Source: Roseimaritima ulvae (lineage in GTDB: Bacteria; Planctomycetota; Planctomycetia; Pirellulales; Pirellulaceae). From it: DNA of 64,000 nucleotides. Below the pieces are notes generated by a model, which saw only the letters and a list, made by a program, of their open reading frames with translations, had not been told where the DNA came from and made no database searches. Within the stretch, counting starts at the first letter, position 1. Each line of letters starts with the position of its first letter. The DNA is taken from contig NZ_CP042914.1 of the NCBI RefSeq assembly GCF_008065135.1, positions 7,111,404-7,175,403 on the forward strand, written 5' to 3'. Of the stretch, positions 1 through 64,000 are shown piece after piece. Made by a program: the position numbers and the translations under genes.

Positions 1-382
1 GCCTTGGTACCAGATCACCGACTCATTGAGTTTCACGTTGTTCTATCAGCTGGCCCTGCTTTCCACCGAACCATGCAACGATGGTTTTCGGATGCTTGGA
101 TTTGCCGCCAGCCCAACCAATCTTCAACGCCTCCGCGGCATGGGCTTCGTCGATTGTGACGTGACAATGCCGCAATACGGATATGCCATCTATGAGTTTT
201 CTGTATTCGCAAAGGAGCAGGCAGCCGAAGCTGGTAAACGTGCTGCCACGACGACCCACTACGTAAACCTATACAAGAAGTTCTCGTTAAAATCCGCCAT
301 GCCAGATCCGTCCCCTAATACGATTTGAGCAACCGTGAACTCGCGCACCACGGTGCCAAAATAAGATCCGCCACCGTCGCGT
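1..382. other. No gene that can be supported; window-edge fragment
   Basis: Short open frames exist on both strands (minus 259-23, plus 26-328), but neither has a recognisable domain or a convincing ribosome binding site. On the minus strand a short reading starting near 300 stops after 13 codons, and the reading that follows lies in another frame, which would fit a decayed gene. Nothing here can be named. Confidence 0.3.
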
Positions 383-601
383 TCAGCCGTCGCTCAGTTC
401 GGTTTCGCTTTTTAGCACTTGGTCGCCGTCGTCTTGTTCGATCAGGTACGCGGGTTCGTCCTCGCTGGCGTTGCGAGTGATTTCGGCGTCCTTGATGGTT
501 TTGGTCACCTTCTCCTTAAACACCTCTTTGACTTTTCCTATTGCGGTGCCACGCCCGTAATTCCACTGGACGTATTGATTGACCTGAAATTTTTGACTCA
601 T
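383..601 (-). CDS. DUF2945 / TUDOR-like (HVA1 family) small protein
   Basis: This 72-residue cytosolic protein resembles the DUF2945 family, also called hypervirulence-associated TUDOR domain. Family members are about 65-75 residues, start with MS-x-KF-x-V, have a central YGRGTAIGKV turn and end in an EPAYLIEQDDGDQVLKSETEL stretch; all three are seen here. The biochemical role is unknown; a small SH3-like barrel is expected. The ATG at 601 has GAGGG six bases upstream. The gene stands alone with no operon partner. The family call rests on the shape of the motif, not on a search. Confidence 0.72.
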   Translation of the reverse strand: MSQKFQVNQYVQWNYGRGTAIGKVKEVFKEKVTKTIKDAEITRNASEDEPAYLIEQDDGDQVLKSETELSDG

Positions 602-890
602 GAGATACCCTCGTGGGAGCTAGTCGGCGCCGAGTGGCCGAAGCCGGCCGATGGCACTTAAGCCTAGGCAATCGTCAAGCCAAGCCGCGGTTTTTCGCTG
701 CTCGTGGCTGGCATCGCGGCCGGCCGACACGTCACGCTCCAAAATTGCCCCCGAGCGGGCTCGGGATTCGGCCCTTTTGCGTCGGTTCGGTCTATAATGC
801 GTGTTCTTTTCGCTGGTTTGCCTTGGCTGCTCATCCCGAGATTCGATAGCCTGGCCCCGACGCATCATTTCCGATAAACCGAGCCGCTGT
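602..890. other. Intergenic region, no gene; TATAAT box at 793-798
   Basis: Divergent intergenic region between the DUF2945 gene and the first sulfatase. A perfect TATAAT lies at 793-798, about 90 bases before the preferred sulfatase start. No good TTGACA-like box is seen at 16-18 bp spacing, so promoter assignment is weak. Nothing else is recognised. Confidence 0.3.
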
Positions 891-2441
891 ATGACGACCT
901 CTGCCCGCCACTCGCTTCGTGTATTCGCCGCTACTCTCGCTCTGCTCTGCCTGGCACCTACGGGGTACGCCGAAACACCCAATGTGATCGTGATCATGGC
1001 CGACGACTTGGGCTATGGCGACGTGTCCTGTTACGGGGCCACTGAGCTGTCGACGCCGAACATCGATCAACTGGCCGCCGAAGGTTTGCGGTTCACCAGC
1101 GGCTACTGTTCGGCTTCGACCTGCACGCCCACGCGGTATTCGATGTTGACGGGCACCTATGCCTTTCGCGGCCAGCGCACCGGCATCGCGCCGCCCAACG
1201 CGCCGGCGATCATTCAACCCGGCACCGAAACGGTGGCTTCGATTCTGCAAGGCGCCGGTTACGCGACGGCGGTGATCGGCAAATGGCACCTGGGGCTCGG
1301 CGGCCCGAGCGGCCCGGACTGGAACGGGGAATTGAAACCGGGGCCGCTGGAAATCGGCTTCGACACCTGCTTCCTGCTGCCCACCACCAACGATCGCGTC
1401 CCCCAAGTGTACGTGCATGACCATCATGTGCCCAATCTGGACCCCGCCGACCCGCTGTGGGTGGGCAACAAAAAACCCAGCCCCGATCATCCCACCGGGA
1501 TCACCCATCGCGACACGCTGAAGATGGATTGGTCACACGGACATAACTCCACCATCCACAACGGCATCAGCCGGATCGGCTTTTACACCGGAGGGCATGC
1601 GGCCCGGTTCCGCGATGAAGATCTGGCCGACAAGTGGGTGGAGAAATCGACGGAGTTCATCGAGCAACACCAAGACGAACCGTTCTTCTTGTTCTTTTCG
1701 TCACACGACATCCACGTGCCGCGAATCCCCCACGAGCGATTTCAAGGTAAGACCTCGCTGGGCTTTCGCGGCGACGCGATCGTGGAACTCGATTGGTGCG
1801 TCGGCGAACTGATGAACACGCTGGATCGACTGAAGCTGGCCGAAAACACGCTGGTCGTATTCTGCAGCGACAACGGACCGGTGCTGGACGATGGCTACAA
1901 AGACGGTGCGATCGAAAAAAATGGACAACATCGCGCCGCTGGCCCCTACTCCGGCGGCAAATACAGCGTCTACGAAGGCGGCACGCGGACGCCCTTCATC
2001 ACCCGCTGGAAGGGACGGATCGCTCCGGGCATTAGCGACGAAATGGTGTGCACCATCGACCTGGCTGCCAGCTTGGCCGCACTCACCGAACAACCGCTGC
2101 CCGACGATGCCTGCCTGGACAGTTTTAATGTGTTGGGCGCCCTACTGGGCGAACCCGACGCGGAGGGTCGAGATCATCTGGTCCAACAGGACAACGGCAG
2201 CCGCGGAACTTTTGGCCTGCGAAGCGGATCCTGGAAGCTGCATCACTACAAACGCAAGTCCGCCCGCAACGTAGTGGTGGAACAGCCGCTGGCCAATTCC
2301 AAAGTGTCGGAATACCTGCTGTTCGACCTGGAAAAGGATCCGGCGGAAAAAAACAACGTGATCAAACAACACCCGCAGATCGCTGCGAGCTTGAAACAGC
2401 AGCTTAGCAAAATCATCGACGACGGCCGCAGCCGTCCCTAG
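891..2441 (+). CDS. Type I sulfatase (arylsulfatase A-like), exported
   Basis: Hydrolyses sulfate esters, probably outside the cytoplasm; the substrate is unknown. The 516-residue protein starts with a signal peptide (residues 1-23, ending near GYA). The N-terminal metal-binding stretch IMADDLGYGDVSCYG follows, then the formylglycine site CTPTR with the LTG continuation, the KWHLG histidine region and the FCSDNGP aspartate/asparagine pair. The catalytic Cys would be converted to formylglycine by a modifying enzyme that is not encoded in this window. I chose ATG 891 because the signal peptide begins there; a GTG at 801 would add 30 residues without signal character. It converges on the next sulfatase, 69 bp away. 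Confidence 0.93.
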   Translation: MTTSARHSLRVFAATLALLCLAPTGYAETPNVIVIMADDLGYGDVSCYGATELSTPNIDQLAAEGLRFTSGYCSASTCTPTRYSMLTGTYAFRGQRTGIAPPNAPAIIQPGTETVASILQGAGYATAVIGKWHLGLGGPSGPDWNGELKPGPLEIGFDTCFLLPTTNDRVPQVYVHDHHVPNLDPADPLWVGNKKPSPDHPTGITHRDTLKMDWSHGHNSTIHNGISRIGFYTGGHAARFRDEDLADKWVEKSTEFIEQHQDEPFFLFFSSHDIHVPRIPHERFQGKTSLGFRGDAIVELDWCVGELMNTLDRLKLAENTLVVFCSDNGPVLDDGYKDGAIEKNGQHRAAGPYSGGKYSVYEGGTRTPFITRWKGRIAPGISDEMVCTIDLAASLAALTEQPLPDDACLDSFNVLGALLGEPDAEGRDHLVQQDNGSRGTFGLRSGSWKLHHYKRKSARNVVVEQPLANSKVSEYLLFDLEKDPAEKNNVIKQHPQIAASLKQQLSKIIDDGRSRP

Positions 2442-2510
2442 TCGCATGCCCCCGCTGGCTCGGTTGTCATCGCGTTTCTCGCTGAAGACCGGCGGGACCT
2501 CGGTGAACGA

Positions 2511-3881
2511 CTAATCCGACGAGCCGTTGCTTTGCGCATACCAGGTTTTGATGGCCTCGGTCATGCGAGCCACCACGTCGGGATGCATCGCCGTCAGATC
2601 CTGTTGTTCGTGAGGATCATCGCTGAGGTTATACAGCCGCACGGGAGCTTTATCCCAGACGTGCAGGTTGTGGTACTTGGTGGTGTCCTTGCCGTGGTAG
2701 CGAAGCAACAACTTCCAATCTCCTTCGACACACCACAGGTATTGCAGCGTGTCGTGCGGGTTGCCGACGGTCATGTTGTGCGTCGAATGGCAAACGCCAA
2801 ACACGCGTTTTCGTTCGCTGCGGGCCTCGGCGTCCAGCAGATTGATCCCGGGCAGGTCGTCCGGAGCGTCGGCACCCACGGCGGCGGCCAGAGTGGGAAA
2901 CAAGTCGATCGAGTGGGCCAGGTCCGGCGAGTTTTGAGGCTTCACGTGACCGGGCCATGAAATCATGATTGGTGTGCGGATACCGTTTTCGTAGGGCGAA
3001 CTTTTGGAACGTTGGGCGTAGCCTTTCCACAGTTTCTGATTCGGGTCGTGCGCGTTGGTGCTGGGCGCCGCCCAGCCGTTGTCGCAGATGTAAACCACGA
3101 TGGTGTTGTCGGCGATTTTCTTTTCGTCCAGATAGCCCAACAACTGCCCACAGGTTTCGTCGAACCACTCGCACATCGCGTAATAACGAGCCACATCGGC
3201 GGCGCGGCCCGGTTGGGTATATTTGTCCAGCAGACGCTGCGGGGGATTGTGCGGCGTGTGCGGCAGGAAGGGTGCGTACCAGACGAAAAACGGCTGCTCT
3301 TGGGCGACCGCTTGGTCGATGAAATCGGTTACCGGCTGCATCCCTTTGCGGCCGATCGACAAGCCCGCATCGCCGTGTCGACCGCCGCGTTTGGGATCGC
3401 CATGGGTCATGCCAGCTGTGAACCCGCCGTCTTTCCAAGAACCTTCCCACCACTTGCCCGATTGATGGGCCAGATAGCCATTGGCCACCAGCGTTTTGAT
3501 CATCGATGGATGTTTATGAAACGCCGCTCGCAGGGGCACGTCCAACGCGGCACGATCCTGGCTGCCGTTCACATCGTTGCCGGTGACGCCGTGCTGGAAG
3601 GGGTACAGACCGGTCACCATCGACGCCAGCGAGGGCCGGCACAGCGGCGCGGCCACATAGCCGCGTTCGAACAGCAGGCTCTGGCGGGCCAGATCGTCCA
3701 GGTGTGGGGTCTGAATCTCAGGATGCCCCATAAAGCCATAGTCGGTCCAAGCCTGATCGTCGCTCAGGATAAAGACAATATTGGGACGTTCTGCGTTGGA
3801 AGACTCCTCCGCGGCAGCGGCCCAGTTGCTACCAGCAAAGATGGCGAGCAACGCGAATAACAGTGGTTTCATTCGGTTCAT
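2511..3881 (-). CDS. Type I sulfatase, variant active-site motif CRPSL
   Basis: A 456-residue exported sulfatase resembling N-sulfoglucosamine sulfohydrolase-like enzymes. It has a signal peptide (residues 1-23), the ILSDDQAWTDYGFMGH metal-binding start, and VYICDNGW later for the second metal/catalytic set. The formylglycine site reads C-R-P-S-L followed by ASMVTG, so the Arg that normally closes the C-x-P-x-R signature is Leu. Either it is modified and active as a variant subfamily, or it is a less typical member. The start is ATG 3881 (an alternative ATG is at 3872). It is convergent with the upstream sulfatase and appears to be a single-gene unit. Confidence 0.9.
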   Translation of the reverse strand: MNRMKPLLFALLAIFAGSNWAAAAEESSNAERPNIVFILSDDQAWTDYGFMGHPEIQTPHLDDLARQSLLFERGYVAAPLCRPSLASMVTGLYPFQHGVTGNDVNGSQDRAALDVPLRAAFHKHPSMIKTLVANGYLAHQSGKWWEGSWKDGGFTAGMTHGDPKRGGRHGDAGLSIGRKGMQPVTDFIDQAVAQEQPFFVWYAPFLPHTPHNPPQRLLDKYTQPGRAADVARYYAMCEWFDETCGQLLGYLDEKKIADNTIVVYICDNGWAAPSTNAHDPNQKLWKGYAQRSKSSPYENGIRTPIMISWPGHVKPQNSPDLAHSIDLFPTLAAAVGADAPDDLPGINLLDAEARSERKRVFGVCHSTHNMTVGNPHDTLQYLWCVEGDWKLLLRYHGKDTTKYHNLHVWDKAPVRLYNLSDDPHEQQDLTAMHPDVVARMTEAIKTWYAQSNGSSD

Positions 3882-3972
3882 AATTAATGTGGTTGTGGTG
3901 CGTAATCGTTGAAATGGTTCGGCCTAGCGATCGAGTCGCGAACCATTATGTGTTTAGGCGTGAACATACCCT

Positions 3973-4166
3973 GGGGACGTGAAATGGTATTGCTGTAGCG
4001 TTGGACCTTGAGGCCCTTTCTTCACCCTCCTTTTCAAGGAGGGTCGAGCCTTAGCGAGGGGAGGTTTTTGCAATTTTTGCAGCGGCGCGGTCGCCCTCTC
4101 CTCGCTGACGCTCGACTCTCCCAGAGGGAGAGTGAAGGGAAGCCGTCAGCAATACATTTCACGTCC
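3973..4166. repeat. Inverted-end intergenic repeat (GGACGTGAAATG family), copy 1
   Basis: An element of about 194 bp bounded on the left by GGACGTGAAATGGTATT and on the right by AATACATTTCACGTCC. These ends are inverted copies of each other apart from one base. The interior holds two short palindromes (CACCCTCCTTTTCAAGGAGGGT and CTCTCCCAGAGGGAGAG type). The rest of the 3882-4232 gap shows no gene. Confidence 0.7.
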
Positions 4167-4232
4167 TACGGGCATCTACCGTACCATAATACATACCCAG
4201 CGGCTGAGCGTCGTCCCACGTCCGGGCGACGA

Positions 4233-4952
4233 TCACTTCCGGTCCACCATCGCGTTGAAAGGCAGGTTCCGCGATTGCGGCCACTTGTCGGAGGATGGCT
4301 TCCCCCAACCTTGGGCCCCAATCAAGGGGACGAATCGCACATCCGCGATGTCTTCGCCGTCAAACTGGGTTTCAGAGATACGCGTGATCCGGATTAATCC
4401 CTGGCTGGTGGGATCGCCGCCGACGGGAATCACCAATCGCCCGCCGATCTGCAGTTGTGTTTGCAGGGATTCAGGCACCTCCGGGCCCCCTGCCGCTACC
4501 ACGATGGCTTGGTAGGGCGCGTGTTCGGGCCAGCCCAGCGTGCCGTCGCCGCAGCGGACTTGCACGTTGCGAATGCCCAGCGAGCGGATCGTTTGGGCGG
4601 CGCCGGCGGCCAGCTCTTCGATGCGTTCCACCGTGTAGACCTCGGCCGCAATCTCGCTCAACACGGCCGCCGCATAGCCGGACCCGGCCCCGATCTCCAA
4701 CACCCACTCGCCGCCCTGCAATCCCAACGCCTCGATCATGAAGGCGACGATATAGGGCTGCGAAATGGTTTGGCCGGCGGCGATCGGCAGCGGCGAGTCT
4801 TGGTAGGCACTCTCGCGAACCGCCTCGGGAACAAACGCTTCGCGCGGCACGCGCAGCATGGCGTCCAATACCGCGCGGTCACGCACGCCACGAGCTCGAA
4901 GTTGGTGTTCGACCATGTTGCAACGTTGGGCCGGCCAATCGACGGTATTCAA
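4233..4952 (-). CDS. pcm: Protein-L-isoaspartate O-methyltransferase
   Basis: Transfers a methyl group from S-adenosylmethionine to isoaspartyl residues in damaged proteins, starting their repair in the cytosol. The 239-residue protein shows the family layout: an N-terminal MVEHQLRARGVRD helix, the AGQTISQPYIVAFM segment, SAM-binding motif I as LEIGAGSGYAAAVL, then YTVERIEEL. The start is decided by a perfect AGGAGG seven bases before TTG at 4952, giving a protein that begins L/M-NTVDWPAQ; an ATG at 5021 lies upstream but has no such site. The C-terminus is complete. It stands alone between two repeat-filled gaps. Confidence 0.94.
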   Translation of the reverse strand: MNTVDWPAQRCNMVEHQLRARGVRDRAVLDAMLRVPREAFVPEAVRESAYQDSPLPIAAGQTISQPYIVAFMIEALGLQGGEWVLEIGAGSGYAAAVLSEIAAEVYTVERIEELAAGAAQTIRSLGIRNVQVRCGDGTLGWPEHAPYQAIVVAAGGPEVPESLQTQLQIGGRLVIPVGGDPTSQGLIRITRISETQFDGEDIADVRFVPLIGAQGWGKPSSDKWPQSRNLPFNAMVDRK

Positions 4953-4971
4953 GGTGCCGCCTCCTGCGATA
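4945..4971 (-). promoter_or_regulatory. Strong Shine-Dalgarno site that fixes a TTG start for pcm
   Basis: Read on the minus strand, AGGAGG is followed by CGGCACC and then TTG AAT ACC. The spacing of seven bases is ideal, and the protein resembles its family from this codon onward. Confidence 0.75.
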
Positions 4972-5129
4972 AGGGTCAAGCTTTCAAGCCACAAACGGCA
5001 ATGCCCAAAAGTGCAAAACATGTGCCATGGTGGGCCAGTTCCACGGCCAGGGACGCGCGAAGACGAACGGTGCGTGAGACGCCAGCGAGGCCGGCCTCTG
5101 CCAAGGCCTTCGGCTGGACAAGCCTAAGG

Positions 5130-5228
5130 ATGTACGAAACCTCCCCTCGCTAAGGCTCGACGCTCCTTAAAAGGAGGGTGAGGAAAGCGCCCCCAAGGTC
5201 TAATGCTGCAGTAATACAATTCACGTCC
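5130..5228. repeat. Intergenic repeat with GGACGTGAAATG-type end, copy 2
   Basis: The right edge AATACAATTCACGTCC (5213-5228) matches the right end of the copy at 3973-4166. The interior (CCTCCCCTCGCTAAGGCTCGACGCTCC, then AAAAGGAGGGTGAGG) is the same stem family. The left end is not clearly preserved, so the left limit is approximate. There is no gene in 4953-5252. Confidence 0.5.
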
Positions 5229-5252
5229 CCGAGAAACGGGCACGCGTCTAAC

Positions 5253-6896
5253 TCAGCCGCTCAATGCGTCGGAGACGATCTGTTTGGCTTCGGTTTGGAT
5301 GCGTTCCAGGTGCTCGGCGCCGAGAAAACTTTCCGCGTAGATCTTGTAGATGTCTTCGGTGCCCGAGGGTCGCGCGGCAAACCAGCCGTTTTTGGTGACT
5401 ACTTTTAATCCGCCGATGGCCGCCTGATTGCCGGGCGCTTCGGTCAGCTTGGCTTCGATGGGGTCGCCAGCCAACTCTTGCGAACGCACCGATTCAGGGC
5501 TCAACGCCTTCAAGGCGTTTTTCTGTTCGGGCGTCGCCGGGGCATCGATGCGGGCGTACACGGGACTGCCGAACTTGGCTTCCAGAGCTTGATAGTGCTG
5601 GCCTGGATCCTTGCCGGTCTTGGCCAGGATTTCGGCCGCCAACAGGTCGAGGATGATGCCGTCTTTGTCGGTCGTCCACGTGGTTCCATCCATTCGCAAG
5701 AACGAGGCGCCCGCGCTTTCTTCGCCGCCGAAGCCCAACGAGCCGTCCATCAAACCGTCAACGAACCATTTGAAGCCCACGGGAACTTCGCACAGCGTGC
5801 GGCCCAGATCGTTGGCGACACGGTCGACCATCGAACTGGACACCAGCGTCTTGCCCACGGCCACGTCGGCTCCCCAACCAGGGCGGTTCTGGAACAAATA
5901 CTGGATCGCCACAGCGAGGTAGTGATTCGGGTTCATCAATCCCACCGAAGGCGTCACGATGCCGTGGCGGTCGTAGTCCGGGTCGTTGCCAAAGGCGATG
6001 TCGAAGCGGTCTTTCAGGTCAATCAAGCCAGCCATGGCCGATGGCGAGGAACAATCCATGCGGATCTTTCCATCGCGGTCGACTCGCATGAAAGCAAACG
6101 TCGGATCGACTCGCTGATTAACGACTTCGATGTTCAATCCATATCGCTTGGCGATCGGTTCCCAATAGGCAATGCCCGCACCGCCCATCGGATCGACGCC
6201 GATGCGGAGGTTTGCCGCGGCGATGGCATCCATGTCGACGACGTTTTTCAAATCTTCGACGTATGGCGTCACGTAATCAAACTCTTGCACAAAATCCGAC
6301 GCCAACGCATCGGCAAGTTCCATGCGTTTCACATCGGCCAGCTGATTGGCGAGAATCTCATTGGCGCGATTCTGGATGGTGGTGGTGGTCGCCGAATCGG
6401 CGGGGCCACCGTTGGTGCCGTTGTACTTGAACCCACCGTCGGAGGGCGGGTTGTGTGAGGGCGTGATCACGACGCCGTCGGCCAGATCCTCGCTGCGATT
6501 GTGGTTGTGCGTGAGGATCGCATGCGAGACCACCGGCGTAGGAGTGAACCCTCGCTGCGCATCGATCCTCGTGGTCACACCGTTGGCCGCAAACACTTGC
6601 AGTGCCGACACAAAGGCGGGTTCGGAAAGCGCATGGGTGTCCATCCCCAAATACAACGGTCCACTGATGCCCTGCGAGCTGCGATACTCACAAATCGCTT
6701 GAGCGATCGCCAGGATATGCTGTTCGTTGAAGCGACCGGTGCTGGAGGTACCGCGGTGCCCGGACGTCCCAAACTCGACCGCTTGCGCGGGGTTCTGGGG
6801 ATCGGGCTTCAACGTGTAGTAAGACGAAATCAGCCGAGGGATGTTCTCGAGCAACTCGTTGGGAACCGGTTGTCCAGCTAGTTCGTGCATTGTCAT
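5253..6896 (-). CDS. pgm: Phosphoglucomutase (alpha-D-glucose phosphate-specific)
   Basis: Interconverts glucose 1-phosphate and glucose 6-phosphate in the cytosol, linking glycogen and nucleotide-sugar pools to central metabolism. The 547-residue protein follows the E. coli Pgm type closely along its length: [12 protein letters not shown] at the start, EFGTSGHRG, the phosphoserine loop [11 protein letters not shown] (around residue 150), the metal loop [22 protein letters not shown] and the phosphate-binding [16 protein letters not shown] near the end. I start it at ATG 6896 because that matches the family N-terminus; an ATG at 6974 would add 26 unrelated residues. It lies 120 bp downstream of the kinase gene on the same strand. 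Confidence 0.95.
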
Positions 6897-7016
6897 GATC
6901 GGGTCTCGTATTTCGCGAAGATACCTGCCTCCACCATGATGCCTGGATGTGACGGAAGCGCAGGAACAGATCATAGAGGATGGCAGCCGCCGGCGGGAAG
7001 CGGCGGCCGCATATCA

Positions 7017-9302
7017 TTATTCGGCGTCGCGAGTGTCGTCGTTGCTTTTGACGGTCTGGTCCAGCGTCAGGTCCATGGTGGCGTCGACCTGCAAGGGAGT
7101 GGCTTGGGACGAGCGTTCCGTTGTCGTGGGCGTGCCTCGTTCATGACGGCCCCACCAACGATCCCCGTCTTCGATGGTCCATGTGCCGGCGGCCGCGCAC
7201 TTTGACAACAAGATACTGAGGGCACGAGCGGTTTGCGGACGCTTGGCCCGCGACTTGTCCAAACAACTCATCAGCGCGTCTTCCAGCTGACTGGAAACAT
7301 CCACTTTGGTTCGCTGCGAAGGGGCCACGGGGCTTTCTTCGATATGCTTCTGACACAAGGCGGAAATCCCGTCAGCTTCGAACACCGGCAGCCCCGTCAA
7401 CAAAAAGTAGCCGACCGCACCAACCGCGTAAATGTCGCTGCGGGCATCGACCGTCATCGGTGCCTGGATGGATTCGGGCGACATGTACAGCGGAGTCCCC
7501 GTCAGCGATCCCTCTCGGTGCTGCTGCAAGCCCTGATTCTCCTCAGCCGCTTTAACCAATCCAAAGTCCAAAACTTTCACCACGTCGGGTTCGCAACCGC
7601 GGCGATTTAACATCACGTTGGCGGGCTTGATATCACGGTGAACCAACCCCAACGAATGCGCTTCATACAACGACCCGCAAATTTGCAACAAGATATGGAT
7701 CACTCGCGATTCGGGCTGGGGACCATACTGCTTGACCAACTGCTGCAGGTCCATGCCATCGAGATACTCCATGGCATAGTAGAAGACGCCTTCGGGCGTG
7801 CGACCGTAGTCGTAGATGGCAATCGTATTCTCGTGGTTCAGTTGACAGGTAATCTGCACCTCGCGTTCGAAACGGCCGATCGATGTTTCGTTAACCTTAT
7901 CGGTATGCAGCAGTTTGATCGCTGTGGGCCGTCGCAACATCGCATGGTGCCCCTTGTAGACGACGCCCATCGCGCCTTCCCCCAACTTGACGTCCAATTT
8001 GTACTGCCCCAGTTGTTGAGCTTCGATGACGGCATCGCGAGCCTGCAAACGCAACCGCGCGATCACCAGCGTAAACACAAAGATGGCGATCGCGCTGAGG
8101 ACCAGCAACAGATAGATCGAAAGGAAGGTGCGTTGCAGAATCACCAACGGGCGAAACGCTTGGTCGGCGTTCAACTCTGCCATCACGCCCAATTCATACT
8201 TTGGCATCCACTTCCAAGCTCCGATCACCGCTACGCCGCGATAGTCACGGTAGCCATCCACATTCATCCCTGCGTTGCCGGCGATGGCGTCGGCAACGCC
8301 CTCGGTCAGCGGCAGCTGGGAACGCCGAACGGGAGGCCGATAGCCCTGGGTCATATCTTGGCCGGGGTCCCCAACTCGCAACTGCAGCATCGAGCGAGCG
8401 TGCGGATGATCGGGCAACACCCCCAACAGGATCAGCTGCTCATCAAAACGAGAATTGCTGACCATCGTACCTTCAGCGTTAAACGCGTAGACCTCGCCGG
8501 ACGGGCCGACCTGTCCGAGTTGCAAGATGCGTGTGAACTCGCGTTCGGGTCGGATCTGCAGGGCCAACGCTCCGATCACCTGAAACGAGGGATCGCGAAT
8601 CGGCGCGCAGGCATACATCGTTGGTACGCCCATCCGTAAACGCCCTTCGGCATCCGGCATCCTAACCACACTGGCAAAAGGAGCCGACACAAACGTTTCG
8701 CCGCGCAATGCCCGTTCCAGAAAGTGCTCGTACTCCGGGACATTCTGCTCGCCGATCAAGGCGGCGTGAGACGACGAAACGACGCGTTTGGATTTGTCCG
8801 TCAATACATACCCCACATAATCGTGAGCCGACATCGTGGGACCTAGCTCACGGCTCAATTCCTGGTGCAGATCCCCGCTCGCTCGTGCGGCCGCGGCCGG
8901 CTCGATCGCCGCCTCTGCGTTTGCACTCAGAGTCTGTTCGGAGAGCGGCGTGTCCAGCATTGCATACACCGTTGCTCGCACCGCGGCGTCATTGGCCAAA
9001 GTTTCGACGGTGGCCTCCTGGACCTCAAACCAGTTCCGCAGCATTTCCGTTTCCAGGGTCAGCAAGGTCTGCAGCCCAGCGCTCACATTGCCTTTGATCG
9101 TGGATTCGATAGCACCGCGGACGAAATACCCGATCGTGGACAGCAACAGCACCGCCACGATCGGCCAGATCCACAGCTGCCGTTTGAGAAACACCCCGGT
9201 CCGGGTAACCGTCTTGGAAAGACTGCGGGAGGCCCACGTCATATGGGCTTGGGGATGCGTCGGCTCGGCCCTGGACCGACGGAAAAAATCGAGTGGTTTC
9301 AT
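7017..9302 (-). CDS. Membrane Ser/Thr protein kinase with extracytoplasmic Cache-like sensor
   Basis: Predicted receptor kinase of 761 residues. A transmembrane helix (around residues 43-62, WPIVAVLLLSTIGYF) is followed by a large region (about 65-385) with a Cache-like layout (YVGYVLTDKSKRVV, GALALQIRPEREF, GEVYAFNAEGTMVSNSR). A second helix follows (LLLVLSAIAIFVFTLVIA), then a cytoplasmic Hanks-type kinase from about residue 440. Kinase motifs are complete: GEGAMGVVYKG, AIKLL, catalytic HRDIKPANV and DFG in VLDFGLV. The family phosphorylates proteins; the ligand and targets are unknown. The start is ATG 9302; ATG 9338 is possible. The tail after the kinase is low complexity. Confidence 0.9.
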   Translation of the reverse strand: MKPLDFFRRSRAEPTHPQAHMTWASRSLSKTVTRTGVFLKRQLWIWPIVAVLLLSTIGYFVRGAIESTIKGNVSAGLQTLLTLETEMLRNWFEVQEATVETLANDAAVRATVYAMLDTPLSEQTLSANAEAAIEPAAAARASGDLHQELSRELGPTMSAHDYVGYVLTDKSKRVVSSSHAALIGEQNVPEYEHFLERALRGETFVSAPFASVVRMPDAEGRLRMGVPTMYACAPIRDPSFQVIGALALQIRPEREFTRILQLGQVGPSGEVYAFNAEGTMVSNSRFDEQLILLGVLPDHPHARSMLQLRVGDPGQDMTQGYRPPVRRSQLPLTEGVADAIAGNAGMNVDGYRDYRGVAVIGAWKWMPKYELGVMAELNADQAFRPLVILQRTFLSIYLLLVLSAIAIFVFTLVIARLRLQARDAVIEAQQLGQYKLDVKLGEGAMGVVYKGHHAMLRRPTAIKLLHTDKVNETSIGRFEREVQITCQLNHENTIAIYDYGRTPEGVFYYAMEYLDGMDLQQLVKQYGPQPESRVIHILLQICGSLYEAHSLGLVHRDIKPANVMLNRRGCEPDVVKVLDFGLVKAAEENQGLQQHREGSLTGTPLYMSPESIQAPMTVDARSDIYAVGAVGYFLLTGLPVFEADGISALCQKHIEESPVAPSQRTKVDVSSQLEDALMSCLDKSRAKRPQTARALSILLSKCAAAGTWTIEDGDRWWGRHERGTPTTTERSSQATPLQVDATMDLTLDQTVKSNDDTRDAE

Positions 9303-9473
9303 AGTGGATAACGGGGTCGGCGAGAACAAGTCAGCCATGCCAGTCTAATCCAATCCCCAGCCAACGCCCGACTGCACTACCCTGCCCTACTCTGCCCCGC
9401 TCCCAACCGGCACGCCATTTGCTCAACCGTCCTGATATCGCCCTTGTCCGCTCCTCCCCACTCCCCATCCGCC

Positions 9474-10742
9474 ATGCTCACTCGACGCTGCCTCACGCTG
9501 CTGCTGTTTGCGATGACCTTGGTGCTGCCCCAGTGCCTACCAGCAACCGGCTTCGCACAGCAGGTGGGCGAGCTGGACAATGGCGGCGACCAACAAGCCG
9601 AGTCGACAAATGAGCCAGCGGAAACGGTTGCCGTGACCGGCGTGGTGGACGATGACGCGATCCGGGAGCGACTGACCAAGATCTACGGCGCGGCCAGTAA
9701 AGCGGGTTGGCTGACCGATAGCGAAGTCATCCTCGACAGCGGCATCGTCACGCTCAAAGGACAAGCCGACACCGAAGAGCACCGCCAGTGGGCTGCGAAC
9801 GTCGCTCGCAAGACCGAAGATGTGGTGGCCGTAATCAATGAGCTGACTTTGAATGACAGCGTGGATTTAAAGAGCACCCAAGACGTGATCCAAAATTCGC
9901 TGCAAACCCTTTGGACGGATTTTTTAAAACGTTCACCACTGCTGTTGGCGGCGTTGTTGGTCTTAGTGCTTACCTACTTGTTGGCCAAGGGCACCGCCTG
10001 GGTCACGCACCGGGTATTGGATCAACGCGGGATCCGTGCCAGCCTGAAAGATTTGGTTTATCAGCTGACAACGATCGCCGTTTGGATTGTGGGGTTGCTG
10101 GTGGCGACGGTGATTGCGTTTCCGGGCATGACGCCGGCCAAAGCCCTGACCGTACTGGGGCTCGGTTCGGTCGCGATCGGGTTTGCCTTCAAAGATATCT
10201 TCGAGAACTTCTTCGCGGGGATTTTGATTCTGTGGCGGTACCCCTTTGACCGAGGTGACTTCATTACCTGCGAAGGCATGACCGGTAAAGTCGAACAGAT
10301 CACGATCCGCAACACCCTGATCCGACGACTCGACGGCGAATTGGCTGTGGTCCCCAATGCGACACTGTTCAAGAACAACGTCGACGTGTTGACCAGTCAA
10401 CCGCAACGTCGCGTGCGGATCATTTGCGGAGTGGCGTATGACGAAGACGTTGATCAATCGCGGCAGGTGATTGAAGAGGCGGTACGGTCCTGCGAATCGG
10501 TTCAGGGCAAGCGCACCATCGAAGTGTTCGCACAGGAGTTTGCCAGTTCCAGCGTCAACTTTGAAGTCACTTGGTGGACGGGTTCGAAGCCCGTGGACAT
10601 GCGTCGCAGTCGTGACGAAGTCGTGGCAGCGATCAAGCGTGCGCTCGACGATGCGGGCATCGAGATCCCCTTCCCCTATCGCACGCTCACCTTCAAAGAC
10701 CCGGCAATCGCAGCGGCAGCCGTCGGCACTAACGAGTCGTAA
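9474..10742 (+). CDS. MscS-family mechanosensitive channel with periplasmic BON domain
   Basis: Small-conductance mechanosensitive channel family, expected to release solutes on membrane tension. The 422-residue protein has a signal peptide (1-28), a BON domain (about 58-130; SEVILDSGIVTLKGQADTEEH) and three transmembrane segments (about 153-176, 193-217, 221-255). The last is the pore helix, LTVLGLGSVAIGFAFKD, leading into ILWRYPFDRGDFI of the beta domain. BON domains bind membranes or outer-membrane components, so this fusion may couple the channel to the envelope (inference). ATG 9474 is preferred because the signal peptide starts there; 9444 would add ten residues. Confidence 0.9.
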   Translation: MLTRRCLTLLLFAMTLVLPQCLPATGFAQQVGELDNGGDQQAESTNEPAETVAVTGVVDDDAIRERLTKIYGAASKAGWLTDSEVILDSGIVTLKGQADTEEHRQWAANVARKTEDVVAVINELTLNDSVDLKSTQDVIQNSLQTLWTDFLKRSPLLLAALLVLVLTYLLAKGTAWVTHRVLDQRGIRASLKDLVYQLTTIAVWIVGLLVATVIAFPGMTPAKALTVLGLGSVAIGFAFKDIFENFFAGILILWRYPFDRGDFITCEGMTGKVEQITIRNTLIRRLDGELAVVPNATLFKNNVDVLTSQPQRRVRIICGVAYDEDVDQSRQVIEEAVRSCESVQGKRTIEVFAQEFASSSVNFEVTWWTGSKPVDMRRSRDEVVAAIKRALDDAGIEIPFPYRTLTFKDPAIAAAAVGTNES

Positions 10743-10787
10743 GCAGGCGGACTCAGGGGACGTGAAATGTATTAATGTCGGATTCAC

Positions 10788-10812
10788 TTCACTCTCCCTC
10801 TGGGAGAGTGAA
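10788..10812. repeat. Perfect 11-bp hairpin with 3-base loop
   Basis: TTCACTCTCCC and GGGAGAGTGAA pair perfectly around a TCT loop, 45 bp after the MscS stop codon. It belongs to the CTCCC/GGGAG stem family found at several places in this window. It has no T-run, so it is a repeat more than a proven terminator. Confidence 0.65.
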
Positions 10813-11265
10813 GGAAGATGTGTAGAAACCAATGCCCCTCCGGGAGGGTGAAATGCTATTAAGTCAGGCGTCGGCGAATACGTTAACGGCTACAAAGGGC
10901 CATTGCTCGCAACCTAGGCTCTAACGCAACCATTAAATCGACAGCCTGCTTGCCCCCGCCGGGGCGAGCCCGACGGACATACGTGTACTCATCACCTACG
11001 CCTGCATTTGCTGCAACAATTGCGACGCTCCGTTGCCCAACAGGCGTTCACCGGACAGAAACCGTTTTCGAAAAGTGGCAGGCATGATGATGTCTCTGGC
11101 TCGCGGAGAAAGTAGGATCGTAGTCGCACCAATGTATTCCCTTACGCAGGACACGCGTTGTAGTGCCATTTTTTTCTGTTTCGACACAAATTCCGTGGCA
11201 CAAAATCGTTTGACCCCGTAAGTAACCATGGGAATGCCGCGTGGGGCGGTTGTGTGGGGACCGAA

Positions 11266-11384
11266 GGGACGTGAAATGAATATCTGGCCTCTTGTCTCCT
11301 CTCCCCCGCCGCGAAGCGAATAGCGGGGGAGAGGATTAAGGATAGGGGCAAATCGAAATGCTGCAGTTATTCATTTCACGTCCC
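11266..11384. repeat. Inverted-end intergenic repeat (GGACGTGAAATG family), complete copy
   Basis: The left end GGGACGTGAAATGAATA and the right end TTATTCATTTCACGTCCC are inverted copies over about 16 bp. The 119-bp element encloses a GC-rich stem (CCTCTCCCCCGC against GCGGGGGAGAGG). It ends 14 bp before the start codon of the ECF sigma gene, so the sigma gene's leader is made of this element. Confidence 0.75.
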
Positions 11385-11398
11385 AGCGTTTTGCGAGT

Positions 11399-11929
11399 TT
11401 GAGTGTGAATCAACAGAAAGTGCAAAAGCTGGTGCAGTTGCTCTCGGAGCACCATGACCAGCTATACCGGTACATCTATTCGCTTGTGGGTAGCCCCCAC
11501 GATGCTCGCGATGTGCTGCAAGAAACCTCTTTCGCACTGTACGAAAAATACGATCACTTCGACGACTCGCGGCCCTTCCTGCCCTGGGCCTATCGCTTTG
11601 CTTACCTGCACGTCCTGAAATGGCGGGAATCCAAGTCGCGGGAAATCCTGCTGCTCGGCGCCGATGTCATCGAACTGCTGGCCCGAGAACGACAAAACCA
11701 GGAAATCCACTTGAACCGTCGCCTGACGCTGCTCGAACAATGCATCCAAGAACTTCCGGGCGCCGACCATGAACTCGTCCGCTCGCGTTACTTCGAGGGC
11801 GTTGCACACGACACGATTGTGGAACGAGTGGGCACAAGCCGCCGCACCTTGTTCCGAGAACTGAAACGCATACGCCATCAACTAATGCATTGCATCGAAG
11901 GAAAACTGGCACTGGAGGAGTCTCCATGA
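11399..11929 (+). CDS. ECF RNA polymerase sigma factor
   Basis: A 176-residue extracytoplasmic-function sigma factor of the planctomycete/Verrucomicrobia type. Region 2 is residues about 15-80 (LYRYIYSLVGSPHDARDVLQ through PFLPWAYRFAYLHVLKW). Region 4 is about 115-170, with the recognition helix in GTSRRTLFRELKRIR. It should direct transcription of its own operon and other loci. The start is TTG 11399 or GTG 11405; no ATG fits. Its stop overlaps the ATG of the FecR-like gene as ATGA, so the pair is translationally coupled, as expected for a sigma factor and its membrane regulator. Confidence 0.93.
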   Translation: MSVNQQKVQKLVQLLSEHHDQLYRYIYSLVGSPHDARDVLQETSFALYEKYDHFDDSRPFLPWAYRFAYLHVLKWRESKSREILLLGADVIELLARERQNQEIHLNRRLTLLEQCIQELPGADHELVRSRYFEGVAHDTIVERVGTSRRTLFRELKRIRHQLMHCIEGKLALEESP

Positions 11930-13662
11930 CGAACGCCCAGCCAGACGCAAAAATCCGCCGTCAGTTGGAAACGTTGCTCTCCAAACACATCGATGAGAAA
12001 CTGACGGGCGACGAGATCGAAGAACTGGAATTCCTGCTGCGTGACGACCCGCGAAACCGCGAGTTCTATCTGCAGTACATGGACCTGCAGGCCGCACTGC
12101 CCACGGCTGTATCCACGCCGTCCAGCGGACCCACCGCGGCTGCCGCCGAACATGCGGATTGGATCGGACCGCTGGTAGAGTTTTCACAACTGCGTCGCCA
12201 AACGGGGCCGGCGGTCGATCGTTCGTCGGGGCGAAGCCGGACGCCGTGGATAATCAGCTTCGCTTCGCTGGCCGCAACGTGCTTGCTGGCCGTAGCGTTC
12301 TACGCAACGCGAGCCTCACAAGTGGCCGTCGAGCCAGCGCCACGTTCCCAGCCACAGCCCGCCGCGATGGAATCAGAAAGTCGGTCAGGGGAAGTCGTCC
12401 TGATGCAGGCTGCTGGCGCCGAGTTGTTCGGCGAGTTCTTGCCGCCGGTCGGCGAGCACCTGGAGTCCAATCATGAATATGCGTTGACCGCCGGCATGAT
12501 GGGGCTGCGGTTTCCCGACGGAGCGGAAGTTATTTTGGAAGCGCCGAGTGTGGTGGAAATCGCGACGCGGGACCGGCTGATCGTCAGCGCGGGTCGCTGC
12601 AGCGTGTATGCACCGCCGGGCGCCGAAGGGTTTGAGGTGATCACGCCTCAGACGGAAATCATCGATCGCGGCACTCGGTTCTCCGTCGCCGTCAGCGACG
12701 ATGGGGCAACCGATGTGCAGGTTGTGGAGGGGCTGGCCGAAGTGCGTCCGACGCATGCGGAGACGACCGCTCCCGTTCGCCTCACCGCCCGGCAAGCTCG
12801 CCGCTTCAACGGAGATGGGGGACTCGCCCCGCAGGCCCTCGCGTTCGATGCCGAAAACTATCGCCAGTCACTGCCCGATCGCATCGTCAGCTACCAGGCA
12901 AAACCGGCGGGAGAAGATTCGATCGCGGAACTGCAAAGCGTTACCGTGCAGCGTGGCGGCCGTTTGATGAACATCCCGGTCAGCCAGATGATCGGCGTGC
13001 AAGTCACTCACTTCCGGGGTCCCCAAAACAAATTCGCATCGGTTCAAGTGGGATACGACGCGGACCGTTTAGCGGGCCTGGAATCCGACTCGCTGCTGTA
13101 CACGGGCGTGCTGAACCCAGGCGGTTCGGCACAACCCCTGGTCGACGATCCCGTGCTCGCCGACTCGTCAAGCACCGCGGAACCGACGCCCGGTCTGGCC
13201 ATTCGCTTTCGCCAAGCGGTCGTCAATCACCCCGGACCCGACGTGGTGTTTTTTGAACTGCAGTCGGTGGTCAATCCTCTGGAAGGGGATGCGTTTCACG
13301 TCAGCCCGCTGAAGTTCCGCGAAGGCTTGCGATCACATTCAATTCGCCGCTATGACATCACGATGACCTCGCGCGAAGCCCAACGCTTGCCGGAATTCCA
13401 ACCGTACTTCTTCCGCCAGTCACCGCAGACGTTGGAGGACCTGTTGGTCGGAGCCGTGGATCAACGTCGTCCTTCGCTGCCATTTCATGCACTGGCCGTC
13501 GGCATCGACCTGTCGGATCTTGGGTATCAGGACGGTGCCGCGGTGGATGGACTATTCTTTCAAGACGCCTTGGATGACCGGCATGTTGTCGATCCTGTGT
13601 TTATCGCCGGCCTGCCCTGGGATCAAATAGATGGGGAGCAAATGGAGGCCGCACAACGATGA
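11926..13662 (+). CDS. FecR-domain transmembrane protein, likely sigma-factor regulator
   Basis: A 578-residue protein with a cytosolic N-terminus (LLSKHIDEKLTGDEIEELE, a zinc-less anti-sigma-like helical start), one transmembrane helix (about 106-128) and an extracytoplasmic FecR domain (about 175-290, including TPQTEIIDRGTRFSVAV). The large C-terminal part is a lectin-like or carbohydrate-binding fold not recognised with certainty. The context, coupled to an ECF sigma gene by ATGA with GGAGGAG before the start, suggests it controls that sigma factor (inference). ATG 11926 is chosen over the TTG/ATG at 11890 because of this site. It overlaps the next gene by ATGA as well. Confidence 0.82.
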   Translation: MTNAQPDAKIRRQLETLLSKHIDEKLTGDEIEELEFLLRDDPRNREFYLQYMDLQAALPTAVSTPSSGPTAAAAEHADWIGPLVEFSQLRRQTGPAVDRSSGRSRTPWIISFASLAATCLLAVAFYATRASQVAVEPAPRSQPQPAAMESESRSGEVVLMQAAGAELFGEFLPPVGEHLESNHEYALTAGMMGLRFPDGAEVILEAPSVVEIATRDRLIVSAGRCSVYAPPGAEGFEVITPQTEIIDRGTRFSVAVSDDGATDVQVVEGLAEVRPTHAETTAPVRLTARQARRFNGDGGLAPQALAFDAENYRQSLPDRIVSYQAKPAGEDSIAELQSVTVQRGGRLMNIPVSQMIGVQVTHFRGPQNKFASVQVGYDADRLAGLESDSLLYTGVLNPGGSAQPLVDDPVLADSSSTAEPTPGLAIRFRQAVVNHPGPDVVFFELQSVVNPLEGDAFHVSPLKFREGLRSHSIRRYDITMTSREAQRLPEFQPYFFRQSPQTLEDLLVGAVDQRRPSLPFHALAVGIDLSDLGYQDGAAVDGLFFQDALDDRHVVDPVFIAGLPWDQIDGEQMEAAQR

Positions 13663-16600
13663 GATTCGGTAAACGCACGATTGCAACGTTTGCGACGTGG
13701 ATATTGGTGGCGGTCACACCGGCTCTAGCAGCCGAACCGATCATCCAATGGCGGTTCGATGATCCATCGCAAACCGGCACCTGGTGGGGCAAAGCCGGCG
13801 CGCCGGCCGCGGGACCACGGCCGCCCATGTATCCCGGATTTGCGGCGGATAACATGGCCATGACCTTTCGTGGGCACGAAGGTGCAATCGTTATCGCTGA
13901 TGAACAGCAGGGCGGCGCGAGCAACATCCGTTTCGGCAGTGGCGAGACGTTTGCCTTTGAGACTTGGGTGAAGTTCAGATCCATCCGCGCAGGCCAAATC
14001 GCCTATGTGTTGGGCAAAGGCCGGCACCCCAAGCATGGAGACGATTTTGGCGACGACAACCAGAACTACTCCATCCGTTTTCAAGGGGCAAAAGACGGCG
14101 CACAAATTGGTTTGTTGTTCACCAGCCAGCATCCCGAAACGAAGCAACGAGCTTGGCATCGTTGGTGGAGCAAGGGCACGGTGCCGGGCGCCGGCTGGCA
14201 TCACGTGGCCTTGCAGTTCACATTCGGCGAAGGCGACAGCCTGCGGGCTTGGATCGATGGCCAACCGGTGGAGGGTACGTGGGACGAAAGCGGTGCAACC
14301 GACCTGCCGCCCGTCCAAGACGCGGACGACCTGGTGATCGGCACCGGCTTTACCCGCGGCGCCAGTTCGTCGCTTCAGGGTTGGCTGGACAACTTGGCGA
14401 TCTATCGCTCGGGCTTTGACGCCGACCAGATCGCTCAGCGCTATCAGTTTGTTCCGCCTCCGCCGGCGGTCACGCGTTCGATGCTGACGCCCGGCAAGGT
14501 ATTGGTGCAGATCAGCGAGGACGGCGTCCCCCAATCCAATGGCTGGCCGGAAGAACCGCAGGTCACCGAAGACTATCTGGAAGACGTGTTCGGACTGTTC
14601 GAACTGCCTCACAAATACGTGGCCACGGGCGTCCGGGGCGACCGAGCCAATCCATCGCACCTGCGAGCTTCGGCGATGGTGACTTTGCCGGCGGGTAAAC
14701 ATCGTCTGTTGGTTCGCGGCCGCGGCATGTGCCGGCTGTACATCGACGGCAAGAAGCTGTTGGAGACGCCGCCCCGACCCCACGACCCCGGCGGCTACGA
14801 ACCGCTGTCGGTGCAAGACAATTATCTCGACCTCGGTCCCGACTTTCGCTTCGCACCGCCAGGAAATCGCGACGCCTGGTGTGAATTCGAAACGCCGGGC
14901 GGAGAGCATTTTGTCATTCTGGAAACGCTGGTCGGCGGCATCATCGGCAACAGCACGTTCCGGCCCGAAGTCGGTGAGACGGTGGTTGCCGTTTCGCTGG
15001 AAGGCAGCGAGTCGTGGTCGTTGCTGTCCCCTGGCGAGCGTGAGGTGCGTTACACCGACGAAGGTTGGCAAGCCTACGAAGCCGAACGCAGAGAACGGCT
15101 GGCCAAAATCAACGCCGCGGCCCGGGTCAAACGTCGCGCGGCCCATGGTGACTACTGGAATCAACGCCGCAGCGTTGCCGCCGAGTGGCTGGCGGAGACC
15201 GATGCGGTCGCCGTCCCCGAACTGCCTAGCGGCTACCCCGCTCACAACCCGATCGATCATTTCCTTGCCGCCCGGATCGATGCGGTTAAACAGGAGACAC
15301 CGCAGCATAAGGGCGAGGGCGTCGATTATTTCACCCAGATTCGTCCGCTCCTCGAATCCCGCTGCTACGACTGCCACCAAGGCAGCAAGGCGCAAGGCGA
15401 CCTGCGTCTAGATGATCATGCATCGGCGTTGGCCGGCGGCGAATCAGACGGCCCCGCCATCGTTCCTGGCGACGTCGACAACAGCGCATTGCTAGATCGG
15501 ATCACCTCCGAGGACGAGGAGGTGGTCATGCCGCCCCATGGCGATCCGCTGACTGAACAACAGATCGCGTTGCTGCGGCGATGGATCGAAGAGGGTGCGG
15601 CTTGGCCCCAGTACGACATCGACGACTTCCAACCGACGCCGCTTGCCGATGACCTTGCTTTCCTCCGCCGCGTCTCCCTGGACACCGTCGGCGTGCCGCC
15701 CAGCGAAGCGGAGATCCACGCATTTCTCAAACGTCCCGCCGAGTCGCGTCGTGGCGAAGTCATTGACCGCCTGCTGGACGATGATCGTTGGGCCGATCAC
15801 TGGATGGGTTACTGGCTGGACGCGCTGGCCGAAAACCCCAACATCCTGAACCCCACGCTGAACAACACGGGCCCCTTCCGTTGGTGGCTGTATGAATCGC
15901 TGCTGGATAACAAGCCCGCCGATTTGTTTGTCACCGAACTGATTCGCATGGAAGGCAGCGAGCGATATGGCGGACCGGCCGGCTTCGCCACCGCCACGCA
16001 GAACGACCTGCCGATGGCCGCCAAAGGAATGATCGTCAGCAGTGCCTTTCTGGGTGTGGAAATGAAATGTGCCCGGTGCCACGACGCCCCCGCACATGTT
16101 TCCCTGCAGCAAGATCTGATGCAACTGGCCGCGTTGTTAAAGCAGAAACCGATCAAGTTGCCTGAATCCAGCAGCGTGCCCATGGATCGGCTGCATCAGA
16201 CCGGACGCAAGCCGCTGATTCAGGTCACGCTCAAACCGGGAACCGAAATCAAACCGGCTTGGCCCTTCGCCCGTTACTGCGATGAATCGGTCGCCGACAC
16301 GTTGGCGGAACATCCCGACAACTCGCGCGACCGGCTGGCTGCCCTGATCACCGCGCCGCAGAATGAACGTTTTGCTCAGGTAATGGTCAACCGCATCTGG
16401 CAACGACTGATGGGACGCGGCTTAGTAGCCAGCGTATCGGACTGGGAAAAAGGCGGCCCCTCGCATCCGCAACTGCTGCGGTGGCTGGGGCGGCAGTTCG
16501 TGGCGTCCGGATATGACATGAAAGCCATCAGCCGGCTGATTTTGAATTCGCACGCGTATCAACGAGCCACCGACCCGACGCTCAGCGAAACCAGTCCGCT

Positions 16601-17348
16601 GTTCATCTCGCCCGCACCGCGCCGGCTGACCGCCGAGCAGATCGTCGATTCCGCTTTTCATGCCACCGGCACTCCCTTCGACCTGGAAGAAGTCAGTCTG
16701 GACATCGACAGCGTCCGCGCCGTGGCGACGACTATCTCGTTGGGTAAGCCACGGCGTTGTTGGATGCTGGCCTCCAGCTCCAACGAACGTGACCGCCCCA
16801 GTTTGTCCCTGCCGCGGATCACGGCGGTCACCAGCGTTTTAAAAACGTTCGGCTGGCGTGGAGCTCGACAGGATCCGCAGAGTCTTCGCGACACCGAATC
16901 CAACATGCTTCAGCCAGCAATCCTTGCCAACGGGGTGATGAGTATCTGGCTGACGCGGCTGAGTGACCGACACGGCATCACGCAACTGGCTCTTGAGGAT
17001 CAACCGGTTGAGCAGCTGGTTGATCGCGTGTTCCTTCGTCTGCTCACGCGGCAACCGTCGGCCGAAGAGAAACAGCGTTACGTCGGCTTCTTGTCCGAAG
17101 GCTACGACACGCGAGTGATTCCCGCGGACCAGCGAATCCAACCAGTCTCCGGCAAGCGCGAACCGGTGCGTTATGTCAGCTGGTCGAACCACGTCGATGG
17201 TCCCGCCAATAGTCTGGCTCTGCAGAAAGAAGCCGAAGCCCGTCGCGGCGATCCTCCCAGCAACGCTCTGGACGAAGCGTGGCGACTCCGCATGGAGGAC
17301 ATGCTCTGGGCCTTGCTAAATTCCCCCGAATGGGTTTACACACCGTAG
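13659..17348 (+). CDS. LamG - planctomycete cytochrome (PSCyt1) - DUF1549 - DUF1553 protein
   Basis: A giant 1229-residue exported protein of the planctomycete cytochrome class. After a signal peptide (1-25) comes a LamG / concanavalin-like domain (about 26-265). Next is a region with a PA14-like feel (about 330-460). The PSCyt1 domain (about 550-645) contains a haem-type site CYDCH. DUF1549 follows (about 665-850), with a second CARCH site near 804, then DUF1553 (about 880-1225), ending in LLNSPEWVYT. Function is unproven; the family pairs with DUF1501 proteins and often with polysaccharide degradation genes. The ATG overlaps the FecR gene's stop, making a sigma-FecR-cytochrome operon. Confidence 0.9.
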   Translation: MRFGKRTIATFATWILVAVTPALAAEPIIQWRFDDPSQTGTWWGKAGAPAAGPRPPMYPGFAADNMAMTFRGHEGAIVIADEQQGGASNIRFGSGETFAFETWVKFRSIRAGQIAYVLGKGRHPKHGDDFGDDNQNYSIRFQGAKDGAQIGLLFTSQHPETKQRAWHRWWSKGTVPGAGWHHVALQFTFGEGDSLRAWIDGQPVEGTWDESGATDLPPVQDADDLVIGTGFTRGASSSLQGWLDNLAIYRSGFDADQIAQRYQFVPPPPAVTRSMLTPGKVLVQISEDGVPQSNGWPEEPQVTEDYLEDVFGLFELPHKYVATGVRGDRANPSHLRASAMVTLPAGKHRLLVRGRGMCRLYIDGKKLLETPPRPHDPGGYEPLSVQDNYLDLGPDFRFAPPGNRDAWCEFETPGGEHFVILETLVGGIIGNSTFRPEVGETVVAVSLEGSESWSLLSPGEREVRYTDEGWQAYEAERRERLAKINAAARVKRRAAHGDYWNQRRSVAAEWLAETDAVAVPELPSGYPAHNPIDHFLAARIDAVKQETPQHKGEGVDYFTQIRPLLESRCYDCHQGSKAQGDLRLDDHASALAGGESDGPAIVPGDVDNSALLDRITSEDEEVVMPPHGDPLTEQQIALLRRWIEEGAAWPQYDIDDFQPTPLADDLAFLRRVSLDTVGVPPSEAEIHAFLKRPAESRRGEVIDRLLDDDRWADHWMGYWLDALAENPNILNPTLNNTGPFRWWLYESLLDNKPADLFVTELIRMEGSERYGGPAGFATATQNDLPMAAKGMIVSSAFLGVEMKCARCHDAPAHVSLQQDLMQLAALLKQKPIKLPESSSVPMDRLHQTGRKPLIQVTLKPGTEIKPAWPFARYCDESVADTLAEHPDNSRDRLAALITAPQNERFAQVMVNRIWQRLMGRGLVASVSDWEKGGPSHPQLLRWLGRQFVASGYDMKAISRLILNSHAYQRATDPTLSETSPLFISPAPRRLTAEQIVDSAFHATGTPFDLEEVSLDIDSVRAVATTISLGKPRRCWMLASSSNERDRPSLSLPRITAVTSVLKTFGWRGARQDPQSLRDTESNMLQPAILANGVMSIWLTRLSDRHGITQLALEDQPVEQLVDRVFLRLLTRQPSAEEKQRYVGFLSEGYDTRVIPADQRIQPVSGKREPVRYVSWSNHVDGPANSLALQKEAEARRGDPPSNALDEAWRLRMEDMLWALLNSPEWVYTP

Positions 17349-17392
17349 CGATTTTCAGCCTGACCATACAGTCGAAGGAGACGTCTAACTTC

Positions 17393-17466
17393 GTAGCATG
17401 GGCCCCTGGCCCGTGTAGATCTCTCACAAAAAAGCTCAATGACACACGGGCAGGGGCCCATGCTAC
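17393..17466. repeat. Pair of GTAG-headed REP hairpins, inverted (CATGGGCC family)
   Basis: The first unit (17393-17415) is GTAG followed by the stem CATGGGCC, loop CCT and stem GGCCCGTG, with a T.G wobble at the third pair and a TAG tail. The second (17445-17466) is the same unit on the other strand, with a one-base deletion. They lie between a DUF1553 gene and a DUF1501 gene. Layout and wobble match the REPs beside the RAYT gene, though the stem sequence differs. Confidence 0.75.
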
Positions 17467-17555
17467 AAAAGAGAAACCCGTCACTTATAAACCACACCTC
17501 CCCGGCCGCCGGCGAATACGTTTATCGCCGCCCTCCCCTGACCTAAACCAACCTT

Positions 17556-18851
17556 ATGAACCGACGACACTTTCTAAAACAAACCGGCGGACTCGCCGGA
17601 GCCGCATTGGCTGGCCGCGGAGCGATTCCTTCGACCGCGTTGGCCTCGCCGGCCGTGGTCAACGTCCCCAAGGGCAAGGCCGAGCACGTGGTGTTTATCT
17701 GGCTGGGCGGCGGCATGGCTCAGATCGATACTTTCGATCCCAAACGTCGCGGCAACTCGAAAGCATCGCCTCGACGGGCCGGTTCGGAATACGACCGGAT
17801 CGACACGGTCGTGCCCGGCGTGCAGTTCTGCGAACACTTGCAACGCACCGCAAAGGTCGCCGATCGCCTGACCGCCGTCCGCACGGTCAATCACCACCTG
17901 GTCGACGAACACGCCTTCGGCACCAACTTCGTCCACACCGGACGTTTAATCAGCGGCAGTGTGACGTATCCTTCGATCGGTTCGATCATCAGCCATATCC
18001 GTGGCCCCGCAAATCCTGACGTGCCGGCTTATATGTTGATCGGCTATCCCAACGTCAGCCGAGGCCCGGGGTATTTGGGTGCCAAAGCCGGTTACGTATA
18101 CCTGGTCGACACCGACAGCGGTCCCGCAGGCTTTTCACGACCGCAAGGCCTGACGGCGGATCGCGTCCGACGCCGCCAGCAACTGCTCCAGCCCCTAACG
18201 CAACGGGTCCCCGACGACTCACCGATCGCCCAATACCGCGACGCTCAAGCCGAAGCGCTGCGGCTGGCCGGACCGGACTTCATGCGTCACTTCCGGTTGC
18301 AGGACGAGCCCGATGAATTGCGGAATGCCTACGGCGGCGAGTTCGGGCAACGCTGTCTGCTGGCCCGGCGACTGGTGCAGGCCGGGGTGCGATTCGTGGA
18401 AGTCTCTCACAACCTGAACTTCATCAACGGCACCGGCTGGGACACGCACAACGAAGGTCAGCAGAACCAACATCTGCTGATCAAAGAACTCGACAGTGCC
18501 TTGTCGACCCTGATTACCGACCTGGAAACCCAAGGCATTCTCGACAAGACGCTGGTCGCCATCGGGACCGAATTCGGACGGCCGGCCTCATACGACGCTC
18601 GCGGCGGTCGCGGACACCAAGGCAGTTGCTTCAGCCTGGTACTCGCCGGCGGCGGTCTGAATCACCAAGGCGCTTACGGCGTGACGGACGATCTGAGCCA
18701 GAAGATTGTCGAAGCCCCGGTCTCCGTTCCCGACTTCCACGCCACGATGCATGCCGCGTTGGGGATCGACCCGGCTCACGAACTGTTCGACGGCTCACGT
18801 CCGATTCCGATCACCGACCAAGGCCAACCGATCGCCAAGTTATTTGCATAA
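17556..18851 (+). CDS. DUF1501 protein, Tat-exported
   Basis: A 431-residue DUF1501 family protein, distantly related to the sulfatase/alkaline phosphatase fold. The N-terminus has a twin-arginine signal, [18 protein letters not shown], so export of a folded protein is expected. Recognisable family points are [37 protein letters not shown] and the closing HAALGIDP-x-HELFDG. The family almost always follows a DUF1549/DUF1553 gene, as here (207 bp downstream, with REPs between). The reaction is unknown. Confidence 0.92.
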
Positions 18852-18852
18852 T

Positions 18853-18947
18853 GGTCGCCTTTCGCTCCGCGAAAGCAGCGGCAGAACTAGGCTCTCTGCC
18901 GTTTTCAAGCTCACGTTTTCGCAATTTTCGCGGAGCGAAAAGCGACC
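18853..18947. repeat. Inverted pair of GGTCGCC-CTTTCGC-TCC-GCGAAAG repeats
   Basis: The left unit (18853-18875) carries the perfect 7-bp stem CTTTCGC / GCGAAAG around a TCC loop. The right unit (18925-18947) is a near-identical inverted copy. The pair fills the gap between the DUF1501 gene and the next DUF1553 gene and makes the true start of the latter hard to fix. Confidence 0.72.
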
Positions 18948-18961
18948 TTGCGACCTTCATC

Positions 18962-21900
18962 ATGCTGAATTTTATGACTGTTCTTTATCGGTTTCCGATT
19001 GCTTGGCTGCTGTTGATCGCCGCAAGCTTGCTTCCGCGTGCTGCCTGGAGCGACGAACCGCCTACGCCGCAACAGCTGCAGTTCTTTGAAAAGCACGTGC
19101 GGCCATTGCTGATCGACCAGTGTTACAAGTGCCACTCGGCGAAAGCTTCCAAAGGCGGCCTGCGGGTCGATTCCCGTAGCTCGCTGCTGCTGGGCGGTGA
19201 GTCGGGACCGGCGATCGAACCGGGAGATCCGGAGGCCAGCGTGCTGATCGAAGCGGTGCGTTATGAATCGTTTGAGATGCCACCGTCGAAGAAGTTGAAC
19301 GACCAGCAGATCGACGTGCTGAGCAAGTGGATCGCAATGGGGGCCCCTTGGCCGGGTGACCACCAGGACGTCGTCCGGCGTCCGGAAGGCAAGACCTTCA
19401 CCGACGAAGAACTCAACTGGTGGGCCTTCCAACCGCGGACCGATCCCACGCCGCCAACCGAGCTCGTCCGGGCCGAATGGTGCCGCAACGAGATCGACCG
19501 GTTCATCGCCGCCGAGCACGATCGCCAGCAACTTGTCCCCGCCCCGGAGGCCGATCGCGCGACGTTGTTGCGTCGACTGTACTTCGATCTTGTCGGCTTG
19601 CCGCCCACGCCGGAGGAAGTGCAGGCGTTTGCACAAAACACCGACCCACAAGCTTACGAACAAGTCGTCGACGATTTGCTGAAGCGCCCCGAATACGGCG
19701 AACGTTGGGCGCGGCACTGGCTGGATCTGGTGCGATACGCCGAATCCGACGGTTACCGCGCCGACATCGCTCGCCCCCAAGCATGGCGGTATCGAGACTA
19801 TGTGATTGAGTCCTTCAACAACGACAAGCCGTACGATCGGTTTGTCCAAGAACAATTGGCCGGTGACGAACTGTTTCCCGACGATCCCGCCGCGCTGATC
19901 GCCACCGGGTTCATGCGACACGGGATCTTTGAGTACAACGTTCCCGACATCCGCGGCCAATGGGACAACATCCTGAATGAAATCACCGATGTCACCGGAG
20001 ACGTCTTCTTCGGATTGGGTTTCCAATGTGCTCGCTGTCACGACCACAAGTTTGACCCGCTGCTGCAGCAGGATTACTTCCGTCTGCGGGCCTTCTTTGA
20101 AGCCACCTTGCCCCGCGACGATGTGATTGCGGCCACCGCGGAACAAAAGGCCCAGCACGCTGCCCAACTGGCCGTGTATCAAGAGAAGACACGCGAACTG
20201 CGTGCGGAATTGAACGCCCTGCTGGAAAAACCGCTGCAGGATATATTCGAAGCGACCATCAAACGGTATCCGGATGATTTGAAGGAGCTGATCCGCAAAG
20301 CCCCTGACGACCTGAGCCCCTACGAAAGGCAACTGTTTCAATTCGCCGATCGCTTGGTGCGTCACGAGCAGGCCCGTGTCGATTCCCGCGCGAAAGCGGA
20401 GACCAAGGATCAGATTCTGGCCCTGCGCCGTGAACTGGCCAAGTTCGATTCGCTGAAGCCGAAATCGCTGCCACGGCCGATGACGATCACCGATGTCGGC
20501 AGCGTCGCCCCGCCGACGATCATCCCCAAGAAAAAGACCGTCGTGGCTCCCGGCTTTCCCACGATCTTGGCCCCCGAACTTCCCCCCATCACGCCTCCCC
20601 AGACGCCCGACCATTTTTCGCCCACCACAGGTCGGCGTTCCGTCCTGGCTCGCTGGCTGACGCGTCCCGACAATCCGCTTTCGGCGCGTCTGATCGTCAA
20701 CCGCGTGTGGCAATATCACTTCGGTCGAGGCTTGGCGGCAAATAGCAGCGACTTCGGCCACCTGGGCGGGCCTCCCTCACATCCCGAATTGCTCGACTGG
20801 CTGAGCAATCGGTTTGTCGAGGACGGCTGGCGGCTGAAGAGCCTGCACCGACAGATCGTCACTTCGGCGACCTATCGACAATCGGCGTCCCATCCCCAAC
20901 TGGCGAAATTTCAGCGAAAAGATCCTTCTAATCGTTGGTATTGGCGAGGCGAAGTGCGTCGTTTGGATGCGGAACAGATCCGCGATTCGATCGTCGCGGT
21001 GACGGACCAACTGCAATCGACTCGCGGCGGTCCCGGTGTGCTGGCCGACCGACCCCGCCGCTCGATCTACACTCGCGTGATGCGGAACAGCCTCGATCCG
21101 TTGATGAAAGCGTTCGATCTGCCGCAATTTATTTCCAGCACTTCCGACCGCGATGCCACCACCACTCCGGTGCAATCGCTGCTACTGATCAACAGCCAAG
21201 TCATGCTGGCGCACGCCACAGCACTGGCCGAGCGAGTGCAGGCTGTCGAGCACAATGGCGATAACGATGACAAAAATGTTACCGCAAGAATCGAGCGGTT
21301 GTGGTGGCTGGCCTTCGGGCGGCAGCCAACATCGAATGAACTCGCCGAAGCGACGGCGTTCCTGATCGCCCAAGAACAGACGCGCAGCGGTGAACGGTCC
21401 GATGACGGCGTACCTGCCAATGTCACCACCGGCCAAGTTCCCTATCGCGACGGGCAGGCGGTACTGTTCGAAGACCCACCGCAACAGGAAAGTTTTTCAA
21501 TCCCCGCCGAGCCGCGATTGGATGCCGAGAACTTTACTTTCGAAGCCATCTTTCAATTGCGGTCGGTGTATTCGTCGGGAGCGGTCCGCACGCTGGGAGC
21601 GAAGATGGCTCGGATCGATTCCCGCTCGGGCTGGTTGTTTGCGATCTCCGGCAAGGGCTCGCGCCGCAAACCGCAATCTCCCGTCCTGCAAATCTTCGGA
21701 CTCAATGCTCAGGGCAAGGCGCAAGAGGTCGTTCTGTTCTCGGATCATCACCTGGAACTTAACAAGCCCTACTACGCGGCGGTCAGCGTGCGGATGGCAC
21801 AGCCGGACACCCCGGGTGTGGTGCGGTTCCACCTTAAGGACCTGAGCAACGACGACGAACCGCTATCGACGGTGGAATTCCCCAATCCGTTGGTCTCGAT

Positions 21901-22216
21901 GACGCTCAACCACGACCCGCTAACTGTGGGATCGGGCCGTAACGGCGATCGTTTTGATGGTTTGATCGACGAAGTCCGGCTTTCCAATCGCGTTCTCGAG
22001 AAACCTGAACTACTACTTGCCTCGGAGCAAATCGCTCCGGCAACCGTCGGCTATTGGCGGTTCGAGTCCCAGCCGGGATTGCTAGAAGACAGCGTTCCCG
22101 ACGGATTACGAATCGAACTCGGTGGACGCGGTCCGCAGTTCACGCCTGCCGAGGCAGCGTTTGTCGATCTTTGCCATGTGTTACTGAACTCCAATGAGTT
22201 TTTATATGTCCGCTAA
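18962..22216 (+). CDS. Planctomycete cytochrome (PSCyt1) - DUF1549 - DUF1553 protein with internal LamG
   Basis: Second giant protein, 1084 residues. A signal peptide ends near AAWS (about residue 30). PSCyt1 (about 43-130) has the haem-type site CYKCH. DUF1549 (about 175-385) has a second site, CARCH, near 356. DUF1553 starts near 552 (SVLARWLTRPDNPLSARLIVNRVWQ). A LamG-like domain (about 833-1010) is placed inside DUF1553, because the family's last helix, VDLCHVLLNSNEFLYV, comes only after it. I use ATG 18962 (18974 is nearly as good); upstream codons to 18851 are repeat DNA. It overlaps the next DUF1501 start by 23 bp. Confidence 0.88.
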   Translation: MLNFMTVLYRFPIAWLLLIAASLLPRAAWSDEPPTPQQLQFFEKHVRPLLIDQCYKCHSAKASKGGLRVDSRSSLLLGGESGPAIEPGDPEASVLIEAVRYESFEMPPSKKLNDQQIDVLSKWIAMGAPWPGDHQDVVRRPEGKTFTDEELNWWAFQPRTDPTPPTELVRAEWCRNEIDRFIAAEHDRQQLVPAPEADRATLLRRLYFDLVGLPPTPEEVQAFAQNTDPQAYEQVVDDLLKRPEYGERWARHWLDLVRYAESDGYRADIARPQAWRYRDYVIESFNNDKPYDRFVQEQLAGDELFPDDPAALIATGFMRHGIFEYNVPDIRGQWDNILNEITDVTGDVFFGLGFQCARCHDHKFDPLLQQDYFRLRAFFEATLPRDDVIAATAEQKAQHAAQLAVYQEKTRELRAELNALLEKPLQDIFEATIKRYPDDLKELIRKAPDDLSPYERQLFQFADRLVRHEQARVDSRAKAETKDQILALRRELAKFDSLKPKSLPRPMTITDVGSVAPPTIIPKKKTVVAPGFPTILAPELPPITPPQTPDHFSPTTGRRSVLARWLTRPDNPLSARLIVNRVWQYHFGRGLAANSSDFGHLGGPPSHPELLDWLSNRFVEDGWRLKSLHRQIVTSATYRQSASHPQLAKFQRKDPSNRWYWRGEVRRLDAEQIRDSIVAVTDQLQSTRGGPGVLADRPRRSIYTRVMRNSLDPLMKAFDLPQFISSTSDRDATTTPVQSLLLINSQVMLAHATALAERVQAVEHNGDNDDKNVTARIERLWWLAFGRQPTSNELAEATAFLIAQEQTRSGERSDDGVPANVTTGQVPYRDGQAVLFEDPPQQESFSIPAEPRLDAENFTFEAIFQLRSVYSSGAVRTLGAKMARIDSRSGWLFAISGKGSRRKPQSPVLQIFGLNAQGKAQEVVLFSDHHLELNKPYYAAVSVRMAQPDTPGVVRFHLKDLSNDDEPLSTVEFPNPLVSMTLNHDPLTVGSGRNGDRFDGLIDEVRLSNRVLEKPELLLASEQIAPATVGYWRFESQPGLLEDSVPDGLRIELGGRGPQFTPAEAAFVDLCHVLLNSNEFLYVR

Positions 22217-23735
22217 AGAACGCCATGGTCGCCTTTCGCTCCGCGAAAGTAGCGTGAGTCCCCAAGAACGCAGTCGCCTTTCGCTCCGCGAAAGTAGCGC
22301 CGGCACCGGAACACGCCTTTTTCGCGGAGCGAAAAGCGACCATGGCTCCCGCCGTGAATTCCTGACCCACAGTGGCCTTGGGTTTGGAGCTCTCGCTCTG
22401 ACTGCGATGCAGGCGGATGCCACCGCTCTGGCTGCTGACTCAGCCGAATCGCCCGGCCCTCACCTTCCGCCCACCGCCAAGAACGTGATCTTCCTGTTCA
22501 TGGAAGGCGGGCCCAGTCATTTGGACACCTTCGACCCCAAGCCCGAATTGAATCGTCTGGCGGGTCAGCATTTGCCGGAGAGTTTTGGTACCGTGCTGAC
22601 CGCGATGGGAGAGTTCCATGCGCCGCTGCTGGAGTCCAAGCGCAGTTGGAAACAATACGGCGAGAGTGGGACCTGGGTTTCCGATTGGCTGCCGCATACG
22701 GCGCAGTGCGTCGATGACATTGCCGTGATTCGTTCTTGCTGGACCGATGGCAACAGCCACTCCGCCGGCGTGTGTCAGATGAACACCTGCTCGATGCTCG
22801 GTGGACGTCCCTCGCTGGGAAGCTGGGTGACGTACGGCTTGGGCACGGAGAACCAGAATCTGCCGGCTTTTGTGGTCATGCAGGACGGTCGCGGCAGCGT
22901 CGTTAACGGGCCCCGCAACTGGAGTGCGGGATTTATGCCGGCGACCTACCAGGGGATCCAGCTTTCCGAAGGCTCGCAACCGATCCCCCACCTCAACACG
23001 CCCGAAGGCATCGGACCGGGCGTGCAGCAAGGTAAACTCTCTCTGCTGAATACGTTGAACCAGTCTTTTGCCGCTCGCTATCCACAGCAGACCGAACTGG
23101 AAGCCCGCATCCGCAGCTACGAACTGGCTTTTCGCATGCAGGCCGCGGCCCCCGAAGCGGTGGATCTGAGCCAAGAGACCGAAGCCACGCAAGCCTTGTA
23201 CGGCATGGATCAACAGGAAACCGCCGCGTATGGACGGCAGTGTTTGCTCGCGCGGCGACTTGTCGAACGAGGCGTCCGCTTTGTGCAGCTGTACCACGGG
23301 TCCGGTAGCCGCTGGGATGCGCACAACAACATCGAGTCCAACCATACGAAATTGTGCAAGGCCATGGACAAACCGGTCGCCGGCCTGCTGAAGGATTTAA
23401 AGCAACGCGGCATGCTGGACCAAACCCTCGTCGTGTGGGGCGGCGAGTTTGGTCGCACGCCGATGTCGGAGCAAGGCAACGGCCGCGACCACAACCCCAC
23501 CGGGTTTTCGATGTGGATGGCCGGCGGTGGCGTGAAAGGCGGACAGGTGATCGGAGCCACGGACGATCTGGGGCTGCGAGCCGTCGAGGACCGGCTGCAC
23601 GTCCACGACCTGCATGCCAGCATCCTGCACCTGCTGGGCCTGAGCAACATGCAACTCACGTACTTCTACAAAGGCCGCCCCGAACGGCCCACGGTCAATG
23701 AAGGAGCGTTTTTCGAAAGGTTGACGACGGGCTAG
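22194..23735 (+). CDS. DUF1501 protein with repeat-derived N-terminus
   Basis: A 513-residue DUF1501 protein. The core is normal: the twin-arginine export signal SRREFLTHSGLGFGALAL (about residues 52-69), NVIFLFMEGGPSHLDTFDPK, FVQLYHGSGSRWDAH, VVWGGEFGRTP and a closing LLGLSN. The first 50 residues come from three copies of the CTTTCGCTCCGCGAAAG repeat, giving RLSLRESS twice and FRGAKSD. The nearest in-frame ATGs are 22194 and 22206, inside the end of the previous gene, so either translation runs through the repeats or a non-ATG codon nearer the signal is used. Same operon as the preceding DUF1553 gene. Confidence 0.85.
   Translation: MSFYMSAKERHGRLSLRESSVSPQERSRLSLRESSAGTGTRLFRGAKSDHGSRREFLTHSGLGFGALALTAMQADATALAADSAESPGPHLPPTAKNVIFLFMEGGPSHLDTFDPKPELNRLAGQHLPESFGTVLTAMGEFHAPLLESKRSWKQYGESGTWVSDWLPHTAQCVDDIAVIRSCWTDGNSHSAGVCQMNTCSMLGGRPSLGSWVTYGLGTENQNLPAFVVMQDGRGSVVNGPRNWSAGFMPATYQGIQLSEGSQPIPHLNTPEGIGPGVQQGKLSLLNTLNQSFAARYPQQTELEARIRSYELAFRMQAAAPEAVDLSQETEATQALYGMDQQETAAYGRQCLLARRLVERGVRFVQLYHGSGSRWDAHNNIESNHTKLCKAMDKPVAGLLKDLKQRGMLDQTLVVWGGEFGRTPMSEQGNGRDHNPTGFSMWMAGGGVKGGQVIGATDDLGLRAVEDRLHVHDLHASILHLLGLSNMQLTYFYKGRPERPTVNEGAFFERLTTG
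22227..22341. repeat. Three copies of the CTTTCGC-TCC-GCGAAAG repeat at a gene start
   Basis: Two direct copies (22227-22249 and 22273-22294) and one inverted copy (22319-22341). Each has the stem CTTTCGC / GCGAAAG with a TCC loop; the direct copies have a TAG tail. They lie inside the reading frame of the DUF1501 gene, between the candidate start codons and its Tat signal. Confidence 0.8.
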
Positions 23736-23744
23736 GAAACCAGC

Positions 23745-23876
23745 GTAGCCTGACTCTCCGAGTCGGGTAGCTCCCACGTAGCCTGACTCTCCGAGTCGGG
23801 TAGCTTCCACGTAGCCTGACTCTCCGAGTCGGGTAGCTCCGGCAGCCAAAACACCCGACTCGGAGAGTCAGGCTAC
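23745..23876. repeat. REP cluster downstream of the RAYT gene (3 direct + 1 inverted)
   Basis: Units at 23745-23767, 23778-23800 and 23811-23833 are each GTAG, then the stem CCTGACTC, loop TCC and stem GAGTCGGG, at a 33-bp period. A fourth unit (23854-23876) is on the opposite strand. The stem has a T.G wobble at the third pair and is followed by TAG. This is the layout described for REP sequences handled by RAYT transposases. Confidence 0.9.
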
Positions 23877-23885
23877 GGCTTTGCG

Positions 23886-24647
23886 CTATGCTATTTTGCT
23901 CGGCCGCTGTGCGAAGTTGTCCAACCATGGCGCCGCATAGTAGTGGTATTGATCCTCAGGCAAATCCAATTTTACCGGGTTGTCAGCGATATACTTCCGA
24001 AACTTCACCAGCTCCTCCACGTCACGAACAATCCGATCATACGATTCGTGCTGCCAAAACCGAGGTCTGGTGTGCGGGGGTCCGTGAGGTTGCAATTCCA
24101 GCGGTTGTTGGTCCAGCCAAGTTCCAATCTGACGAGAGGAAAACTTCTTGATCGACCCCAGCAAGTCCTCCAATTGCCAGTCTTCGTGGGGTAACACCAG
24201 AGCATGCACGTGGTTGGGCATGACCACAAAATCACCCAAAGCCAGTCGGTTGCCATCAAAGAAATGCAACGCTTCCACCACCTGCTGCAATGGCGGCGTG
24301 TGCCGGAGTACACAACTGCCGTGACACAAATCCAGTTCTTCGTGCAACATGACCGCTTGCTCTCTCTCGAAAGCTCGACGGACGCCCTCAGGGATTGAGG
24401 CGTACGCTTTATCGAAAGCTTCAGGGTTGCTTTCTTTCAGCTCCACCGAGAGCCCATTTGCCTGCCACCAGCGTTGTCGGACATCAAGCCACTCGGCGAG
24501 TACCGACTTGGGAATCGAATCCGCTTGTCGAAAGGTAATGAAATAGGTGGCGCCGGGTTGGCGCCAATGTGGAAGATTACGCACGTAAACTCGCACCTGT
24601 CCATCCGGATCAAATGGCTTGAACAACGGAGCAGCGCGTTGAGTCAT
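23886..24647 (-). CDS. REP-associated tyrosine transposase (RAYT, IS200-like Y1)
   Basis: A single-strand DNA transposase of the Y1/HUH class, 253 residues. Visible signs are the N-terminal YVRNLPHWRQPGATYFITF, the HUH motif in VMPNHVHALV (about residue 144) and the nucleophile tyrosine region FRKYIADNPVK (about residue 217) followed by YHYYAAPWL. In studied RAYTs the protein binds the GTAG head and hairpin of REP DNA and cuts it. Here REP arrays lie directly on both sides. I start at ATG 24647; the open frame upstream runs through REP DNA. It appears complete. Confidence 0.92.
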   Translation of the reverse strand: MTQRAAPLFKPFDPDGQVRVYVRNLPHWRQPGATYFITFRQADSIPKSVLAEWLDVRQRWWQANGLSVELKESNPEAFDKAYASIPEGVRRAFEREQAVMLHEELDLCHGSCVLRHTPPLQQVVEALHFFDGNRLALGDFVVMPNHVHALVLPHEDWQLEDLLGSIKKFSSRQIGTWLDQQPLELQPHGPPHTRPRFWQHESYDRIVRDVEELVKFRKYIADNPVKLDLPEDQYHYYAAPWLDNFAQRPSKIA

Positions 24648-24698
24648 CGTGATCGCAATCAAACGAGCAGCGTGATTCACCGAGTTGGAACGATTCAG

Positions 24699-24876
24699 GT
24701 AGCCTGACTCTGCCAGAGGGGCAGAATCGATTATAACCCTACTCGACTCAGAGAGTCGAGCTACGCCGTAGCCTGACTCTCCGAGTCGGGTAGCTCCGCC
24801 AGCCAAAACACCCGACTCGGAGAGTCAGGCTACGTGTCGAACTACAAACCATCCCCGACTCAGAGAGTCAGGCTAC
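24699..24876. repeat. REP cluster upstream of the RAYT gene (five units)
   Basis: Units: a diverged one starting GTAGCCTGACTC at 24699; 24742-24764 (a perfect CTCGACTC / GAGTCGAG palindrome with a CTAC end); 24768-24790 direct; 24811-24833 inverted; 24854-24876 inverted. The direct and inverted pair at 24768-24833 has the same arrangement as the last pair of the other cluster, including the CAGCCAAAACA spacer. Confidence 0.88.
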
Positions 24877-24883
24877 GGCGGGC

Positions 24884-26554
24884 TTAGCGTCTGTTGCCAA
24901 ATCGCTGGTCGGCGAAGGCGCTGTCGATCGCCGCGAAACGGTCTTGGGTGTTGCGATTTCCTTGATTCCGTTGGTCGCGATTATCCTGTTCCCGTCCTTG
25001 ATTGCGATTGCGGTTGCGCTGGGTGTCCTGATCGATCTGGTTCGTATCATCCGCCGTGGCGACGGTGAATTCGGAGGCCACGCTGGCGGCGATCGCGCTG
25101 CCGACTTCCTGACCGACCGTGTCATCGAAATTGAAATGGATGCCCAAGTACACACGACTGCGACCGTTCTCGGCCATCGCTTCGCTGAAGGACTCAAACG
25201 TCCGCACCGCGTCGTCCAGTTCCAGCCCATAGGCTTCCTGTAATTCCGGATCCTCCAACAGCCCTTGCAGTTCGTCCGACGACAGTTCGAAAGCGATATC
25301 GTCGGTGCCGTAGAATTCCTGGAGTGTGGTGAACAGCGCGCCGCCGAAGGTAGCATGCCCGGAGATGTAGGTGGGGAACTGGGGTGTGAAACCGGTCAGG
25401 TCCTCGCCGTTGGGTGCGCCCAGGGCGACCCAATCCGCGTCCGCTTCGGTCAACGCATTGCCGTCGGTGTCACCGGCCTGAATCGCCGTGACGGGACGCC
25501 AGAATTCTTCGGTGAACTTGGTATCCCAAGCCGTGATGGCTGCGTCGGCCATGGCCACGGAAGCTTGCGCGAACAGCGCCGCGTTCTCTTCCATACTATT
25601 GCCCTGCTGCTCGGCGATCTGAATCAGCACGTCGTTATACAGTGCCAAGGGCGTCCCCAAACCTTCGCGATCATAAGCCCAGAACAGCCCAGCTTCGGTT
25701 TGATCCTCAGTGCGGGTTTCGCTATCGAGCGCCCCCAACTCGATCACCTCGTTGTAGGCTTCGGCGTATTCTTCGCTGCTCAAATCGGGTGGCGATTCAG
25801 GCGAAAACTCGTCGGTTGAGCCGATGGCAAAGGTATCCACTTCCCCCCAAGCGGGTCCCCACGCCGGGACGTCGGGGTTGAGCGGATCAACTTGAAAATA
25901 CCCCACTTCGTCGGTGTACTTGTACTCACCGATCACGTCGGAGCCATCGTTGGCACGGATGGCCAGGATCGTGCTGCCGATCTCGCTGCCCACCGTCAAA
26001 CTGGCCTCGCTATCGCGATTCGCTCCGGCACTGGCAAGGCTCGCTTGCAGGAAAGCGTCCAGCGTTTCCTGTTGCTCCGGATACAAACCACTGAGCACCG
26101 TGTAGGCTGCCTGAGCAGCCACGATTTCGGCGGACAGCTCGGTCCTGTCGCTCACATTCAGATCGTACTCGTAGAACGTATCCGCATCGGATCCGCTGGT
26201 TGCAATCCCCACGGCATCATAGATAGCCAGGTTCAGCATGGCCATCGAGCGGGAAGCGTAGCCGGGGGTTTGCAACGTCCCCTCGGCGTCGGCCAGGACT
26301 TCTCCAAACAGATCATTCCAGGCCAGCACCACATCAGTGCTTTCCGATGACACGTCATCGCTGGCGGACGAATCGCTTTGCGATTGCTGGCCCGTTCGAT
26401 CGGCGTTCGACGTACTAAACGCGGAAACTTCGCTGGCGACCGAATCGTCTTGGGAAACCAGGTCGTTACTCAAGAAATCAGCGGCTAACAACCGACGCAT
26501 TTCCAGCGATTCGGTCCGTAGCCGACGCCGCGTCTGGGAACGTTTTCGAGACAT
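24884..26554 (-). CDS. Vanadium-dependent haloperoxidase / PAP2-type protein, exported
   Basis: A 556-residue protein of the vanadium haloperoxidase and acid phosphatase superfamily. All three vanadate/phosphate-binding motifs are visible: KFTEEFWRP (K-x6-RP, about residue 346), YISGHAT (about 398) and SRVYLGIHFNFD (S-R-x5-H-x3-D, about 463). The N-terminus has an Arg-rich stretch followed by LEMRRLLAAD, the leader seen on many planctomycete surface proteins. Such enzymes oxidise halides with peroxide; whether this one is a haloperoxidase or a phosphatase is not decided. ATG 26554 has GAGG upstream. It lies 160 bp after a sulfatase in the same direction. The tail is Asn/Gln/Arg rich. Confidence 0.88.
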   Translation of the reverse strand: MSRKRSQTRRRLRTESLEMRRLLAADFLSNDLVSQDDSVASEVSAFSTSNADRTGQQSQSDSSASDDVSSESTDVVLAWNDLFGEVLADAEGTLQTPGYASRSMAMLNLAIYDAVGIATSGSDADTFYEYDLNVSDRTELSAEIVAAQAAYTVLSGLYPEQQETLDAFLQASLASAGANRDSEASLTVGSEIGSTILAIRANDGSDVIGEYKYTDEVGYFQVDPLNPDVPAWGPAWGEVDTFAIGSTDEFSPESPPDLSSEEYAEAYNEVIELGALDSETRTEDQTEAGLFWAYDREGLGTPLALYNDVLIQIAEQQGNSMEENAALFAQASVAMADAAITAWDTKFTEEFWRPVTAIQAGDTDGNALTEADADWVALGAPNGEDLTGFTPQFPTYISGHATFGGALFTTLQEFYGTDDIAFELSSDELQGLLEDPELQEAYGLELDDAVRTFESFSEAMAENGRSRVYLGIHFNFDDTVGQEVGSAIAASVASEFTVATADDTNQIDQDTQRNRNRNQGREQDNRDQRNQGNRNTQDRFAAIDSAFADQRFGNRR

Positions 26555-26714
26555 GTTGACCTCTTCGTCGGGGGAGATGGAAAGCAGAAGAGCCGACTGC
26601 CCACGGCCGAGCCGATAGATCATGGCTCACTACTAACGGAAGGTTCCGCCGCAAGAATGTCACGGTACCTTCACAGCATCTCGATGGTTTCCGCCAACGT
26701 TTCTCAACCTGTCT

Positions 26715-28085
26715 CTAGTAATTCAGCGTCCCTCCTCGGCTCGGTTTTTGCCGTTCGTTCTTCCACCAATGGTCGGGACCTTCGGTTTCGATTTCCTGCC
26801 AGACTTCAAACAGCCGCTTTTTCATCTCGGCCGTTTTCTCCGGCATCGTCTCGGCCAGATCTTGTTCTTCCTTCCAGTCTTTCTGAATTTGATAAAGTTG
26901 AAACTCGGTCAGCGTGTCATTGCCGACCAGTTTCCAATCGCCGATCCGCAGCGCCACGCGATCGCCCGGTGGCGAAACATGCGTCCGCCAGAACAGCGGG
27001 ACTTCGCGTGCGACAGGCTGGCCGGCAAATGCGGGCAGCATGCTGACACCATCGATAGTGCGGTCGTCGGGAAGTGGAATACCGGTGATATCCAATACGG
27101 TGGCAAAAATGTCGGTGCCCACAACGGGGACATCGCTAACCGTTCCGGGGCGGATGTGGCCCGGCCAGCGGGCAACTCCAGGCACGCGGATACCGCCCTC
27201 GTGGTCGCTGCGTTTATTGCCTCGCAACCCGCCCGACGAACCGCCAAAACGAGGAACCGGCCCATTGTCCGATGTAAAAATCAGCAGTGTGTTGTCGGCC
27301 ACGCCAGCTTCGTCCAGCGCCCCCATCAGCTCTCCGAGCGCGTGATCCAGCTGGGTGATGTTCCCCATGTAGGTGCTGTTCTCGTGCCCATCATAGAGCT
27401 CGGCGAATTGAGGACCGGTGGCAATCGGAGAGTGGGGTTCGTGACACCAGACCGACAGCGCGAAGGGTTTGGACTCATCCCGCACCTCGCTGAGCCACCG
27501 CGCCGCTTCGGCGGCCACCAAGGGCGCGGAATAGCCTTGCAGTTCACCGACCGGCTGACCGTTGCGGACAAAGTTGCGGGGGTTGCGATGGCTCGGCTCC
27601 GCGTTATTGTGCGTCGCCATCCAGTAGTCGTAGCCATGATCGCCAGGTTGCGGATATTGGTCCGTGTTAAATTGCGACTTGGAATTGAGATGCCACTTGC
27701 CCACATGGCAGGTTTCGTAGCCGATCGATTTCAACAGCTTCGGATAGGTGATTTCACTGGCTCGCAGGTGAGCTTCATGGTTACCCGAGAGGTGACGATA
27801 GACGCCGTTGCGATACGGAGTCCGCCCGGTCAGGATTGCCGACCGTGAGGGCGAACACACGCCACACGCCGAATAACACTGCGTGAACTTCACGCCCTGC
27901 GACGCCAGCTTGTCGAGGTTTGGGGTTTGAATCAGAGGATGTCCGTAGGTGGCGGAATCGCCCCAGCCCATATCGTCGGCCAAGAAGACCACGATGTTGG
28001 GCTTTTTCGATGCGTCGGCTTCGGCGGCTGGCAACGCAGCAAGTGAAAGCAGTACCCCTAGCAATAGGCAAACGAGGGTGCGCAT
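26715..28085 (-). CDS. Type I sulfatase, exported
   Basis: A 456-residue sulfatase with a signal peptide (1-23), VVFLADDMGWGDSATYGHP metal-binding start, the intact formylglycine site CSPSR with AILTGR, and FTSDNGPV. It is most like the arylsulfatase A / N-acetylgalactosamine-6-sulfatase class. It is the last sulfatase of the minus-strand degradation locus, 35 bp after the beta-helix gene, so likely co-transcribed. Substrate unknown; acting on the same sulfated glycan as its neighbours is an inference. Confidence 0.93.
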   Translation of the reverse strand: MRTLVCLLLGVLLSLAALPAAEADASKKPNIVVFLADDMGWGDSATYGHPLIQTPNLDKLASQGVKFTQCYSACGVCSPSRSAILTGRTPYRNGVYRHLSGNHEAHLRASEITYPKLLKSIGYETCHVGKWHLNSKSQFNTDQYPQPGDHGYDYWMATHNNAEPSHRNPRNFVRNGQPVGELQGYSAPLVAAEAARWLSEVRDESKPFALSVWCHEPHSPIATGPQFAELYDGHENSTYMGNITQLDHALGELMGALDEAGVADNTLLIFTSDNGPVPRFGGSSGGLRGNKRSDHEGGIRVPGVARWPGHIRPGTVSDVPVVGTDIFATVLDITGIPLPDDRTIDGVSMLPAFAGQPVAREVPLFWRTHVSPPGDRVALRIGDWKLVGNDTLTEFQLYQIQKDWKEEQDLAETMPEKTAEMKKRLFEVWQEIETEGPDHWWKNERQKPSRGGTLNY

Positions 28086-28120
28086 GTTTCGGTTCCCTTG
28101 GAGTTTCAGAAGTCGGCGTT

Positions 28121-30313
28121 TTATTGGGTCTCGAGCCGTGTTTGCTCGGCGGTCGCATCATCCACCAAACCGACCTTGGATAAATCCAAGGGCACAAAGC
28201 CCAATTGCAATGCCGGCGAATCGGGGCGTAGTCGAAAGTCGCCGTTTTGGGGATCCACAAACCTTGGATCGACCGCCAAGCTGTGCGCGTCGACTCCGGC
28301 TCGTTGCTGCTGCTCGAGCAGTTGTTCGCCGAGTTGCGGATTGGCGGCACAGAAGTAGAGATTGTGATCGGTGTCGGCCTGGCGGCTGAGCGCCAGTTGT
28401 CTGCCACGACGATCCTCCGTCGCGCGTCCCCGTCCGGGAGGCAATTCATCGATGAACGTGCAGGTGTCGGAGGAACTGTAGAAGATGTTTCGCTTGATCG
28501 CAGCCCCCGTCATCGGTCCTTCCCGCACGGCCAGATAATAGCCCCGCGGCGGCGCGATGATGTCGGCGACGATATTGTTTTCGCAGTGATTGTTCAGTTT
28601 CAAAATGATCCCCTGCGAGGTGCACTTATAAATCAAATTTTCCGCGATGGTCGTATCCATTTGCCCGCCATCGGTACGAATCGCCGCTTGCATGATCATC
28701 GGAGCCACCAGATGGTGGATGTAATTGCGACGGATTTTATTTCCCGCGCCGGCCCCGCGGATGTAGATCGCGTTGCCGTCGCCCAGCAACTCCATTGCAT
28801 GTTGGATTTCGTTGTATTCGACCAGGTTGTCGTGGGTATGCAGGTAGGGACGCACATCCTCCAATTGCGGATTCCGCGGCAACCGAGCGATCTCGTGCCG
28901 CCGAATCGTTCGGCCCAGTTCCCTGCCCTGCCGTGTGAAAAAATCCGTCATGCAACCGGAAAGAATGATGGCGGTATAGGGCGTGTGATGCACCAGATTG
29001 TTGGCGATACGATTCTCACCGCTTTGCCAGACCATGATGCCGGGTGAGTGCGAATAGATTTGCCCGATGTGATGTATGTGGTTGTTGTAGACCAAGTTGT
29101 CCCCGTTGACGTCTTTTGTTCCCGGCCCATATCCGCACAGCAGAATTCCGGCGCCCCCCATGTGTTCGATCACATTGCCGGACAACGTATTGTGTTGTCC
29201 GTGCAGATCGACGCGGATCGCCCCACCGCCGCTGTGCGCGAACCGACACTGCTCCACGCGGCAGTTTTCGGTTCCTCGCAGACGCAGCAGAGCATTCGCT
29301 TTGTCATACATGTCCCAGTCGTGCTGCAAGCCGGCATCATTGGCGGCGATTTGGTAGCGTTCGCCATGCATGAACGTCAGGCCTCGGAAACACAGATTCC
29401 GGACCGGCGTGTCCTGGGGGCCTTGCTTGTCGACCTGGCCTTCGACGCGAATCAATTCGGTCAGCGTGGGAGCGAACACGGGCGAGCCGTTCCGCGGCCA
29501 CCGATACAGTTTGCCTTGCTGCGTATTCAGCACCCACTCGCCCGGTTGATCAAGTCCCTCCAGCGTGTTTTCGACCCAGCAGGAGTCCGTGGTCTTGAGA
29601 AAATGCAGGAGATTCATCGCATAGGTGGCATCGATCGCAGTGTGCGCGATCTGCTGCGTTTCGTCGACCGATGCCAGGGGCAGGACATTCACGATCCAGG
29701 CGTGATGCGGACGCACGACGATTTCCACATCCTCTACATTGGCCCAATCCTTCAACGTGCCGGGCGGACAGTGCAGTCGGCTACGACTGCCGCCCCTAAG
29801 CGGAATAAAACCGGCCGAGCGGGCACGCGGCAGCAGACCTTGTTCGTCGTACAGAGTTAAAAAGCGATCCGAAACGTCCGCCACCAACAGCTTGCCGCGA
29901 GCGACCGCCGGCAAGCCGGGCAGGTCTTCGCTTACTTTTTGCCAGCCGCCGATCTCTCGGCCGGAACTCAGCACCGGAGTTTCACCGGGATAGGCGGCGT
30001 AGGTGATCGTGGTCTCACCGACGCCGCCATCGGCGAGAGAGAACACTAGGGTGTTGTGCAGTTGGTAACGTCCCCCGCGAAGCAGCACCACGATGTCGGT
30101 TGATTTGGACTGCTTCAAATCTCGCACGGCATCTCGAGCCCGCTGCAGCGTGGCGAAGGGACCGTCAGTGCGCCCGGGGTTCGCGGCGGCCAAAGTTCCC
30201 GACCAATCGTCGCGACCATCGGGGGCCACGAAGAAATCCGCCTGCGGTTCAGCCGCACCGCTCAGACGGACAGCCAGCACGACGCACAGCAACACCAACC
30301 CGTGAAACTTCAT
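28121..30313 (-). CDS. Exported right-handed beta-helix protein, GH141-like
   Basis: A 730-residue protein with a signal peptide (1-20). It starts in the manner of GH141/GH120-like parallel beta-helix glycosidases: FFVAPDGRDDWSGTL, GPFATLQRARDAVRDL, VVLLRGGRYQL, then ITYAAYPGETPVLSSG. Many short N-x-I/V turns follow (NTLSGNVIEHMGGAGI, ENRIANNLVHHT, NKIRRNYIHHL), the rungs of the helix. GH141 contains alpha-L-fucosidases, which would suit this locus, but a lyase or another helix family cannot be excluded. GAGGAG lies ten bases before the ATG. 35-bp gaps on both sides support one operon with the sulfatases. Confidence 0.82.
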   Translation of the reverse strand: MKFHGLVLLCVVLAVRLSGAAEPQADFFVAPDGRDDWSGTLAAANPGRTDGPFATLQRARDAVRDLKQSKSTDIVVLLRGGRYQLHNTLVFSLADGGVGETTITYAAYPGETPVLSSGREIGGWQKVSEDLPGLPAVARGKLLVADVSDRFLTLYDEQGLLPRARSAGFIPLRGGSRSRLHCPPGTLKDWANVEDVEIVVRPHHAWIVNVLPLASVDETQQIAHTAIDATYAMNLLHFLKTTDSCWVENTLEGLDQPGEWVLNTQQGKLYRWPRNGSPVFAPTLTELIRVEGQVDKQGPQDTPVRNLCFRGLTFMHGERYQIAANDAGLQHDWDMYDKANALLRLRGTENCRVEQCRFAHSGGGAIRVDLHGQHNTLSGNVIEHMGGAGILLCGYGPGTKDVNGDNLVYNNHIHHIGQIYSHSPGIMVWQSGENRIANNLVHHTPYTAIILSGCMTDFFTRQGRELGRTIRRHEIARLPRNPQLEDVRPYLHTHDNLVEYNEIQHAMELLGDGNAIYIRGAGAGNKIRRNYIHHLVAPMIMQAAIRTDGGQMDTTIAENLIYKCTSQGIILKLNNHCENNIVADIIAPPRGYYLAVREGPMTGAAIKRNIFYSSSDTCTFIDELPPGRGRATEDRRGRQLALSRQADTDHNLYFCAANPQLGEQLLEQQQRAGVDAHSLAVDPRFVDPQNGDFRLRPDSPALQLGFVPLDLSKVGLVDDATAEQTRLETQ

Positions 30314-30348
30314 CGCGCACTTCTCCTCGATAGTTGAATACGGCAGCG

Positions 30349-31887
30349 TTAGCCCTTGCCGGCGTCCTTGCGACGTTGTTTGGGCTGCCCGCTTGCCCGA
30401 TTCGCAACGCTCTTTTCAGCGATCGGAACGTGGCGATCGAACAGCGTCCCGTAGCGTTGGTAGTTGTTGTAGTCGACGGCCTGTTGTTTCCACTTCGCCA
30501 GTTCTTGATCGTAGCGCTTGCGCATGGCATCGAGCGTCGTGGCGTGGTCCGGGTTATTGGCCAGGTTCTCCAGCTCCAACGGATCATGCAATGTGTCGAA
30601 CAACTCTTCGGCCGGATCCATGGTGTCATCGCCGTACCACCAATAGGTGTATTTATATTGCCGGGTCAAACAAGTCAGACTGTGCGTTGGCAGCGGACCA
30701 AACACGTTGATAAACGACAACTGCTCGTGGCCTCCCTGATCCGCTTGCTGCAACAGCCCCGTCAAGCTTTTGCCGTCCATGTTGGCGGGAATTGGCAGGC
30801 CCGCCAGATCCAGGATCGTGGGAGCAAAATCGATGTTGCCGGTCAGCCGATCACAGCGAATCTGTTTGCCGTTCAAGGGGCTGCGAGGATCGTAAATCAT
30901 CAGCGGCACGCGTGAGGATTCTTCCATCGGCAGGACTTTGGAACCATAACCATGCGCACCGCAGATATAGCCGTTATCGCTGGTGTAGATTACGACCGTA
31001 TTGTCCGCGACGCCTTGCTTGTTCAACTCCTCGCGAATCATCCCCAGCGCCACGTCGATGCCATACACCTGCTGATGGTACTTGGCCATTTCGCCGTCGT
31101 AGTCGCTATCGTATTTCCACTCGGTGAAACGCGGGTATTGCCGTCCTTGTTTGCTTTGCGGGGCCAGATGTTCTGCGAATGCTCGCCCGAAGTTGGCAGG
31201 CTTGGTGAATTGTTTTCCCCGGTACACGGAATTAAAGCGGGGATCGGGAATCGCCGGCTTGTGCGGAGCTTTGAAACTGATCGACAGGCAGAACGGTTTC
31301 TGCTGCTTGCTGGCCTGGCGAATTACATCTTGCCCAAACGCGCCGTAGGACAAGGTCGAATGGGGGTACTGAGCAGCGTACTTCTGCATCGACTTGTTTC
31401 TCGCCGTAGCGTATTCGGTTTGCCCCGGACCGCCGCCCCAAAAATCAAAGTCGTCTTCGCACAGTCCTTTACCTTCGACCACGATGCCGAACTTGCCGGC
31501 AAACGCCGTCAGATACCCGGCTTCACGCAGCAACACCGGATAAGATTTCTGCCACACTTCGGGTCGCATATTTCCATGACTGAAATTGCAACCCGTTTTG
31601 TATTCGTACATGCCCGTAAACACATTGGCTCGGCTGGCCATACAGATGGCCGTGGTGTTGTAGTGTTTGTCAAACACCACGCCATCGCGAGCCAGTTGAT
31701 CCATATTGGGCGTCTGCACGTCCGGGTTTCCATAACACCCGACCGAATAGGTGTTTTGGTCGTCGGCGAACAGGAACACGATATTTGGCGGCGAGTCGTG
31801 TTCTTCAGCCGCGAAGCTCGTGGAAACCAGATTCGCCTGACACAGCAACCAAGCGGCTGTCAGCAGCAAGAGTTTGTGGTGATGCAT
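30349..31887 (-). CDS. Type I sulfatase, CMASR active site
   Basis: A 512-residue exported sulfatase with a signal peptide (1-26), [15 protein letters not shown] metal-binding start, formylglycine site C-M-A-S-R (C-x-A-x-R form) with VFTGMYEY, and [10 protein letters not shown]. The length and DDQNTYS start recall iduronate-2-sulfatase/choline-sulfatase-like subfamilies, but the substrate is not known. I start at ATG 31887, where the signal peptide begins; an upstream start at 32037 would overlap the hydrolase gene. It is 71 bp after the GH117-like gene on the same strand. Confidence 0.92.
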
Positions 31888-31958
31888 GATGGACGGGTTG
31901 TATGAACAAGGGGTTGGGACTGGAGTGAAACCGTTTCGGAACGTTCGCGACGCCCCGT

Positions 31959-33005
31959 TTAGGGGTCGAGAGGCGCAACGTCGAAACGTTGGATGAAGGG
32001 CAAAAATCCCTGGCGTCTTCCGATGTGCACGCCCCACTGGATCCGTTGACCGTTGTTGGAGTCCGTAAAAGCTTCGGGACGAAAAGCGCCGGCCGCATGA
32101 GGCACGTTTTGCACAGCATGGGTTTTCGAAAAGTGAATGCCATCTTCAGCGTATACGATCGAACGCACCCACTCTTTGGGACCGGTTGTGCCAATCATAG
32201 CCGCCACGCCGTCGCCCTGGGGCCAGACCAAAACTTCGTGATTGCCCGGGATCACCGGATTGCCTTTGTATCTGACGTACGGCCCCTGAGGCTGATCGGC
32301 GATCGCCAGCCCCAACTTGGTTTGCCCCGGGCCTTTCCCCAGCTGACGTCCTTTGTAATAGAACCAGTACTTTCCGTCTCGCACGATCAGACAGGCGTCG
32401 TCGACCAAGTGGCTATCAAAATCCTCACGGTTGTCGCTGTTGGTTAACGCGGGATTGGAATCCAGACGCTGCCAGGGTCCGGCCGGCGAATCCGACACGG
32501 CGATCCCGATTTTGGAATCCGGATTAAAGCCTTTGCGAAACTTGCGTGAGGTGCCGGTATAGAACAACCAGTAGCGTCCCTGGGCGACCAGCATGTTGGG
32601 CGTAAACACGCTGGCCCCTTCCCAGCTGCCCGGCTGACCTTTTCCCAGCGCCATGCCTTGCTCGGTCCAGTCACGGCCGTCGGGCGAAGTGGCATACCAC
32701 ACGGTGGCGTCGTAGCCTGGCGAAATGGTGCCCTTGGAATACCAGACATAATAAAGTTCATCGACTTTGATAATGTCACTGGGGTCTCGGCGCATCACGC
32801 CCTGCTGGGCCCCGATACCATCCACGTCCGAGTAGGTCACCTTCAAGGTTTTAACATCAACCTCAGAGGCCGATCCCGAATCGTCCGCCAACACGAAGAC
32901 AACACCGGGTGGTGGTTCCGCGGCCACGGCGGATGCCCAGCCGATCGTAATCAGTGTCGAGGTCAGGGCGACATGCAACGGGCGGCAAGCGGGTTTTGAA
33001 CTCAT
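31959..33005 (-). CDS. Exported five-bladed beta-propeller glycosidase, GH117/GH43-like
   Basis: A 348-residue protein with a signal peptide (about 1-28). It shows the repeating W/Y-Y-A-x-S-x-D-G blades of five-bladed propeller glycosidases: [74 protein letters not shown]-type [12 protein letters not shown] and [11 protein letters not shown]. The RRDPS and VDDAC aspartates are candidate catalytic residues. The pattern is closest to GH117 (3,6-anhydro-L-galactosidases and related), with GH43 as alternative. ATG 33005 overlaps the previous sulfatase's stop (ATGA), so the two are co-translated. Confidence 0.8.
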
Positions 33006-34462
33006 TGGGGCTTCCTCTGTCGCTTGTTCTTTTGCTTCTTGGGGGTGGTTTTCGATTCGCTGGAAAGCGTGCGACGCGACGCGTCGAAGCTGCGGGCATT
33101 TGCACCGAAACGATCGTGGTCCCCCACGTCTTGTTTCGCCCATTCCGCCAGCCTCATCAATTCCGCGACCGTTTCCGGGTGCTGGGACGAAACGTCGGTG
33201 GTTTCGCCGATATCGGCTTGCAGATCGTACAGCTGCGGCGTCTGAATGCGGACGGCATCGGCCTTGTCGACATGCCGGCGCCATTTCGATCCGATACCGC
33301 TGCCAACCGGTTCGGTATGCGGCAACATCAATTTCCAACGCCCCGAGCGAACGGCGCGAAGGCAATCGTGCTGGTAATAGAAAAAGCTGCGTTGCAGCGT
33401 GTCGGCACTGCCGTGCATCCATGATGAAATGTCGACCCCATCGATGACGCGGTCCGAGGGAGCGGCACCGCCCGACAGCGCGGCCAACGTGGGCATCAGG
33501 TCAATCGTTGCCGTCACCTCGTGGCATTCCGCTGCGGCCGGGATTCGCCCCGGGGCACGCATCACACAAGGCACCCGCAAACCGCCTTCCCAACAGGACG
33601 TTTTGGCGCCCCGCAAAGGCGCCGCATGGCCGCCATGCTCGCCGCGCAGCCGCCACGGTCCGTTGTCGCTGGTGAAGATGATGTAGGTGTTGTCGTCCAA
33701 CCCCAATTGCTGCACCTTGTCCAGCACCCGCCCGACGTGGAAGTCAATTTCTTCGATCACGTCGCCGTACAGGCCGCCGGCCGACTTGCCGCGAAACGCC
33801 TGCGAAGCGGCCAGTTTGGTGTGCGGCATGGTATGGGCCAGATACACAAAAAACGGCGTCTGCTTGTTGCGTTCGATAAACGCGAGCGCCTCGTCGGTGT
33901 AGCGTTTGGTCAGCGTCGACATGTCGACGTCCGTTTCCAACAGCTCCGAATTGCGAATCAGATTGACCGACTGGTCATTGCTGCCGGGCGTACCGAAGTA
34001 GTAGTCGAATCCCTGATGCTGCGGTAATAACTCCGGCTTGTAGCGAACCTGGCGGTGTCCCGCCAAATCCCATTTTCCAATCGCCGCCGTCGCGTAGCCT
34101 TGCGGCTTGAGAACCTCGGCGATCGTGACCTCACTGCGATGCAATTCCGGATGAATCGAATCCGGATCGGCGTGCCGAGCCACACGCAAAGGGTAACAGC
34201 CGGTCAGTAGAGCCGCCCGCGAAGGTCCGCAGACGGTTTGCGCATAAAAATTGGTGAACCGCATGCCCTCCTGGGCCAGCTGGTCGATTCGCGGCGTACG
34301 AATCTCGGGCGAACCGAAACACCCCAGGTCCTGATAGCCTTGATCATCGGTAAAGATGATGATGAAGTTGGGACGGGCGGCGACGCCGGCGGAGGCGAAC
34401 AGCCAAGTCCAACCGACCGATAATGCCGCCCAGGCAATGACCCAGCGTTTGAATAAACTCAT
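33002..34462 (-). CDS. Type I sulfatase, exported
   Basis: A 486-residue sulfatase: signal peptide (1-29), IFTDDQGYQDLGCFG start, formylglycine site CGPSR with AALLTG, the KWDLAGH region and FTSDNGPW. The C-terminus is a basic tail (TTPKKQKNKRQRK). It overlaps both neighbours by four bases, at ATGA junctions, so it is part of a tightly coupled run of three sulfatases plus the propeller hydrolase. Confidence 0.94.
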   Translation of the reverse strand: MSLFKRWVIAWAALSVGWTWLFASAGVAARPNFIIIFTDDQGYQDLGCFGSPEIRTPRIDQLAQEGMRFTNFYAQTVCGPSRAALLTGCYPLRVARHADPDSIHPELHRSEVTIAEVLKPQGYATAAIGKWDLAGHRQVRYKPELLPQHQGFDYYFGTPGSNDQSVNLIRNSELLETDVDMSTLTKRYTDEALAFIERNKQTPFFVYLAHTMPHTKLAASQAFRGKSAGGLYGDVIEEIDFHVGRVLDKVQQLGLDDNTYIIFTSDNGPWRLRGEHGGHAAPLRGAKTSCWEGGLRVPCVMRAPGRIPAAAECHEVTATIDLMPTLAALSGGAAPSDRVIDGVDISSWMHGSADTLQRSFFYYQHDCLRAVRSGRWKLMLPHTEPVGSGIGSKWRRHVDKADAVRIQTPQLYDLQADIGETTDVSSQHPETVAELMRLAEWAKQDVGDHDRFGANARSFDASRRTLSSESKTTPKKQKNKRQRKPQ

Positions 34463-35994
34463 GGTGTTAGTCCAGTCGATTGGTTGGTCTGCCGCTTACG
34501 GCGGTTGGGTTTGTTATTGGCTCGGCCGTTTTTTTTGAAATCCGGATGTCTCTTCAACCGCTCCGCCCGGATGGCCTCTCGGGTGCTCGCATCCACCGAC
34601 GCCCAGTCTTTGCCGTGACTGATGATCGGGGCATTTGTAACCACGGATCCGGTTGGTCGTTGGCCACTGCCCCGCCGCATGAACTCTCCCAGCTCGCCGC
34701 GTGTATCCTCCGCCATGCGAACCATCTGTTGCACGATCTGGGGATGGGCCGCGGCCACGTCCTGCGATTCAGCAACATCCGCTTGCAGGTTGTAGAGCAC
34801 GGGTGATTGCCGATTGGTAAAAGCGCTGTTCTTGTCCCAGAAGGGCAACTGTTTGCGAGTTCGGGGCAGGTGCAATTTCCAATCGCCGTAACGAACCGCT
34901 TGCAGGTTCTCGCAGTTGTAATAGAAGAAGGGCTGATTCTCCGCTCGCGCCAACTCACCGCCGGTCAGCAGTGGTACCAGGCTGACCCCGTCGTACACTC
35001 GATCGGTGGGCAACGTCCCGCCGCTGACTTCCGTCAATGTCGGGAACACGTCCATGGCCACCACCGGCGTATCGGACTCGCGGCCCTGCTTGATCATCGC
35101 GGGCCAATGCAAGATGAAAGGCACACGATGTCCGCCTTCAAAACTGACATACTTAGTGCCGCGATAGGGCGCGGCGTATTGCGGTTTCACCGGGCCGTTA
35201 TCGGACGTGAAGATAATGATCGTGTTGTCCGCGATGCCGGTCTCTCGCAGCGTCTGGACGATTTCCCCGACGCCCCAATCCAGTTCCTGCAGCACGTCGC
35301 CACGGACACCGTCCTGGGAGGAACCCACGAAGTCTTTGCCCGCTTTGTAAGGCGTATGCGGATAGTTGTGAGCGAAATACAGAAAAAACGGTTGCTCGCC
35401 GTGTTGCTTGATAATCTGGACCGCTCGGTCGGTATATCGACGAGTCAACTGAGCCAAAGGAGTCCGGTCTTCGATTTTGTTTTCGCCATCAAAAAACTCG
35501 GCTGAGTGCGCCGCATTGTTGGGCATCCCGTAGTAGTGCTCAAAGCCATGGCGGAAAGGATGAAACTCCGGCTCTTTGCCCAGATGCCATTTGCCGATCA
35601 TGAAGGTCTGATAGTTCTGTTTCTGGAACTGTTCGGCCAACGTAATTTCATCGGGATGCAAGCCCAGAAACCAGTGTTCATCGCGAATCGGGTTGATGCC
35701 CATGTACAGCCCGCAGCGCTGTGGATAGGCCCCGGTCAGGAACGCCGCTCGCGAGGGCGAACAGATCGATGCCGCGGTGTGAAAATCCGTAAACTTGATG
35801 CCCTCAGCCGCCAGAGCGTCGATGTGGGGTGTGTCGACCTTGCTGGCTCCATAGCAACTGACATCCGCATACCCCAAGTCATCGGTTAAGAAGAAGATGA
35901 CGTTGGGACGCTGCGGGAGGTCCGCAAAGCCGAAGCGCGGACTCAACACCCAGCACAGCACGCTCAACACAATCAGACAACCGGTGGCTCTCAT
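34459..35994 (-). CDS. Type I sulfatase, exported
   Basis: A 511-residue sulfatase: signal peptide (1-24), FLTDDLGYADVSCYG start, CSPSR formylglycine site with AAFLTGAYPQR, KWHLG and FTSDNGPVKP. It ends in a basic Lys/Arg/Asn-rich tail like its neighbour, suggesting recent common ancestry within the cluster (inference). Four-base overlaps with the sulfatases on both sides. Confidence 0.94.
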   Translation of the reverse strand: MRATGCLIVLSVLCWVLSPRFGFADLPQRPNVIFFLTDDLGYADVSCYGASKVDTPHIDALAAEGIKFTDFHTAASICSPSRAAFLTGAYPQRCGLYMGINPIRDEHWFLGLHPDEITLAEQFQKQNYQTFMIGKWHLGKEPEFHPFRHGFEHYYGMPNNAAHSAEFFDGENKIEDRTPLAQLTRRYTDRAVQIIKQHGEQPFFLYFAHNYPHTPYKAGKDFVGSSQDGVRGDVLQELDWGVGEIVQTLRETGIADNTIIIFTSDNGPVKPQYAAPYRGTKYVSFEGGHRVPFILHWPAMIKQGRESDTPVVAMDVFPTLTEVSGGTLPTDRVYDGVSLVPLLTGGELARAENQPFFYYNCENLQAVRYGDWKLHLPRTRKQLPFWDKNSAFTNRQSPVLYNLQADVAESQDVAAAHPQIVQQMVRMAEDTRGELGEFMRRGSGQRPTGSVVTNAPIISHGKDWASVDASTREAIRAERLKRHPDFKKNGRANNKPNRRKRQTNQSTGLTP

Positions 35995-37628
35995 TGCTTG
36001 TTCCTGTTCTGGGGACGATTGCGATTTCGCTGTTCCGGGGGCACGTTCTGAGGCCGATACGTTTGCAAAAGTTGCTGCATCTGTTTGACGACCGCGGGAT
36101 ACTGGTTGTAAACGTTCTGGGTTTGATACATGTCATTTTCCAGATCGTACAGCTGCGCGGGTGGCGCCCCGGGTTTGAGCTTGCCGTTTTTCAGGTCGCT
36201 GTTGACGCTGCCAACAAAGGCCGCCGCTGGCGGTCCGCCCCAAGCATGGTGCTGAGGCTTGGAGCCGCCGAAGCCGCCACTGCCCCGAGCGCCGATGTAC
36301 ATCCACTTGCCTTTGCGAATGGCCAGATGAGAGGGTTTGTGAGCCGCCAGCACGAGTTCCTCACGCAGGGCCGCCGTTGGTTCACCGAGCAGCGCTGGCA
36401 GCATATTAATACTGTCCGATTCCGATGCATCGCCGCTGCCCTGCCCCGTCAACGCCTTGAAGGTGGCCAACATATCGACGTTGCACAGCAGCTGATGGGA
36501 CTTGGTTCCGGCCGGAATTTTTCCGGGCCAGCGAGCGATAAAGGGGATCCGGTGGCCGCCTTCCCAAGCGCCGAACTTGAAGCCCAACAGATCGCCGTTG
36601 ATGCGATGCCCCGCCCTGACCGCGTTGCGTCCGCCCAGATTCAGCATGCCGCCGTTGTCGCTGGTAAAGATGACCAACGTGTTGTCGCTCAAGCCGTGTT
36701 CCTCAAGACACCCGGTCACTTCGCCGACCATCCAGTCCAGCTCTTGGATAAAGTCGCCGTACAGGGCCGCGTCGCTGGTGCCCTGGAATCGTTTGCCGGG
36801 CGTAAAGGGATGGTGGATATGGGTGGTCGCCATATAGAGAAAGAAGGGCTGCTGTTTGTTCGCCGTGATCCAATCCACCGCTTTCTCCGCCAACACGGTG
36901 CCCACCGTATAGTCGTTGTAACGCTGGTGTGCCCGCACGGCCCCTTTGAACATATTGGCGGTCCGCTGCGAGGCCTCCGGTGGGATAGGAGTAATCGGCG
37001 TCGCGTCTTTATGCCGCCCCCTGCCGAGATAAACCAAGGGATCGTTGGGGTCGCCATCCACCACCCGATCGTTCTCGACAAACACATACGGCGGAGCACT
37101 GTTGACGACCGGCAAGCCAAAGTAATAGTCAAACCCTAGGTCCTGAGGGCCGGGGCGCAGCGGTTCCTGCCAATCGTTTTTGCCCTCCCCAAATCCAAGA
37201 TGCCATTTGCCCAAAGCCGCCGTGGCGTAGCCGCTGTCCTTAAACACGTCCGCGATGGTCTGCTGATCGGGATCGATCAGCAACCCGGAAGTCACCGGCG
37301 CGGGCCCCCAAATCCCCTTGCCCCCGTGGGCGCGGAAAGGATATTCGCCCGTCAACAAAGCGTAGCGTGAAGGCGTGCATACCGCAGACGCCGAATGGGC
37401 ATCGGAAAACATCCGCCCCTGCTTGGCCAGACGGTCGATGTTGGGTGTCTGCACTTTGCTGGCCCCATAACACCCCAAGTCGCCATAGCCCAGGTCGTCG
37501 GCAAAAATGAACACCACGTTGGGAGACGGAGCGTTCTCATCCGCCGCTTGCTCCGCACGCCCGACGGTGCCCACGCCGAACAGCCACAGCAGCGACACGG
37601 CACCGCGAATAAAATCGGATCGGCTCAT
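35991..37628 (-). CDS. Type I sulfatase, exported
   Basis: A 545-residue sulfatase: hydrophobic signal peptide (about 6-26), IFADDLGYGDLGCYG start, formylglycine site CTPSR with YALLTGEYPFR, KWHLGFG and FTSDNGGML. The tail is Asn/Arg/Gln rich. ATG 37628 matches the signal peptide; an open frame reaches 37697 but adds unrelated residues. First of the three overlapping sulfatases, 105 bp after the RbsD/FucU-like gene. Confidence 0.93.
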   Translation of the reverse strand: MSRSDFIRGAVSLLWLFGVGTVGRAEQAADENAPSPNVVFIFADDLGYGDLGCYGASKVQTPNIDRLAKQGRMFSDAHSASAVCTPSRYALLTGEYPFRAHGGKGIWGPAPVTSGLLIDPDQQTIADVFKDSGYATAALGKWHLGFGEGKNDWQEPLRPGPQDLGFDYYFGLPVVNSAPPYVFVENDRVVDGDPNDPLVYLGRGRHKDATPITPIPPEASQRTANMFKGAVRAHQRYNDYTVGTVLAEKAVDWITANKQQPFFLYMATTHIHHPFTPGKRFQGTSDAALYGDFIQELDWMVGEVTGCLEEHGLSDNTLVIFTSDNGGMLNLGGRNAVRAGHRINGDLLGFKFGAWEGGHRIPFIARWPGKIPAGTKSHQLLCNVDMLATFKALTGQGSGDASESDSINMLPALLGEPTAALREELVLAAHKPSHLAIRKGKWMYIGARGSGGFGGSKPQHHAWGGPPAAAFVGSVNSDLKNGKLKPGAPPAQLYDLENDMYQTQNVYNQYPAVVKQMQQLLQTYRPQNVPPEQRNRNRPQNRNKQ

Positions 37629-37733
37629 TACATTCTCAATGGCAAGTGTGGCGACGGTTTTGGTGATGGTTTTGGTGATGCCTGCTGCGGTGGCCATGGC
37701 CGTCGCTGAAGGCAGCGGCAGGACATGGTCCAG

Positions 37734-38285
37734 CTACTGGTCGGTCGCCGGTGCTCGTTCGATGGCCGCCCGCAGTTGCTCCTCAGCCGCGTCGGACCAA
37801 TAGCCGCAGTCCAAGCGAATAAACACCGAAGTGTAGGGCAGCGTGAGATCGGTCTTCAGCACCAGGACCTGAAACGTCTGCCCCGCTTCATCCAGCATGC
37901 TGATGATCTCGCCGTGCGGCAAAGACGTCACGTCCTGATCCTGCAGTGCCTTCTCCAGGCCCGCCCGATAATCGCTAATCCCCTTGGCATATTGTTCGGG
38001 GACGTGCGTCAGTTCGGCGTCCGTAAACACTTTGCCACGAACGTGCGATTGCTCCGCGACGAGCGCCAACACCTCGCGAACTACCTCCAACTGTTTCTCG
38101 CCGGTATATACCGTCTTAATCCCGGCCGCGGTCTGAGCGGGGTACGCCGAGTCGGCAATGACGATCCAATTGCGGTGCCCCAGCAGCGGCAATTGACTTT
38201 TCAGCGTTTGTTGCCAGCCAGGCGTTTCCGCCGCCAGCGACGAACAACCGACGAGGGCGAGCAACAGGATCCCAATTCTTTTCAT
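37734..38285 (-). CDS. Exported RbsD/FucU-like protein
   Basis: A 183-residue protein whose core, LLGHRNWIVIADSAYPAQ, matches the GH-x3-IVIADA-x2-P signature of the RbsD/FucU sugar mutarotase fold. Classical members are about 140-residue cytosolic enzymes that speed conversion of sugar anomers (ribose, fucose). This one has a signal sequence, with LALVGC at residues 9-14 that could be a lipobox, so it would act outside the cytoplasm, an unusual place. It is the promoter-proximal gene of the sulfatase locus. Catalytic competence is unproven. ATG 38285 is chosen over 38300. Confidence 0.7.
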   Translation of the reverse strand: MKRIGILLLALVGCSSLAAETPGWQQTLKSQLPLLGHRNWIVIADSAYPAQTAAGIKTVYTGEKQLEVVREVLALVAEQSHVRGKVFTDAELTHVPEQYAKGISDYRAGLEKALQDQDVTSLPHGEIISMLDEAGQTFQVLVLKTDLTLPYTSVFIRLDCGYWSDAAEEQLRAAIERAPATDQ

Positions 38286-38494
38286 ATCACAGCCTCCCAA
38301 GGGATAAGCGAAACCCCAACATTCTAGTCGCTTTCCGACCCTGCAAGACGACGAAATGCCCTACGGAACTAAGGATTTGCGACTCTTACGATGAACAACT
38401 CAGCGCGGCTTTTACCCCCTCCACCAAAGCTCCAACATATTGGACGCTGGACAGATTGCGGGCTAAACTCTGCAAAACATATAGATACATAGAT

Positions 38495-40513
38495 ATGGAA
38501 CACGGCAGCTTGAACACGGCAGCACGGCACCCTCCTGCGGGAGACTCACACAGCACGAGCGGGAAACAAAACCGGATGGACGACGCTCCCGCTTGCGACT
38601 TCCACAAGCTCTTCGATCGTTCCCCGGCCGGCATTTATGTCGTCCAGGCGGAGCGGATTCGGTATGCCAACCCCGTGCTGGGGCAGCTGCTGGTCCGCGA
38701 TTGCGCGGCGCTGGCCGACGCATCGCTGCTGAGCTTTATCCACCCCGCTGACCGGCCAGACGTGGAACAACAGCGACGGCAACAACTGCAGAAATCCGCG
38801 AGCTGCAGGTTGCGGGCGCGTATCGTGCGGGGCGACGGCAGCTTCAAGGCGGTGGAGCTGATGGAAGCACTGGTCGACGATGACGCACTCACCGGCCAAC
38901 CAGACGGCCCGGTCCTGGTGGGAGTCATGATGGATGGGACGGATCACCACCAAGCGGACCTGAAGATCCAAGAACGGCTGAACTTTGAACGCTTGCTGGC
39001 CGATCTGTCGGCCGGTTTCGTCAACCTGCCGTGCGAACAAATCGCCAGCCGGATCGATACCAGTTTGAAATTGCTGGTGGAGTTTCTAGGAAACGATCGC
39101 AGTACCTTTGTGGAGTTCGGGAGCGACGAAGACCAGGTGCAGATCTCGCATTCCTACGCCGTACCGGGTTGCCCGCCCTTCCCTATCGGTCCCTTCGCCG
39201 TCGCCAAATTGCCTTGGTTCATCAACGAGTTCCGCAGCGGCAACAGCGTGTTCATGCGCAACATCCCCGAAGACCTGCCTGACTCGGCGATCGAAGAACG
39301 CGAGCGTTGCCTGCGGGAAGGCATCCAGTCCAACGTCACCGTGCCGCTGAGGGCCGGCGGCGAACTGCTGGGCGGACTGACCTTTGCATTCATCCGCAAA
39401 CGATGCGACTGGTCTCGCGAAGTCCTCTCGCGTCTGAGTTTGATCGGAGAGGTGTTTGCGCATGCCTTGTTGCGCCGCCGCAATGAATACCTGCTGCGAA
39501 AAACGATGGAGGAGAATCTACGCCTGCGGCAGCAATTGGAACAAGACAATCTGTACCTGCGTGAACAGGTGGTGCTGAAACACAGTCACGGACGCATCAT
39601 CGGACAAAGCGACGCGATCACTCAAGTGCTGGCGGATATCGAACGGGTGGCCACGACCGATGCCCCGGTGTTGCTGAGTGGTGAGACCGGCACGGGCAAG
39701 GAGTTGTTGGCTCAGACGATCCACGAGCTGAGCCTCCGCAAGGGGCGGCCGATGATCGTGGTCAATTGCGCATCGCTGCCAGCTACGCTGATCGAAAGCG
39801 AATTGTTTGGGCGAGCCGCCGGGGCCTACACCGGCGCCGTATCGGCTCAAACCGGACGTTTTGAATTGGCCGACGGGTCCACGCTGTTTCTTGACGAGAT
39901 CGGAGAATTTCCGCTTGAGTTGCAGGCCAAACTGCTGCGTGTCTTACAAGACGGCCGCTTCGAACGCTTGGGAACCGCACAAACCATCTCGGTCGATGTC
40001 CGCATCATCGCCGCCACCAACCGCGATCTGGAAGCGGCTACTCGCGATAACCTCTTCCGGCCGGACCTGTACCACCGCTTAAACGTGTTCCCCATCCAGG
40101 TACCGCCGCTGCGCGAACGACGCGACGATATCCCTCTGCTGACCTGGGCCTTCGTCGAAGCCTTGGGCAAGCGGATGGGCAAGTCCATCAAGTGCATTCC
40201 TCGCAAGGCCATGCAGCAGTTACAGGATTACGATTGGCCGGGCAATATCCGCGAATTGAGTAATGCCGTGGAGCGTGCCATGATCCTGGCCGACGGCGAC
40301 ACCCTGCACATCGAACCACCGGCCGGCTCGCATTCCGGCCCCACCGCGAACAAAACACTCAAGCAAGTCGAGCGAGAGCAGATCCTGCACGTGCTGGAAG
40401 AAACCGGCTGGCGAATCCGCGGCAAAGGCGGCGCGGCGGAACGTCTGGACATCAAACCCACCACGCTGGAAGCCCGCATGGCACGGCAAGGGATCCAACG
40501 CCCAGGCCGCTGA
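38495..40513 (+). CDS. Sigma-54-type transcriptional activator with PAS, GAF, AAA+ and Fis domains
   Basis: A 672-residue regulator. A PAS-like region (about 40-140; [21 protein letters not shown]) is followed by a GAF domain (about 165-320), a coiled linker, the AAA+ domain (about 365-600) and a C-terminal Fis-type helix-turn-helix (about 625-668). The ATPase has Walker A GETGTGKE, the sigma-54 contact loop as GAYTGA (usual form GAFTGA) and Walker [10 protein letters not shown]. It should activate sigma-54 promoters on a signal sensed by PAS/GAF. It is divergent from the sulfatase locus, so it may control it (inference). The start is uncertain: ATG 38495, TTG 38456 or ATG 38576. Confidence 0.9.
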
Positions 40514-40547
40514 ATTGCCAGACGGCCTCACTGCACCTTCCCCCTGG

Positions 40548-41857
40548 GGGCTCTTCGTCGGTTTTAGTGGCTGAAATCGGGCTCCATCTTTAGGGCCCCA
40601 CAATAAAACAAGATGCGGGTGCGGTAGTTCTCGAAGTTGCGAAAGCCGCGGGCCGCCGACTTGATGGCCTGCACTCGACCGTTGAAGGCCTCACTTTTGG
40701 CATTGGTGATGGAGTACTCGAAGTAGGCCAGCAAGCCGGCGAGGTGTTTCTTGAGCATTCTCGCAACCTTCTTGATCGGATCGAGTTTGCTACGAATGGC
40801 CCATGCGTACCAACGGTCAAAGAACTTCTTCGCCCAAGCGCCGCTGCGGTATGTCCAGAAGTCACGAAACATTTCCTTGATTCCCCACGCACGTGCCGTC
40901 TTGATCGCGACTTGCCGAATGTCTTCGATTTGCTTTTGCGTGGCATCATCAAGAGTCTCCTCGTTGTAGAGCCAAAGTTGACGCGTACCCGTCAGGTCAT
41001 TAATGCCTTCGCTTCGGAGCAGTTTGTTCTCTCGGCGTCGAACCAGATCGACCGCTTCGCCGAGGTATTGGCTGATGTGGAAATGGTCGTGAACGATCTT
41101 CGCCTGGGGAACTTGTTTGACAATGCTGTTTCGAAAAGCTTGCCAGAAGTCCACGGCGACTGCCCGAATGCCCGATTTTTGCTCATCGGTGAGACTGTCA
41201 AAGAGTTTGTCACAAGATGCCTCGCTGCGGTCTTTGACGACTTCCAGCACTCGCGATCCTTCCAGGTCAACCATCAGCGACACGTAGTCCTGACCTTTGC
41301 CAAAGCTCTTTTCATCAATGCCCAGGGTTTCAATCGGATCGGTATCACGACGCTGTAGTCCTCGCTCAACCCCGCGTTGCATGAGCTCGTGAGCGGTCTT
41401 CCAAGAGACCTTCAGTAACTTGGTCGCCGCCGAAACGCTGCTAGCCGCCTGAAGGACTTTGATCGCAAAAGCTTCAAACATCAGCGTGAATCGAGAGTGC
41501 TTCCCTGCCCAGGGTACGGCAATCGTTTTCACACCGCACCGATCGCATTTTGAACGAGGAATTGCCGCTTCGATAATGGTCTCGAACTGCATCGTGTCCA
41601 AGTGCCTCCACTGACGCGTTGACGCGGTATCCGCACGAGAGCATTCGTCCTGGCACTCGGGGCAGCAGAGCTTGCCGCCAGAGTGACGTAATTGGATGAC
41701 GACACTATTGGCTTCCATCTGAAGGTCAACGTTCTGGACCTGCCACTGGTCATCAAGTCCCAGCAGCAAACGATAGTGGGCATGTAGTTCATTCATGCTG
41801 CCATGATAGAAAATCCAAGACAGCTGGGACATTAGCCACTAAATTTGACGAAGAGCC
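40548..41857. mobile_element. ISL3-family insertion sequence, apparently complete
   Basis: The element is about 1310 bp. The ends are imperfect inverted repeats: GGGCTCTTCGTCGGTTTTAG on the left against GGCTCTTCGTCAAATTTAG read inwards from the right. An 8-bp direct repeat CCCCCTGG flanks it (40540-40547 and 41858-41865), the target duplication size expected for ISL3. Joining the flanks restores a CCCCCTGGGAGGGT palindrome, so the target was one of the hairpin repeats of this genome. Confidence 0.88.
40564..41796 (-). CDS. ISL3-family transposase
   Basis: A 410-residue DDE transposase. An N-terminal zinc-binding region (CCPECQDEC and CDRCG, about 44-90) is followed by a helix-turn-helix part (SSVSAATKLLKVSWKTAHEL) and the DDE core: GIDEKSFGKG, AVAVDFWQAF with the following VHDHFHI, and the acidic residue in TNAKSEAFNGRVQ. 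The frame is open and full length, so it may be active. I begin at ATG 41796, as MNELHAHYRLLLG is a natural start; ATG 41832 would add 12 residues. It almost fills the element. Confidence 0.92.
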   Translation of the reverse strand: MNELHAHYRLLLGLDDQWQVQNVDLQMEANSVVIQLRHSGGKLCCPECQDECSRADTASTRQWRHLDTMQFETIIEAAIPRSKCDRCGVKTIAVPWAGKHSRFTLMFEAFAIKVLQAASSVSAATKLLKVSWKTAHELMQRGVERGLQRRDTDPIETLGIDEKSFGKGQDYVSLMVDLEGSRVLEVVKDRSEASCDKLFDSLTDEQKSGIRAVAVDFWQAFRNSIVKQVPQAKIVHDHFHISQYLGEAVDLVRRRENKLLRSEGINDLTGTRQLWLYNEETLDDATQKQIEDIRQVAIKTARAWGIKEMFRDFWTYRSGAWAKKFFDRWYAWAIRSKLDPIKKVARMLKKHLAGLLAYFEYSITNAKSEAFNGRVQAIKSAARGFRNFENYRTRILFYCGALKMEPDFSH

Positions 41858-41865
41858 CCCCCTGG

Positions 41866-41920
41866 GAGGGTCGAGCGTCAGCGAGGGGAGGGTGAAATGC
41901 TACTTAGCCAGGCGTCTCCG
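41866..41920. repeat. Remainder of the hairpin repeat hit by the ISL3 element
   Basis: GGAGGGTCGAGCGTCAGCGAGGGGAGGGTGAAATGCTACTTAGCCAGGCGTC continues the palindromic repeat on the right side of the element. The last part, GGGAGGGTGAAATGCTA, then a TTAG and CAGGCGTC run, matches 10842-10872 beside the MscS gene. Confidence 0.6.
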
Positions 41921-41988
41921 ATTCCCAACGATCCTCGCTCGGGGTTCTCGCGTTAGCAGAACCCCCTCTGCACGGCTTGTCCCGGTCC

Positions 41989-43365
41989 TCAGACCGCGCC
42001 CTGCGGTTCAGGTGCCGGCGTCTTCTGCAACGTTTCTAAAGCGATCGGCAGATGTTCCGGGCTGTCCTGCAGCAGACCTTCAAAGTGCGCTTGAGGATCC
42101 TCGAACCAACGCTGGTAGGCTGCCGCAAACAAATCGATGAACTCGTAGTCACAAGCTCGCAGCGCCCGCACAAAACATCGATCAAAGGCCGGCAGAACGC
42201 GATCCGGGACCGAGTCGAGGGTTGCCAGGGCATACACGCCGGCAAACACGAGGTGTCGGTGGTTGTCTCCCAACATCATCGCGGCGGTCTCCACGGTGGC
42301 TTCATCCAGTTTCCCTAGTCTCGTTAACGCACACATGGCTTTCGCACGAACTTCGTCATCACGATGGTCCGTCAGCAGCCGCAATTCACGAACCACCGCT
42401 TCGCTGGCGATCGCTGGTTGCTCCGTTGCCAAGCGTTCGGTGGCCGCAATCGCATGTAGTGTGACCGCGAGGTTCGCCGAACGCAGCTTTTCCAACAGCA
42501 GCGTTTCCTGCTGGTCATTCAGCGGGCCGTCGGACTGCCAATGCCGAATCGCGATCACTTGTTTCGACGCGGACGCACTGGCCGCCAAGCTCCACCATTC
42601 GCTTGGCGACTGCGTCAACCAAGAACGCTTGGCCCGTGGTTGGAAAAAGGAATCGTTGGTTTTTAGCAAAAACTTCAGCGAGGTGCGCATCGGGCGTTTG
42701 AGTTCGCCGGGCAAATCGTTCGCCCAGTCGGGCGTCGCCTCGTCCCGAGCCCAAGCGGCAAGCGCGTTGACATAGGGGAGTGCTTGGTAATCCAGGAACG
42801 GTCGCGGGAGAAGTTCCCACTGTGTGGAATCCCAGTGATGCGTCGGCTTGGCGACGAGGCTGATGGCGTTGCGGAGCATCCCAAGTCCCGTCCCGACAAC
42901 GGCAAGCTCAACGCGTTCAGGCAGGTGTGCCGCGGCGTAGTTGTGTTGGTCAAGCAGATCGCTGACAACGCCGTTGATCAGGGCGGCGAGTCCCATTTGC
43001 CGGTCGCTGTCAATGTCCAGATCCAGTGTGATCGTTCGACTGGCCGCATCATACCGCCCCGGCAGTTCGCTAGGGCCGTCGCAAGACCCGCCACCACAGC
43101 CACCGCCGCAAGATCTCTGCGCCAGCTGAAGGCTAGGAAAAACTCGCAAGCGAATCCCGCTGGTATCGTGCCCCAGGTGTTTGCCCAGGAACTCCATCAC
43201 CTGCTGCGGATCCCGCTGGGCTTCGTATACATCAAACAGCGTCTTCGAAGTCAACACAGGAAGTACGAAGCGTTCAAAACCAACGCGCTCAGCGAGCTGT
43301 TGCAGGCAAAATTCGATCCGCGACTTTTCGCCGTCGGGCAGATTCGCTTTCGGCTTAAAGAACAC
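41989..43365 (-). CDS. Hypothetical protein with C-terminal HEAT-like repeats and Gly/Cys loop
   Basis: A 458-residue protein not recognised beyond fold hints. No signal peptide or membrane segment. Residues about 85-100 form a Gly/Cys-rich loop (RSCGGGCGGGSCDG) that could bind metal. The second half (about 280-450) is helical, with repeated A-x-x-A-L-x-x-L units (DDEVRAKAMCALTRLGKLDEA, VFAGVYALATLDSVPD), like HEAT repeats. The start is GTG 43365, supported by GAGGAG eight bases upstream. It is a stand-alone gene between the ISL3 element and the tandem array. Function unknown. Confidence 0.72.
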   Translation of the reverse strand: MFFKPKANLPDGEKSRIEFCLQQLAERVGFERFVLPVLTSKTLFDVYEAQRDPQQVMEFLGKHLGHDTSGIRLRVFPSLQLAQRSCGGGCGGGSCDGPSELPGRYDAASRTITLDLDIDSDRQMGLAALINGVVSDLLDQHNYAAAHLPERVELAVVGTGLGMLRNAISLVAKPTHHWDSTQWELLPRPFLDYQALPYVNALAAWARDEATPDWANDLPGELKRPMRTSLKFLLKTNDSFFQPRAKRSWLTQSPSEWWSLAASASASKQVIAIRHWQSDGPLNDQQETLLLEKLRSANLAVTLHAIAATERLATEQPAIASEAVVRELRLLTDHRDDEVRAKAMCALTRLGKLDEATVETAAMMLGDNHRHLVFAGVYALATLDSVPDRVLPAFDRCFVRALRACDYEFIDLFAAAYQRWFEDPQAHFEGLLQDSPEHLPIALETLQKTPAPEPQGAV

Positions 43366-43845
43366 GATAAACGCTCCTCAACAGAAACAAAATTCAAACA
43401 CCGGGCCCCGTCCACATACCGGGTAGCAGAATACAAGAATCCCAATCGCAGAGCAGCACCAATTTCGCCTCCGCAAGCAGTCGATCGCTTGCTCCCGTTT
43501 GCCCGCTAGCCGCAGAATCCTACTCGTTTAATGACAAAACGGCGGGTACAGTCACCGGACTCGCCTTCTTCGGGTCGGGCTGATGGCTTGGCTTGCGCGG
43601 TCGATGCGCTTGGGGATTGGGCAGAAAGATGGTTACAGGAAGATACTGCTCGGGCGCTGATGCGGCATGTTTTCTTGTCCTCAATATTCTTGCCCATCTT
43701 CGAGCATGGGCTGACGGGAACTGGGCTCGCGCGGTCGATGCGTTTGGGATTGGGCAAGAAAATGGTTGCAGGAAGATGCTGCTCGGGCGCTGCTGCGGCA
43801 TGTTTTTTCGCGGTAGGGACCGCCGTTACCGGCGGCCCCCCGCAC

Positions 43846-43879
43846 AGATCCGTACTAGAAGAATTACCTCATACGGCTC
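43846..43879 (-). ncRNA. Group II intron domain V
   Basis: A 34-nt hairpin starting GAGCCGTAT and ending TACGGATCT, with a two-base bulge region, the catalytic heart of the ribozyme. The AGC triad is present. The pair normally formed by G and U in the lower stem is G opposite A here. Confidence 0.75.
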
Positions 43880-45362
43880 CTGCGTTGAGTCGAGCGCGAA
43901 AGCGGATGTTGGGGTACGGGTGGATCACCCGCAGTGGAGGAAAGTACTTCTCGATCAGGCGCCTCATGCGCACCCACGTCCAGCGTGAGCGCTGCGACCT
44001 GCGTCGAAGTTCATTCAACCACATCTTGCCGACTTCGCGACGGAACACCTGCATCTGACGCATGTTGCCGGGGATGGCATGATAGTTCAGCCAACCCTGC
44101 AGCACGCGGCGTAGCCATGTGCCCACCTCGCCTGTCGGCCAGTGACGACGCCGGCGAAGTTTCTGCTTGAGCTTAGCGAGCGTTGCACGCAGGCGCTTCG
44201 TCATCGTTTCGCGGTGAATCGCGAACCAGCCGTCTCGCCGGTTCGTGCCGCAGCGATGAGTAAAGCCAAGAAAGTCGAACGTTTCCGGTCGCCCCTGCCC
44301 TCGTGACGCTCGACGTTCAGCCGCATAGCGGCCGAACTCGATCAAACGCGTCTTCTCGTCGTGTAGCTTCAAGCCGTACTTGCCAAAGCGGTGGCGTAGC
44401 TCCTTGAGACATGCCTCCGCTTCCGCTTTCCGTTCAAAGCCAATCACAAAGTCGTCCGCGTAACGAATCACGACCACGTCGCCTCGCCCGCGTTGACTGC
44501 GCCACCACTGAATCCAAAGGTCGAAAACATAGTGCAGGTACACGTTGGCGAGCAGCGGTGAAACCACGGCCCCTTGCGGCGTTCCTACGTCTGTCTTGGA
44601 CCACGCGCCCTCTTCGCTGACCCCGGCACGAAGCCATTTGCGGACCAGACGGAGAATGCGCTTGTCGCCGATGCGATGCTCCAAGAACGTGAGCAACCAC
44701 TGGTGGTCGATCGTGTCAAAGAAGCCTTCCACGTCGGCGTCCAACACCCAGTTCACCTTCTTGCGTCGCAGGCCGACCGTTAGCGCATCAAGCGCATCGT
44801 GCTGGCTGCGTCGCGGGCGGAAGCCGTAACTGAAGCCGAGAAAATCCTGCTCATAAACGCATTGCAGCACCAGCACGGTCGCCTTCTGGACAATCTTGTC
44901 CTCCAGCGATGCGATCCCGATCGGGCGTTTCCGACCGTCGGCTTTGGCGATGTAAAGACGCTTCGAGGGTTTCGCCCGGTAGGCTCCCCGGTGAATGCGA
45001 CCGTGGAGATCGGCGATCCGATCTTCGCGGCCTGGTTCGTATTCTCGCCATGTTTCTTCATCAACGCCCGCTGCCGCATCTTTCTTCAACTCGTCGAAGG
45101 CGGTATGCAGCATGCAAACATCGATGTGATGAAGCAGCGACGTGAACTTCAGCTCGGGATGAATCCGAGCTGTTTCGCGCACGCCATGCAGTCCGAGGGA
45201 TCGGTTTCGTTTCCGCGACGGAGCACGGGTCCGATCAGACTGCAAGACGTTCCTCTTCGCTGGGGCCCTTTCCTCGACAGACTCCGCGGCGGGTTCAGTC
45301 CCCGCGTTGTTCGTCTGCGTCGACGGTACTACGACCCCATCAGACTTCCCATCGGCGTTCAT
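43869..45362 (-). CDS. ltrA: Group II intron reverse transcriptase / maturase
   Basis: A 497-residue intron-encoded protein that helps the intron RNA splice and copies it into DNA. Reverse transcriptase blocks are in order: DAAAGVDEETW, KRPIGIASLEDKIVQ, FSYGFRPRRSQHDAL, WVLDADVEGFFDTIDH, GTPQGAVVSPLLANVYLHY and the catalytic YADDFVIGF. A maturase X domain follows (WLRRVLQGWLNYHAIPGN). No HNH endonuclease domain is present, so retrohoming would rely on nicked or single-stranded targets. The stop codon (43869-43871) lies inside domain V. The frame is intact. Confidence 0.95.
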   Translation of the reverse strand: MNADGKSDGVVVPSTQTNNAGTEPAAESVEERAPAKRNVLQSDRTRAPSRKRNRSLGLHGVRETARIHPELKFTSLLHHIDVCMLHTAFDELKKDAAAGVDEETWREYEPGREDRIADLHGRIHRGAYRAKPSKRLYIAKADGRKRPIGIASLEDKIVQKATVLVLQCVYEQDFLGFSYGFRPRRSQHDALDALTVGLRRKKVNWVLDADVEGFFDTIDHQWLLTFLEHRIGDKRILRLVRKWLRAGVSEEGAWSKTDVGTPQGAVVSPLLANVYLHYVFDLWIQWWRSQRGRGDVVVIRYADDFVIGFERKAEAEACLKELRHRFGKYGLKLHDEKTRLIEFGRYAAERRASRGQGRPETFDFLGFTHRCGTNRRDGWFAIHRETMTKRLRATLAKLKQKLRRRRHWPTGEVGTWLRRVLQGWLNYHAIPGNMRQMQVFRREVGKMWLNELRRRSQRSRWTWVRMRRLIEKYFPPLRVIHPYPNIRFRARLNAGAV

Positions 45363-46219
45363 ATCAGCCTTGCCCTCGGTGAGGTTCGCTGACCGTCCCC
45401 ACCCTGAACCGAAATCGGCTCAGCACGGGGAACCAATGGGACCTCCCGGTTCTCGCGTTTGGGATTTCCACGCATGCACAGGTTCTCAGACTCCGCCGTG
45501 CCTCGATACGCCTTGCCTAATGACGGCGCATCAAGTGTTGTCTTCCCCTGGGCAAGACCGGGTCGACACACGGGACTAAATTGATTTCGGAGCTCAATGG
45601 CTGGCCTGCGTTTCCCTCCTGCACGGACGCTCAGCACGACGTCGTTACCTTCATCGCACCTCCGCCGGAGGCCGAAGTAGTAGGCTAAACTTTCTTCGTA
45701 GAACTTTTTCATTTTCCTATCCCAAACCGGTTTTATCCCGGCGCACCTTGCCCTCAATATTCTTGCCCATCTTCGAGCATGGGCTGACGGGAACTGGGCT
45801 CGCGCGGTCGATGCGCTTGGGATTGGGCAGGAAAATGGTTGCAGGAAGATGCTGCTCGGGCGCTGCTGCGGCATGTTTTCTTGTCCTCAATATTTTTGCC
45901 CATCTTCGAGCATGGGCTGACGGGAACTGGGCTCGCGCGGTCGATGCGTTTGGGATTGGGCAGAAAGATGGTTGCAGGAAGATGCTGCGCGGACGCTGCT
46001 GCGGCATGTTTTCTTGTCCTCAATATTCTTGCCCATCTTCGAGCATGGGCTGACGGGAACTGGGCTCGCGCGGTCGATGCGTTTGGGATTGGGCAGAAAG
46101 ATGGTTGCAGGAAGATGCTGCTCGGGCGCTGCTGCGCCATGTTTTCTTGTCCTCAATATTCTTGCCCATCTTCGAGCATGGGCTGACGGGGCTGAGCTCG
46201 CGCGGTCGATGCGTTTGGG

Positions 46220-46500
46220 CACTCGCGCTTTCCGGCCGCCAAAATCCATCTACCAATGATAAACTTTTCGCGATGACCTCCAACATCTTGGAGAATCCCC
46301 ATGCAATGGAGGCTCAACGCGGACCGCTTCCGGACGGCGGCTTGGCCGTAAGTCGCTTCTGCCATATGGCTTACCGCTTTGCCGGCGACGGATTAGTCCA
46401 GCGGCATAGGACTTGCCTTACAGCTCCGACGGCTCCAAGCCCATGTTTGGGCCATCGCTCCGATGCTTTTCTTGGGATAGGTCGAGTTAAGGTAGTTCCG
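46220..46500. other. Intergenic region after the tandem array, nothing recognised
   Basis: This 281-bp stretch shows no domain-bearing frame, no tRNA and no clear promoter. A frame running in from the array continues into the next gene, but only the part from ATG 46501 resembles a protein family. Confidence 0.5.
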
Positions 46501-46833
46501 ATGATTCAAGCCGTGTTGCGGTTGGTGGCTCCGGTCGACAAGCGAGATGAGATCCTTCAGGTCTTGTCCGGTTTGTCCGGTCCCACCGAAGCTTCCAAGG
46601 GCTGCCGTTGTTGTCGCGTGTTATGCGATGCCAATGACAAACATGTGATCACCTATTGGGTCCAACTGGAAACCAGCGAAGACCTGCAAGCCCATTTGCG
46701 GTCGGAACGGTTCCAGATGCTATTGCCTTATATTGACATGTCTCTGGAACCACCTGAAGTTGAGGTTAGCCGTTTGGACGCGATCGGCGGGATGGATTTC
46801 ATCGTCTCGGCGATCCGAGCGCAGCGTGGGTGA
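46501..46833 (+). CDS. Antibiotic biosynthesis monooxygenase (ABM)-like small protein
   Basis: A 110-residue protein of the dimeric alpha+beta barrel fold. The start MIQAVLRLVAPVDKRDEIL, a central CRVLCDANDKHVITYWVQLE and EDLQAHLRSERFQMLLPYI follow the ABM pattern of beta strand, helix, and H-x3-S/E-x-F helix. Relatives are quinol monooxygenases and haem-degrading proteins; the substrate is unknown. An adjacent CRCC pair (SKGCRCCRV) is a little unusual. ATG 46501 is chosen because the similarity begins there. Next gene starts 24 bp on. Confidence 0.78.
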   Translation: MIQAVLRLVAPVDKRDEILQVLSGLSGPTEASKGCRCCRVLCDANDKHVITYWVQLETSEDLQAHLRSERFQMLLPYIDMSLEPPEVEVSRLDAIGGMDFIVSAIRAQRG

Positions 46834-46857
46834 TTGTAATGCAGAGTCTTCTTGCCG

Positions 46858-47793
46858 ATGAGGATTGAACAAGTGAAATCAGTGACAATGACATGCCTGA
46901 CAGCGGCTTGGGGAATGCTGCTGTGCCTGACGCCGGCGGTTGCCGACCAGGCTGCCGACAAACAGGCCGCCGACGAACAGGCGATTCGCGAAGCGGTTGC
47001 GGCCTACGTGGCGGCTTACAATCGCGGGGATGCGGCGGCCGTGGCGGCCATGTGGTCGCCCGATGCCGTCTACACCAACCCGCTCAGCGGCGAACAGGTG
47101 GTCGGCCGAGAGGCGGTGGAAAAACAATTCGCCACGATTTTTAGCGAAAGCAAAGGCGCTAAATTAATCGCCGAAACCAATTCGGTGCAGTTCGTATCTC
47201 CCAACGTCGCCATCGAAAAGGGAACCGCGACGGTTCAGCAAGGCGATGATTTGGCCGACGCGACCGAGTATTCGGCCGTGTACATCAAACGCGACGGCAA
47301 ATGGTTGCTCGATCGCGTCACCGAAACGGATCCGCCGCCTGGCGATTCACCCGGCGCCGAACAGCTCAAACAGCTGGACTGGATGATCGGTTTGTGGGTC
47401 GACGCCGATCAGCAGGCTACGGTGACAACCAAATGCCAATGGACCAAGAACCACAACTTCATGCTCCGCATGTTCTCGGTCGCCGCGGAAGACCAAGTCG
47501 ATTTTGCCGGCCTGCAAATCATCGGCTGGGATCCGGCGAAACAGCAAATCCGATCGTGGGTGTTTGATTCCGATGGCGGATTCGGAACAGGCGAGTGGAC
47601 GCAAAAGGGCGACGCCTGGCATATCAAAGCGACCGGTACGGCCGCCGATGGCAGCAAGTCTTCGGCGGTCAATATCCTCTCCTACCTGGACCCCAACACC
47701 TTTACCTGGCAATCGGTCAACCGCGTCGTCGCCGGGGAACTGCTGCCCAACGTGGATGAAGTCGTCGTGCGGCGGCAGGATTCACAACCCTAA
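46858..47793 (+). CDS. Exported SnoaL-like (DUF4440 / SgcJ-EcaC type) protein with DUF1579-like C-terminal part
   Basis: A 311-residue protein. A signal peptide (about 1-30, ending CLTPAVA-D) is followed by a SnoaL-like/NTF2 fold domain (about 40-155; AIREAVAAYVAAYNRGDAAAVAAMW, YTNPLSGEQVVGREAV, YIKRDGKWLLDRV). A second domain (about 165-305; QLDWMIGLWV, IIGWDPAKQQIRSWVFDSDGGFGTGEW) resembles DUF1579-type lipocalin-like barrels. SnoaL folds bind small hydrophobic ligands; no catalytic claim is made. ATG 46858 is preferred over TTG 46852; ATG 46888 is possible. Confidence 0.8.
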   Translation: MRIEQVKSVTMTCLTAAWGMLLCLTPAVADQAADKQAADEQAIREAVAAYVAAYNRGDAAAVAAMWSPDAVYTNPLSGEQVVGREAVEKQFATIFSESKGAKLIAETNSVQFVSPNVAIEKGTATVQQGDDLADATEYSAVYIKRDGKWLLDRVTETDPPPGDSPGAEQLKQLDWMIGLWVDADQQATVTTKCQWTKNHNFMLRMFSVAAEDQVDFAGLQIIGWDPAKQQIRSWVFDSDGGFGTGEWTQKGDAWHIKATGTAADGSKSSAVNILSYLDPNTFTWQSVNRVVAGELLPNVDEVVVRRQDSQP

Positions 47794-47885
47794 CCCATGA
47801 TGGCGAACCCGCCCGGCGGCGGTCACAGCCAAGATCACATCGAATGCCCAGGATTTGAGCAAACCCACTTTGCAGAGGCGGTGTC

Positions 47886-49334
47886 ATGAAACGTACGATT
47901 CAGACTTTGACGGTATTGACGATTTGCTTGTTGATGACGGGCGATGTGCTGGCCCGTGGCGGTCGCGGTGGCGGTCGTGGCGGCGGCGGCGGTATCAGTC
48001 GTGGCGGTGGCGGCATCAGCCGGGGCGGTGGCGGTTTCAGCGGCGGGGGCCGAGCCTCGGTCGGCCGCACGCCTTCGATGAGCCGCCCCAGTCCCTCGCG
48101 GCCCAGTGTGTCACGCCCCAGCGTTTCGCGTCCCAGTCCCTCACGGCCCAGCGTCTCGCGGCCTTCCTCCCCTAGCCTGGGCTCACGCCCCAGCGCCGGC
48201 ACTCGACCGAGCGTGGGCACGCGTCCCAGCGCTAGCACGCGACCAAGTGCTGGTACGCGACCCAGTGCTGGAACGCGACCGAGTTCCGGCGACCTGCGAA
48301 ACTTTTTGGATCTCCCAGCGTCCGGTGGTGGCGGCGCCGCGCGGCCCAGCCAACGGCCGTCGACCGGTCGCGGCAACCTCGCGGGCAGCATCGCTGGCGG
48401 CGTGGCGGGTGGCATGGCCGGCAGCGCGGCGGCGGACTTCCTCCGCGACTCCGGACCACGAGCCGATACTTTGCCGGCGAATGGTCCCGGCCCCGGTGAC
48501 CGACCAGGTATCAGCCAACTCCCCAGCAACCGCCCCGGACCCGGAGACCGCCCCGGAGACCGACTTGGTCCCGGTGATCGTCCCATCGTTCGGCCTCCGA
48601 TCGCCAACCCACCGGGTTACCGCGACCGGCCTTTGGTCGACCACCGTCCGGAGCGTATTCAGAACCGCACCGAGCGAGTGGCGATTCGCGCCGACCGTCG
48701 CAACGAGATTCGCGATTACTGCCACGACCACCCGATCCGAGATTTCTGGTCGGATCATCCGCTGTGGGGCGCGTGGGCGATTTCTCGTCCGTTCCGCTGG
48801 GCAGCTTGGGGCGGCGTGTCCGGCTGGGTGAATTACGGCTGGTCCGAACCGATTGTCTACAACTACGGCGAAAACGTTTATTACCAAGAAGGTTCGGTGT
48901 ACTACGGCGACGAAGTCATCGCCACCGAACAAGAGTACGCCGCTCAAGCGGAAACGATTGTTGCCAGTGCACCGGAGATTCCCGCCGACGAATGCGAGTG
49001 GATGCCGTTGGGAGTTTTTGCCTTGACCCCCGATGGACAGGAGTCGGGACCGGAGCCCACATTATTCCTGCAGTTGGTGATCAGCAAAGAAGGAATCATT
49101 TCCGGTTCGCTGAACAACACGACGGACAACAGCACCCAGACGATCGAAGGCATGGTCGACAAGCAGACTCAGCGTTCGGCGTGGAATGTTGTCGGCAAGT
49201 CGCGTCCCATCATGGAGACGGGGATCGCCAATTTAACCAAAGATACCGCGCCGGCACTGGTTCACTTTGCCGACGGATCGACCCAGCAATGGCTGATGGT
49301 GCGGATGGACGACCCCCAAGGCCAACAGGAATAG
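47886..49334 (+). CDS. Exported Gly/Arg/Pro/Ser-rich repeat protein
   Basis: A 482-residue planctomycete surface protein. A signal peptide (1-23) leads into a Gly/Arg-rich part (24-55), then a long run of short repeats of the kinds S-R-P-S and G-T-R-P-S (about 58-135). A Gly/Ala hydrophobic stretch (about 160-180) and a Pro/Gly/Asp repeat (G-P-G-D-R-P, about 195-235) follow. The C-terminal part (about 250-482) is folded-looking, with Trp/Tyr-rich PFRWAAWGGVSGWVNYGW and a beta-rich tail. Similar proteins are often named mu-protocadherin-like. Function unknown. It is 15 bp upstream of the RND adaptor gene. Confidence 0.8.
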   Translation: MKRTIQTLTVLTICLLMTGDVLARGGRGGGRGGGGGISRGGGGISRGGGGFSGGGRASVGRTPSMSRPSPSRPSVSRPSVSRPSPSRPSVSRPSSPSLGSRPSAGTRPSVGTRPSASTRPSAGTRPSAGTRPSSGDLRNFLDLPASGGGGAARPSQRPSTGRGNLAGSIAGGVAGGMAGSAAADFLRDSGPRADTLPANGPGPGDRPGISQLPSNRPGPGDRPGDRLGPGDRPIVRPPIANPPGYRDRPLVDHRPERIQNRTERVAIRADRRNEIRDYCHDHPIRDFWSDHPLWGAWAISRPFRWAAWGGVSGWVNYGWSEPIVYNYGENVYYQEGSVYYGDEVIATEQEYAAQAETIVASAPEIPADECEWMPLGVFALTPDGQESGPEPTLFLQLVISKEGIISGSLNNTTDNSTQTIEGMVDKQTQRSAWNVVGKSRPIMETGIANLTKDTAPALVHFADGSTQQWLMVRMDDPQGQQE

Positions 49335-49349
49335 AAGGAACGCGATCGC

Positions 49350-50615
49350 ATGCTCCAGATGAAATCGAAATCCCCGGCGGCGCTGGCCGTCCTCGTCGTC
49401 ACCACATTGCTCGCGGGCTGTGGTGACCCACCGGCTCCGCCCGCCCCGGTTCGCCCGGTGCGGACGGTGGTCGTCGGAGACCTGAAGGCGATCAGCGCGA
49501 GGGAATTCCCCGGGCGTGCCGAGGCCAAAGACGACGTGGAGCTGTCCTTCCAGGTGTCCGGTCCATTGATCGCTCTGCCCGTCGACGTGGGCAGCGAAGT
49601 CAAAAGAGGCAGCGTGCTGGCCGCCATCGATCCGCGGGATTTTGAAACGGCACTGCGCAGCAATCAAGCCAATCTCGATCGTGAAAAATCAAACCTGCTG
49701 GCGATGGAGCGTGGAGCCCGTCCGGAAGAAATCGAGCAACTCAAGTCCGCGCTCGCGCAGGCCGAAGCGTCCGCCGAACAGGCCGTTGCCGAACACGAGC
49801 GCAACGCCAGTTTGATCAAAGACAACGCGGTCTCGCAAACCGATTTCGATGTCTCTTTGGCCCGCAAGAAACGCACCGCCGCGGAAGTGGCCAGCGCTAA
49901 AGAGGATTTGAACATCGGCATGAAAGGTGCGCGTCCGGAGGACATCGAAGCCAAGAAGGCGGAGATTCGGTCGTTGGAAGCCGCCGTCGCGGACGCTCAA
50001 AACCATCTGGACGACGCCACGTTAACCGCGCCGTTTGATGGCGAGGTATCCGCGTTGTATGTCGATAACTTTCAACGCGTCCAAGCCAAGCAGCCGATCC
50101 TGCGTTTGTTTGATCTGTCGGTCATCGAAATCACCATCCAGGTTCCCGAATCGCTGATCGGCTTGGTACCGCAAGTCAAACAGGTGGCCTGCCGGTTTGA
50201 TGCGATTGGCGAGCGCGACTTTATCGGTACGGTTACCAAAATCGGCCGGGAAGCTTCGCAGACGACGCGGACCTATCCGGTCACCGTCCAGATCGAACAA
50301 CCGGAAGACGCCAAGATCCTGCCCGGCATGGCCGCCACCGTACGCAACCATGCCGATCCCGCGGCGGAGTCGGAATCGGAGTCGACCGATTTGATCGTGC
50401 CGCCCAGTTCGGTGTTCACCCTGCCCGACGATGACTCGCAAACCTACGTCTGGGTCTACGACGAAGGCACCGACACGGTCGCGCGTCGGGCCATCAAGAC
50501 CGGCGACCTGACGCCCGTCGGCATGAAGGTTGTGGAAGGACTGAAAGCCGGCGAACGGGTGGTCACGTCGGGCGTCAACTCGCTGACCGAAGGCCAACAG
50601 GTAAAGCTGCTGTGA
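49350..50615 (+). CDS. RND efflux periplasmic adaptor (membrane fusion protein)
   Basis: A 421-residue lipoprotein adaptor that bridges an RND pump to an outer-membrane channel. The lipobox LLAGC is at about 20-24. A split lipoyl domain (LSFQVSGPLIALPVDVGSEVKRGSVLAAID and ATLTAPFDGEVSALYVD) encloses a long alpha-helical hairpin with two related segments (GARPEEIEQLKSAL and GARPEDIEAKKAEI). Beta-barrel and membrane-proximal domains follow, ending in GLKAGERVVTSGVNSL. The RND gene follows 91 bp later. Substrate unknown. Confidence 0.93.
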   Translation: MLQMKSKSPAALAVLVVTTLLAGCGDPPAPPAPVRPVRTVVVGDLKAISAREFPGRAEAKDDVELSFQVSGPLIALPVDVGSEVKRGSVLAAIDPRDFETALRSNQANLDREKSNLLAMERGARPEEIEQLKSALAQAEASAEQAVAEHERNASLIKDNAVSQTDFDVSLARKKRTAAEVASAKEDLNIGMKGARPEDIEAKKAEIRSLEAAVADAQNHLDDATLTAPFDGEVSALYVDNFQRVQAKQPILRLFDLSVIEITIQVPESLIGLVPQVKQVACRFDAIGERDFIGTVTKIGREASQTTRTYPVTVQIEQPEDAKILPGMAATVRNHADPAAESESESTDLIVPPSSVFTLPDDDSQTYVWVYDEGTDTVARRAIKTGDLTPVGMKVVEGLKAGERVVTSGVNSLTEGQQVKLL

Positions 50616-50706
50616 TTGCTCTGTCCCCGTTAGCGGTGCCCGGTAAGGGCATTCTTCTCACGAGCGTCGGCAGCGATGCAGGCCTCCCCAACTTGGTGAT
50701 TGGTTC

Positions 50707-53700
50707 ATGAATCTGGCTGCGATATCCATTGAAAAGCGAGCGGTCGCGTACTTCGGCATTATCCTGATCGTTGTCGGCGGCGTCTTCTGTTATTTCCAAC
50801 TAGGCCAGCTGGAAGACCCCGAGTTCTCCGTCAAGACGGCGGCCATCATGACGACCTATCCGGGCGCCAGCGCCGAGCAGGTCGAACTGGAGGTTACCGA
50901 CCGGCTGGAAACCAAATTGCAAGAGATGGCGGAGATCAAGAATGTCTATTCGAACTCCCGCCCCGGGCTGTCCATCATCAAGGTGGATATCAAAAGCAAC
51001 TACTGGTCCGACCGCCTGCCGCAGGTCTGGGACGTGCTGCGGAAAAAGGTGGCCGACGTCGAACCCACGCTGCCGCCCGGCGCCGGCAAACCAGTTGTCG
51101 GCGACGACTTCGGCTATGTGTTTGGGTTCCTGTTAGCGGTCAGCAGCGACGGCTACAGCTACGCCGAACTGGAGAACTACGTCAAGGACATGCGGAAGGA
51201 ACTGAGCGTTGTCAAAGGCGTCGCCCGCGTCGACTTCTGGGGCGTGCAAGACAAACGCATCTATCTGGATGTTTCCTCGGCGCAGCTGGCGGAGTTGAAC
51301 ATCACGCCCGCTCAATTCATTCAAACACTGCAATCCCAGAACATGGTCGTCGACGCCGGCAACGTCGATTACCAAACGCAGCGGTTGCGGGTGTCGCCGA
51401 CCGGTGAATTTAGTACGCCCGAAGAAATCGGTGAACTGGCCATCACCAGCGTGGTCGACGGACAAAATGAAATCATCCGCATCCGCGACTTGGCGACCAT
51501 CAACGTCGGCTATGTCGACCCGCCCACGGCTCTGCTGCGGCACAACGGTCGACAAGCCATCGCGCTGGCGATCGCGCCGGCCGCCGGCGAGAACGTGGTC
51601 ACCGTGGGACAACGTGTCGATGCTCGCATCAACGAGTTGTTGGGCAACCTACCGGTGGGAATCAATGTCGACCGGATCTCCTGGCAGTCCGATCAGGTCA
51701 GCGAATCGATCCGCTCATTTATGGTCAGCCTGACGCAGGCCGTAGCGATCGTGCTGGCGCTGCTGGCGATCACGATGGGGATCCGCCCCGGCATCATCAT
51801 CGGCATCAGCGGTCTGGTGTTCCCGATTCTGGGCACCTTCGTCGTCATGGCGATCGTGGGCATCGACCTGCACCGCATCTCGCTGGGCGCCTTGATCATC
51901 GCCATGGGCATGATGGTCGACAACGCCATCGTGGTGACCGATGGCATTATGGTGCGAATCGCCTCAGGCATGGACCGCAAGAAAGCGGCGATCGAAGCCG
52001 CCAATGGTCCGGCGATCCCGCTGCTGGGCGCCACAGTTGTGGCCGCCATGGCGTTTTATCCGATCTTTGCCTCCAGTTATGACACCGGTGAATACGCCGG
52101 CAGCCTGTTCACCGTGGTGGCCATTTCGTTGCTGCTCAGTTGGGTTTTCTGCCAGACCATCGTCCCGCTGATGTGCATCGCGATTTTGCCGGACCCCAAG
52201 CAGGACCAAGAGGACACCGACCCGTACCAGGGAATCATCTATCAAAAATTCCGCGGGCTGCTGGCCTGGACCATCCGACGGCGGTTTCTATTCCTGGCCA
52301 GCATGGTGGGGTTGTTGGCGGTCAGCGTGGTCGGCTTTCGCTGGGTGCCGCAGTTGTACTTCCCCGATTCCAGCCGCTTGCAGGTGATGATCGATTACTG
52401 GGCGCCCGAAGGCACCCGAATCCAACAGACCAGCGCAAATTTGCAGCGGATTGAAGAATACGTTCAACAGCACGAAGCGACCACTTCGGTCAGCGCCTTC
52501 GTCGGCAAGGGACCACCACGCTTTTATTTGCCGGTCAGCGCCGAAGATCCCTACACCTCCTACGCCCAGATCATCGTCAACGTCGATTCGCTCGACGGCG
52601 TCGAGCAACTGGTGGCGGAGACCGATGCCTGGGTCAAAGAGAATGTGCCCGAGGCCATGGTGCGGGTCCGCAAGTATGCCGTGGGCGCGTTTGACGACTG
52701 GAAAATCGAAGCCCGCTTCAGTGGCCCGGCCAACGCCGACCCGGCGACGCTGCGACGGCTTGGCGAAGAGGGCGCCAAGATCCTCCGAGATACGCCGCTG
52801 GCCAAGGAAGTTCGCGTCAACTGGCGCGATCGCGTTCAAGCACTGTCGCCGCAATACAATCAAGAACGCGCCCGCTGGGCCGGCGTCTCGCGTGACGACA
52901 TGGCCCGCGTGATGAAGCGTGCCTCCGACGGGGTAGTGGTCGGCCAATACCGCCAAGACGACGACTTGATCCCGATCGTAGCGAGGAGCGTAGAGTCCGA
53001 ACGCGAGCGAGCCGCCACCTCACTGGACGAGTTGCAGGTGACGCCCAAATTGTCGACCAACGCGGTGCCCGTTTCGCAGGTCATCGACGGCATCGAAGTC
53101 CCCTGGGAAGACCCCATCATCTGGCGCTGGGACCGTCGCCGAGCCATCACCGTGCAGTGTTCGCCCAACGACGTCACCGCCCCCACGCTCCGCAATGCGG
53201 TTGTGGAGAAATTCGAAGCCATCGAACTTCCGCCAGGTTACCGGCTGGACTGGGACGGCGAGTACTGGAGTGCCAAACAATCGCAGGAAGCGTTAACGCC
53301 CGGCATCGTCCCGGCGATCGTTGTGATGCTGTTTATCCTGGTCGCCCTGTTCAACGGTTTCCGCCCCATGCTGATTTGCATCGGAGTGATTCCGTTTGTG
53401 ATGATCGGCATTACCGGCGGCATGTTATTGACGCAGACGCCCTTCGGCTTCATCGCGCTGCTAGGGGCGATGAGCCTCTCGGGCATGATGATCAAAAACG
53501 CCGTGGTGCTATTGGACGAAGTGGGCGCCAATATGAGTCGAGGCATGACGCCGTACAACGCCGTGGTGGAAGCCGGGGTGTCGCGTTTGAGCCCGGTGGT
53601 CAACGCGGCGGGAACCACCGTGTTGGGCGTGTTGCCGATGTTGCAAGACGTGTTTTGGGTGGCCCTGGCCGTAACCATCTTCTTCGGCCTGATCGTGGGC

Positions 53701-53787
53701 ACGGGACTGACGATGGTAATGGTGCCCACGTTGTACGCAACGCTGTATCGCATCCCCGCCGAACCGGATGGTACCGCCGCCAAATAG
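50707..53787 (+). CDS. RND efflux pump inner-membrane transporter (AcrB/HAE1-like)
   Basis: A 1026-residue proton-driven exporter, full length for the family. The start MNLAAISIEKRAVAYFGI with QLEDPEFSVKTAAI is typical of the COG0841 group. Twelve transmembrane helices in the 1+5+1+5 arrangement are visible. Helix 4 carries the relay aspartate region LGALIIAMGMMVDNAIVVTDG, with one Asp where AcrB has two. Two large periplasmic loops are present. No TolC-like outer-membrane gene is found in the window, so the partner is elsewhere. It ends 42 bp before the V-ATPase operon. Confidence 0.94.
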   Translation: MNLAAISIEKRAVAYFGIILIVVGGVFCYFQLGQLEDPEFSVKTAAIMTTYPGASAEQVELEVTDRLETKLQEMAEIKNVYSNSRPGLSIIKVDIKSNYWSDRLPQVWDVLRKKVADVEPTLPPGAGKPVVGDDFGYVFGFLLAVSSDGYSYAELENYVKDMRKELSVVKGVARVDFWGVQDKRIYLDVSSAQLAELNITPAQFIQTLQSQNMVVDAGNVDYQTQRLRVSPTGEFSTPEEIGELAITSVVDGQNEIIRIRDLATINVGYVDPPTALLRHNGRQAIALAIAPAAGENVVTVGQRVDARINELLGNLPVGINVDRISWQSDQVSESIRSFMVSLTQAVAIVLALLAITMGIRPGIIIGISGLVFPILGTFVVMAIVGIDLHRISLGALIIAMGMMVDNAIVVTDGIMVRIASGMDRKKAAIEAANGPAIPLLGATVVAAMAFYPIFASSYDTGEYAGSLFTVVAISLLLSWVFCQTIVPLMCIAILPDPKQDQEDTDPYQGIIYQKFRGLLAWTIRRRFLFLASMVGLLAVSVVGFRWVPQLYFPDSSRLQVMIDYWAPEGTRIQQTSANLQRIEEYVQQHEATTSVSAFVGKGPPRFYLPVSAEDPYTSYAQIIVNVDSLDGVEQLVAETDAWVKENVPEAMVRVRKYAVGAFDDWKIEARFSGPANADPATLRRLGEEGAKILRDTPLAKEVRVNWRDRVQALSPQYNQERARWAGVSRDDMARVMKRASDGVVVGQYRQDDDLIPIVARSVESERERAATSLDELQVTPKLSTNAVPVSQVIDGIEVPWEDPIIWRWDRRRAITVQCSPNDVTAPTLRNAVVEKFEAIELPPGYRLDWDGEYWSAKQSQEALTPGIVPAIVVMLFILVALFNGFRPMLICIGVIPFVMIGITGGMLLTQTPFGFIALLGAMSLSGMMIKNAVVLLDEVGANMSRGMTPYNAVVEAGVSRLSPVVNAAGTTVLGVLPMLQDVFWVALAVTIFFGLIVGTGLTMVMVPTLYATLYRIPAEPDGTAAK

Positions 53788-53829
53788 CAACCTCCATTCG
53801 CCCCGAAGGAAAGCTGACCAGGTAACACC

Positions 53830-55161
53830 ATGAATTCCGATATCCAGCAATTGGTCCGCTACCAACGCATTCAGGAAATCGTCGGCGACGTGATTCGTCT
53901 GCGAGCTCCGGGCGTGGCGCTTGGCGACATGGCGGAAGTTGAAAACACCGACGGAGAAATGTCCTTGGCGCGGGTCATCGGGCTGGACCGTGATCTGGCC
54001 AGCCTGCAGGTGTTTGCCGGCGGCAAGGGCCTGTCCACCGACGCCACGGTGCAGTTCTTGGGCAAACCCTTGGAAGTGGTTTATTCGCCCAACATCCTGG
54101 GTCGCATCTTCCAAGGCTCCGGCGAACCGATCGACGGCGGACCGGATTTGTCGGCCGACCCACACGTGCCCGTCGGCGGGCCGACGGTCAACCCGGTGAT
54201 GCGTGTGATGCCGACCAAGATGATCGAAACACGTGTCCCGATGATCGACCTGTTTAATTGCCTGGTCGAAAGTCAGAAGATCCCCATCTTTTCGGTCGCC
54301 GGTGAACCGCACAGCGAACTGTTGGCGAGGATTGGTTTTCAGGCCGACGCCGATGTGTTGGTGTTCGGCGGCTTGGGCCTGATCTTCGACGACTACTATT
54401 TCTTCCGCACGGCTTTTGAAAAACATGGTGTGTTCGGACGCACCGTGATGTTCGTCAATCAAGCTTCCGACCCGCTGGTGGAACGCTTGCTGGTCCCCGA
54501 CATGGCATTGGCCGTGGCCGAAAAGTTTGCCGTCGAACAAGGCAAACGCGTGCTGGTATTGCTGACCGACATGACGGCCTATGCCGATGCGATGAAAGAA
54601 ATCGGTGTCGCTCAAGAACGCATCCCGGCGGTCCGCGGTTACATGGGCGACCTCTACACCCAACTGGCCCAGCGATACGAAAAAGCCTGCGACTTCAAAG
54701 GCGCCGGATCGGTCACGATTCTGACCGTCACCACCATGCCCGGTGACGACGTCACACACCCGGTGCCGGACAACACCGGTTACATCACCGAAGGCCAGTT
54801 CTACCTGCACGGTGGCATCATCGATCCCTTTGGTTCCCTGTCGCGGCTGAAACAACATGTCATCGGCAAAGCCACCCGCGAAGACCATTCGCAGATCATG
54901 AACACCATGATCCGCTTTTACAGCGAAACGGTGGAAGCACAGCGCAAACAAGCGATGGCGTTTGAACTGTCGCCCTTTGACGAAAAACTGTTGAAGTACG
55001 GCAAACTGTTTCGCGAACGGTTTATGGATATCCGCGTATCGATGGGCGTCATCGAAGCCCTGGATCTGTGTTGGAAAACGCTGGCGGAATGTTTTGAGCC
55101 GCAAGAGTTGCTGATGAAGCAACACCTGATCGACAAGTATTTTCCCCACCAGGAGGCCTAA
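53830..55161 (+). CDS. atpB: V-type ATP synthase subunit B
   Basis: Non-catalytic nucleotide-binding stator/head subunit of the V1 sector, 443 residues, alternating with subunit A. Family marks: the beta-barrel start (IVGDVIRLRAPGVALGDMAEV), GRIFQGSGEPIDGGP, PMIDLFNCLVESQKIPIFSVAGEPHSELLARI in place of a P-loop, TDMTAYADAMKEI and RGYMGDLYTQLAQRYEKA. The gene heads the operon, with AGG six bases before the ATG. The likely order of transcription is B-D-I-K-E-DUF2764-A. Confidence 0.95.
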   Translation: MNSDIQQLVRYQRIQEIVGDVIRLRAPGVALGDMAEVENTDGEMSLARVIGLDRDLASLQVFAGGKGLSTDATVQFLGKPLEVVYSPNILGRIFQGSGEPIDGGPDLSADPHVPVGGPTVNPVMRVMPTKMIETRVPMIDLFNCLVESQKIPIFSVAGEPHSELLARIGFQADADVLVFGGLGLIFDDYYFFRTAFEKHGVFGRTVMFVNQASDPLVERLLVPDMALAVAEKFAVEQGKRVLVLLTDMTAYADAMKEIGVAQERIPAVRGYMGDLYTQLAQRYEKACDFKGAGSVTILTVTTMPGDDVTHPVPDNTGYITEGQFYLHGGIIDPFGSLSRLKQHVIGKATREDHSQIMNTMIRFYSETVEAQRKQAMAFELSPFDEKLLKYGKLFRERFMDIRVSMGVIEALDLCWKTLAECFEPQELLMKQHLIDKYFPHQEA

Positions 55162-55173
55162 CCACGAACTGAG

Positions 55174-55803
55174 ATGGCAAAACTCCGGCTCAGCAAAAAC
55201 TCGCTCCAACAACAACAGCAGCAGCTGAAGCTGTATCAGAAGCTGCTGCCCTCGTTGGATTTGAAGCGGCGTCAATTGACGGTGGAAGCGCAAAAGGCGA
55301 AAGCCGAGCACCGCGCTGCGATCGAGGCCGCCGAGGCCTTGGAAGCCCAGATCGGGCAGGAGTTGCCGATGCTGGCCGATCAAGAAACCAACTTCAGCGG
55401 GCTGGTCGAAATGACCAACTACCGCGTCGGTCAGCAAAACGTGGTCGGTACCCGGCTGCCGATCCTGGAAGCCGTGGAGTTTTCGGTTGCCGACTATTCG
55501 CGGCTGGCCACCCCGCCCTGGATCGACATCCTGGTGCAGCGATTAAAAGACGCCGCCGAAGCCCGCGTCCGCGCCCGCATCGCCGGCCAACGGGTGGCCG
55601 TGCTGGAGCATGCGGTGCGGCGGATTACTCAACGCGTCAACTTGTTCGACAAGGTGCTGATTCCCACCGCCAAAAAAAACATTCAACGCATTCGCATCTA
55701 CCTGGGCGACGCCGAACGGGCGGCGGTGATCACCTCCAAACTGGCCAAGGCCAAACAACAGCAAGCCGGTAGCGGATGGGACACCGAGGAGGTTCAGGGA
55801 TGA
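55174..55803 (+). CDS. atpD: V-type ATP synthase subunit D
   Basis: Central rotor shaft of the V1 sector, 209 residues, a long antiparallel coiled coil. Seen: KLRLSKNSLQQQQQQLKLYQ at the start, a long Ala/Glu/Gln helix, and the C-terminal helix RRITQRVNLFDKVLIPTAKK with the usual NIQRIRIYLGDAERA. It begins 12 bp after subunit B and its stop overlaps the start of subunit I (ATGA). Confidence 0.93.
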   Translation: MAKLRLSKNSLQQQQQQLKLYQKLLPSLDLKRRQLTVEAQKAKAEHRAAIEAAEALEAQIGQELPMLADQETNFSGLVEMTNYRVGQQNVVGTRLPILEAVEFSVADYSRLATPPWIDILVQRLKDAAEARVRARIAGQRVAVLEHAVRRITQRVNLFDKVLIPTAKKNIQRIRIYLGDAERAAVITSKLAKAKQQQAGSGWDTEEVQG

Positions 55804-57872
55804 GTATCGTGCCGTTGCAACGGGCCACGTTTATGGGGCTGAGTACCGACAAATCGCAATTGCTGGACGACCTGCATCGCTTCGGCAGTTTGGAAATCAT
55901 CCCCCTGTGCGAAGACCCCGTGAACACCGCCGATGGCGCGGTGCCCAACCAATCGCGAGACGCCCTCAAGTTCCTGCTCTCCTCCCCGCAGCGACGCGGC
56001 CAGATCCACGACAGCAGCGGCTTTGATGCCGCCGAGGTGCAGCGTCGAGCCCTGGAACTGCAAGACCAACTTCACTCGCTCACCGCCCAACGCGACGACC
56101 TGCTGCAACGACGCGCGGCGGCGAAACCGTTTGGCGATTTCCAGTTCGTCCCGCTCGAACAAATGGGCGACCTGCGGTTGTGGTTTTACGTCGTGCCCCA
56201 CAAGCAGATGGCCAACCTGCCGCCGGCCAGCCCTCCCCTCGCTGAGGCTCGACCCTCCCAGGGGGAGGGTGACGCAGTCGCACTTCACCCTCCCTCTGGG
56301 AGGGTCGCGAGGAACGAGCGGGGAGGGTTCGGTGGACTTGCAGATCGTCAGAACCGTCTTCCCCCGCCGGCCAGCCCTCCCCTCGCTAAGGCTCGACCCT
56401 CCCAGGGGGAGGGTGAAGCATCGTCTGCTCACGACTCCATGCTACCGAGTCAGGCGCCGCCCCTGGCATGGCAAGTCGTCTCACGCGATGCACGCTTCGC
56501 TTATGTCGTCGTGGTCTCGCCTGAGGAGCCGGCCGAGATGCCGGTGGCGCGTGCAAGAATTGGCCCTCGAGGACCGCGGGAACTGACCAGTCGCTTGGAG
56601 GAAGTGGAACTGGCGATCGAAGACGTGCAAGGCGAACGGACCTACCTGACGCGGTGGTGCCTGCTGTTTGCCCGCAGTTTGACCCGCTTGGAGGATGCCG
56701 CCGCGCGCGCCGACGCGGCCCATCAAACCTATGACAGTGAACCGCTGTTCGCGCTCCAGGCCTGGGTGCCGACCGAACACATTGCCGAGCTGACCAGCTA
56801 CGCTCAGCAACGCGGTTTCGTGTTTGAGGCTCGCCCGCCCCGCCCCGACGAACAGCCTCCCACGCTGGTCCGCAACGGCCCGCGGGTTGAAGCCGGTGAG
56901 GACCTGGTCAACTTTTACATGACTCCGGGCTACTGGACATGGGATCCGTCGGCGGTGGTGTTTGTATCCTTCGCGATCTTCTTTGCCATGATTTTGGCCG
57001 ACGCCGGATACGCCGCCTTGTTGGGTTTGGGTTTGTTGTTGATGTGGCGGAAACTCGGCCGCCCCACAACCGGCGACACGCTGTTGACCAGCGCTGCGGA
57101 TATCGAATTGGGCAAACCACCGCAGACCCGCACGACCGGACAACGTTTTCGTCCGATGTTGCTGCTGATCGTGCTGGTTTCACTGGCCTACGGCATGCTG
57201 ACGGGCAGCTACTTTGGGATCGCCCCACCCGCGGATTCGCTGCTCGGGCGACTGCATGTGTTGGACATCAACAACTCCCAATTGATGATGGGGATTTCGG
57301 TATTGGTCGGCGCCGCACACGTGATCCTGGCCAACCTGATGAATGCCCGGCGGTTTGCCGATTGGCGGGACGGCCTGGCATCGATCGGCTGGGCGATGGC
57401 GGTTGCTGGTGGGTTGATGGCGGCGGCCGCTGCCGCGATCCCCTCGACGGAAATGCTGAAAATACCCGGCGGCGTGATCGCCGTGAGCGGTCTGCTGCTG
57501 GTGGTGGGATTCACCGCGCGGCACGAAAAGCCGTTGGGCCGGGTGCTGGGCGGTTTGCTGGGTTTGACCAAGATCTCCGGCGCTTTTGGGGACATTTTGA
57601 GTTATCTGCGTCTGTTCGCCCTGGGGCTGGCATCCGCGTCTTTGGCCACCGCTTTTAACGACATGGCGATTGGAATTCGCAGCAGCCTGCCGCGGTTCGG
57701 ATTGCTGTTGGCGCTGCTGGTTTTAATTTTTGGACACGCTTTGAATTTGCTGCTGGGCGTTTCCAGCGGTGTCATCCACGGGCTGCGTTTGAACGTGATT
57801 GAGTTCTTCAACTGGGGATTAAAAGACGAAGGACGGCGTTTCACTCCGTTTCGTCGAAAGGAAGGTTTCTGA
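55800..57872 (+). CDS. atpI: V-type ATP synthase subunit I with in-frame repeat insertion
   Basis: Membrane stator (a-subunit equivalent) that carries the ion half-channels, 690 residues. The N-terminal cytosolic arm (1-385) is followed by a membrane part with seven or eight helices. The region LTKISGAFGDILSYLRLFALGLASASLATAFN contains the essential Arg of the channel (SYLRLFALG), and GHALNLLLGVSSGVIHGLRLN is close to the family end. Residues about 141-206 are Pro/Ala/Arg-rich (two LPP-x-ASPPLA-x-ARPSQGEG copies) and come from hairpin repeats inserted in frame. The ATG overlaps the subunit D stop; GAGGAGG lies upstream. Confidence 0.9.
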   Translation: MSIVPLQRATFMGLSTDKSQLLDDLHRFGSLEIIPLCEDPVNTADGAVPNQSRDALKFLLSSPQRRGQIHDSSGFDAAEVQRRALELQDQLHSLTAQRDDLLQRRAAAKPFGDFQFVPLEQMGDLRLWFYVVPHKQMANLPPASPPLAEARPSQGEGDAVALHPPSGRVARNERGGFGGLADRQNRLPPPASPPLAKARPSQGEGEASSAHDSMLPSQAPPLAWQVVSRDARFAYVVVVSPEEPAEMPVARARIGPRGPRELTSRLEEVELAIEDVQGERTYLTRWCLLFARSLTRLEDAAARADAAHQTYDSEPLFALQAWVPTEHIAELTSYAQQRGFVFEARPPRPDEQPPTLVRNGPRVEAGEDLVNFYMTPGYWTWDPSAVVFVSFAIFFAMILADAGYAALLGLGLLLMWRKLGRPTTGDTLLTSAADIELGKPPQTRTTGQRFRPMLLLIVLVSLAYGMLTGSYFGIAPPADSLLGRLHVLDINNSQLMMGISVLVGAAHVILANLMNARRFADWRDGLASIGWAMAVAGGLMAAAAAAIPSTEMLKIPGGVIAVSGLLLVVGFTARHEKPLGRVLGGLLGLTKISGAFGDILSYLRLFALGLASASLATAFNDMAIGIRSSLPRFGLLLALLVLIFGHALNLLLGVSSGVIHGLRLNVIEFFNWGLKDEGRRFTPFRRKEGF
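56222..56416. repeat. Palindromic repeat insertion inside the subunit I gene
   Basis: Two 51-bp copies (56222-56272 and 56366-56416), 144 bp apart, differ at one base. Each contains ACCCTCCC-AGG-GGGAGGGT. Between them is a third palindrome, ACCCTCCC-TCT-GGGAGGGT (about 56286-56306). The same stems lie in intergenic gaps at 4.0, 5.1, 10.8 and 41.9 kb. The coding frame stays open across all of it. Confidence 0.88.
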
Positions 57873-58318
57873 TGGAAATGATAGTACTGACATTGGGCTG
57901 GATTGGGCTGTACGCGCCACTGGCCCTGGGCGCCATCGGCAGCATGATCGGCTGTTTGCGAGGCGGCATGGCTGCCTGTGGCGCGATGCTGGAGGTCGAG
58001 GGTGGCTTTGGCCGCTTCGTCGGCGTGGCCGCGATGCCTTCGTCCCAGACGATCTATGGCATTGTGGTCACGATGGCTTTGCCGACCGCCATCACCACGG
58101 GCAATTCACCGGGCATCTTCGCGCTGGGCGCGCTTTCCGGGTTGGCGTTGTTGTTCAGCGCCATGGCTCAAGGCTCGGGCTGTGCCGCGGCGATCAACGC
58201 CTCCCAAAACAAGCCCGAGGTATTCGGGATTTCGCTGGCACCAGCCGCCCTGATCGAAGGCTTTGCCGTGTTTGCGTTTGTGTTCGCACTCGTGCTGGCC
58301 GGCCGCCTGCCGGAATGA
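57872..58318 (+). CDS. atpK: V-type ATP synthase subunit K (rotor proteolipid), Na+-type residues
   Basis: Membrane rotor ring subunit, 148 residues with four helices, the doubled c-type form. Helix 2 has MPSSQTIYG, helix 3 SAMAQGSGCAAA, helix 4 APAALIEGFAVF with the ion-carrying Glu. Aligned by eye with E. hirae NtpK, the Gln, Tyr, second Gln and Glu of the Na+ site are all present and Ser stands for Thr64, so Na+ binding is plausible. The start overlaps the subunit I stop by one base (TGATG). Confidence 0.92.
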   Translation: MEMIVLTLGWIGLYAPLALGAIGSMIGCLRGGMAACGAMLEVEGGFGRFVGVAAMPSSQTIYGIVVTMALPTAITTGNSPGIFALGALSGLALLFSAMAQGSGCAAAINASQNKPEVFGISLAPAALIEGFAVFAFVFALVLAGRLPE

Positions 58319-58980
58319 AAGGGTCTCCCATGAAAGAATCCGATAAGTCATCCGAAGGCGTGCAGAACCTGATCGATCGAATCCGCGATCAAGGGGTTCA
58401 GGCCGCTCAAACGGAAGCCGAACGTGTGTTGAGCGCTGCCCGCAAACAGGCGGCGGAGATCGTTGCCAAGGCCAAAGCCGAAGCGGACACCGAACGGGCC
58501 ACTGCCAAACAGGAGATCGAGGCGCACCGCGCGGCATCGATGGACGCCTTGCAGTTGGCAGCCCGAGATACGGTGCTGGACCTGAAAGCCCGGGTCGTCG
58601 CACGCTTTGAAGAATTTGTCAAACGGCTGGTGGTTTCCGCCACGCACGACGAGCAATTGATCCGCGACATCGTGCTGGTGCTGGCCGGACAGGCCGCTGA
58701 TTCCTTGATCAAGGACAAGCACGTGGAAGTGCGAATCTCCCGTGCATTGCTGGGCGAACAAACCCTGCAGGAAGAAGGCAAACAAGCGATCCTGGCCCTG
58801 TACAGCGACATGTTGCGTGAAGGTTTGGAATTGGTGCCCGACGACGAGGTCCAGGGTGGGGCTCGGATTCGTCTGGTCGATGAAAAACTGGAAGTCGACC
58901 TTTCCGATCGCACGGTGGCGAAATTGATTTCACAGCGGATGGTGCCCCGTTTTAAAGCCATCATGGAAGGCGTCGAGTAA
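58315..58980 (+). CDS. atpE: V-type ATP synthase subunit E
   Basis: Peripheral stalk subunit, 221 residues. The N-terminal half is a long Ala/Glu/Lys helix (AERVLSAARKQAAEIVAKAKAEADTE) and the C-terminal half a globular domain that caps the head (GLELVPDDEVQGGARIRL). The start is ATG 58315, overlapping the subunit K stop, or ATG 58330, which has AAAGGG before it. The partner stalk subunit G was not recognised in the operon. Confidence 0.88.
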   Translation: MKGSPMKESDKSSEGVQNLIDRIRDQGVQAAQTEAERVLSAARKQAAEIVAKAKAEADTERATAKQEIEAHRAASMDALQLAARDTVLDLKARVVARFEEFVKRLVVSATHDEQLIRDIVLVLAGQAADSLIKDKHVEVRISRALLGEQTLQEEGKQAILALYSDMLREGLELVPDDEVQGGARIRLVDEKLEVDLSDRTVAKLISQRMVPRFKAIMEGVE

Positions 58981-58988
58981 GCGTTGCC

Positions 58989-59651
58989 ATGTACTACGAC
59001 CTCATCGCCAGCCTGCCTCACCTGCCGCACTTCGAACGTGCCGAGCGGTTGCCGATCACCCCGTTGCAGCTGGAGCGTCGACTCGGCAGCCTGCGTCCCC
59101 AGCACGCCGAACAATTGCAGGCGGCGCGAGCCGTGGTGCGTTGGCGTCCCGAACGGTTCACCAAACGCACCGACCAATCGGCGGTCGCCGCCTACGCCGC
59201 CCTGCTCCACACCAAACTCGACACCCCACTGCGGGAATACATCCATTTTCGGCTCAGCCACCAAATGCTGCTGGTCGCGCTGCGGCGCAAACAAGCCGGT
59301 CTGCCCGCTCCCGACGACTCCCGCACGCTGGGCATCGGGCCGCTCGTGGTTTCGCTTCGCCGCAATTGGGATACCCCCTTCTTTGGCTTGCAGTATCGCT
59401 ATCCCTGGTTGCCTTTGGCGGCCGAAGAGTTGGCGAGCTGCGATGCGTTGGGTTTAGAACGTTTGCTGGTGGAGCTGCATTGGCGATGGCTGACCCGATC
59501 TGCCGAACAGGCGATGTTTGGATTTGCGGCGGTCGTGGCTTTCGTTCTCAAATGGGACATGCTCCGCACCTGGATCGAAGCCGATCCACAGCAAGCCAAG
59601 GTCCGTTTCACACAATTAATCGACAGGGTGACCAATGTCGAAGGTCAATGA
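58989..59651 (+). CDS. DUF2764 protein, V-ATPase operon partner (subunit C-like role)
   Basis: A 220-residue protein starting MYYDLIASLPHLPHF, which fits DUF2764, a family found between subunits E and A in bacterial V-ATPase operons of Bacteroidetes and spirochaetes. No true subunit C is seen here, and DUF2764 may replace it (inference). The sequence is helical and soluble. It starts 8 bp after subunit E and overlaps the subunit A start by 17 bp, which supports co-translation. Confidence 0.8.
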   Translation: MYYDLIASLPHLPHFERAERLPITPLQLERRLGSLRPQHAEQLQAARAVVRWRPERFTKRTDQSAVAAYAALLHTKLDTPLREYIHFRLSHQMLLVALRRKQAGLPAPDDSRTLGIGPLVVSLRRNWDTPFFGLQYRYPWLPLAAEELASCDALGLERLLVELHWRWLTRSAEQAMFGFAAVVAFVLKWDMLRTWIEADPQQAKVRFTQLIDRVTNVEGQ

Positions 59652-61455
59652 AGAACATAGCGTTGGGCGCACGGCGACCGTGGTGCAGGTTCGCGAAAGC
59701 TTGGTGCTGGTCCAAGTCGACGAACAGGCTTCCATCAAAAAGAACGAGGTCGGCTATGTGTGCGTCGGGGACGAACGGCTGAAAGCGGAAGTGCTGCGGA
59801 TTCGCGGCCGCACCGCCGACATGCAAGTATTCGAAGACACCAGTGGTGTCCGCGTCGGCGACCGTGTAGAGATGACCGATGAAATGTTGTCGGCGACCCT
59901 CGGCCCTGGCATGCTGGGCCGCGTCTTTGACGGCTTGCAGAATCCCTTGCACGCTCTGGCCGAAGCGCACGGTTTCTTTCTGCCGCGCGGCGTCTCGGCC
60001 CCACCGCTGGATCTCGACCGCCAATGGCAATTCACGCCGGTCGCCAAGGTCGGTTCGAAAGTACCGCCCGGCGGTGTGCTGGGCACCGTGCCCGAAGGCC
60101 CGTTAACGCACAAAATCCTGGTTCCTTTCAACGAACCCGAACCGGTGGTCGTGAACTGGCTGGCCGAAGGAACGCTGACCTTAAACGATCCGGTCGCCCG
60201 CATCCAAACCGGCGATACGGAACGTGAGGTAACCATGGTCCAGCGTTGGCCGGTGCGTCGTCCGGTTCCCGCACCGCTGCTGCGACGTCGCTATGCCGAG
60301 CGACTGTATTCGCAGGAACCGCTGACGACCGGTACCCGCATCATCGATACGTTCTTTCCCATCGCCACCGGCGGCACCGGCTGCATTCCCGGCCCCTTCG
60401 GCGCCGGCAAAACGGTGTTGCAAAGCACCCTGGCCCGATATGCGGACGTGGACGTGGTGGTCGTCGTCGCGTGTGGAGAACGAGCCGGTGAAGTGGTGGA
60501 GACGATCACCATGTATCCGGAAACCAAGGACCCCCACACCGGCGGCACCTTGATGGATCGCACGATCATCATCTGCAACACTTCATCGATGCCGGTGGCG
60601 GCCCGCGAAGCATCGATCTATATGGGCATCACGCTGGCGGAATACTATCGCCAGATGGGTTTGAATGTGTTGTTGATCGCCGACTCCACTTCACGTTGGG
60701 CCCAGGCCATGCGGGAGACTTCGGGGCGGATGGAAGAGATTCCCGGCGAAGAAGCCTTTCCCGCGTACTTGGATTCTTCGATCAAAAGCGTCTACGAACG
60801 AGCCGGCGTGATCCAATGCCCCGACACCTCGCAGGGTTCGCTGACCATGATCGGTACGGTCTCGCCGGCCGGCGGGAACTTTGAAGAACCGGTCACGCAG
60901 TCCACGCTGGGAACCGTCAAAACCTTTTTGGGACTGTCCTACGATCGGGCTTACAAACGTTTCTACCCGGCCATCGATCCGTTGATCTCCTGGTCGCGTT
61001 ATCTGGACCAATTGGAACCCTGGTTGAGTAAGAACCTGGACGCCAATTGGGTCGCCGATGTAAAGCGGCTGCATGAGCTATTGCGGCAGGGCGATACCAT
61101 CAACCAGATGATGCAGGTCACCGGTGAAGAAGGCATCACGTTGGAAGACTACGTAATTTGGCAAAAGTCGGTGTTGGTCGACATGGCCTACCTGCAACAA
61201 GACGCTTTTGACGAAGTCGATGCCTGCATGCCCCGCGAACGACAACTGGAAAGTTTGCGGTTGCTGAACCGTCTGGTCGATCGCGACTACGGCTTCTCGG
61301 ATCGTGACGAAGCTCGAGAGTTTTTCACCAAGGTGATCGGGCTGTACAAGAACTGGAACTATAGCGCCTCGGATTCCGAGGACTACCAACGCTATAAGAA
61401 CGAACTGGAACAAGCCGTATCCCCTGCGGACGCCGTGCCGTCGGACGCGGGCTAG
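59635..61455 (+). CDS. atpA: V-type ATP synthase subunit A (catalytic)
   Basis: Catalytic ATP-hydrolysing or -synthesising subunit, 606 residues, full length. The P-loop is GPFGAGKTVLQ (about residue 253). Other marks: the non-homologous region, CGERAGEVVE with the catalytic Glu, TSSMPVAAREASIY, LLIADSTSRWAQAMRE, and SPAGGNFEEPVTQ. The C-terminal helical domain has SWSRYLDQLEPWL. It is the last V-ATPase gene in this order and is followed 26 bp later by the potassium channel gene. Confidence 0.96.
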   Translation: MSKVNEEHSVGRTATVVQVRESLVLVQVDEQASIKKNEVGYVCVGDERLKAEVLRIRGRTADMQVFEDTSGVRVGDRVEMTDEMLSATLGPGMLGRVFDGLQNPLHALAEAHGFFLPRGVSAPPLDLDRQWQFTPVAKVGSKVPPGGVLGTVPEGPLTHKILVPFNEPEPVVVNWLAEGTLTLNDPVARIQTGDTEREVTMVQRWPVRRPVPAPLLRRRYAERLYSQEPLTTGTRIIDTFFPIATGGTGCIPGPFGAGKTVLQSTLARYADVDVVVVVACGERAGEVVETITMYPETKDPHTGGTLMDRTIIICNTSSMPVAAREASIYMGITLAEYYRQMGLNVLLIADSTSRWAQAMRETSGRMEEIPGEEAFPAYLDSSIKSVYERAGVIQCPDTSQGSLTMIGTVSPAGGNFEEPVTQSTLGTVKTFLGLSYDRAYKRFYPAIDPLISWSRYLDQLEPWLSKNLDANWVADVKRLHELLRQGDTINQMMQVTGEEGITLEDYVIWQKSVLVDMAYLQQDAFDEVDACMPRERQLESLRLLNRLVDRDYGFSDRDEAREFFTKVIGLYKNWNYSASDSEDYQRYKNELEQAVSPADAVPSDAG

Positions 61456-61481
61456 GCTCTGCTCGTATAGCACCACCCAAC

Positions 61482-61904
61482 ATGAAATTTTTAATCCTCG
61501 CCGTACTGCTGACGCTGCTGACCGTGGCCATGCATTGCGTTGGCAGCTACGCCGCGATGACGCAAGGCGTACGCCTGCAGCGCAAACACGCGACCAGATA
61601 TTGGTTGCGGATCGTCCTGGCCCAAACCTATGTGGTCACTTTGATGCTGATCGTGCATCTGTGCGAAGCGGCGCTGTGGGCGGCCGCCTATTGCTGGCTG
61701 GACGCGCTGTCGGATTTCCCCACCGCCATGTATTACTCGCTGTCCAGCTACTCCACCGTCGGCTACGGCGACGTGGTGCTGCCCCATGACTGGCGAACGT
61801 TGGGGCCCATCGAATCGATCGTGGGCGTGCTGATGCTGGGCTGGTCCACGGCGGTGATCGTCGCCCTGCTGCAGGATTTTTTTCACGAACAACGCACATC
61901 GTAA
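61482..61904 (+). CDS. Two-helix potassium channel (Ion_trans_2 type)
   Basis: A 140-residue membrane protein. The selectivity filter STVGYGDV (about residues 84-91) lies between a pore helix (FPTAMYYSLSSYS) and a following helix (IESIVGVLMLGWSTAVIVALL). One to two helices precede it (MKFLILAVLLTLLTVAMHCVG and AQTYVVTLMLIVHLCEAAL). No regulatory RCK domain is present. It should conduct K+ across the inner membrane. Placed 26 bp after subunit A and 36 bp before phosphoketolase, it may belong to the same transcript. Confidence 0.85.
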   Translation: MKFLILAVLLTLLTVAMHCVGSYAAMTQGVRLQRKHATRYWLRIVLAQTYVVTLMLIVHLCEAALWAAAYCWLDALSDFPTAMYYSLSSYSTVGYGDVVLPHDWRTLGPIESIVGVLMLGWSTAVIVALLQDFFHEQRTS

Positions 61905-61940
61905 ACAGTTCTCCCCCACACCTGTCGAAAGGAATGTCCC

Positions 61941-64000
61941 ATGGCAACCGTCGCAAACGAACACCCCACCGACATGCCCCAACCACTGTCGAGCGATGAA
62001 GCGGACAAGCTGGATGCTTACTGGCGGGCGTTGAACTACCTGTCCGTTGGTCAGATCTACCTGCTCGATAACCCGCTGCTGACCGAACCGCTGCGCCGCG
62101 AGCACATCAAACCGCGGTTGCTGGGACACTGGGGCACGTCGCCGGGTTTGAACATGTTATGTGTTCACATGAACCGCGTGATCAAACGCGACGATTTGAA
62201 CATGATCTATATCATCGGCCCCGGACACGGCGGCCCCTCGCTGGTAGCCCACGCCTATCTGGAAGGCACCTACAGCGAAATCTATCCGGACATCAGCCAA
62301 GACGCCGAAGGCATGCAGCGGCTGTTCAAACAGTTCAGTTTCCCCGGCGGCATTCCCAGCCATGTGGCGCCCGAGACGCCCGGCAGTATTCACGAAGGCG
62401 GTGAACTCGGTTACGCGCTCAGCCATGCCTACGGTGCGGCATTTGACAATCCGGATTTGATTGTCTCCTGCGTGGTCGGTGATGGCGAAGCCGAAACCGG
62501 CCCCCTGGCCACCGGATGGCACGGCAATAAATTCCTTAATCCGGCCCGCGATGGCGCCGTCCTGCCGATCCTGCATCTGAACGGTTACAAGATCGCTAAC
62601 CCTTGTTTCTTGGCTCGCATTCCCAAAGCGGAACTATCCAAGCTGTTCGAAGGCATGGGCTACAAGCCGTACTTCGTCGAAGGCAGCGACCCCGCGGCGG
62701 TTCACCAGCAATTGGCCGCCGTGATGGATACCGCGACCGCCGAAATCAAACAGATCTGGGCCGATGCCCGCTCCGGCGGTGATGTCACTCGACCGGCCTG
62801 GCCGATGATTGTCTTCCGCACGCCCAAAGGCTGGACCTGCCCCGCCGAAATCGATGGCAAGAAATGCGAAGGCTATTGGCGAAGCCACCAGGTGCCGATG
62901 AGCGATATGGACAACGAAGAACATATTCGCATCCTCGAACAATGGATGAACAGCTACCGCCCGCGGGAACTGTTTGACGAGGATGGCCGCCTGATCCCCG
63001 AACTTGCTGAATTGGCCCCCCAAGGCCATCGCCGCATGAGCGACAACCCGCACGCCAACGGTGGGCTGCTGATGCGCAACCTGAAACTGCCGGACTTCCG
63101 CGACTACGCCGTGGACGTGCCCAGCCCCGGCACCACGATTGCCGAATCCGCTCGAGTAATGGGCAGCTATCTGCGCGATGTCATGCAGCGGAACATGGAC
63201 AGCCGTAACTTTCGCTTGTTCAGCCCCGACGAGAACAACTCCAATCGCTGGCAGGACGTGCTGGAAGTCACCAACCGCTGCTACATGGCGGACATCTATC
63301 CCGAAGACGATCATCTATCGCCCGATGGTCGTGTCATGGAAGTGCTCAGCGAGCATCAATGTCAGGGCTGGTTGGAAGGCTACCTGCTGACCGGACGGCA
63401 CGGTTTCTTCTCCTGCTATGAAGCCTTCATTCACATCATCGATTCGATGTTCAACCAGCACGCCAAGTGGTTGAAAACGTGTAACCACATTCCCTGGCGG
63501 CGGCCCATCGCATCGCTGAACTATTTCCTCAGCTCCCACGTTTGGCGACAGGACCACAACGGCCTGAGTCATCAGGATCCGGGCTTCATCGATCACGTGG
63601 TCAACAAAAAGGCCGAGGTGATCCGCATCTACCTGCCGCCGGACGCCAACTGCCTGCTGTCGGTCACCGAGCACTGCCTGCGCAGCCGCAACTACGTCAA
63701 CGTGGTGGTTTCGGGCAAGCAACCCGAACCGCAGTGGCTGACCATGGACCAAGCCATCAAACACTGTTCGGCCGGACTGGGCATCTGGGAATGGGCCAGC
63801 AACGACATCGGTTCGGAACCCGACGTGGTGATGGCTTGCTGTGGCGATGTGCCAACGCTGGAAACGCTGGCCGCCGTCGACCTGCTGCGGACGCATTTGC
63901 CGGAATTAAAAGTTCGCGTGATCAATATCGTCAACCTGATGAAGTTGCAGCCTGACAGCGAGCACCCGCACGGGTTGTCCGATCACGACTTTGACGCCCT
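61941..64000 (+). CDS. xfp: Phosphoketolase (xylulose/fructose 6-phosphate), 3' end outside window
   Basis: Thiamine-diphosphate enzyme that splits xylulose 5-phosphate or fructose 6-phosphate with phosphate, giving acetyl phosphate and a shorter sugar phosphate. The window holds 686 codons without a stop; the family is about 790-820 residues, so the end is cut. Seen: [49 protein letters not shown], the ThDP/Mg site [21 protein letters not shown], and [22 protein letters not shown] 61941 has GAAAGGA upstream. With acetate kinase elsewhere it could supply ATP; that gene is not seen here. Confidence 0.95.

Follow-up and report, generated by a model that had tools for sequence, protein, structure and literature searches.

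Which sulfated glycan is dismantled by a compact run of sulfatase and glycosidase-like genes in the planctomycete Roseimaritima ulvae, and how might its terminal sugars be released? How bacteria remove the last sugars of fucoidan is poorly known, and passages of one study describe fucoidan turnover as very slow and the polymer as a candidate carbon sink (PMC12786026). For the 64,000-nucleotide stretch analysed here (the window), an initial annotation had proposed a single coupled sulfated-glycan locus directed at a sulfated fucan or a sulfated galactan. Our analysis supports a single locus, which we read, with a probability of roughly 0.7, as an operon-like cluster for the extracytosolic breakdown of sulfated alpha-L-fucan.

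Organization of the locus and export of its products

Nine genes lie head to tail on the minus strand, in the place and order first annotated. From upstream to downstream they encode an exported RbsD/FucU-like protein and putative sugar mutarotase (37734..38285); the S1 sulfatases S_H (35991..37628, alternative start 37697), S_G (34459..35994) and S_F (33002..34462); a GH117-like five-bladed propeller, a putative exo-hydrolase whose target would be alpha-L-fucose or a sugar related to it (31959..33005); the S1 sulfatase S_D (30349..31887); a GH141-like parallel beta-helix, a putative endo-alpha-L-fucanase (28121..30313); the S1 sulfatase S_B (26715..28085); and a vanadium-haloperoxidase-like protein of doubtful membership (24884..26623). 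The 4-base overlaps noted earlier are present at three junctions (S_H/S_G, S_G/S_F and S_F/propeller), the remaining gaps measure, in the same direction, 105 (36 with the longer S_H start), 71, 35, 35 and 91 bases, and the genes may share a single transcript. Start codons of the propeller (33005), S_D (31887) and FucU-like (38285) genes were picked by eye from the leader.

All five sulfatases match Sulfatase PF00884 far above the Pfam cut-off and carry a C-x-[P/A]-x-R motif, which reads CTPSR in S_H, CSPSR in S_G and S_B, CGPSR in S_F and CMASR in S_D, the last being of the CxAxR type with 6hr5 as its best PDB chain. The claim that all parts carry export signals holds for eight of the nine proteins, in which a simple hydropathy scan finds a hydrophobic N-terminal segment (best 11-residue mean 1.7-3.3). 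For the haloperoxidase-like protein (0.9 in the same scan) it is true in a looser sense only, because this protein has the planctomycete extracellular motif PF07595 (Pfam, 26.5 bits, cut-off 25.5) instead of such a segment.

The haloperoxidase-like gene also scores below the Pfam cut-offs for VCPO_N/PAP2 (26.4 of 29.3 and 24.2 of 27.2 bits). Among the fetched loci it has a single best-hit relative, at a distance of about 7 kb from a GH117 gene of the agar type; we rejected the haloperoxidase-like gene as a part of the system, and it is probably a bystander that is not conserved in such loci. At the other end of the run, a divergent sigma-54-type activator with a GAF domain (38456..40513, plus strand; Sigma54_activat 228 bits, GAF, HTH_8) is a possible regulator of the locus. 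It was not the best hit of any ORF in the other fetched loci. A sigma-54 promoter upstream of the operon was rejected, the gap before the FucU-like gene holding no -24/-12-like pattern; such patterns number 14 in the window against 15.6 expected.

The beta-helix and propeller proteins

The GH141-like character proposed for the helix finds support at several levels. The protein has a Pfam Beta_helix domain and matches PDB 9rx2, a 'parallel beta-helix repeat protein' whose code is not named in the literature searched, over its full length (E 1.4e-290); BT_1002 (GH141) matches the helix family profile at E 3.2e-28. The Pfam GH141_M score of the window helix, however, is 20.5 bits, below the cut-off of 27. 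Residues W333, D337, D512, N525, N530, R546 and D548 are invariant in 11/11 aligned helix proteins, and G513 nearly so. The catalytic D523 of BT_1002 would correspond to D512 on the assumption that the chain numbering runs 5 higher, as judged by eye from a second, weak stretch of alignment (i-Evalue 2.1), and the catalytic D564 lies outside the alignment, with D548 of the RxD motif as its candidate equivalent. Compared by published motifs rather than by sequences, the helix shares with the GH141 endo-fucanases Wf141_1, _2 and _4 (branch GH141*6) the beta-helix family and the W-xxx-D, DG, NxxxxN and RxD motifs. It departs from the published signatures (xHQxWxxxD, DG...NxxxxN, xRxDx) in having QH in place of HQ and 11 residues, as against 24, between DG and the first Asn, two points that count against a fucan. 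Judged from these motifs, it keeps most of the published signature of fucoidan-active GH141 endo-fucanases.

The assignment of the propeller as GH117-like is supported by its fold and its catalytic Asp/Asp/His. It has a Glyco_hydro_43-type propeller domain (Pfam) and a phmmer match to BpGH117 (1.1e-50); the top 18 Foldseek matches of its AF2 model (mean pLDDT 86.1) are all GH117, with E-values no worse than 1.4e-24 (3.8e-11 for the hit that follows), and VIA gives Z 38.7-40.6 to GH117 (rmsd 2.1-4.6 over 287-304 residues; next Z 24.4). Equivalents of BpGH117 D90, D245 and H302 are kept in 21/21 genes of its clade, window included, and that of E303 in 18/21, all four catalytic positions being present in the window protein. 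The five blades and the D90/D245/H302 equivalents are shared with the exo-3,6-anhydro-L-galactosidases BpGH117, BuGH117B, SdNABH and 3p2n, at 35-36% identity in structure alignments; unlike these, the window propeller lacks the SxAxxR/helix-swap part and has an altered pocket, a shorter loop and another gene context.

The SxAxxR motif, which lies in a swapped N-terminal helix, is given as the GH117 signature in passages of two papers (PMC8152962, PMC11595537). Motif and helix are absent from the window propeller; the first 110 residues of 20/21 clade genes do not contain the motif, the match in L124 lying upstream of the likely start, and it is present in 5/5 agar-type planctomycete GH117 genes. 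Among the GH117 substrate-pocket residues W128, Q180 and H244 (passages of PMC8152962), Q180 has become T and H244 D in 21/21 clade genes, against Q and H in 6/6 agar-type rows and in three further agar-type genes (L037, L102 and the partial L042) that had been excluded from the set and were checked afterwards. The pocket Trp (near 128; 127 in our count) is lost in all 21 and is W in the six agar-type rows and the three further genes; in the clade the position reads G in one alignment and a gap in another because the clade loop is shorter.

In the propeller tree the six agar-type rows, BpGH117 included, split off with 100/100 support; forks within the fucan-locus group are weak, L066 forms a long branch and the bootstrap had not settled. 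The 29-row set also excluded short copies of included genes, cut G006 fragments and matches of less than 100 bits or 230 columns, and it contains neither an interrupted second CA13 copy (L106) nor the numerous paralogues at 35-45% identity, so the sample consists of best hits. The GH117 proteins Zg3597 and Zg3615, outside the tree, have the same fold at 31-32% identity (Z 38.7 and 40.6). The clade may correspond to a published, little-characterised GH117 clade. As far as its residues can tell, the propeller is probably not an agar enzyme, and the clade seems to be a GH117 fold re-tuned for another sugar, perhaps fucose.

The exported FucU-like protein and DUF6786

The claim of an exported FucU-like protein stands, with the RbsD/FucU fold joined to a lipobox (LVGC, by eye) and a hydrophobic N-terminus. 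RbsD_FucU PF05025 scores 26.9 bits (Pfam cut-off 25); for the AF2 model (mean pLDDT 83.6), 21/21 Foldseek PDB matches with E<=1e-3 are RbsD, FucU or 2ob5, and VIA Z is 14.4-14.9 for RbsD-type structures, 12.4-13.0 for FucU, 11.3 for 2ob5 and 4.6 for the next. The RbsD active site we take to be His20, Asp28, His98, Tyr120 and Asn122 (B. subtilis numbering). In 5/5 aligned FucU-like proteins His37, Asp45 and His124, which an alignment pairs with the three RbsD His/Asp positions, and Tyr151 (assigned by eye) are invariant, and one active-site Asn, its position matched by eye, has become Ser/Thr. RbsD/FucU proteins are cytosolic; unlike these mutarotases, with which it shares fold and active-site His/Asp/His/Tyr, the window protein is exported and 183 aa long, besides the Asn replacement. 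By eye, 11 of the 12 proteins in the family seem to be exported, and exported relatives recur in planctomycetes; the genome has a second FucU, without leader, at C1:3851067. In a literature search for an exported fucose mutarotase, none of the matches listed named a fucose mutarotase.

The exported protein could instead be a sugar binder, or unrelated to the pathway, and head the operon by chance, an account to which we give considerable weight, if less than even odds. It would fit the Ser/Thr replacement and the nine of 12 family loci without a fucan-locus propeller, the two genes sharing a locus in only three, which also counts against a fucan. It fits less well with the four invariant active-site residues and with the position of the gene, which heads a sulfatase/glycosidase run in both the window and G006 and directly follows the sulfatase-propeller ORF of G567. 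If sugar mutarotases do act outside the cytosol, one could test whether the exchange of anomers there is a limiting factor for sugar uptake.

The exported family DUF6786 is found in 8/17 propeller loci, in one of them fused to the propeller, and never together with a FucU-like protein in the loci checked; the two may replace one another as propeller partners. Searches for a mutarotase fold in DUF6786 gave no PDB profile match better than E 0.68, no Pfam family besides DUF6786 at E<=10 when two proteins were scanned alone and no hhalign signal against one aldose epimerase, and the literature search found no mention of the family.

Substrate and comparison with known systems

Of the two substrates first proposed, fucan fits better. 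The GH117-like fold, cited at the time for a galactan, is by itself no such pointer, because the propeller lacks the signature motif, its pocket is changed and its close relatives lie in sulfatase- and fucose-type loci. We base the fucan reading on the helix signature and on gene neighbourhoods: helix relatives in Planctomycetota, Bacteroidota and Pontiellaceae often stand beside GH29, GH95, GH97, acetylesterases and sulfatases, and propeller relatives have an S1 sulfatase within 10.5 kb in 15/17 loci (agar-type GH117, 1/5; Fisher two-sided p 0.009) and GH29 or GH95 within that distance in 6/17. In one propeller locus, G187, an L-fucose isomerase that exceeds two NCBIfam cut-offs is encoded along with an aldehyde dehydrogenase and a class II aldolase. 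Across 246 genomes of the order, the helix (E<=1e-60) and a close propeller occur in nine each and together in five (Fisher p 2e-6; 3e-5 without the own genome); in another collection, 6/11 helix-bearing genomes have a propeller at >=60% identity, and sulfatase and propeller are fused as one ORF in CA13 and G567. The own genome, moreover, holds a microcompartment locus with class II aldolase, aldehyde dehydrogenase, lactate/malate dehydrogenase and acetate kinase.

Other observations count against a fucan. The sole GH29 of the genome lies far from the locus and GH95 is absent, so the locus has no known exo-fucosidase; the Akkermansiaceae helix locus L011 showed no such fucose-type neighbours; 5/11 helix-bearing genomes of the other collection lack a propeller at that identity; and the L-fucose isomerase occurs in one propeller locus only. 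GH95 is also found in an agar-type GH117 locus (G014), and passages of one study place GH29 in an agar PUL with GH117 (PMC5849685).

On a sulfated fucan, the helix would cut the chain as an endo-fucanase, the five S1 sulfatases would take off sulfates, presumably at different positions, and the propeller would then use its conserved Asp/Asp/His to release the alpha-L-fucose newly left at the chain end, or else an L-galacto sugar in modified form. The exported FucU-like protein would speed anomer interconversion of the freed sugar ahead of uptake, and free L-fucose would enter the microcompartment pathway, whose genes lie at another site in the genome. Quite tentatively, and with doubts that outweigh our confidence, we propose that the clade represents a new family of exo-alpha-L-fucosidases (or of fucose-sulfate-tolerant enzymes) that uses the agar GH117 fold but has dropped the swapped dimer helix and re-tuned the pocket. 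Its exported partner, FucU-like here and DUF6786 elsewhere, would handle anomers or products.

It is unlikely that the same enzymes act at other linkages of another fucose-bearing sulfated glycan, of diatom, echinoderm or mucin type. Fucose would be the shared element, Verrucomicrobiota have been tied to sulfated glycans with fucose from diatom blooms (passages of PMC8857213), and the nearest PDB chains of S_H are a putative secreted sulfatase, a GalNAc-6-O-sulfatase and S1_15 (two chains so named); the GH141 signature and acetylesterase neighbours, however, fit brown-algal fucoidan better. Least probable, and improbable in its own right, is a red-algal galactan (agar/porphyran) with the propeller as an ordinary GH117 3,6-anhydro-L-galactosidase and the sulfatases acting on galactose sulfates: among solved structures, those of agar GH117 enzymes come nearest to the propeller, and one agar PUL combines GH117, GH29 and sulfatases (passages of PMC5849685), but the motif and helix are missing, the three pocket residues differ throughout the clade, a propeller locus encodes L-fucose isomerase, and the own genome has a single GH16, at 0.96 Mb (GH50 and GH86 outside this search).

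A fucose-active GH117-type propeller would be an additional exo-fucosidase fold and would caution against taking a GH117 annotation as evidence that agar is used; Pontiella strains, for instance, did not grow on agar despite having GH117 genes (passages of PMC7356697). Passages from two papers on GH117 and fucoidan contain no link between GH117 and fucan. The initial statement that no locus with this set has been described stands for the exact gene set, of which a literature search that did not take in the key planctomycete fucoidan study found no description; it does not stand for the type, since clusters with GH141, GH29/GH95 and S1 sulfatases have been described (passages of PMC12786026), and in Rhodopirellula europaea 6C, as in strain CA13, helix, sulfatases and propeller share a locus. 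The fucoidan-degradation clusters of Wenyingzhuangia, Lentimonas and Planctomycetota likewise combine a GH141-type helix with S1 sulfatases and handle fucose in a microcompartment (passages of PMC12786026, PMC8857213). Unlike them, the window locus is without GH29/GH95 (GH107, GH168, GH174 and GH187 outside the search), and its additional parts are the GH117-like propeller and the FucU-like protein with its export signal. The known part is the locus type, a fucoidan-degradation cluster, and the new part the putative activities of the propeller clade, possibly an exo-alpha-L-fucosidase, and of its exported FucU-like and DUF6786 partners.

Gene order, export and surroundings

All nine minus-strand genes proposed in the initial annotation (24884-38285) are present in the order that it gave: the RbsD/FucU-like gene, the S1 sulfatases S_H, S_G and S_F, the GH117-like propeller, the sulfatase S_D, the GH141-like beta-helix, the sulfatase S_B and a haloperoxidase-like gene. 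The 4-base overlaps were located at three junctions (S_H/S_G, S_G/S_F and S_F/propeller) and, since no gap between the FucU-like gene and S_B exceeds 105 bases, this part of the row is likely to be a single transcript. All five sulfatases carry a formylglycine-type motif. Across the genome, a single contig of 8.2 Mb in which the window occupies C1:7111404-7175403, the sulfatase family PF00884 matches 102 times, some of the matches being pieces of one gene. Export signals had been claimed for every part of the cluster, and a hydrophobic N-terminal stretch was indeed found in eight of the nine proteins, the haloperoxidase-like protein being the one that lacks it.

An IS200-like (Y1_Tnp) gene (23886-24806), an ISL3-family transposase (40564-41832) and a reverse-transcriptase gene (43869-45362) lie on the flanks of the cluster and may bear on its mobility. 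Two further sulfatases at the start of the window (801-2441, plus strand; 2511-3881, minus strand) are separate from the cluster, and planctomycete PSCyt/PSD1-type proteins adjoin DUF1501 proteins two successive times at 13659-23735 (the second PSD1-type protein, 18626-22216, was read by eye).

The propeller and its genomic neighbours

Sequence, Foldseek and VIA-align all place GH117 nearest to the propeller (31959..33005), with other structures well separated, in agreement with its original designation. We call its relatives the fucan-locus clade and compared them with agar-type GH117 in BpGH117 numbering, taking pocket and catalytic residues from PMC8152962. The comparison comprised 29 rows: 22 from the clade (21 distinct genes, window included, one being present twice), six of agar type (five planctomycete genes and BpGH117 itself) and one divergent row, L066, which matches neither pattern. 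Positions 90, 165, 180, 244, 245 and 302 read D, T, T, D, D, H in all 22 clade rows and D, T, Q, H, D, H in all six agar-type rows; three further agar-type genes, initially left out, show the agar pattern at the positions covered. The agar-type Trp-Asp at 127-128 is missing from the clade because the loop is shorter, Gly-Tyr aligning there in one alignment and a gap in another, and at position 303 the clade has Glu in 18 of its 21 genes and Ala in three. The SxAxxR signature, tied in published work to the swapped dimer through which the +1 site is completed, was not found in the clade, the single regular-expression match falling upstream of the likely start. With D/D/H retained, pocket residues changed and SxAxxR missing, the clade therefore keeps the catalytic machine but not the pocket or the dimer part.

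To annotate neighbours in 17 clade loci, leaving aside the window and the G006 locus, in which the contig end truncates the propeller, we built a reference set from Pfam-named proteins and ran BLAST against it; because the loci differ in length, the counts are lower bounds. An S1 sulfatase lies within 10.5 kb of the propeller in 15 of the 17 (the exceptions being the second gene of genome G014, L061, and one short Sumerlaeota contig) and within that range of one of five agar-type GH117 genes. GH29 or GH95 lies within the same distance in 6/17 loci, and slightly farther out in genomes G187 and G241. G187 also encodes L-fucose isomerase in the same gene run as the propeller (965 bits against a cut-off of 775, and 923 against 850), the only propeller locus in which it was found.

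DUF6786 (PF20583), a family of unknown function, is a recurrent and unexplained neighbour of fucan-locus propellers (among others L126:5655-7919, L053:10712-11977 and L124:16740-17987). It adjoins the propeller or lies within 6 kb in eight of the 17 clade loci, one of which, L126, encodes a DUF6786-propeller fusion of 755 residues; a ninth, L058, retains a remnant, and among three sister loci two carry the family, one of them only in part. A leader was seen by eye in the proteins read. By tblastn, DUF6786 was not found in the window or in the fetched G006 and G567 loci. That it might be a counterpart of the FucU-like protein is only an idea, because no hint of a mutarotase fold emerged from sequence comparison.

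The exported FucU-like protein

The gene heading the cluster (37734..38285) passes the PF05025 cut-off, as its RbsD/FucU-like label implied. Foldseek matches to its predicted structure at E<=1e-3 are solely of RbsD/FucU type, and VIA Z scores are 11.3-14.9 to such structures and 4.6 to the next. Surveys of overlapping samples (4/60, 4/246 and 8/392 genomes) gave 12 family members, window counted, of which 11 bear a leader, lipobox or membrane anchor as judged by eye, some starts being uncertain. The second FucU in the genome of the window has no leader. This predicted fold can fairly be read as that of an exported mutarotase. A FucU-like gene shares a locus with sulfatases and a propeller of the clade or its sister group in only three cases, the window, G006 and G567, and we rate its tie to fucan as moderate.

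The sole leaderless member, in G014, neighbours an aldose 1-epimerase, an aldo/keto reductase, an alcohol dehydrogenase and an agar-type GH117 (L007:8355-13665), with GH95 nearby; this group is perhaps a galactan counterpart.

The helix and the sulfated-fucan reading

The helix (28121..30313) matches the solved chain 9rx2 along its full length (E 1.4e-290), a PDB code of which no mention was found in the literature searched. The helix family profile picks up the GH141 enzyme BT_1002 (E 3.2e-28), and the Pfam GH141 insertion domain scores below cut-off. Helix and propeller co-occur above chance among 246 genomes of the order. Cases in which they are close to each other are G006 (~22 bases, L062), strain CA13 (~5 kb), G212 and Rhodopirellula europaea 6C (~11 kb) and G014 (~16 kb). 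In CA13, S_H and the propeller form one frame of 1040 residues, and in G567 a sulfatase and a sister-group propeller form one of 837. As evidence against this association, a propeller at >=60% identity was not found in five of the 11 other helix genomes (Echinicola has one at 45% identity, ~30 kb from the helix on the same contig), and the Akkermansiaceae helix locus L011 has no such neighbour in view.

Elsewhere, the genome of the window yielded a single GH29 (1.73 Mb, adjoining a sulfatase) and a single GH16 (0.96 Mb); no GH95 was found. Because known exo-fucosidases are so scarce there, the propeller makes a natural candidate for the exo-fucosidase step. At 0.94 Mb lies a microcompartment locus (aldolase, aldehyde dehydrogenase, lactate/malate dehydrogenase, acetate kinase), which on the basis of PMC8857213 is probably of the planctomycete fucose/rhamnose kind. 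We put the probability that the cluster is a sulfated-fucan locus at roughly 0.7. Its chief interest lies in the clade to which the propeller belongs and in the exported partner proteins, all of which are amenable to assay now.

PMC12786026, a 2025 paper, describes endo-fucanase activity for four GH141 proteins from one fucoidan cluster and signatures for one GH141 branch. Residues W333, D337, D512, N525, N530, R546 and D548, invariant in an alignment of 11 helix proteins, fit its W-xxx-D, DG, NxxxxN and RxD, whereas the HQ of the branch is QH in the helix and the DG-to-N spacing is 11 residues rather than 24. We regard the helix as a probable endo-fucanase from a sister branch. The type of locus is already known, and it is the combination of genes that is new.
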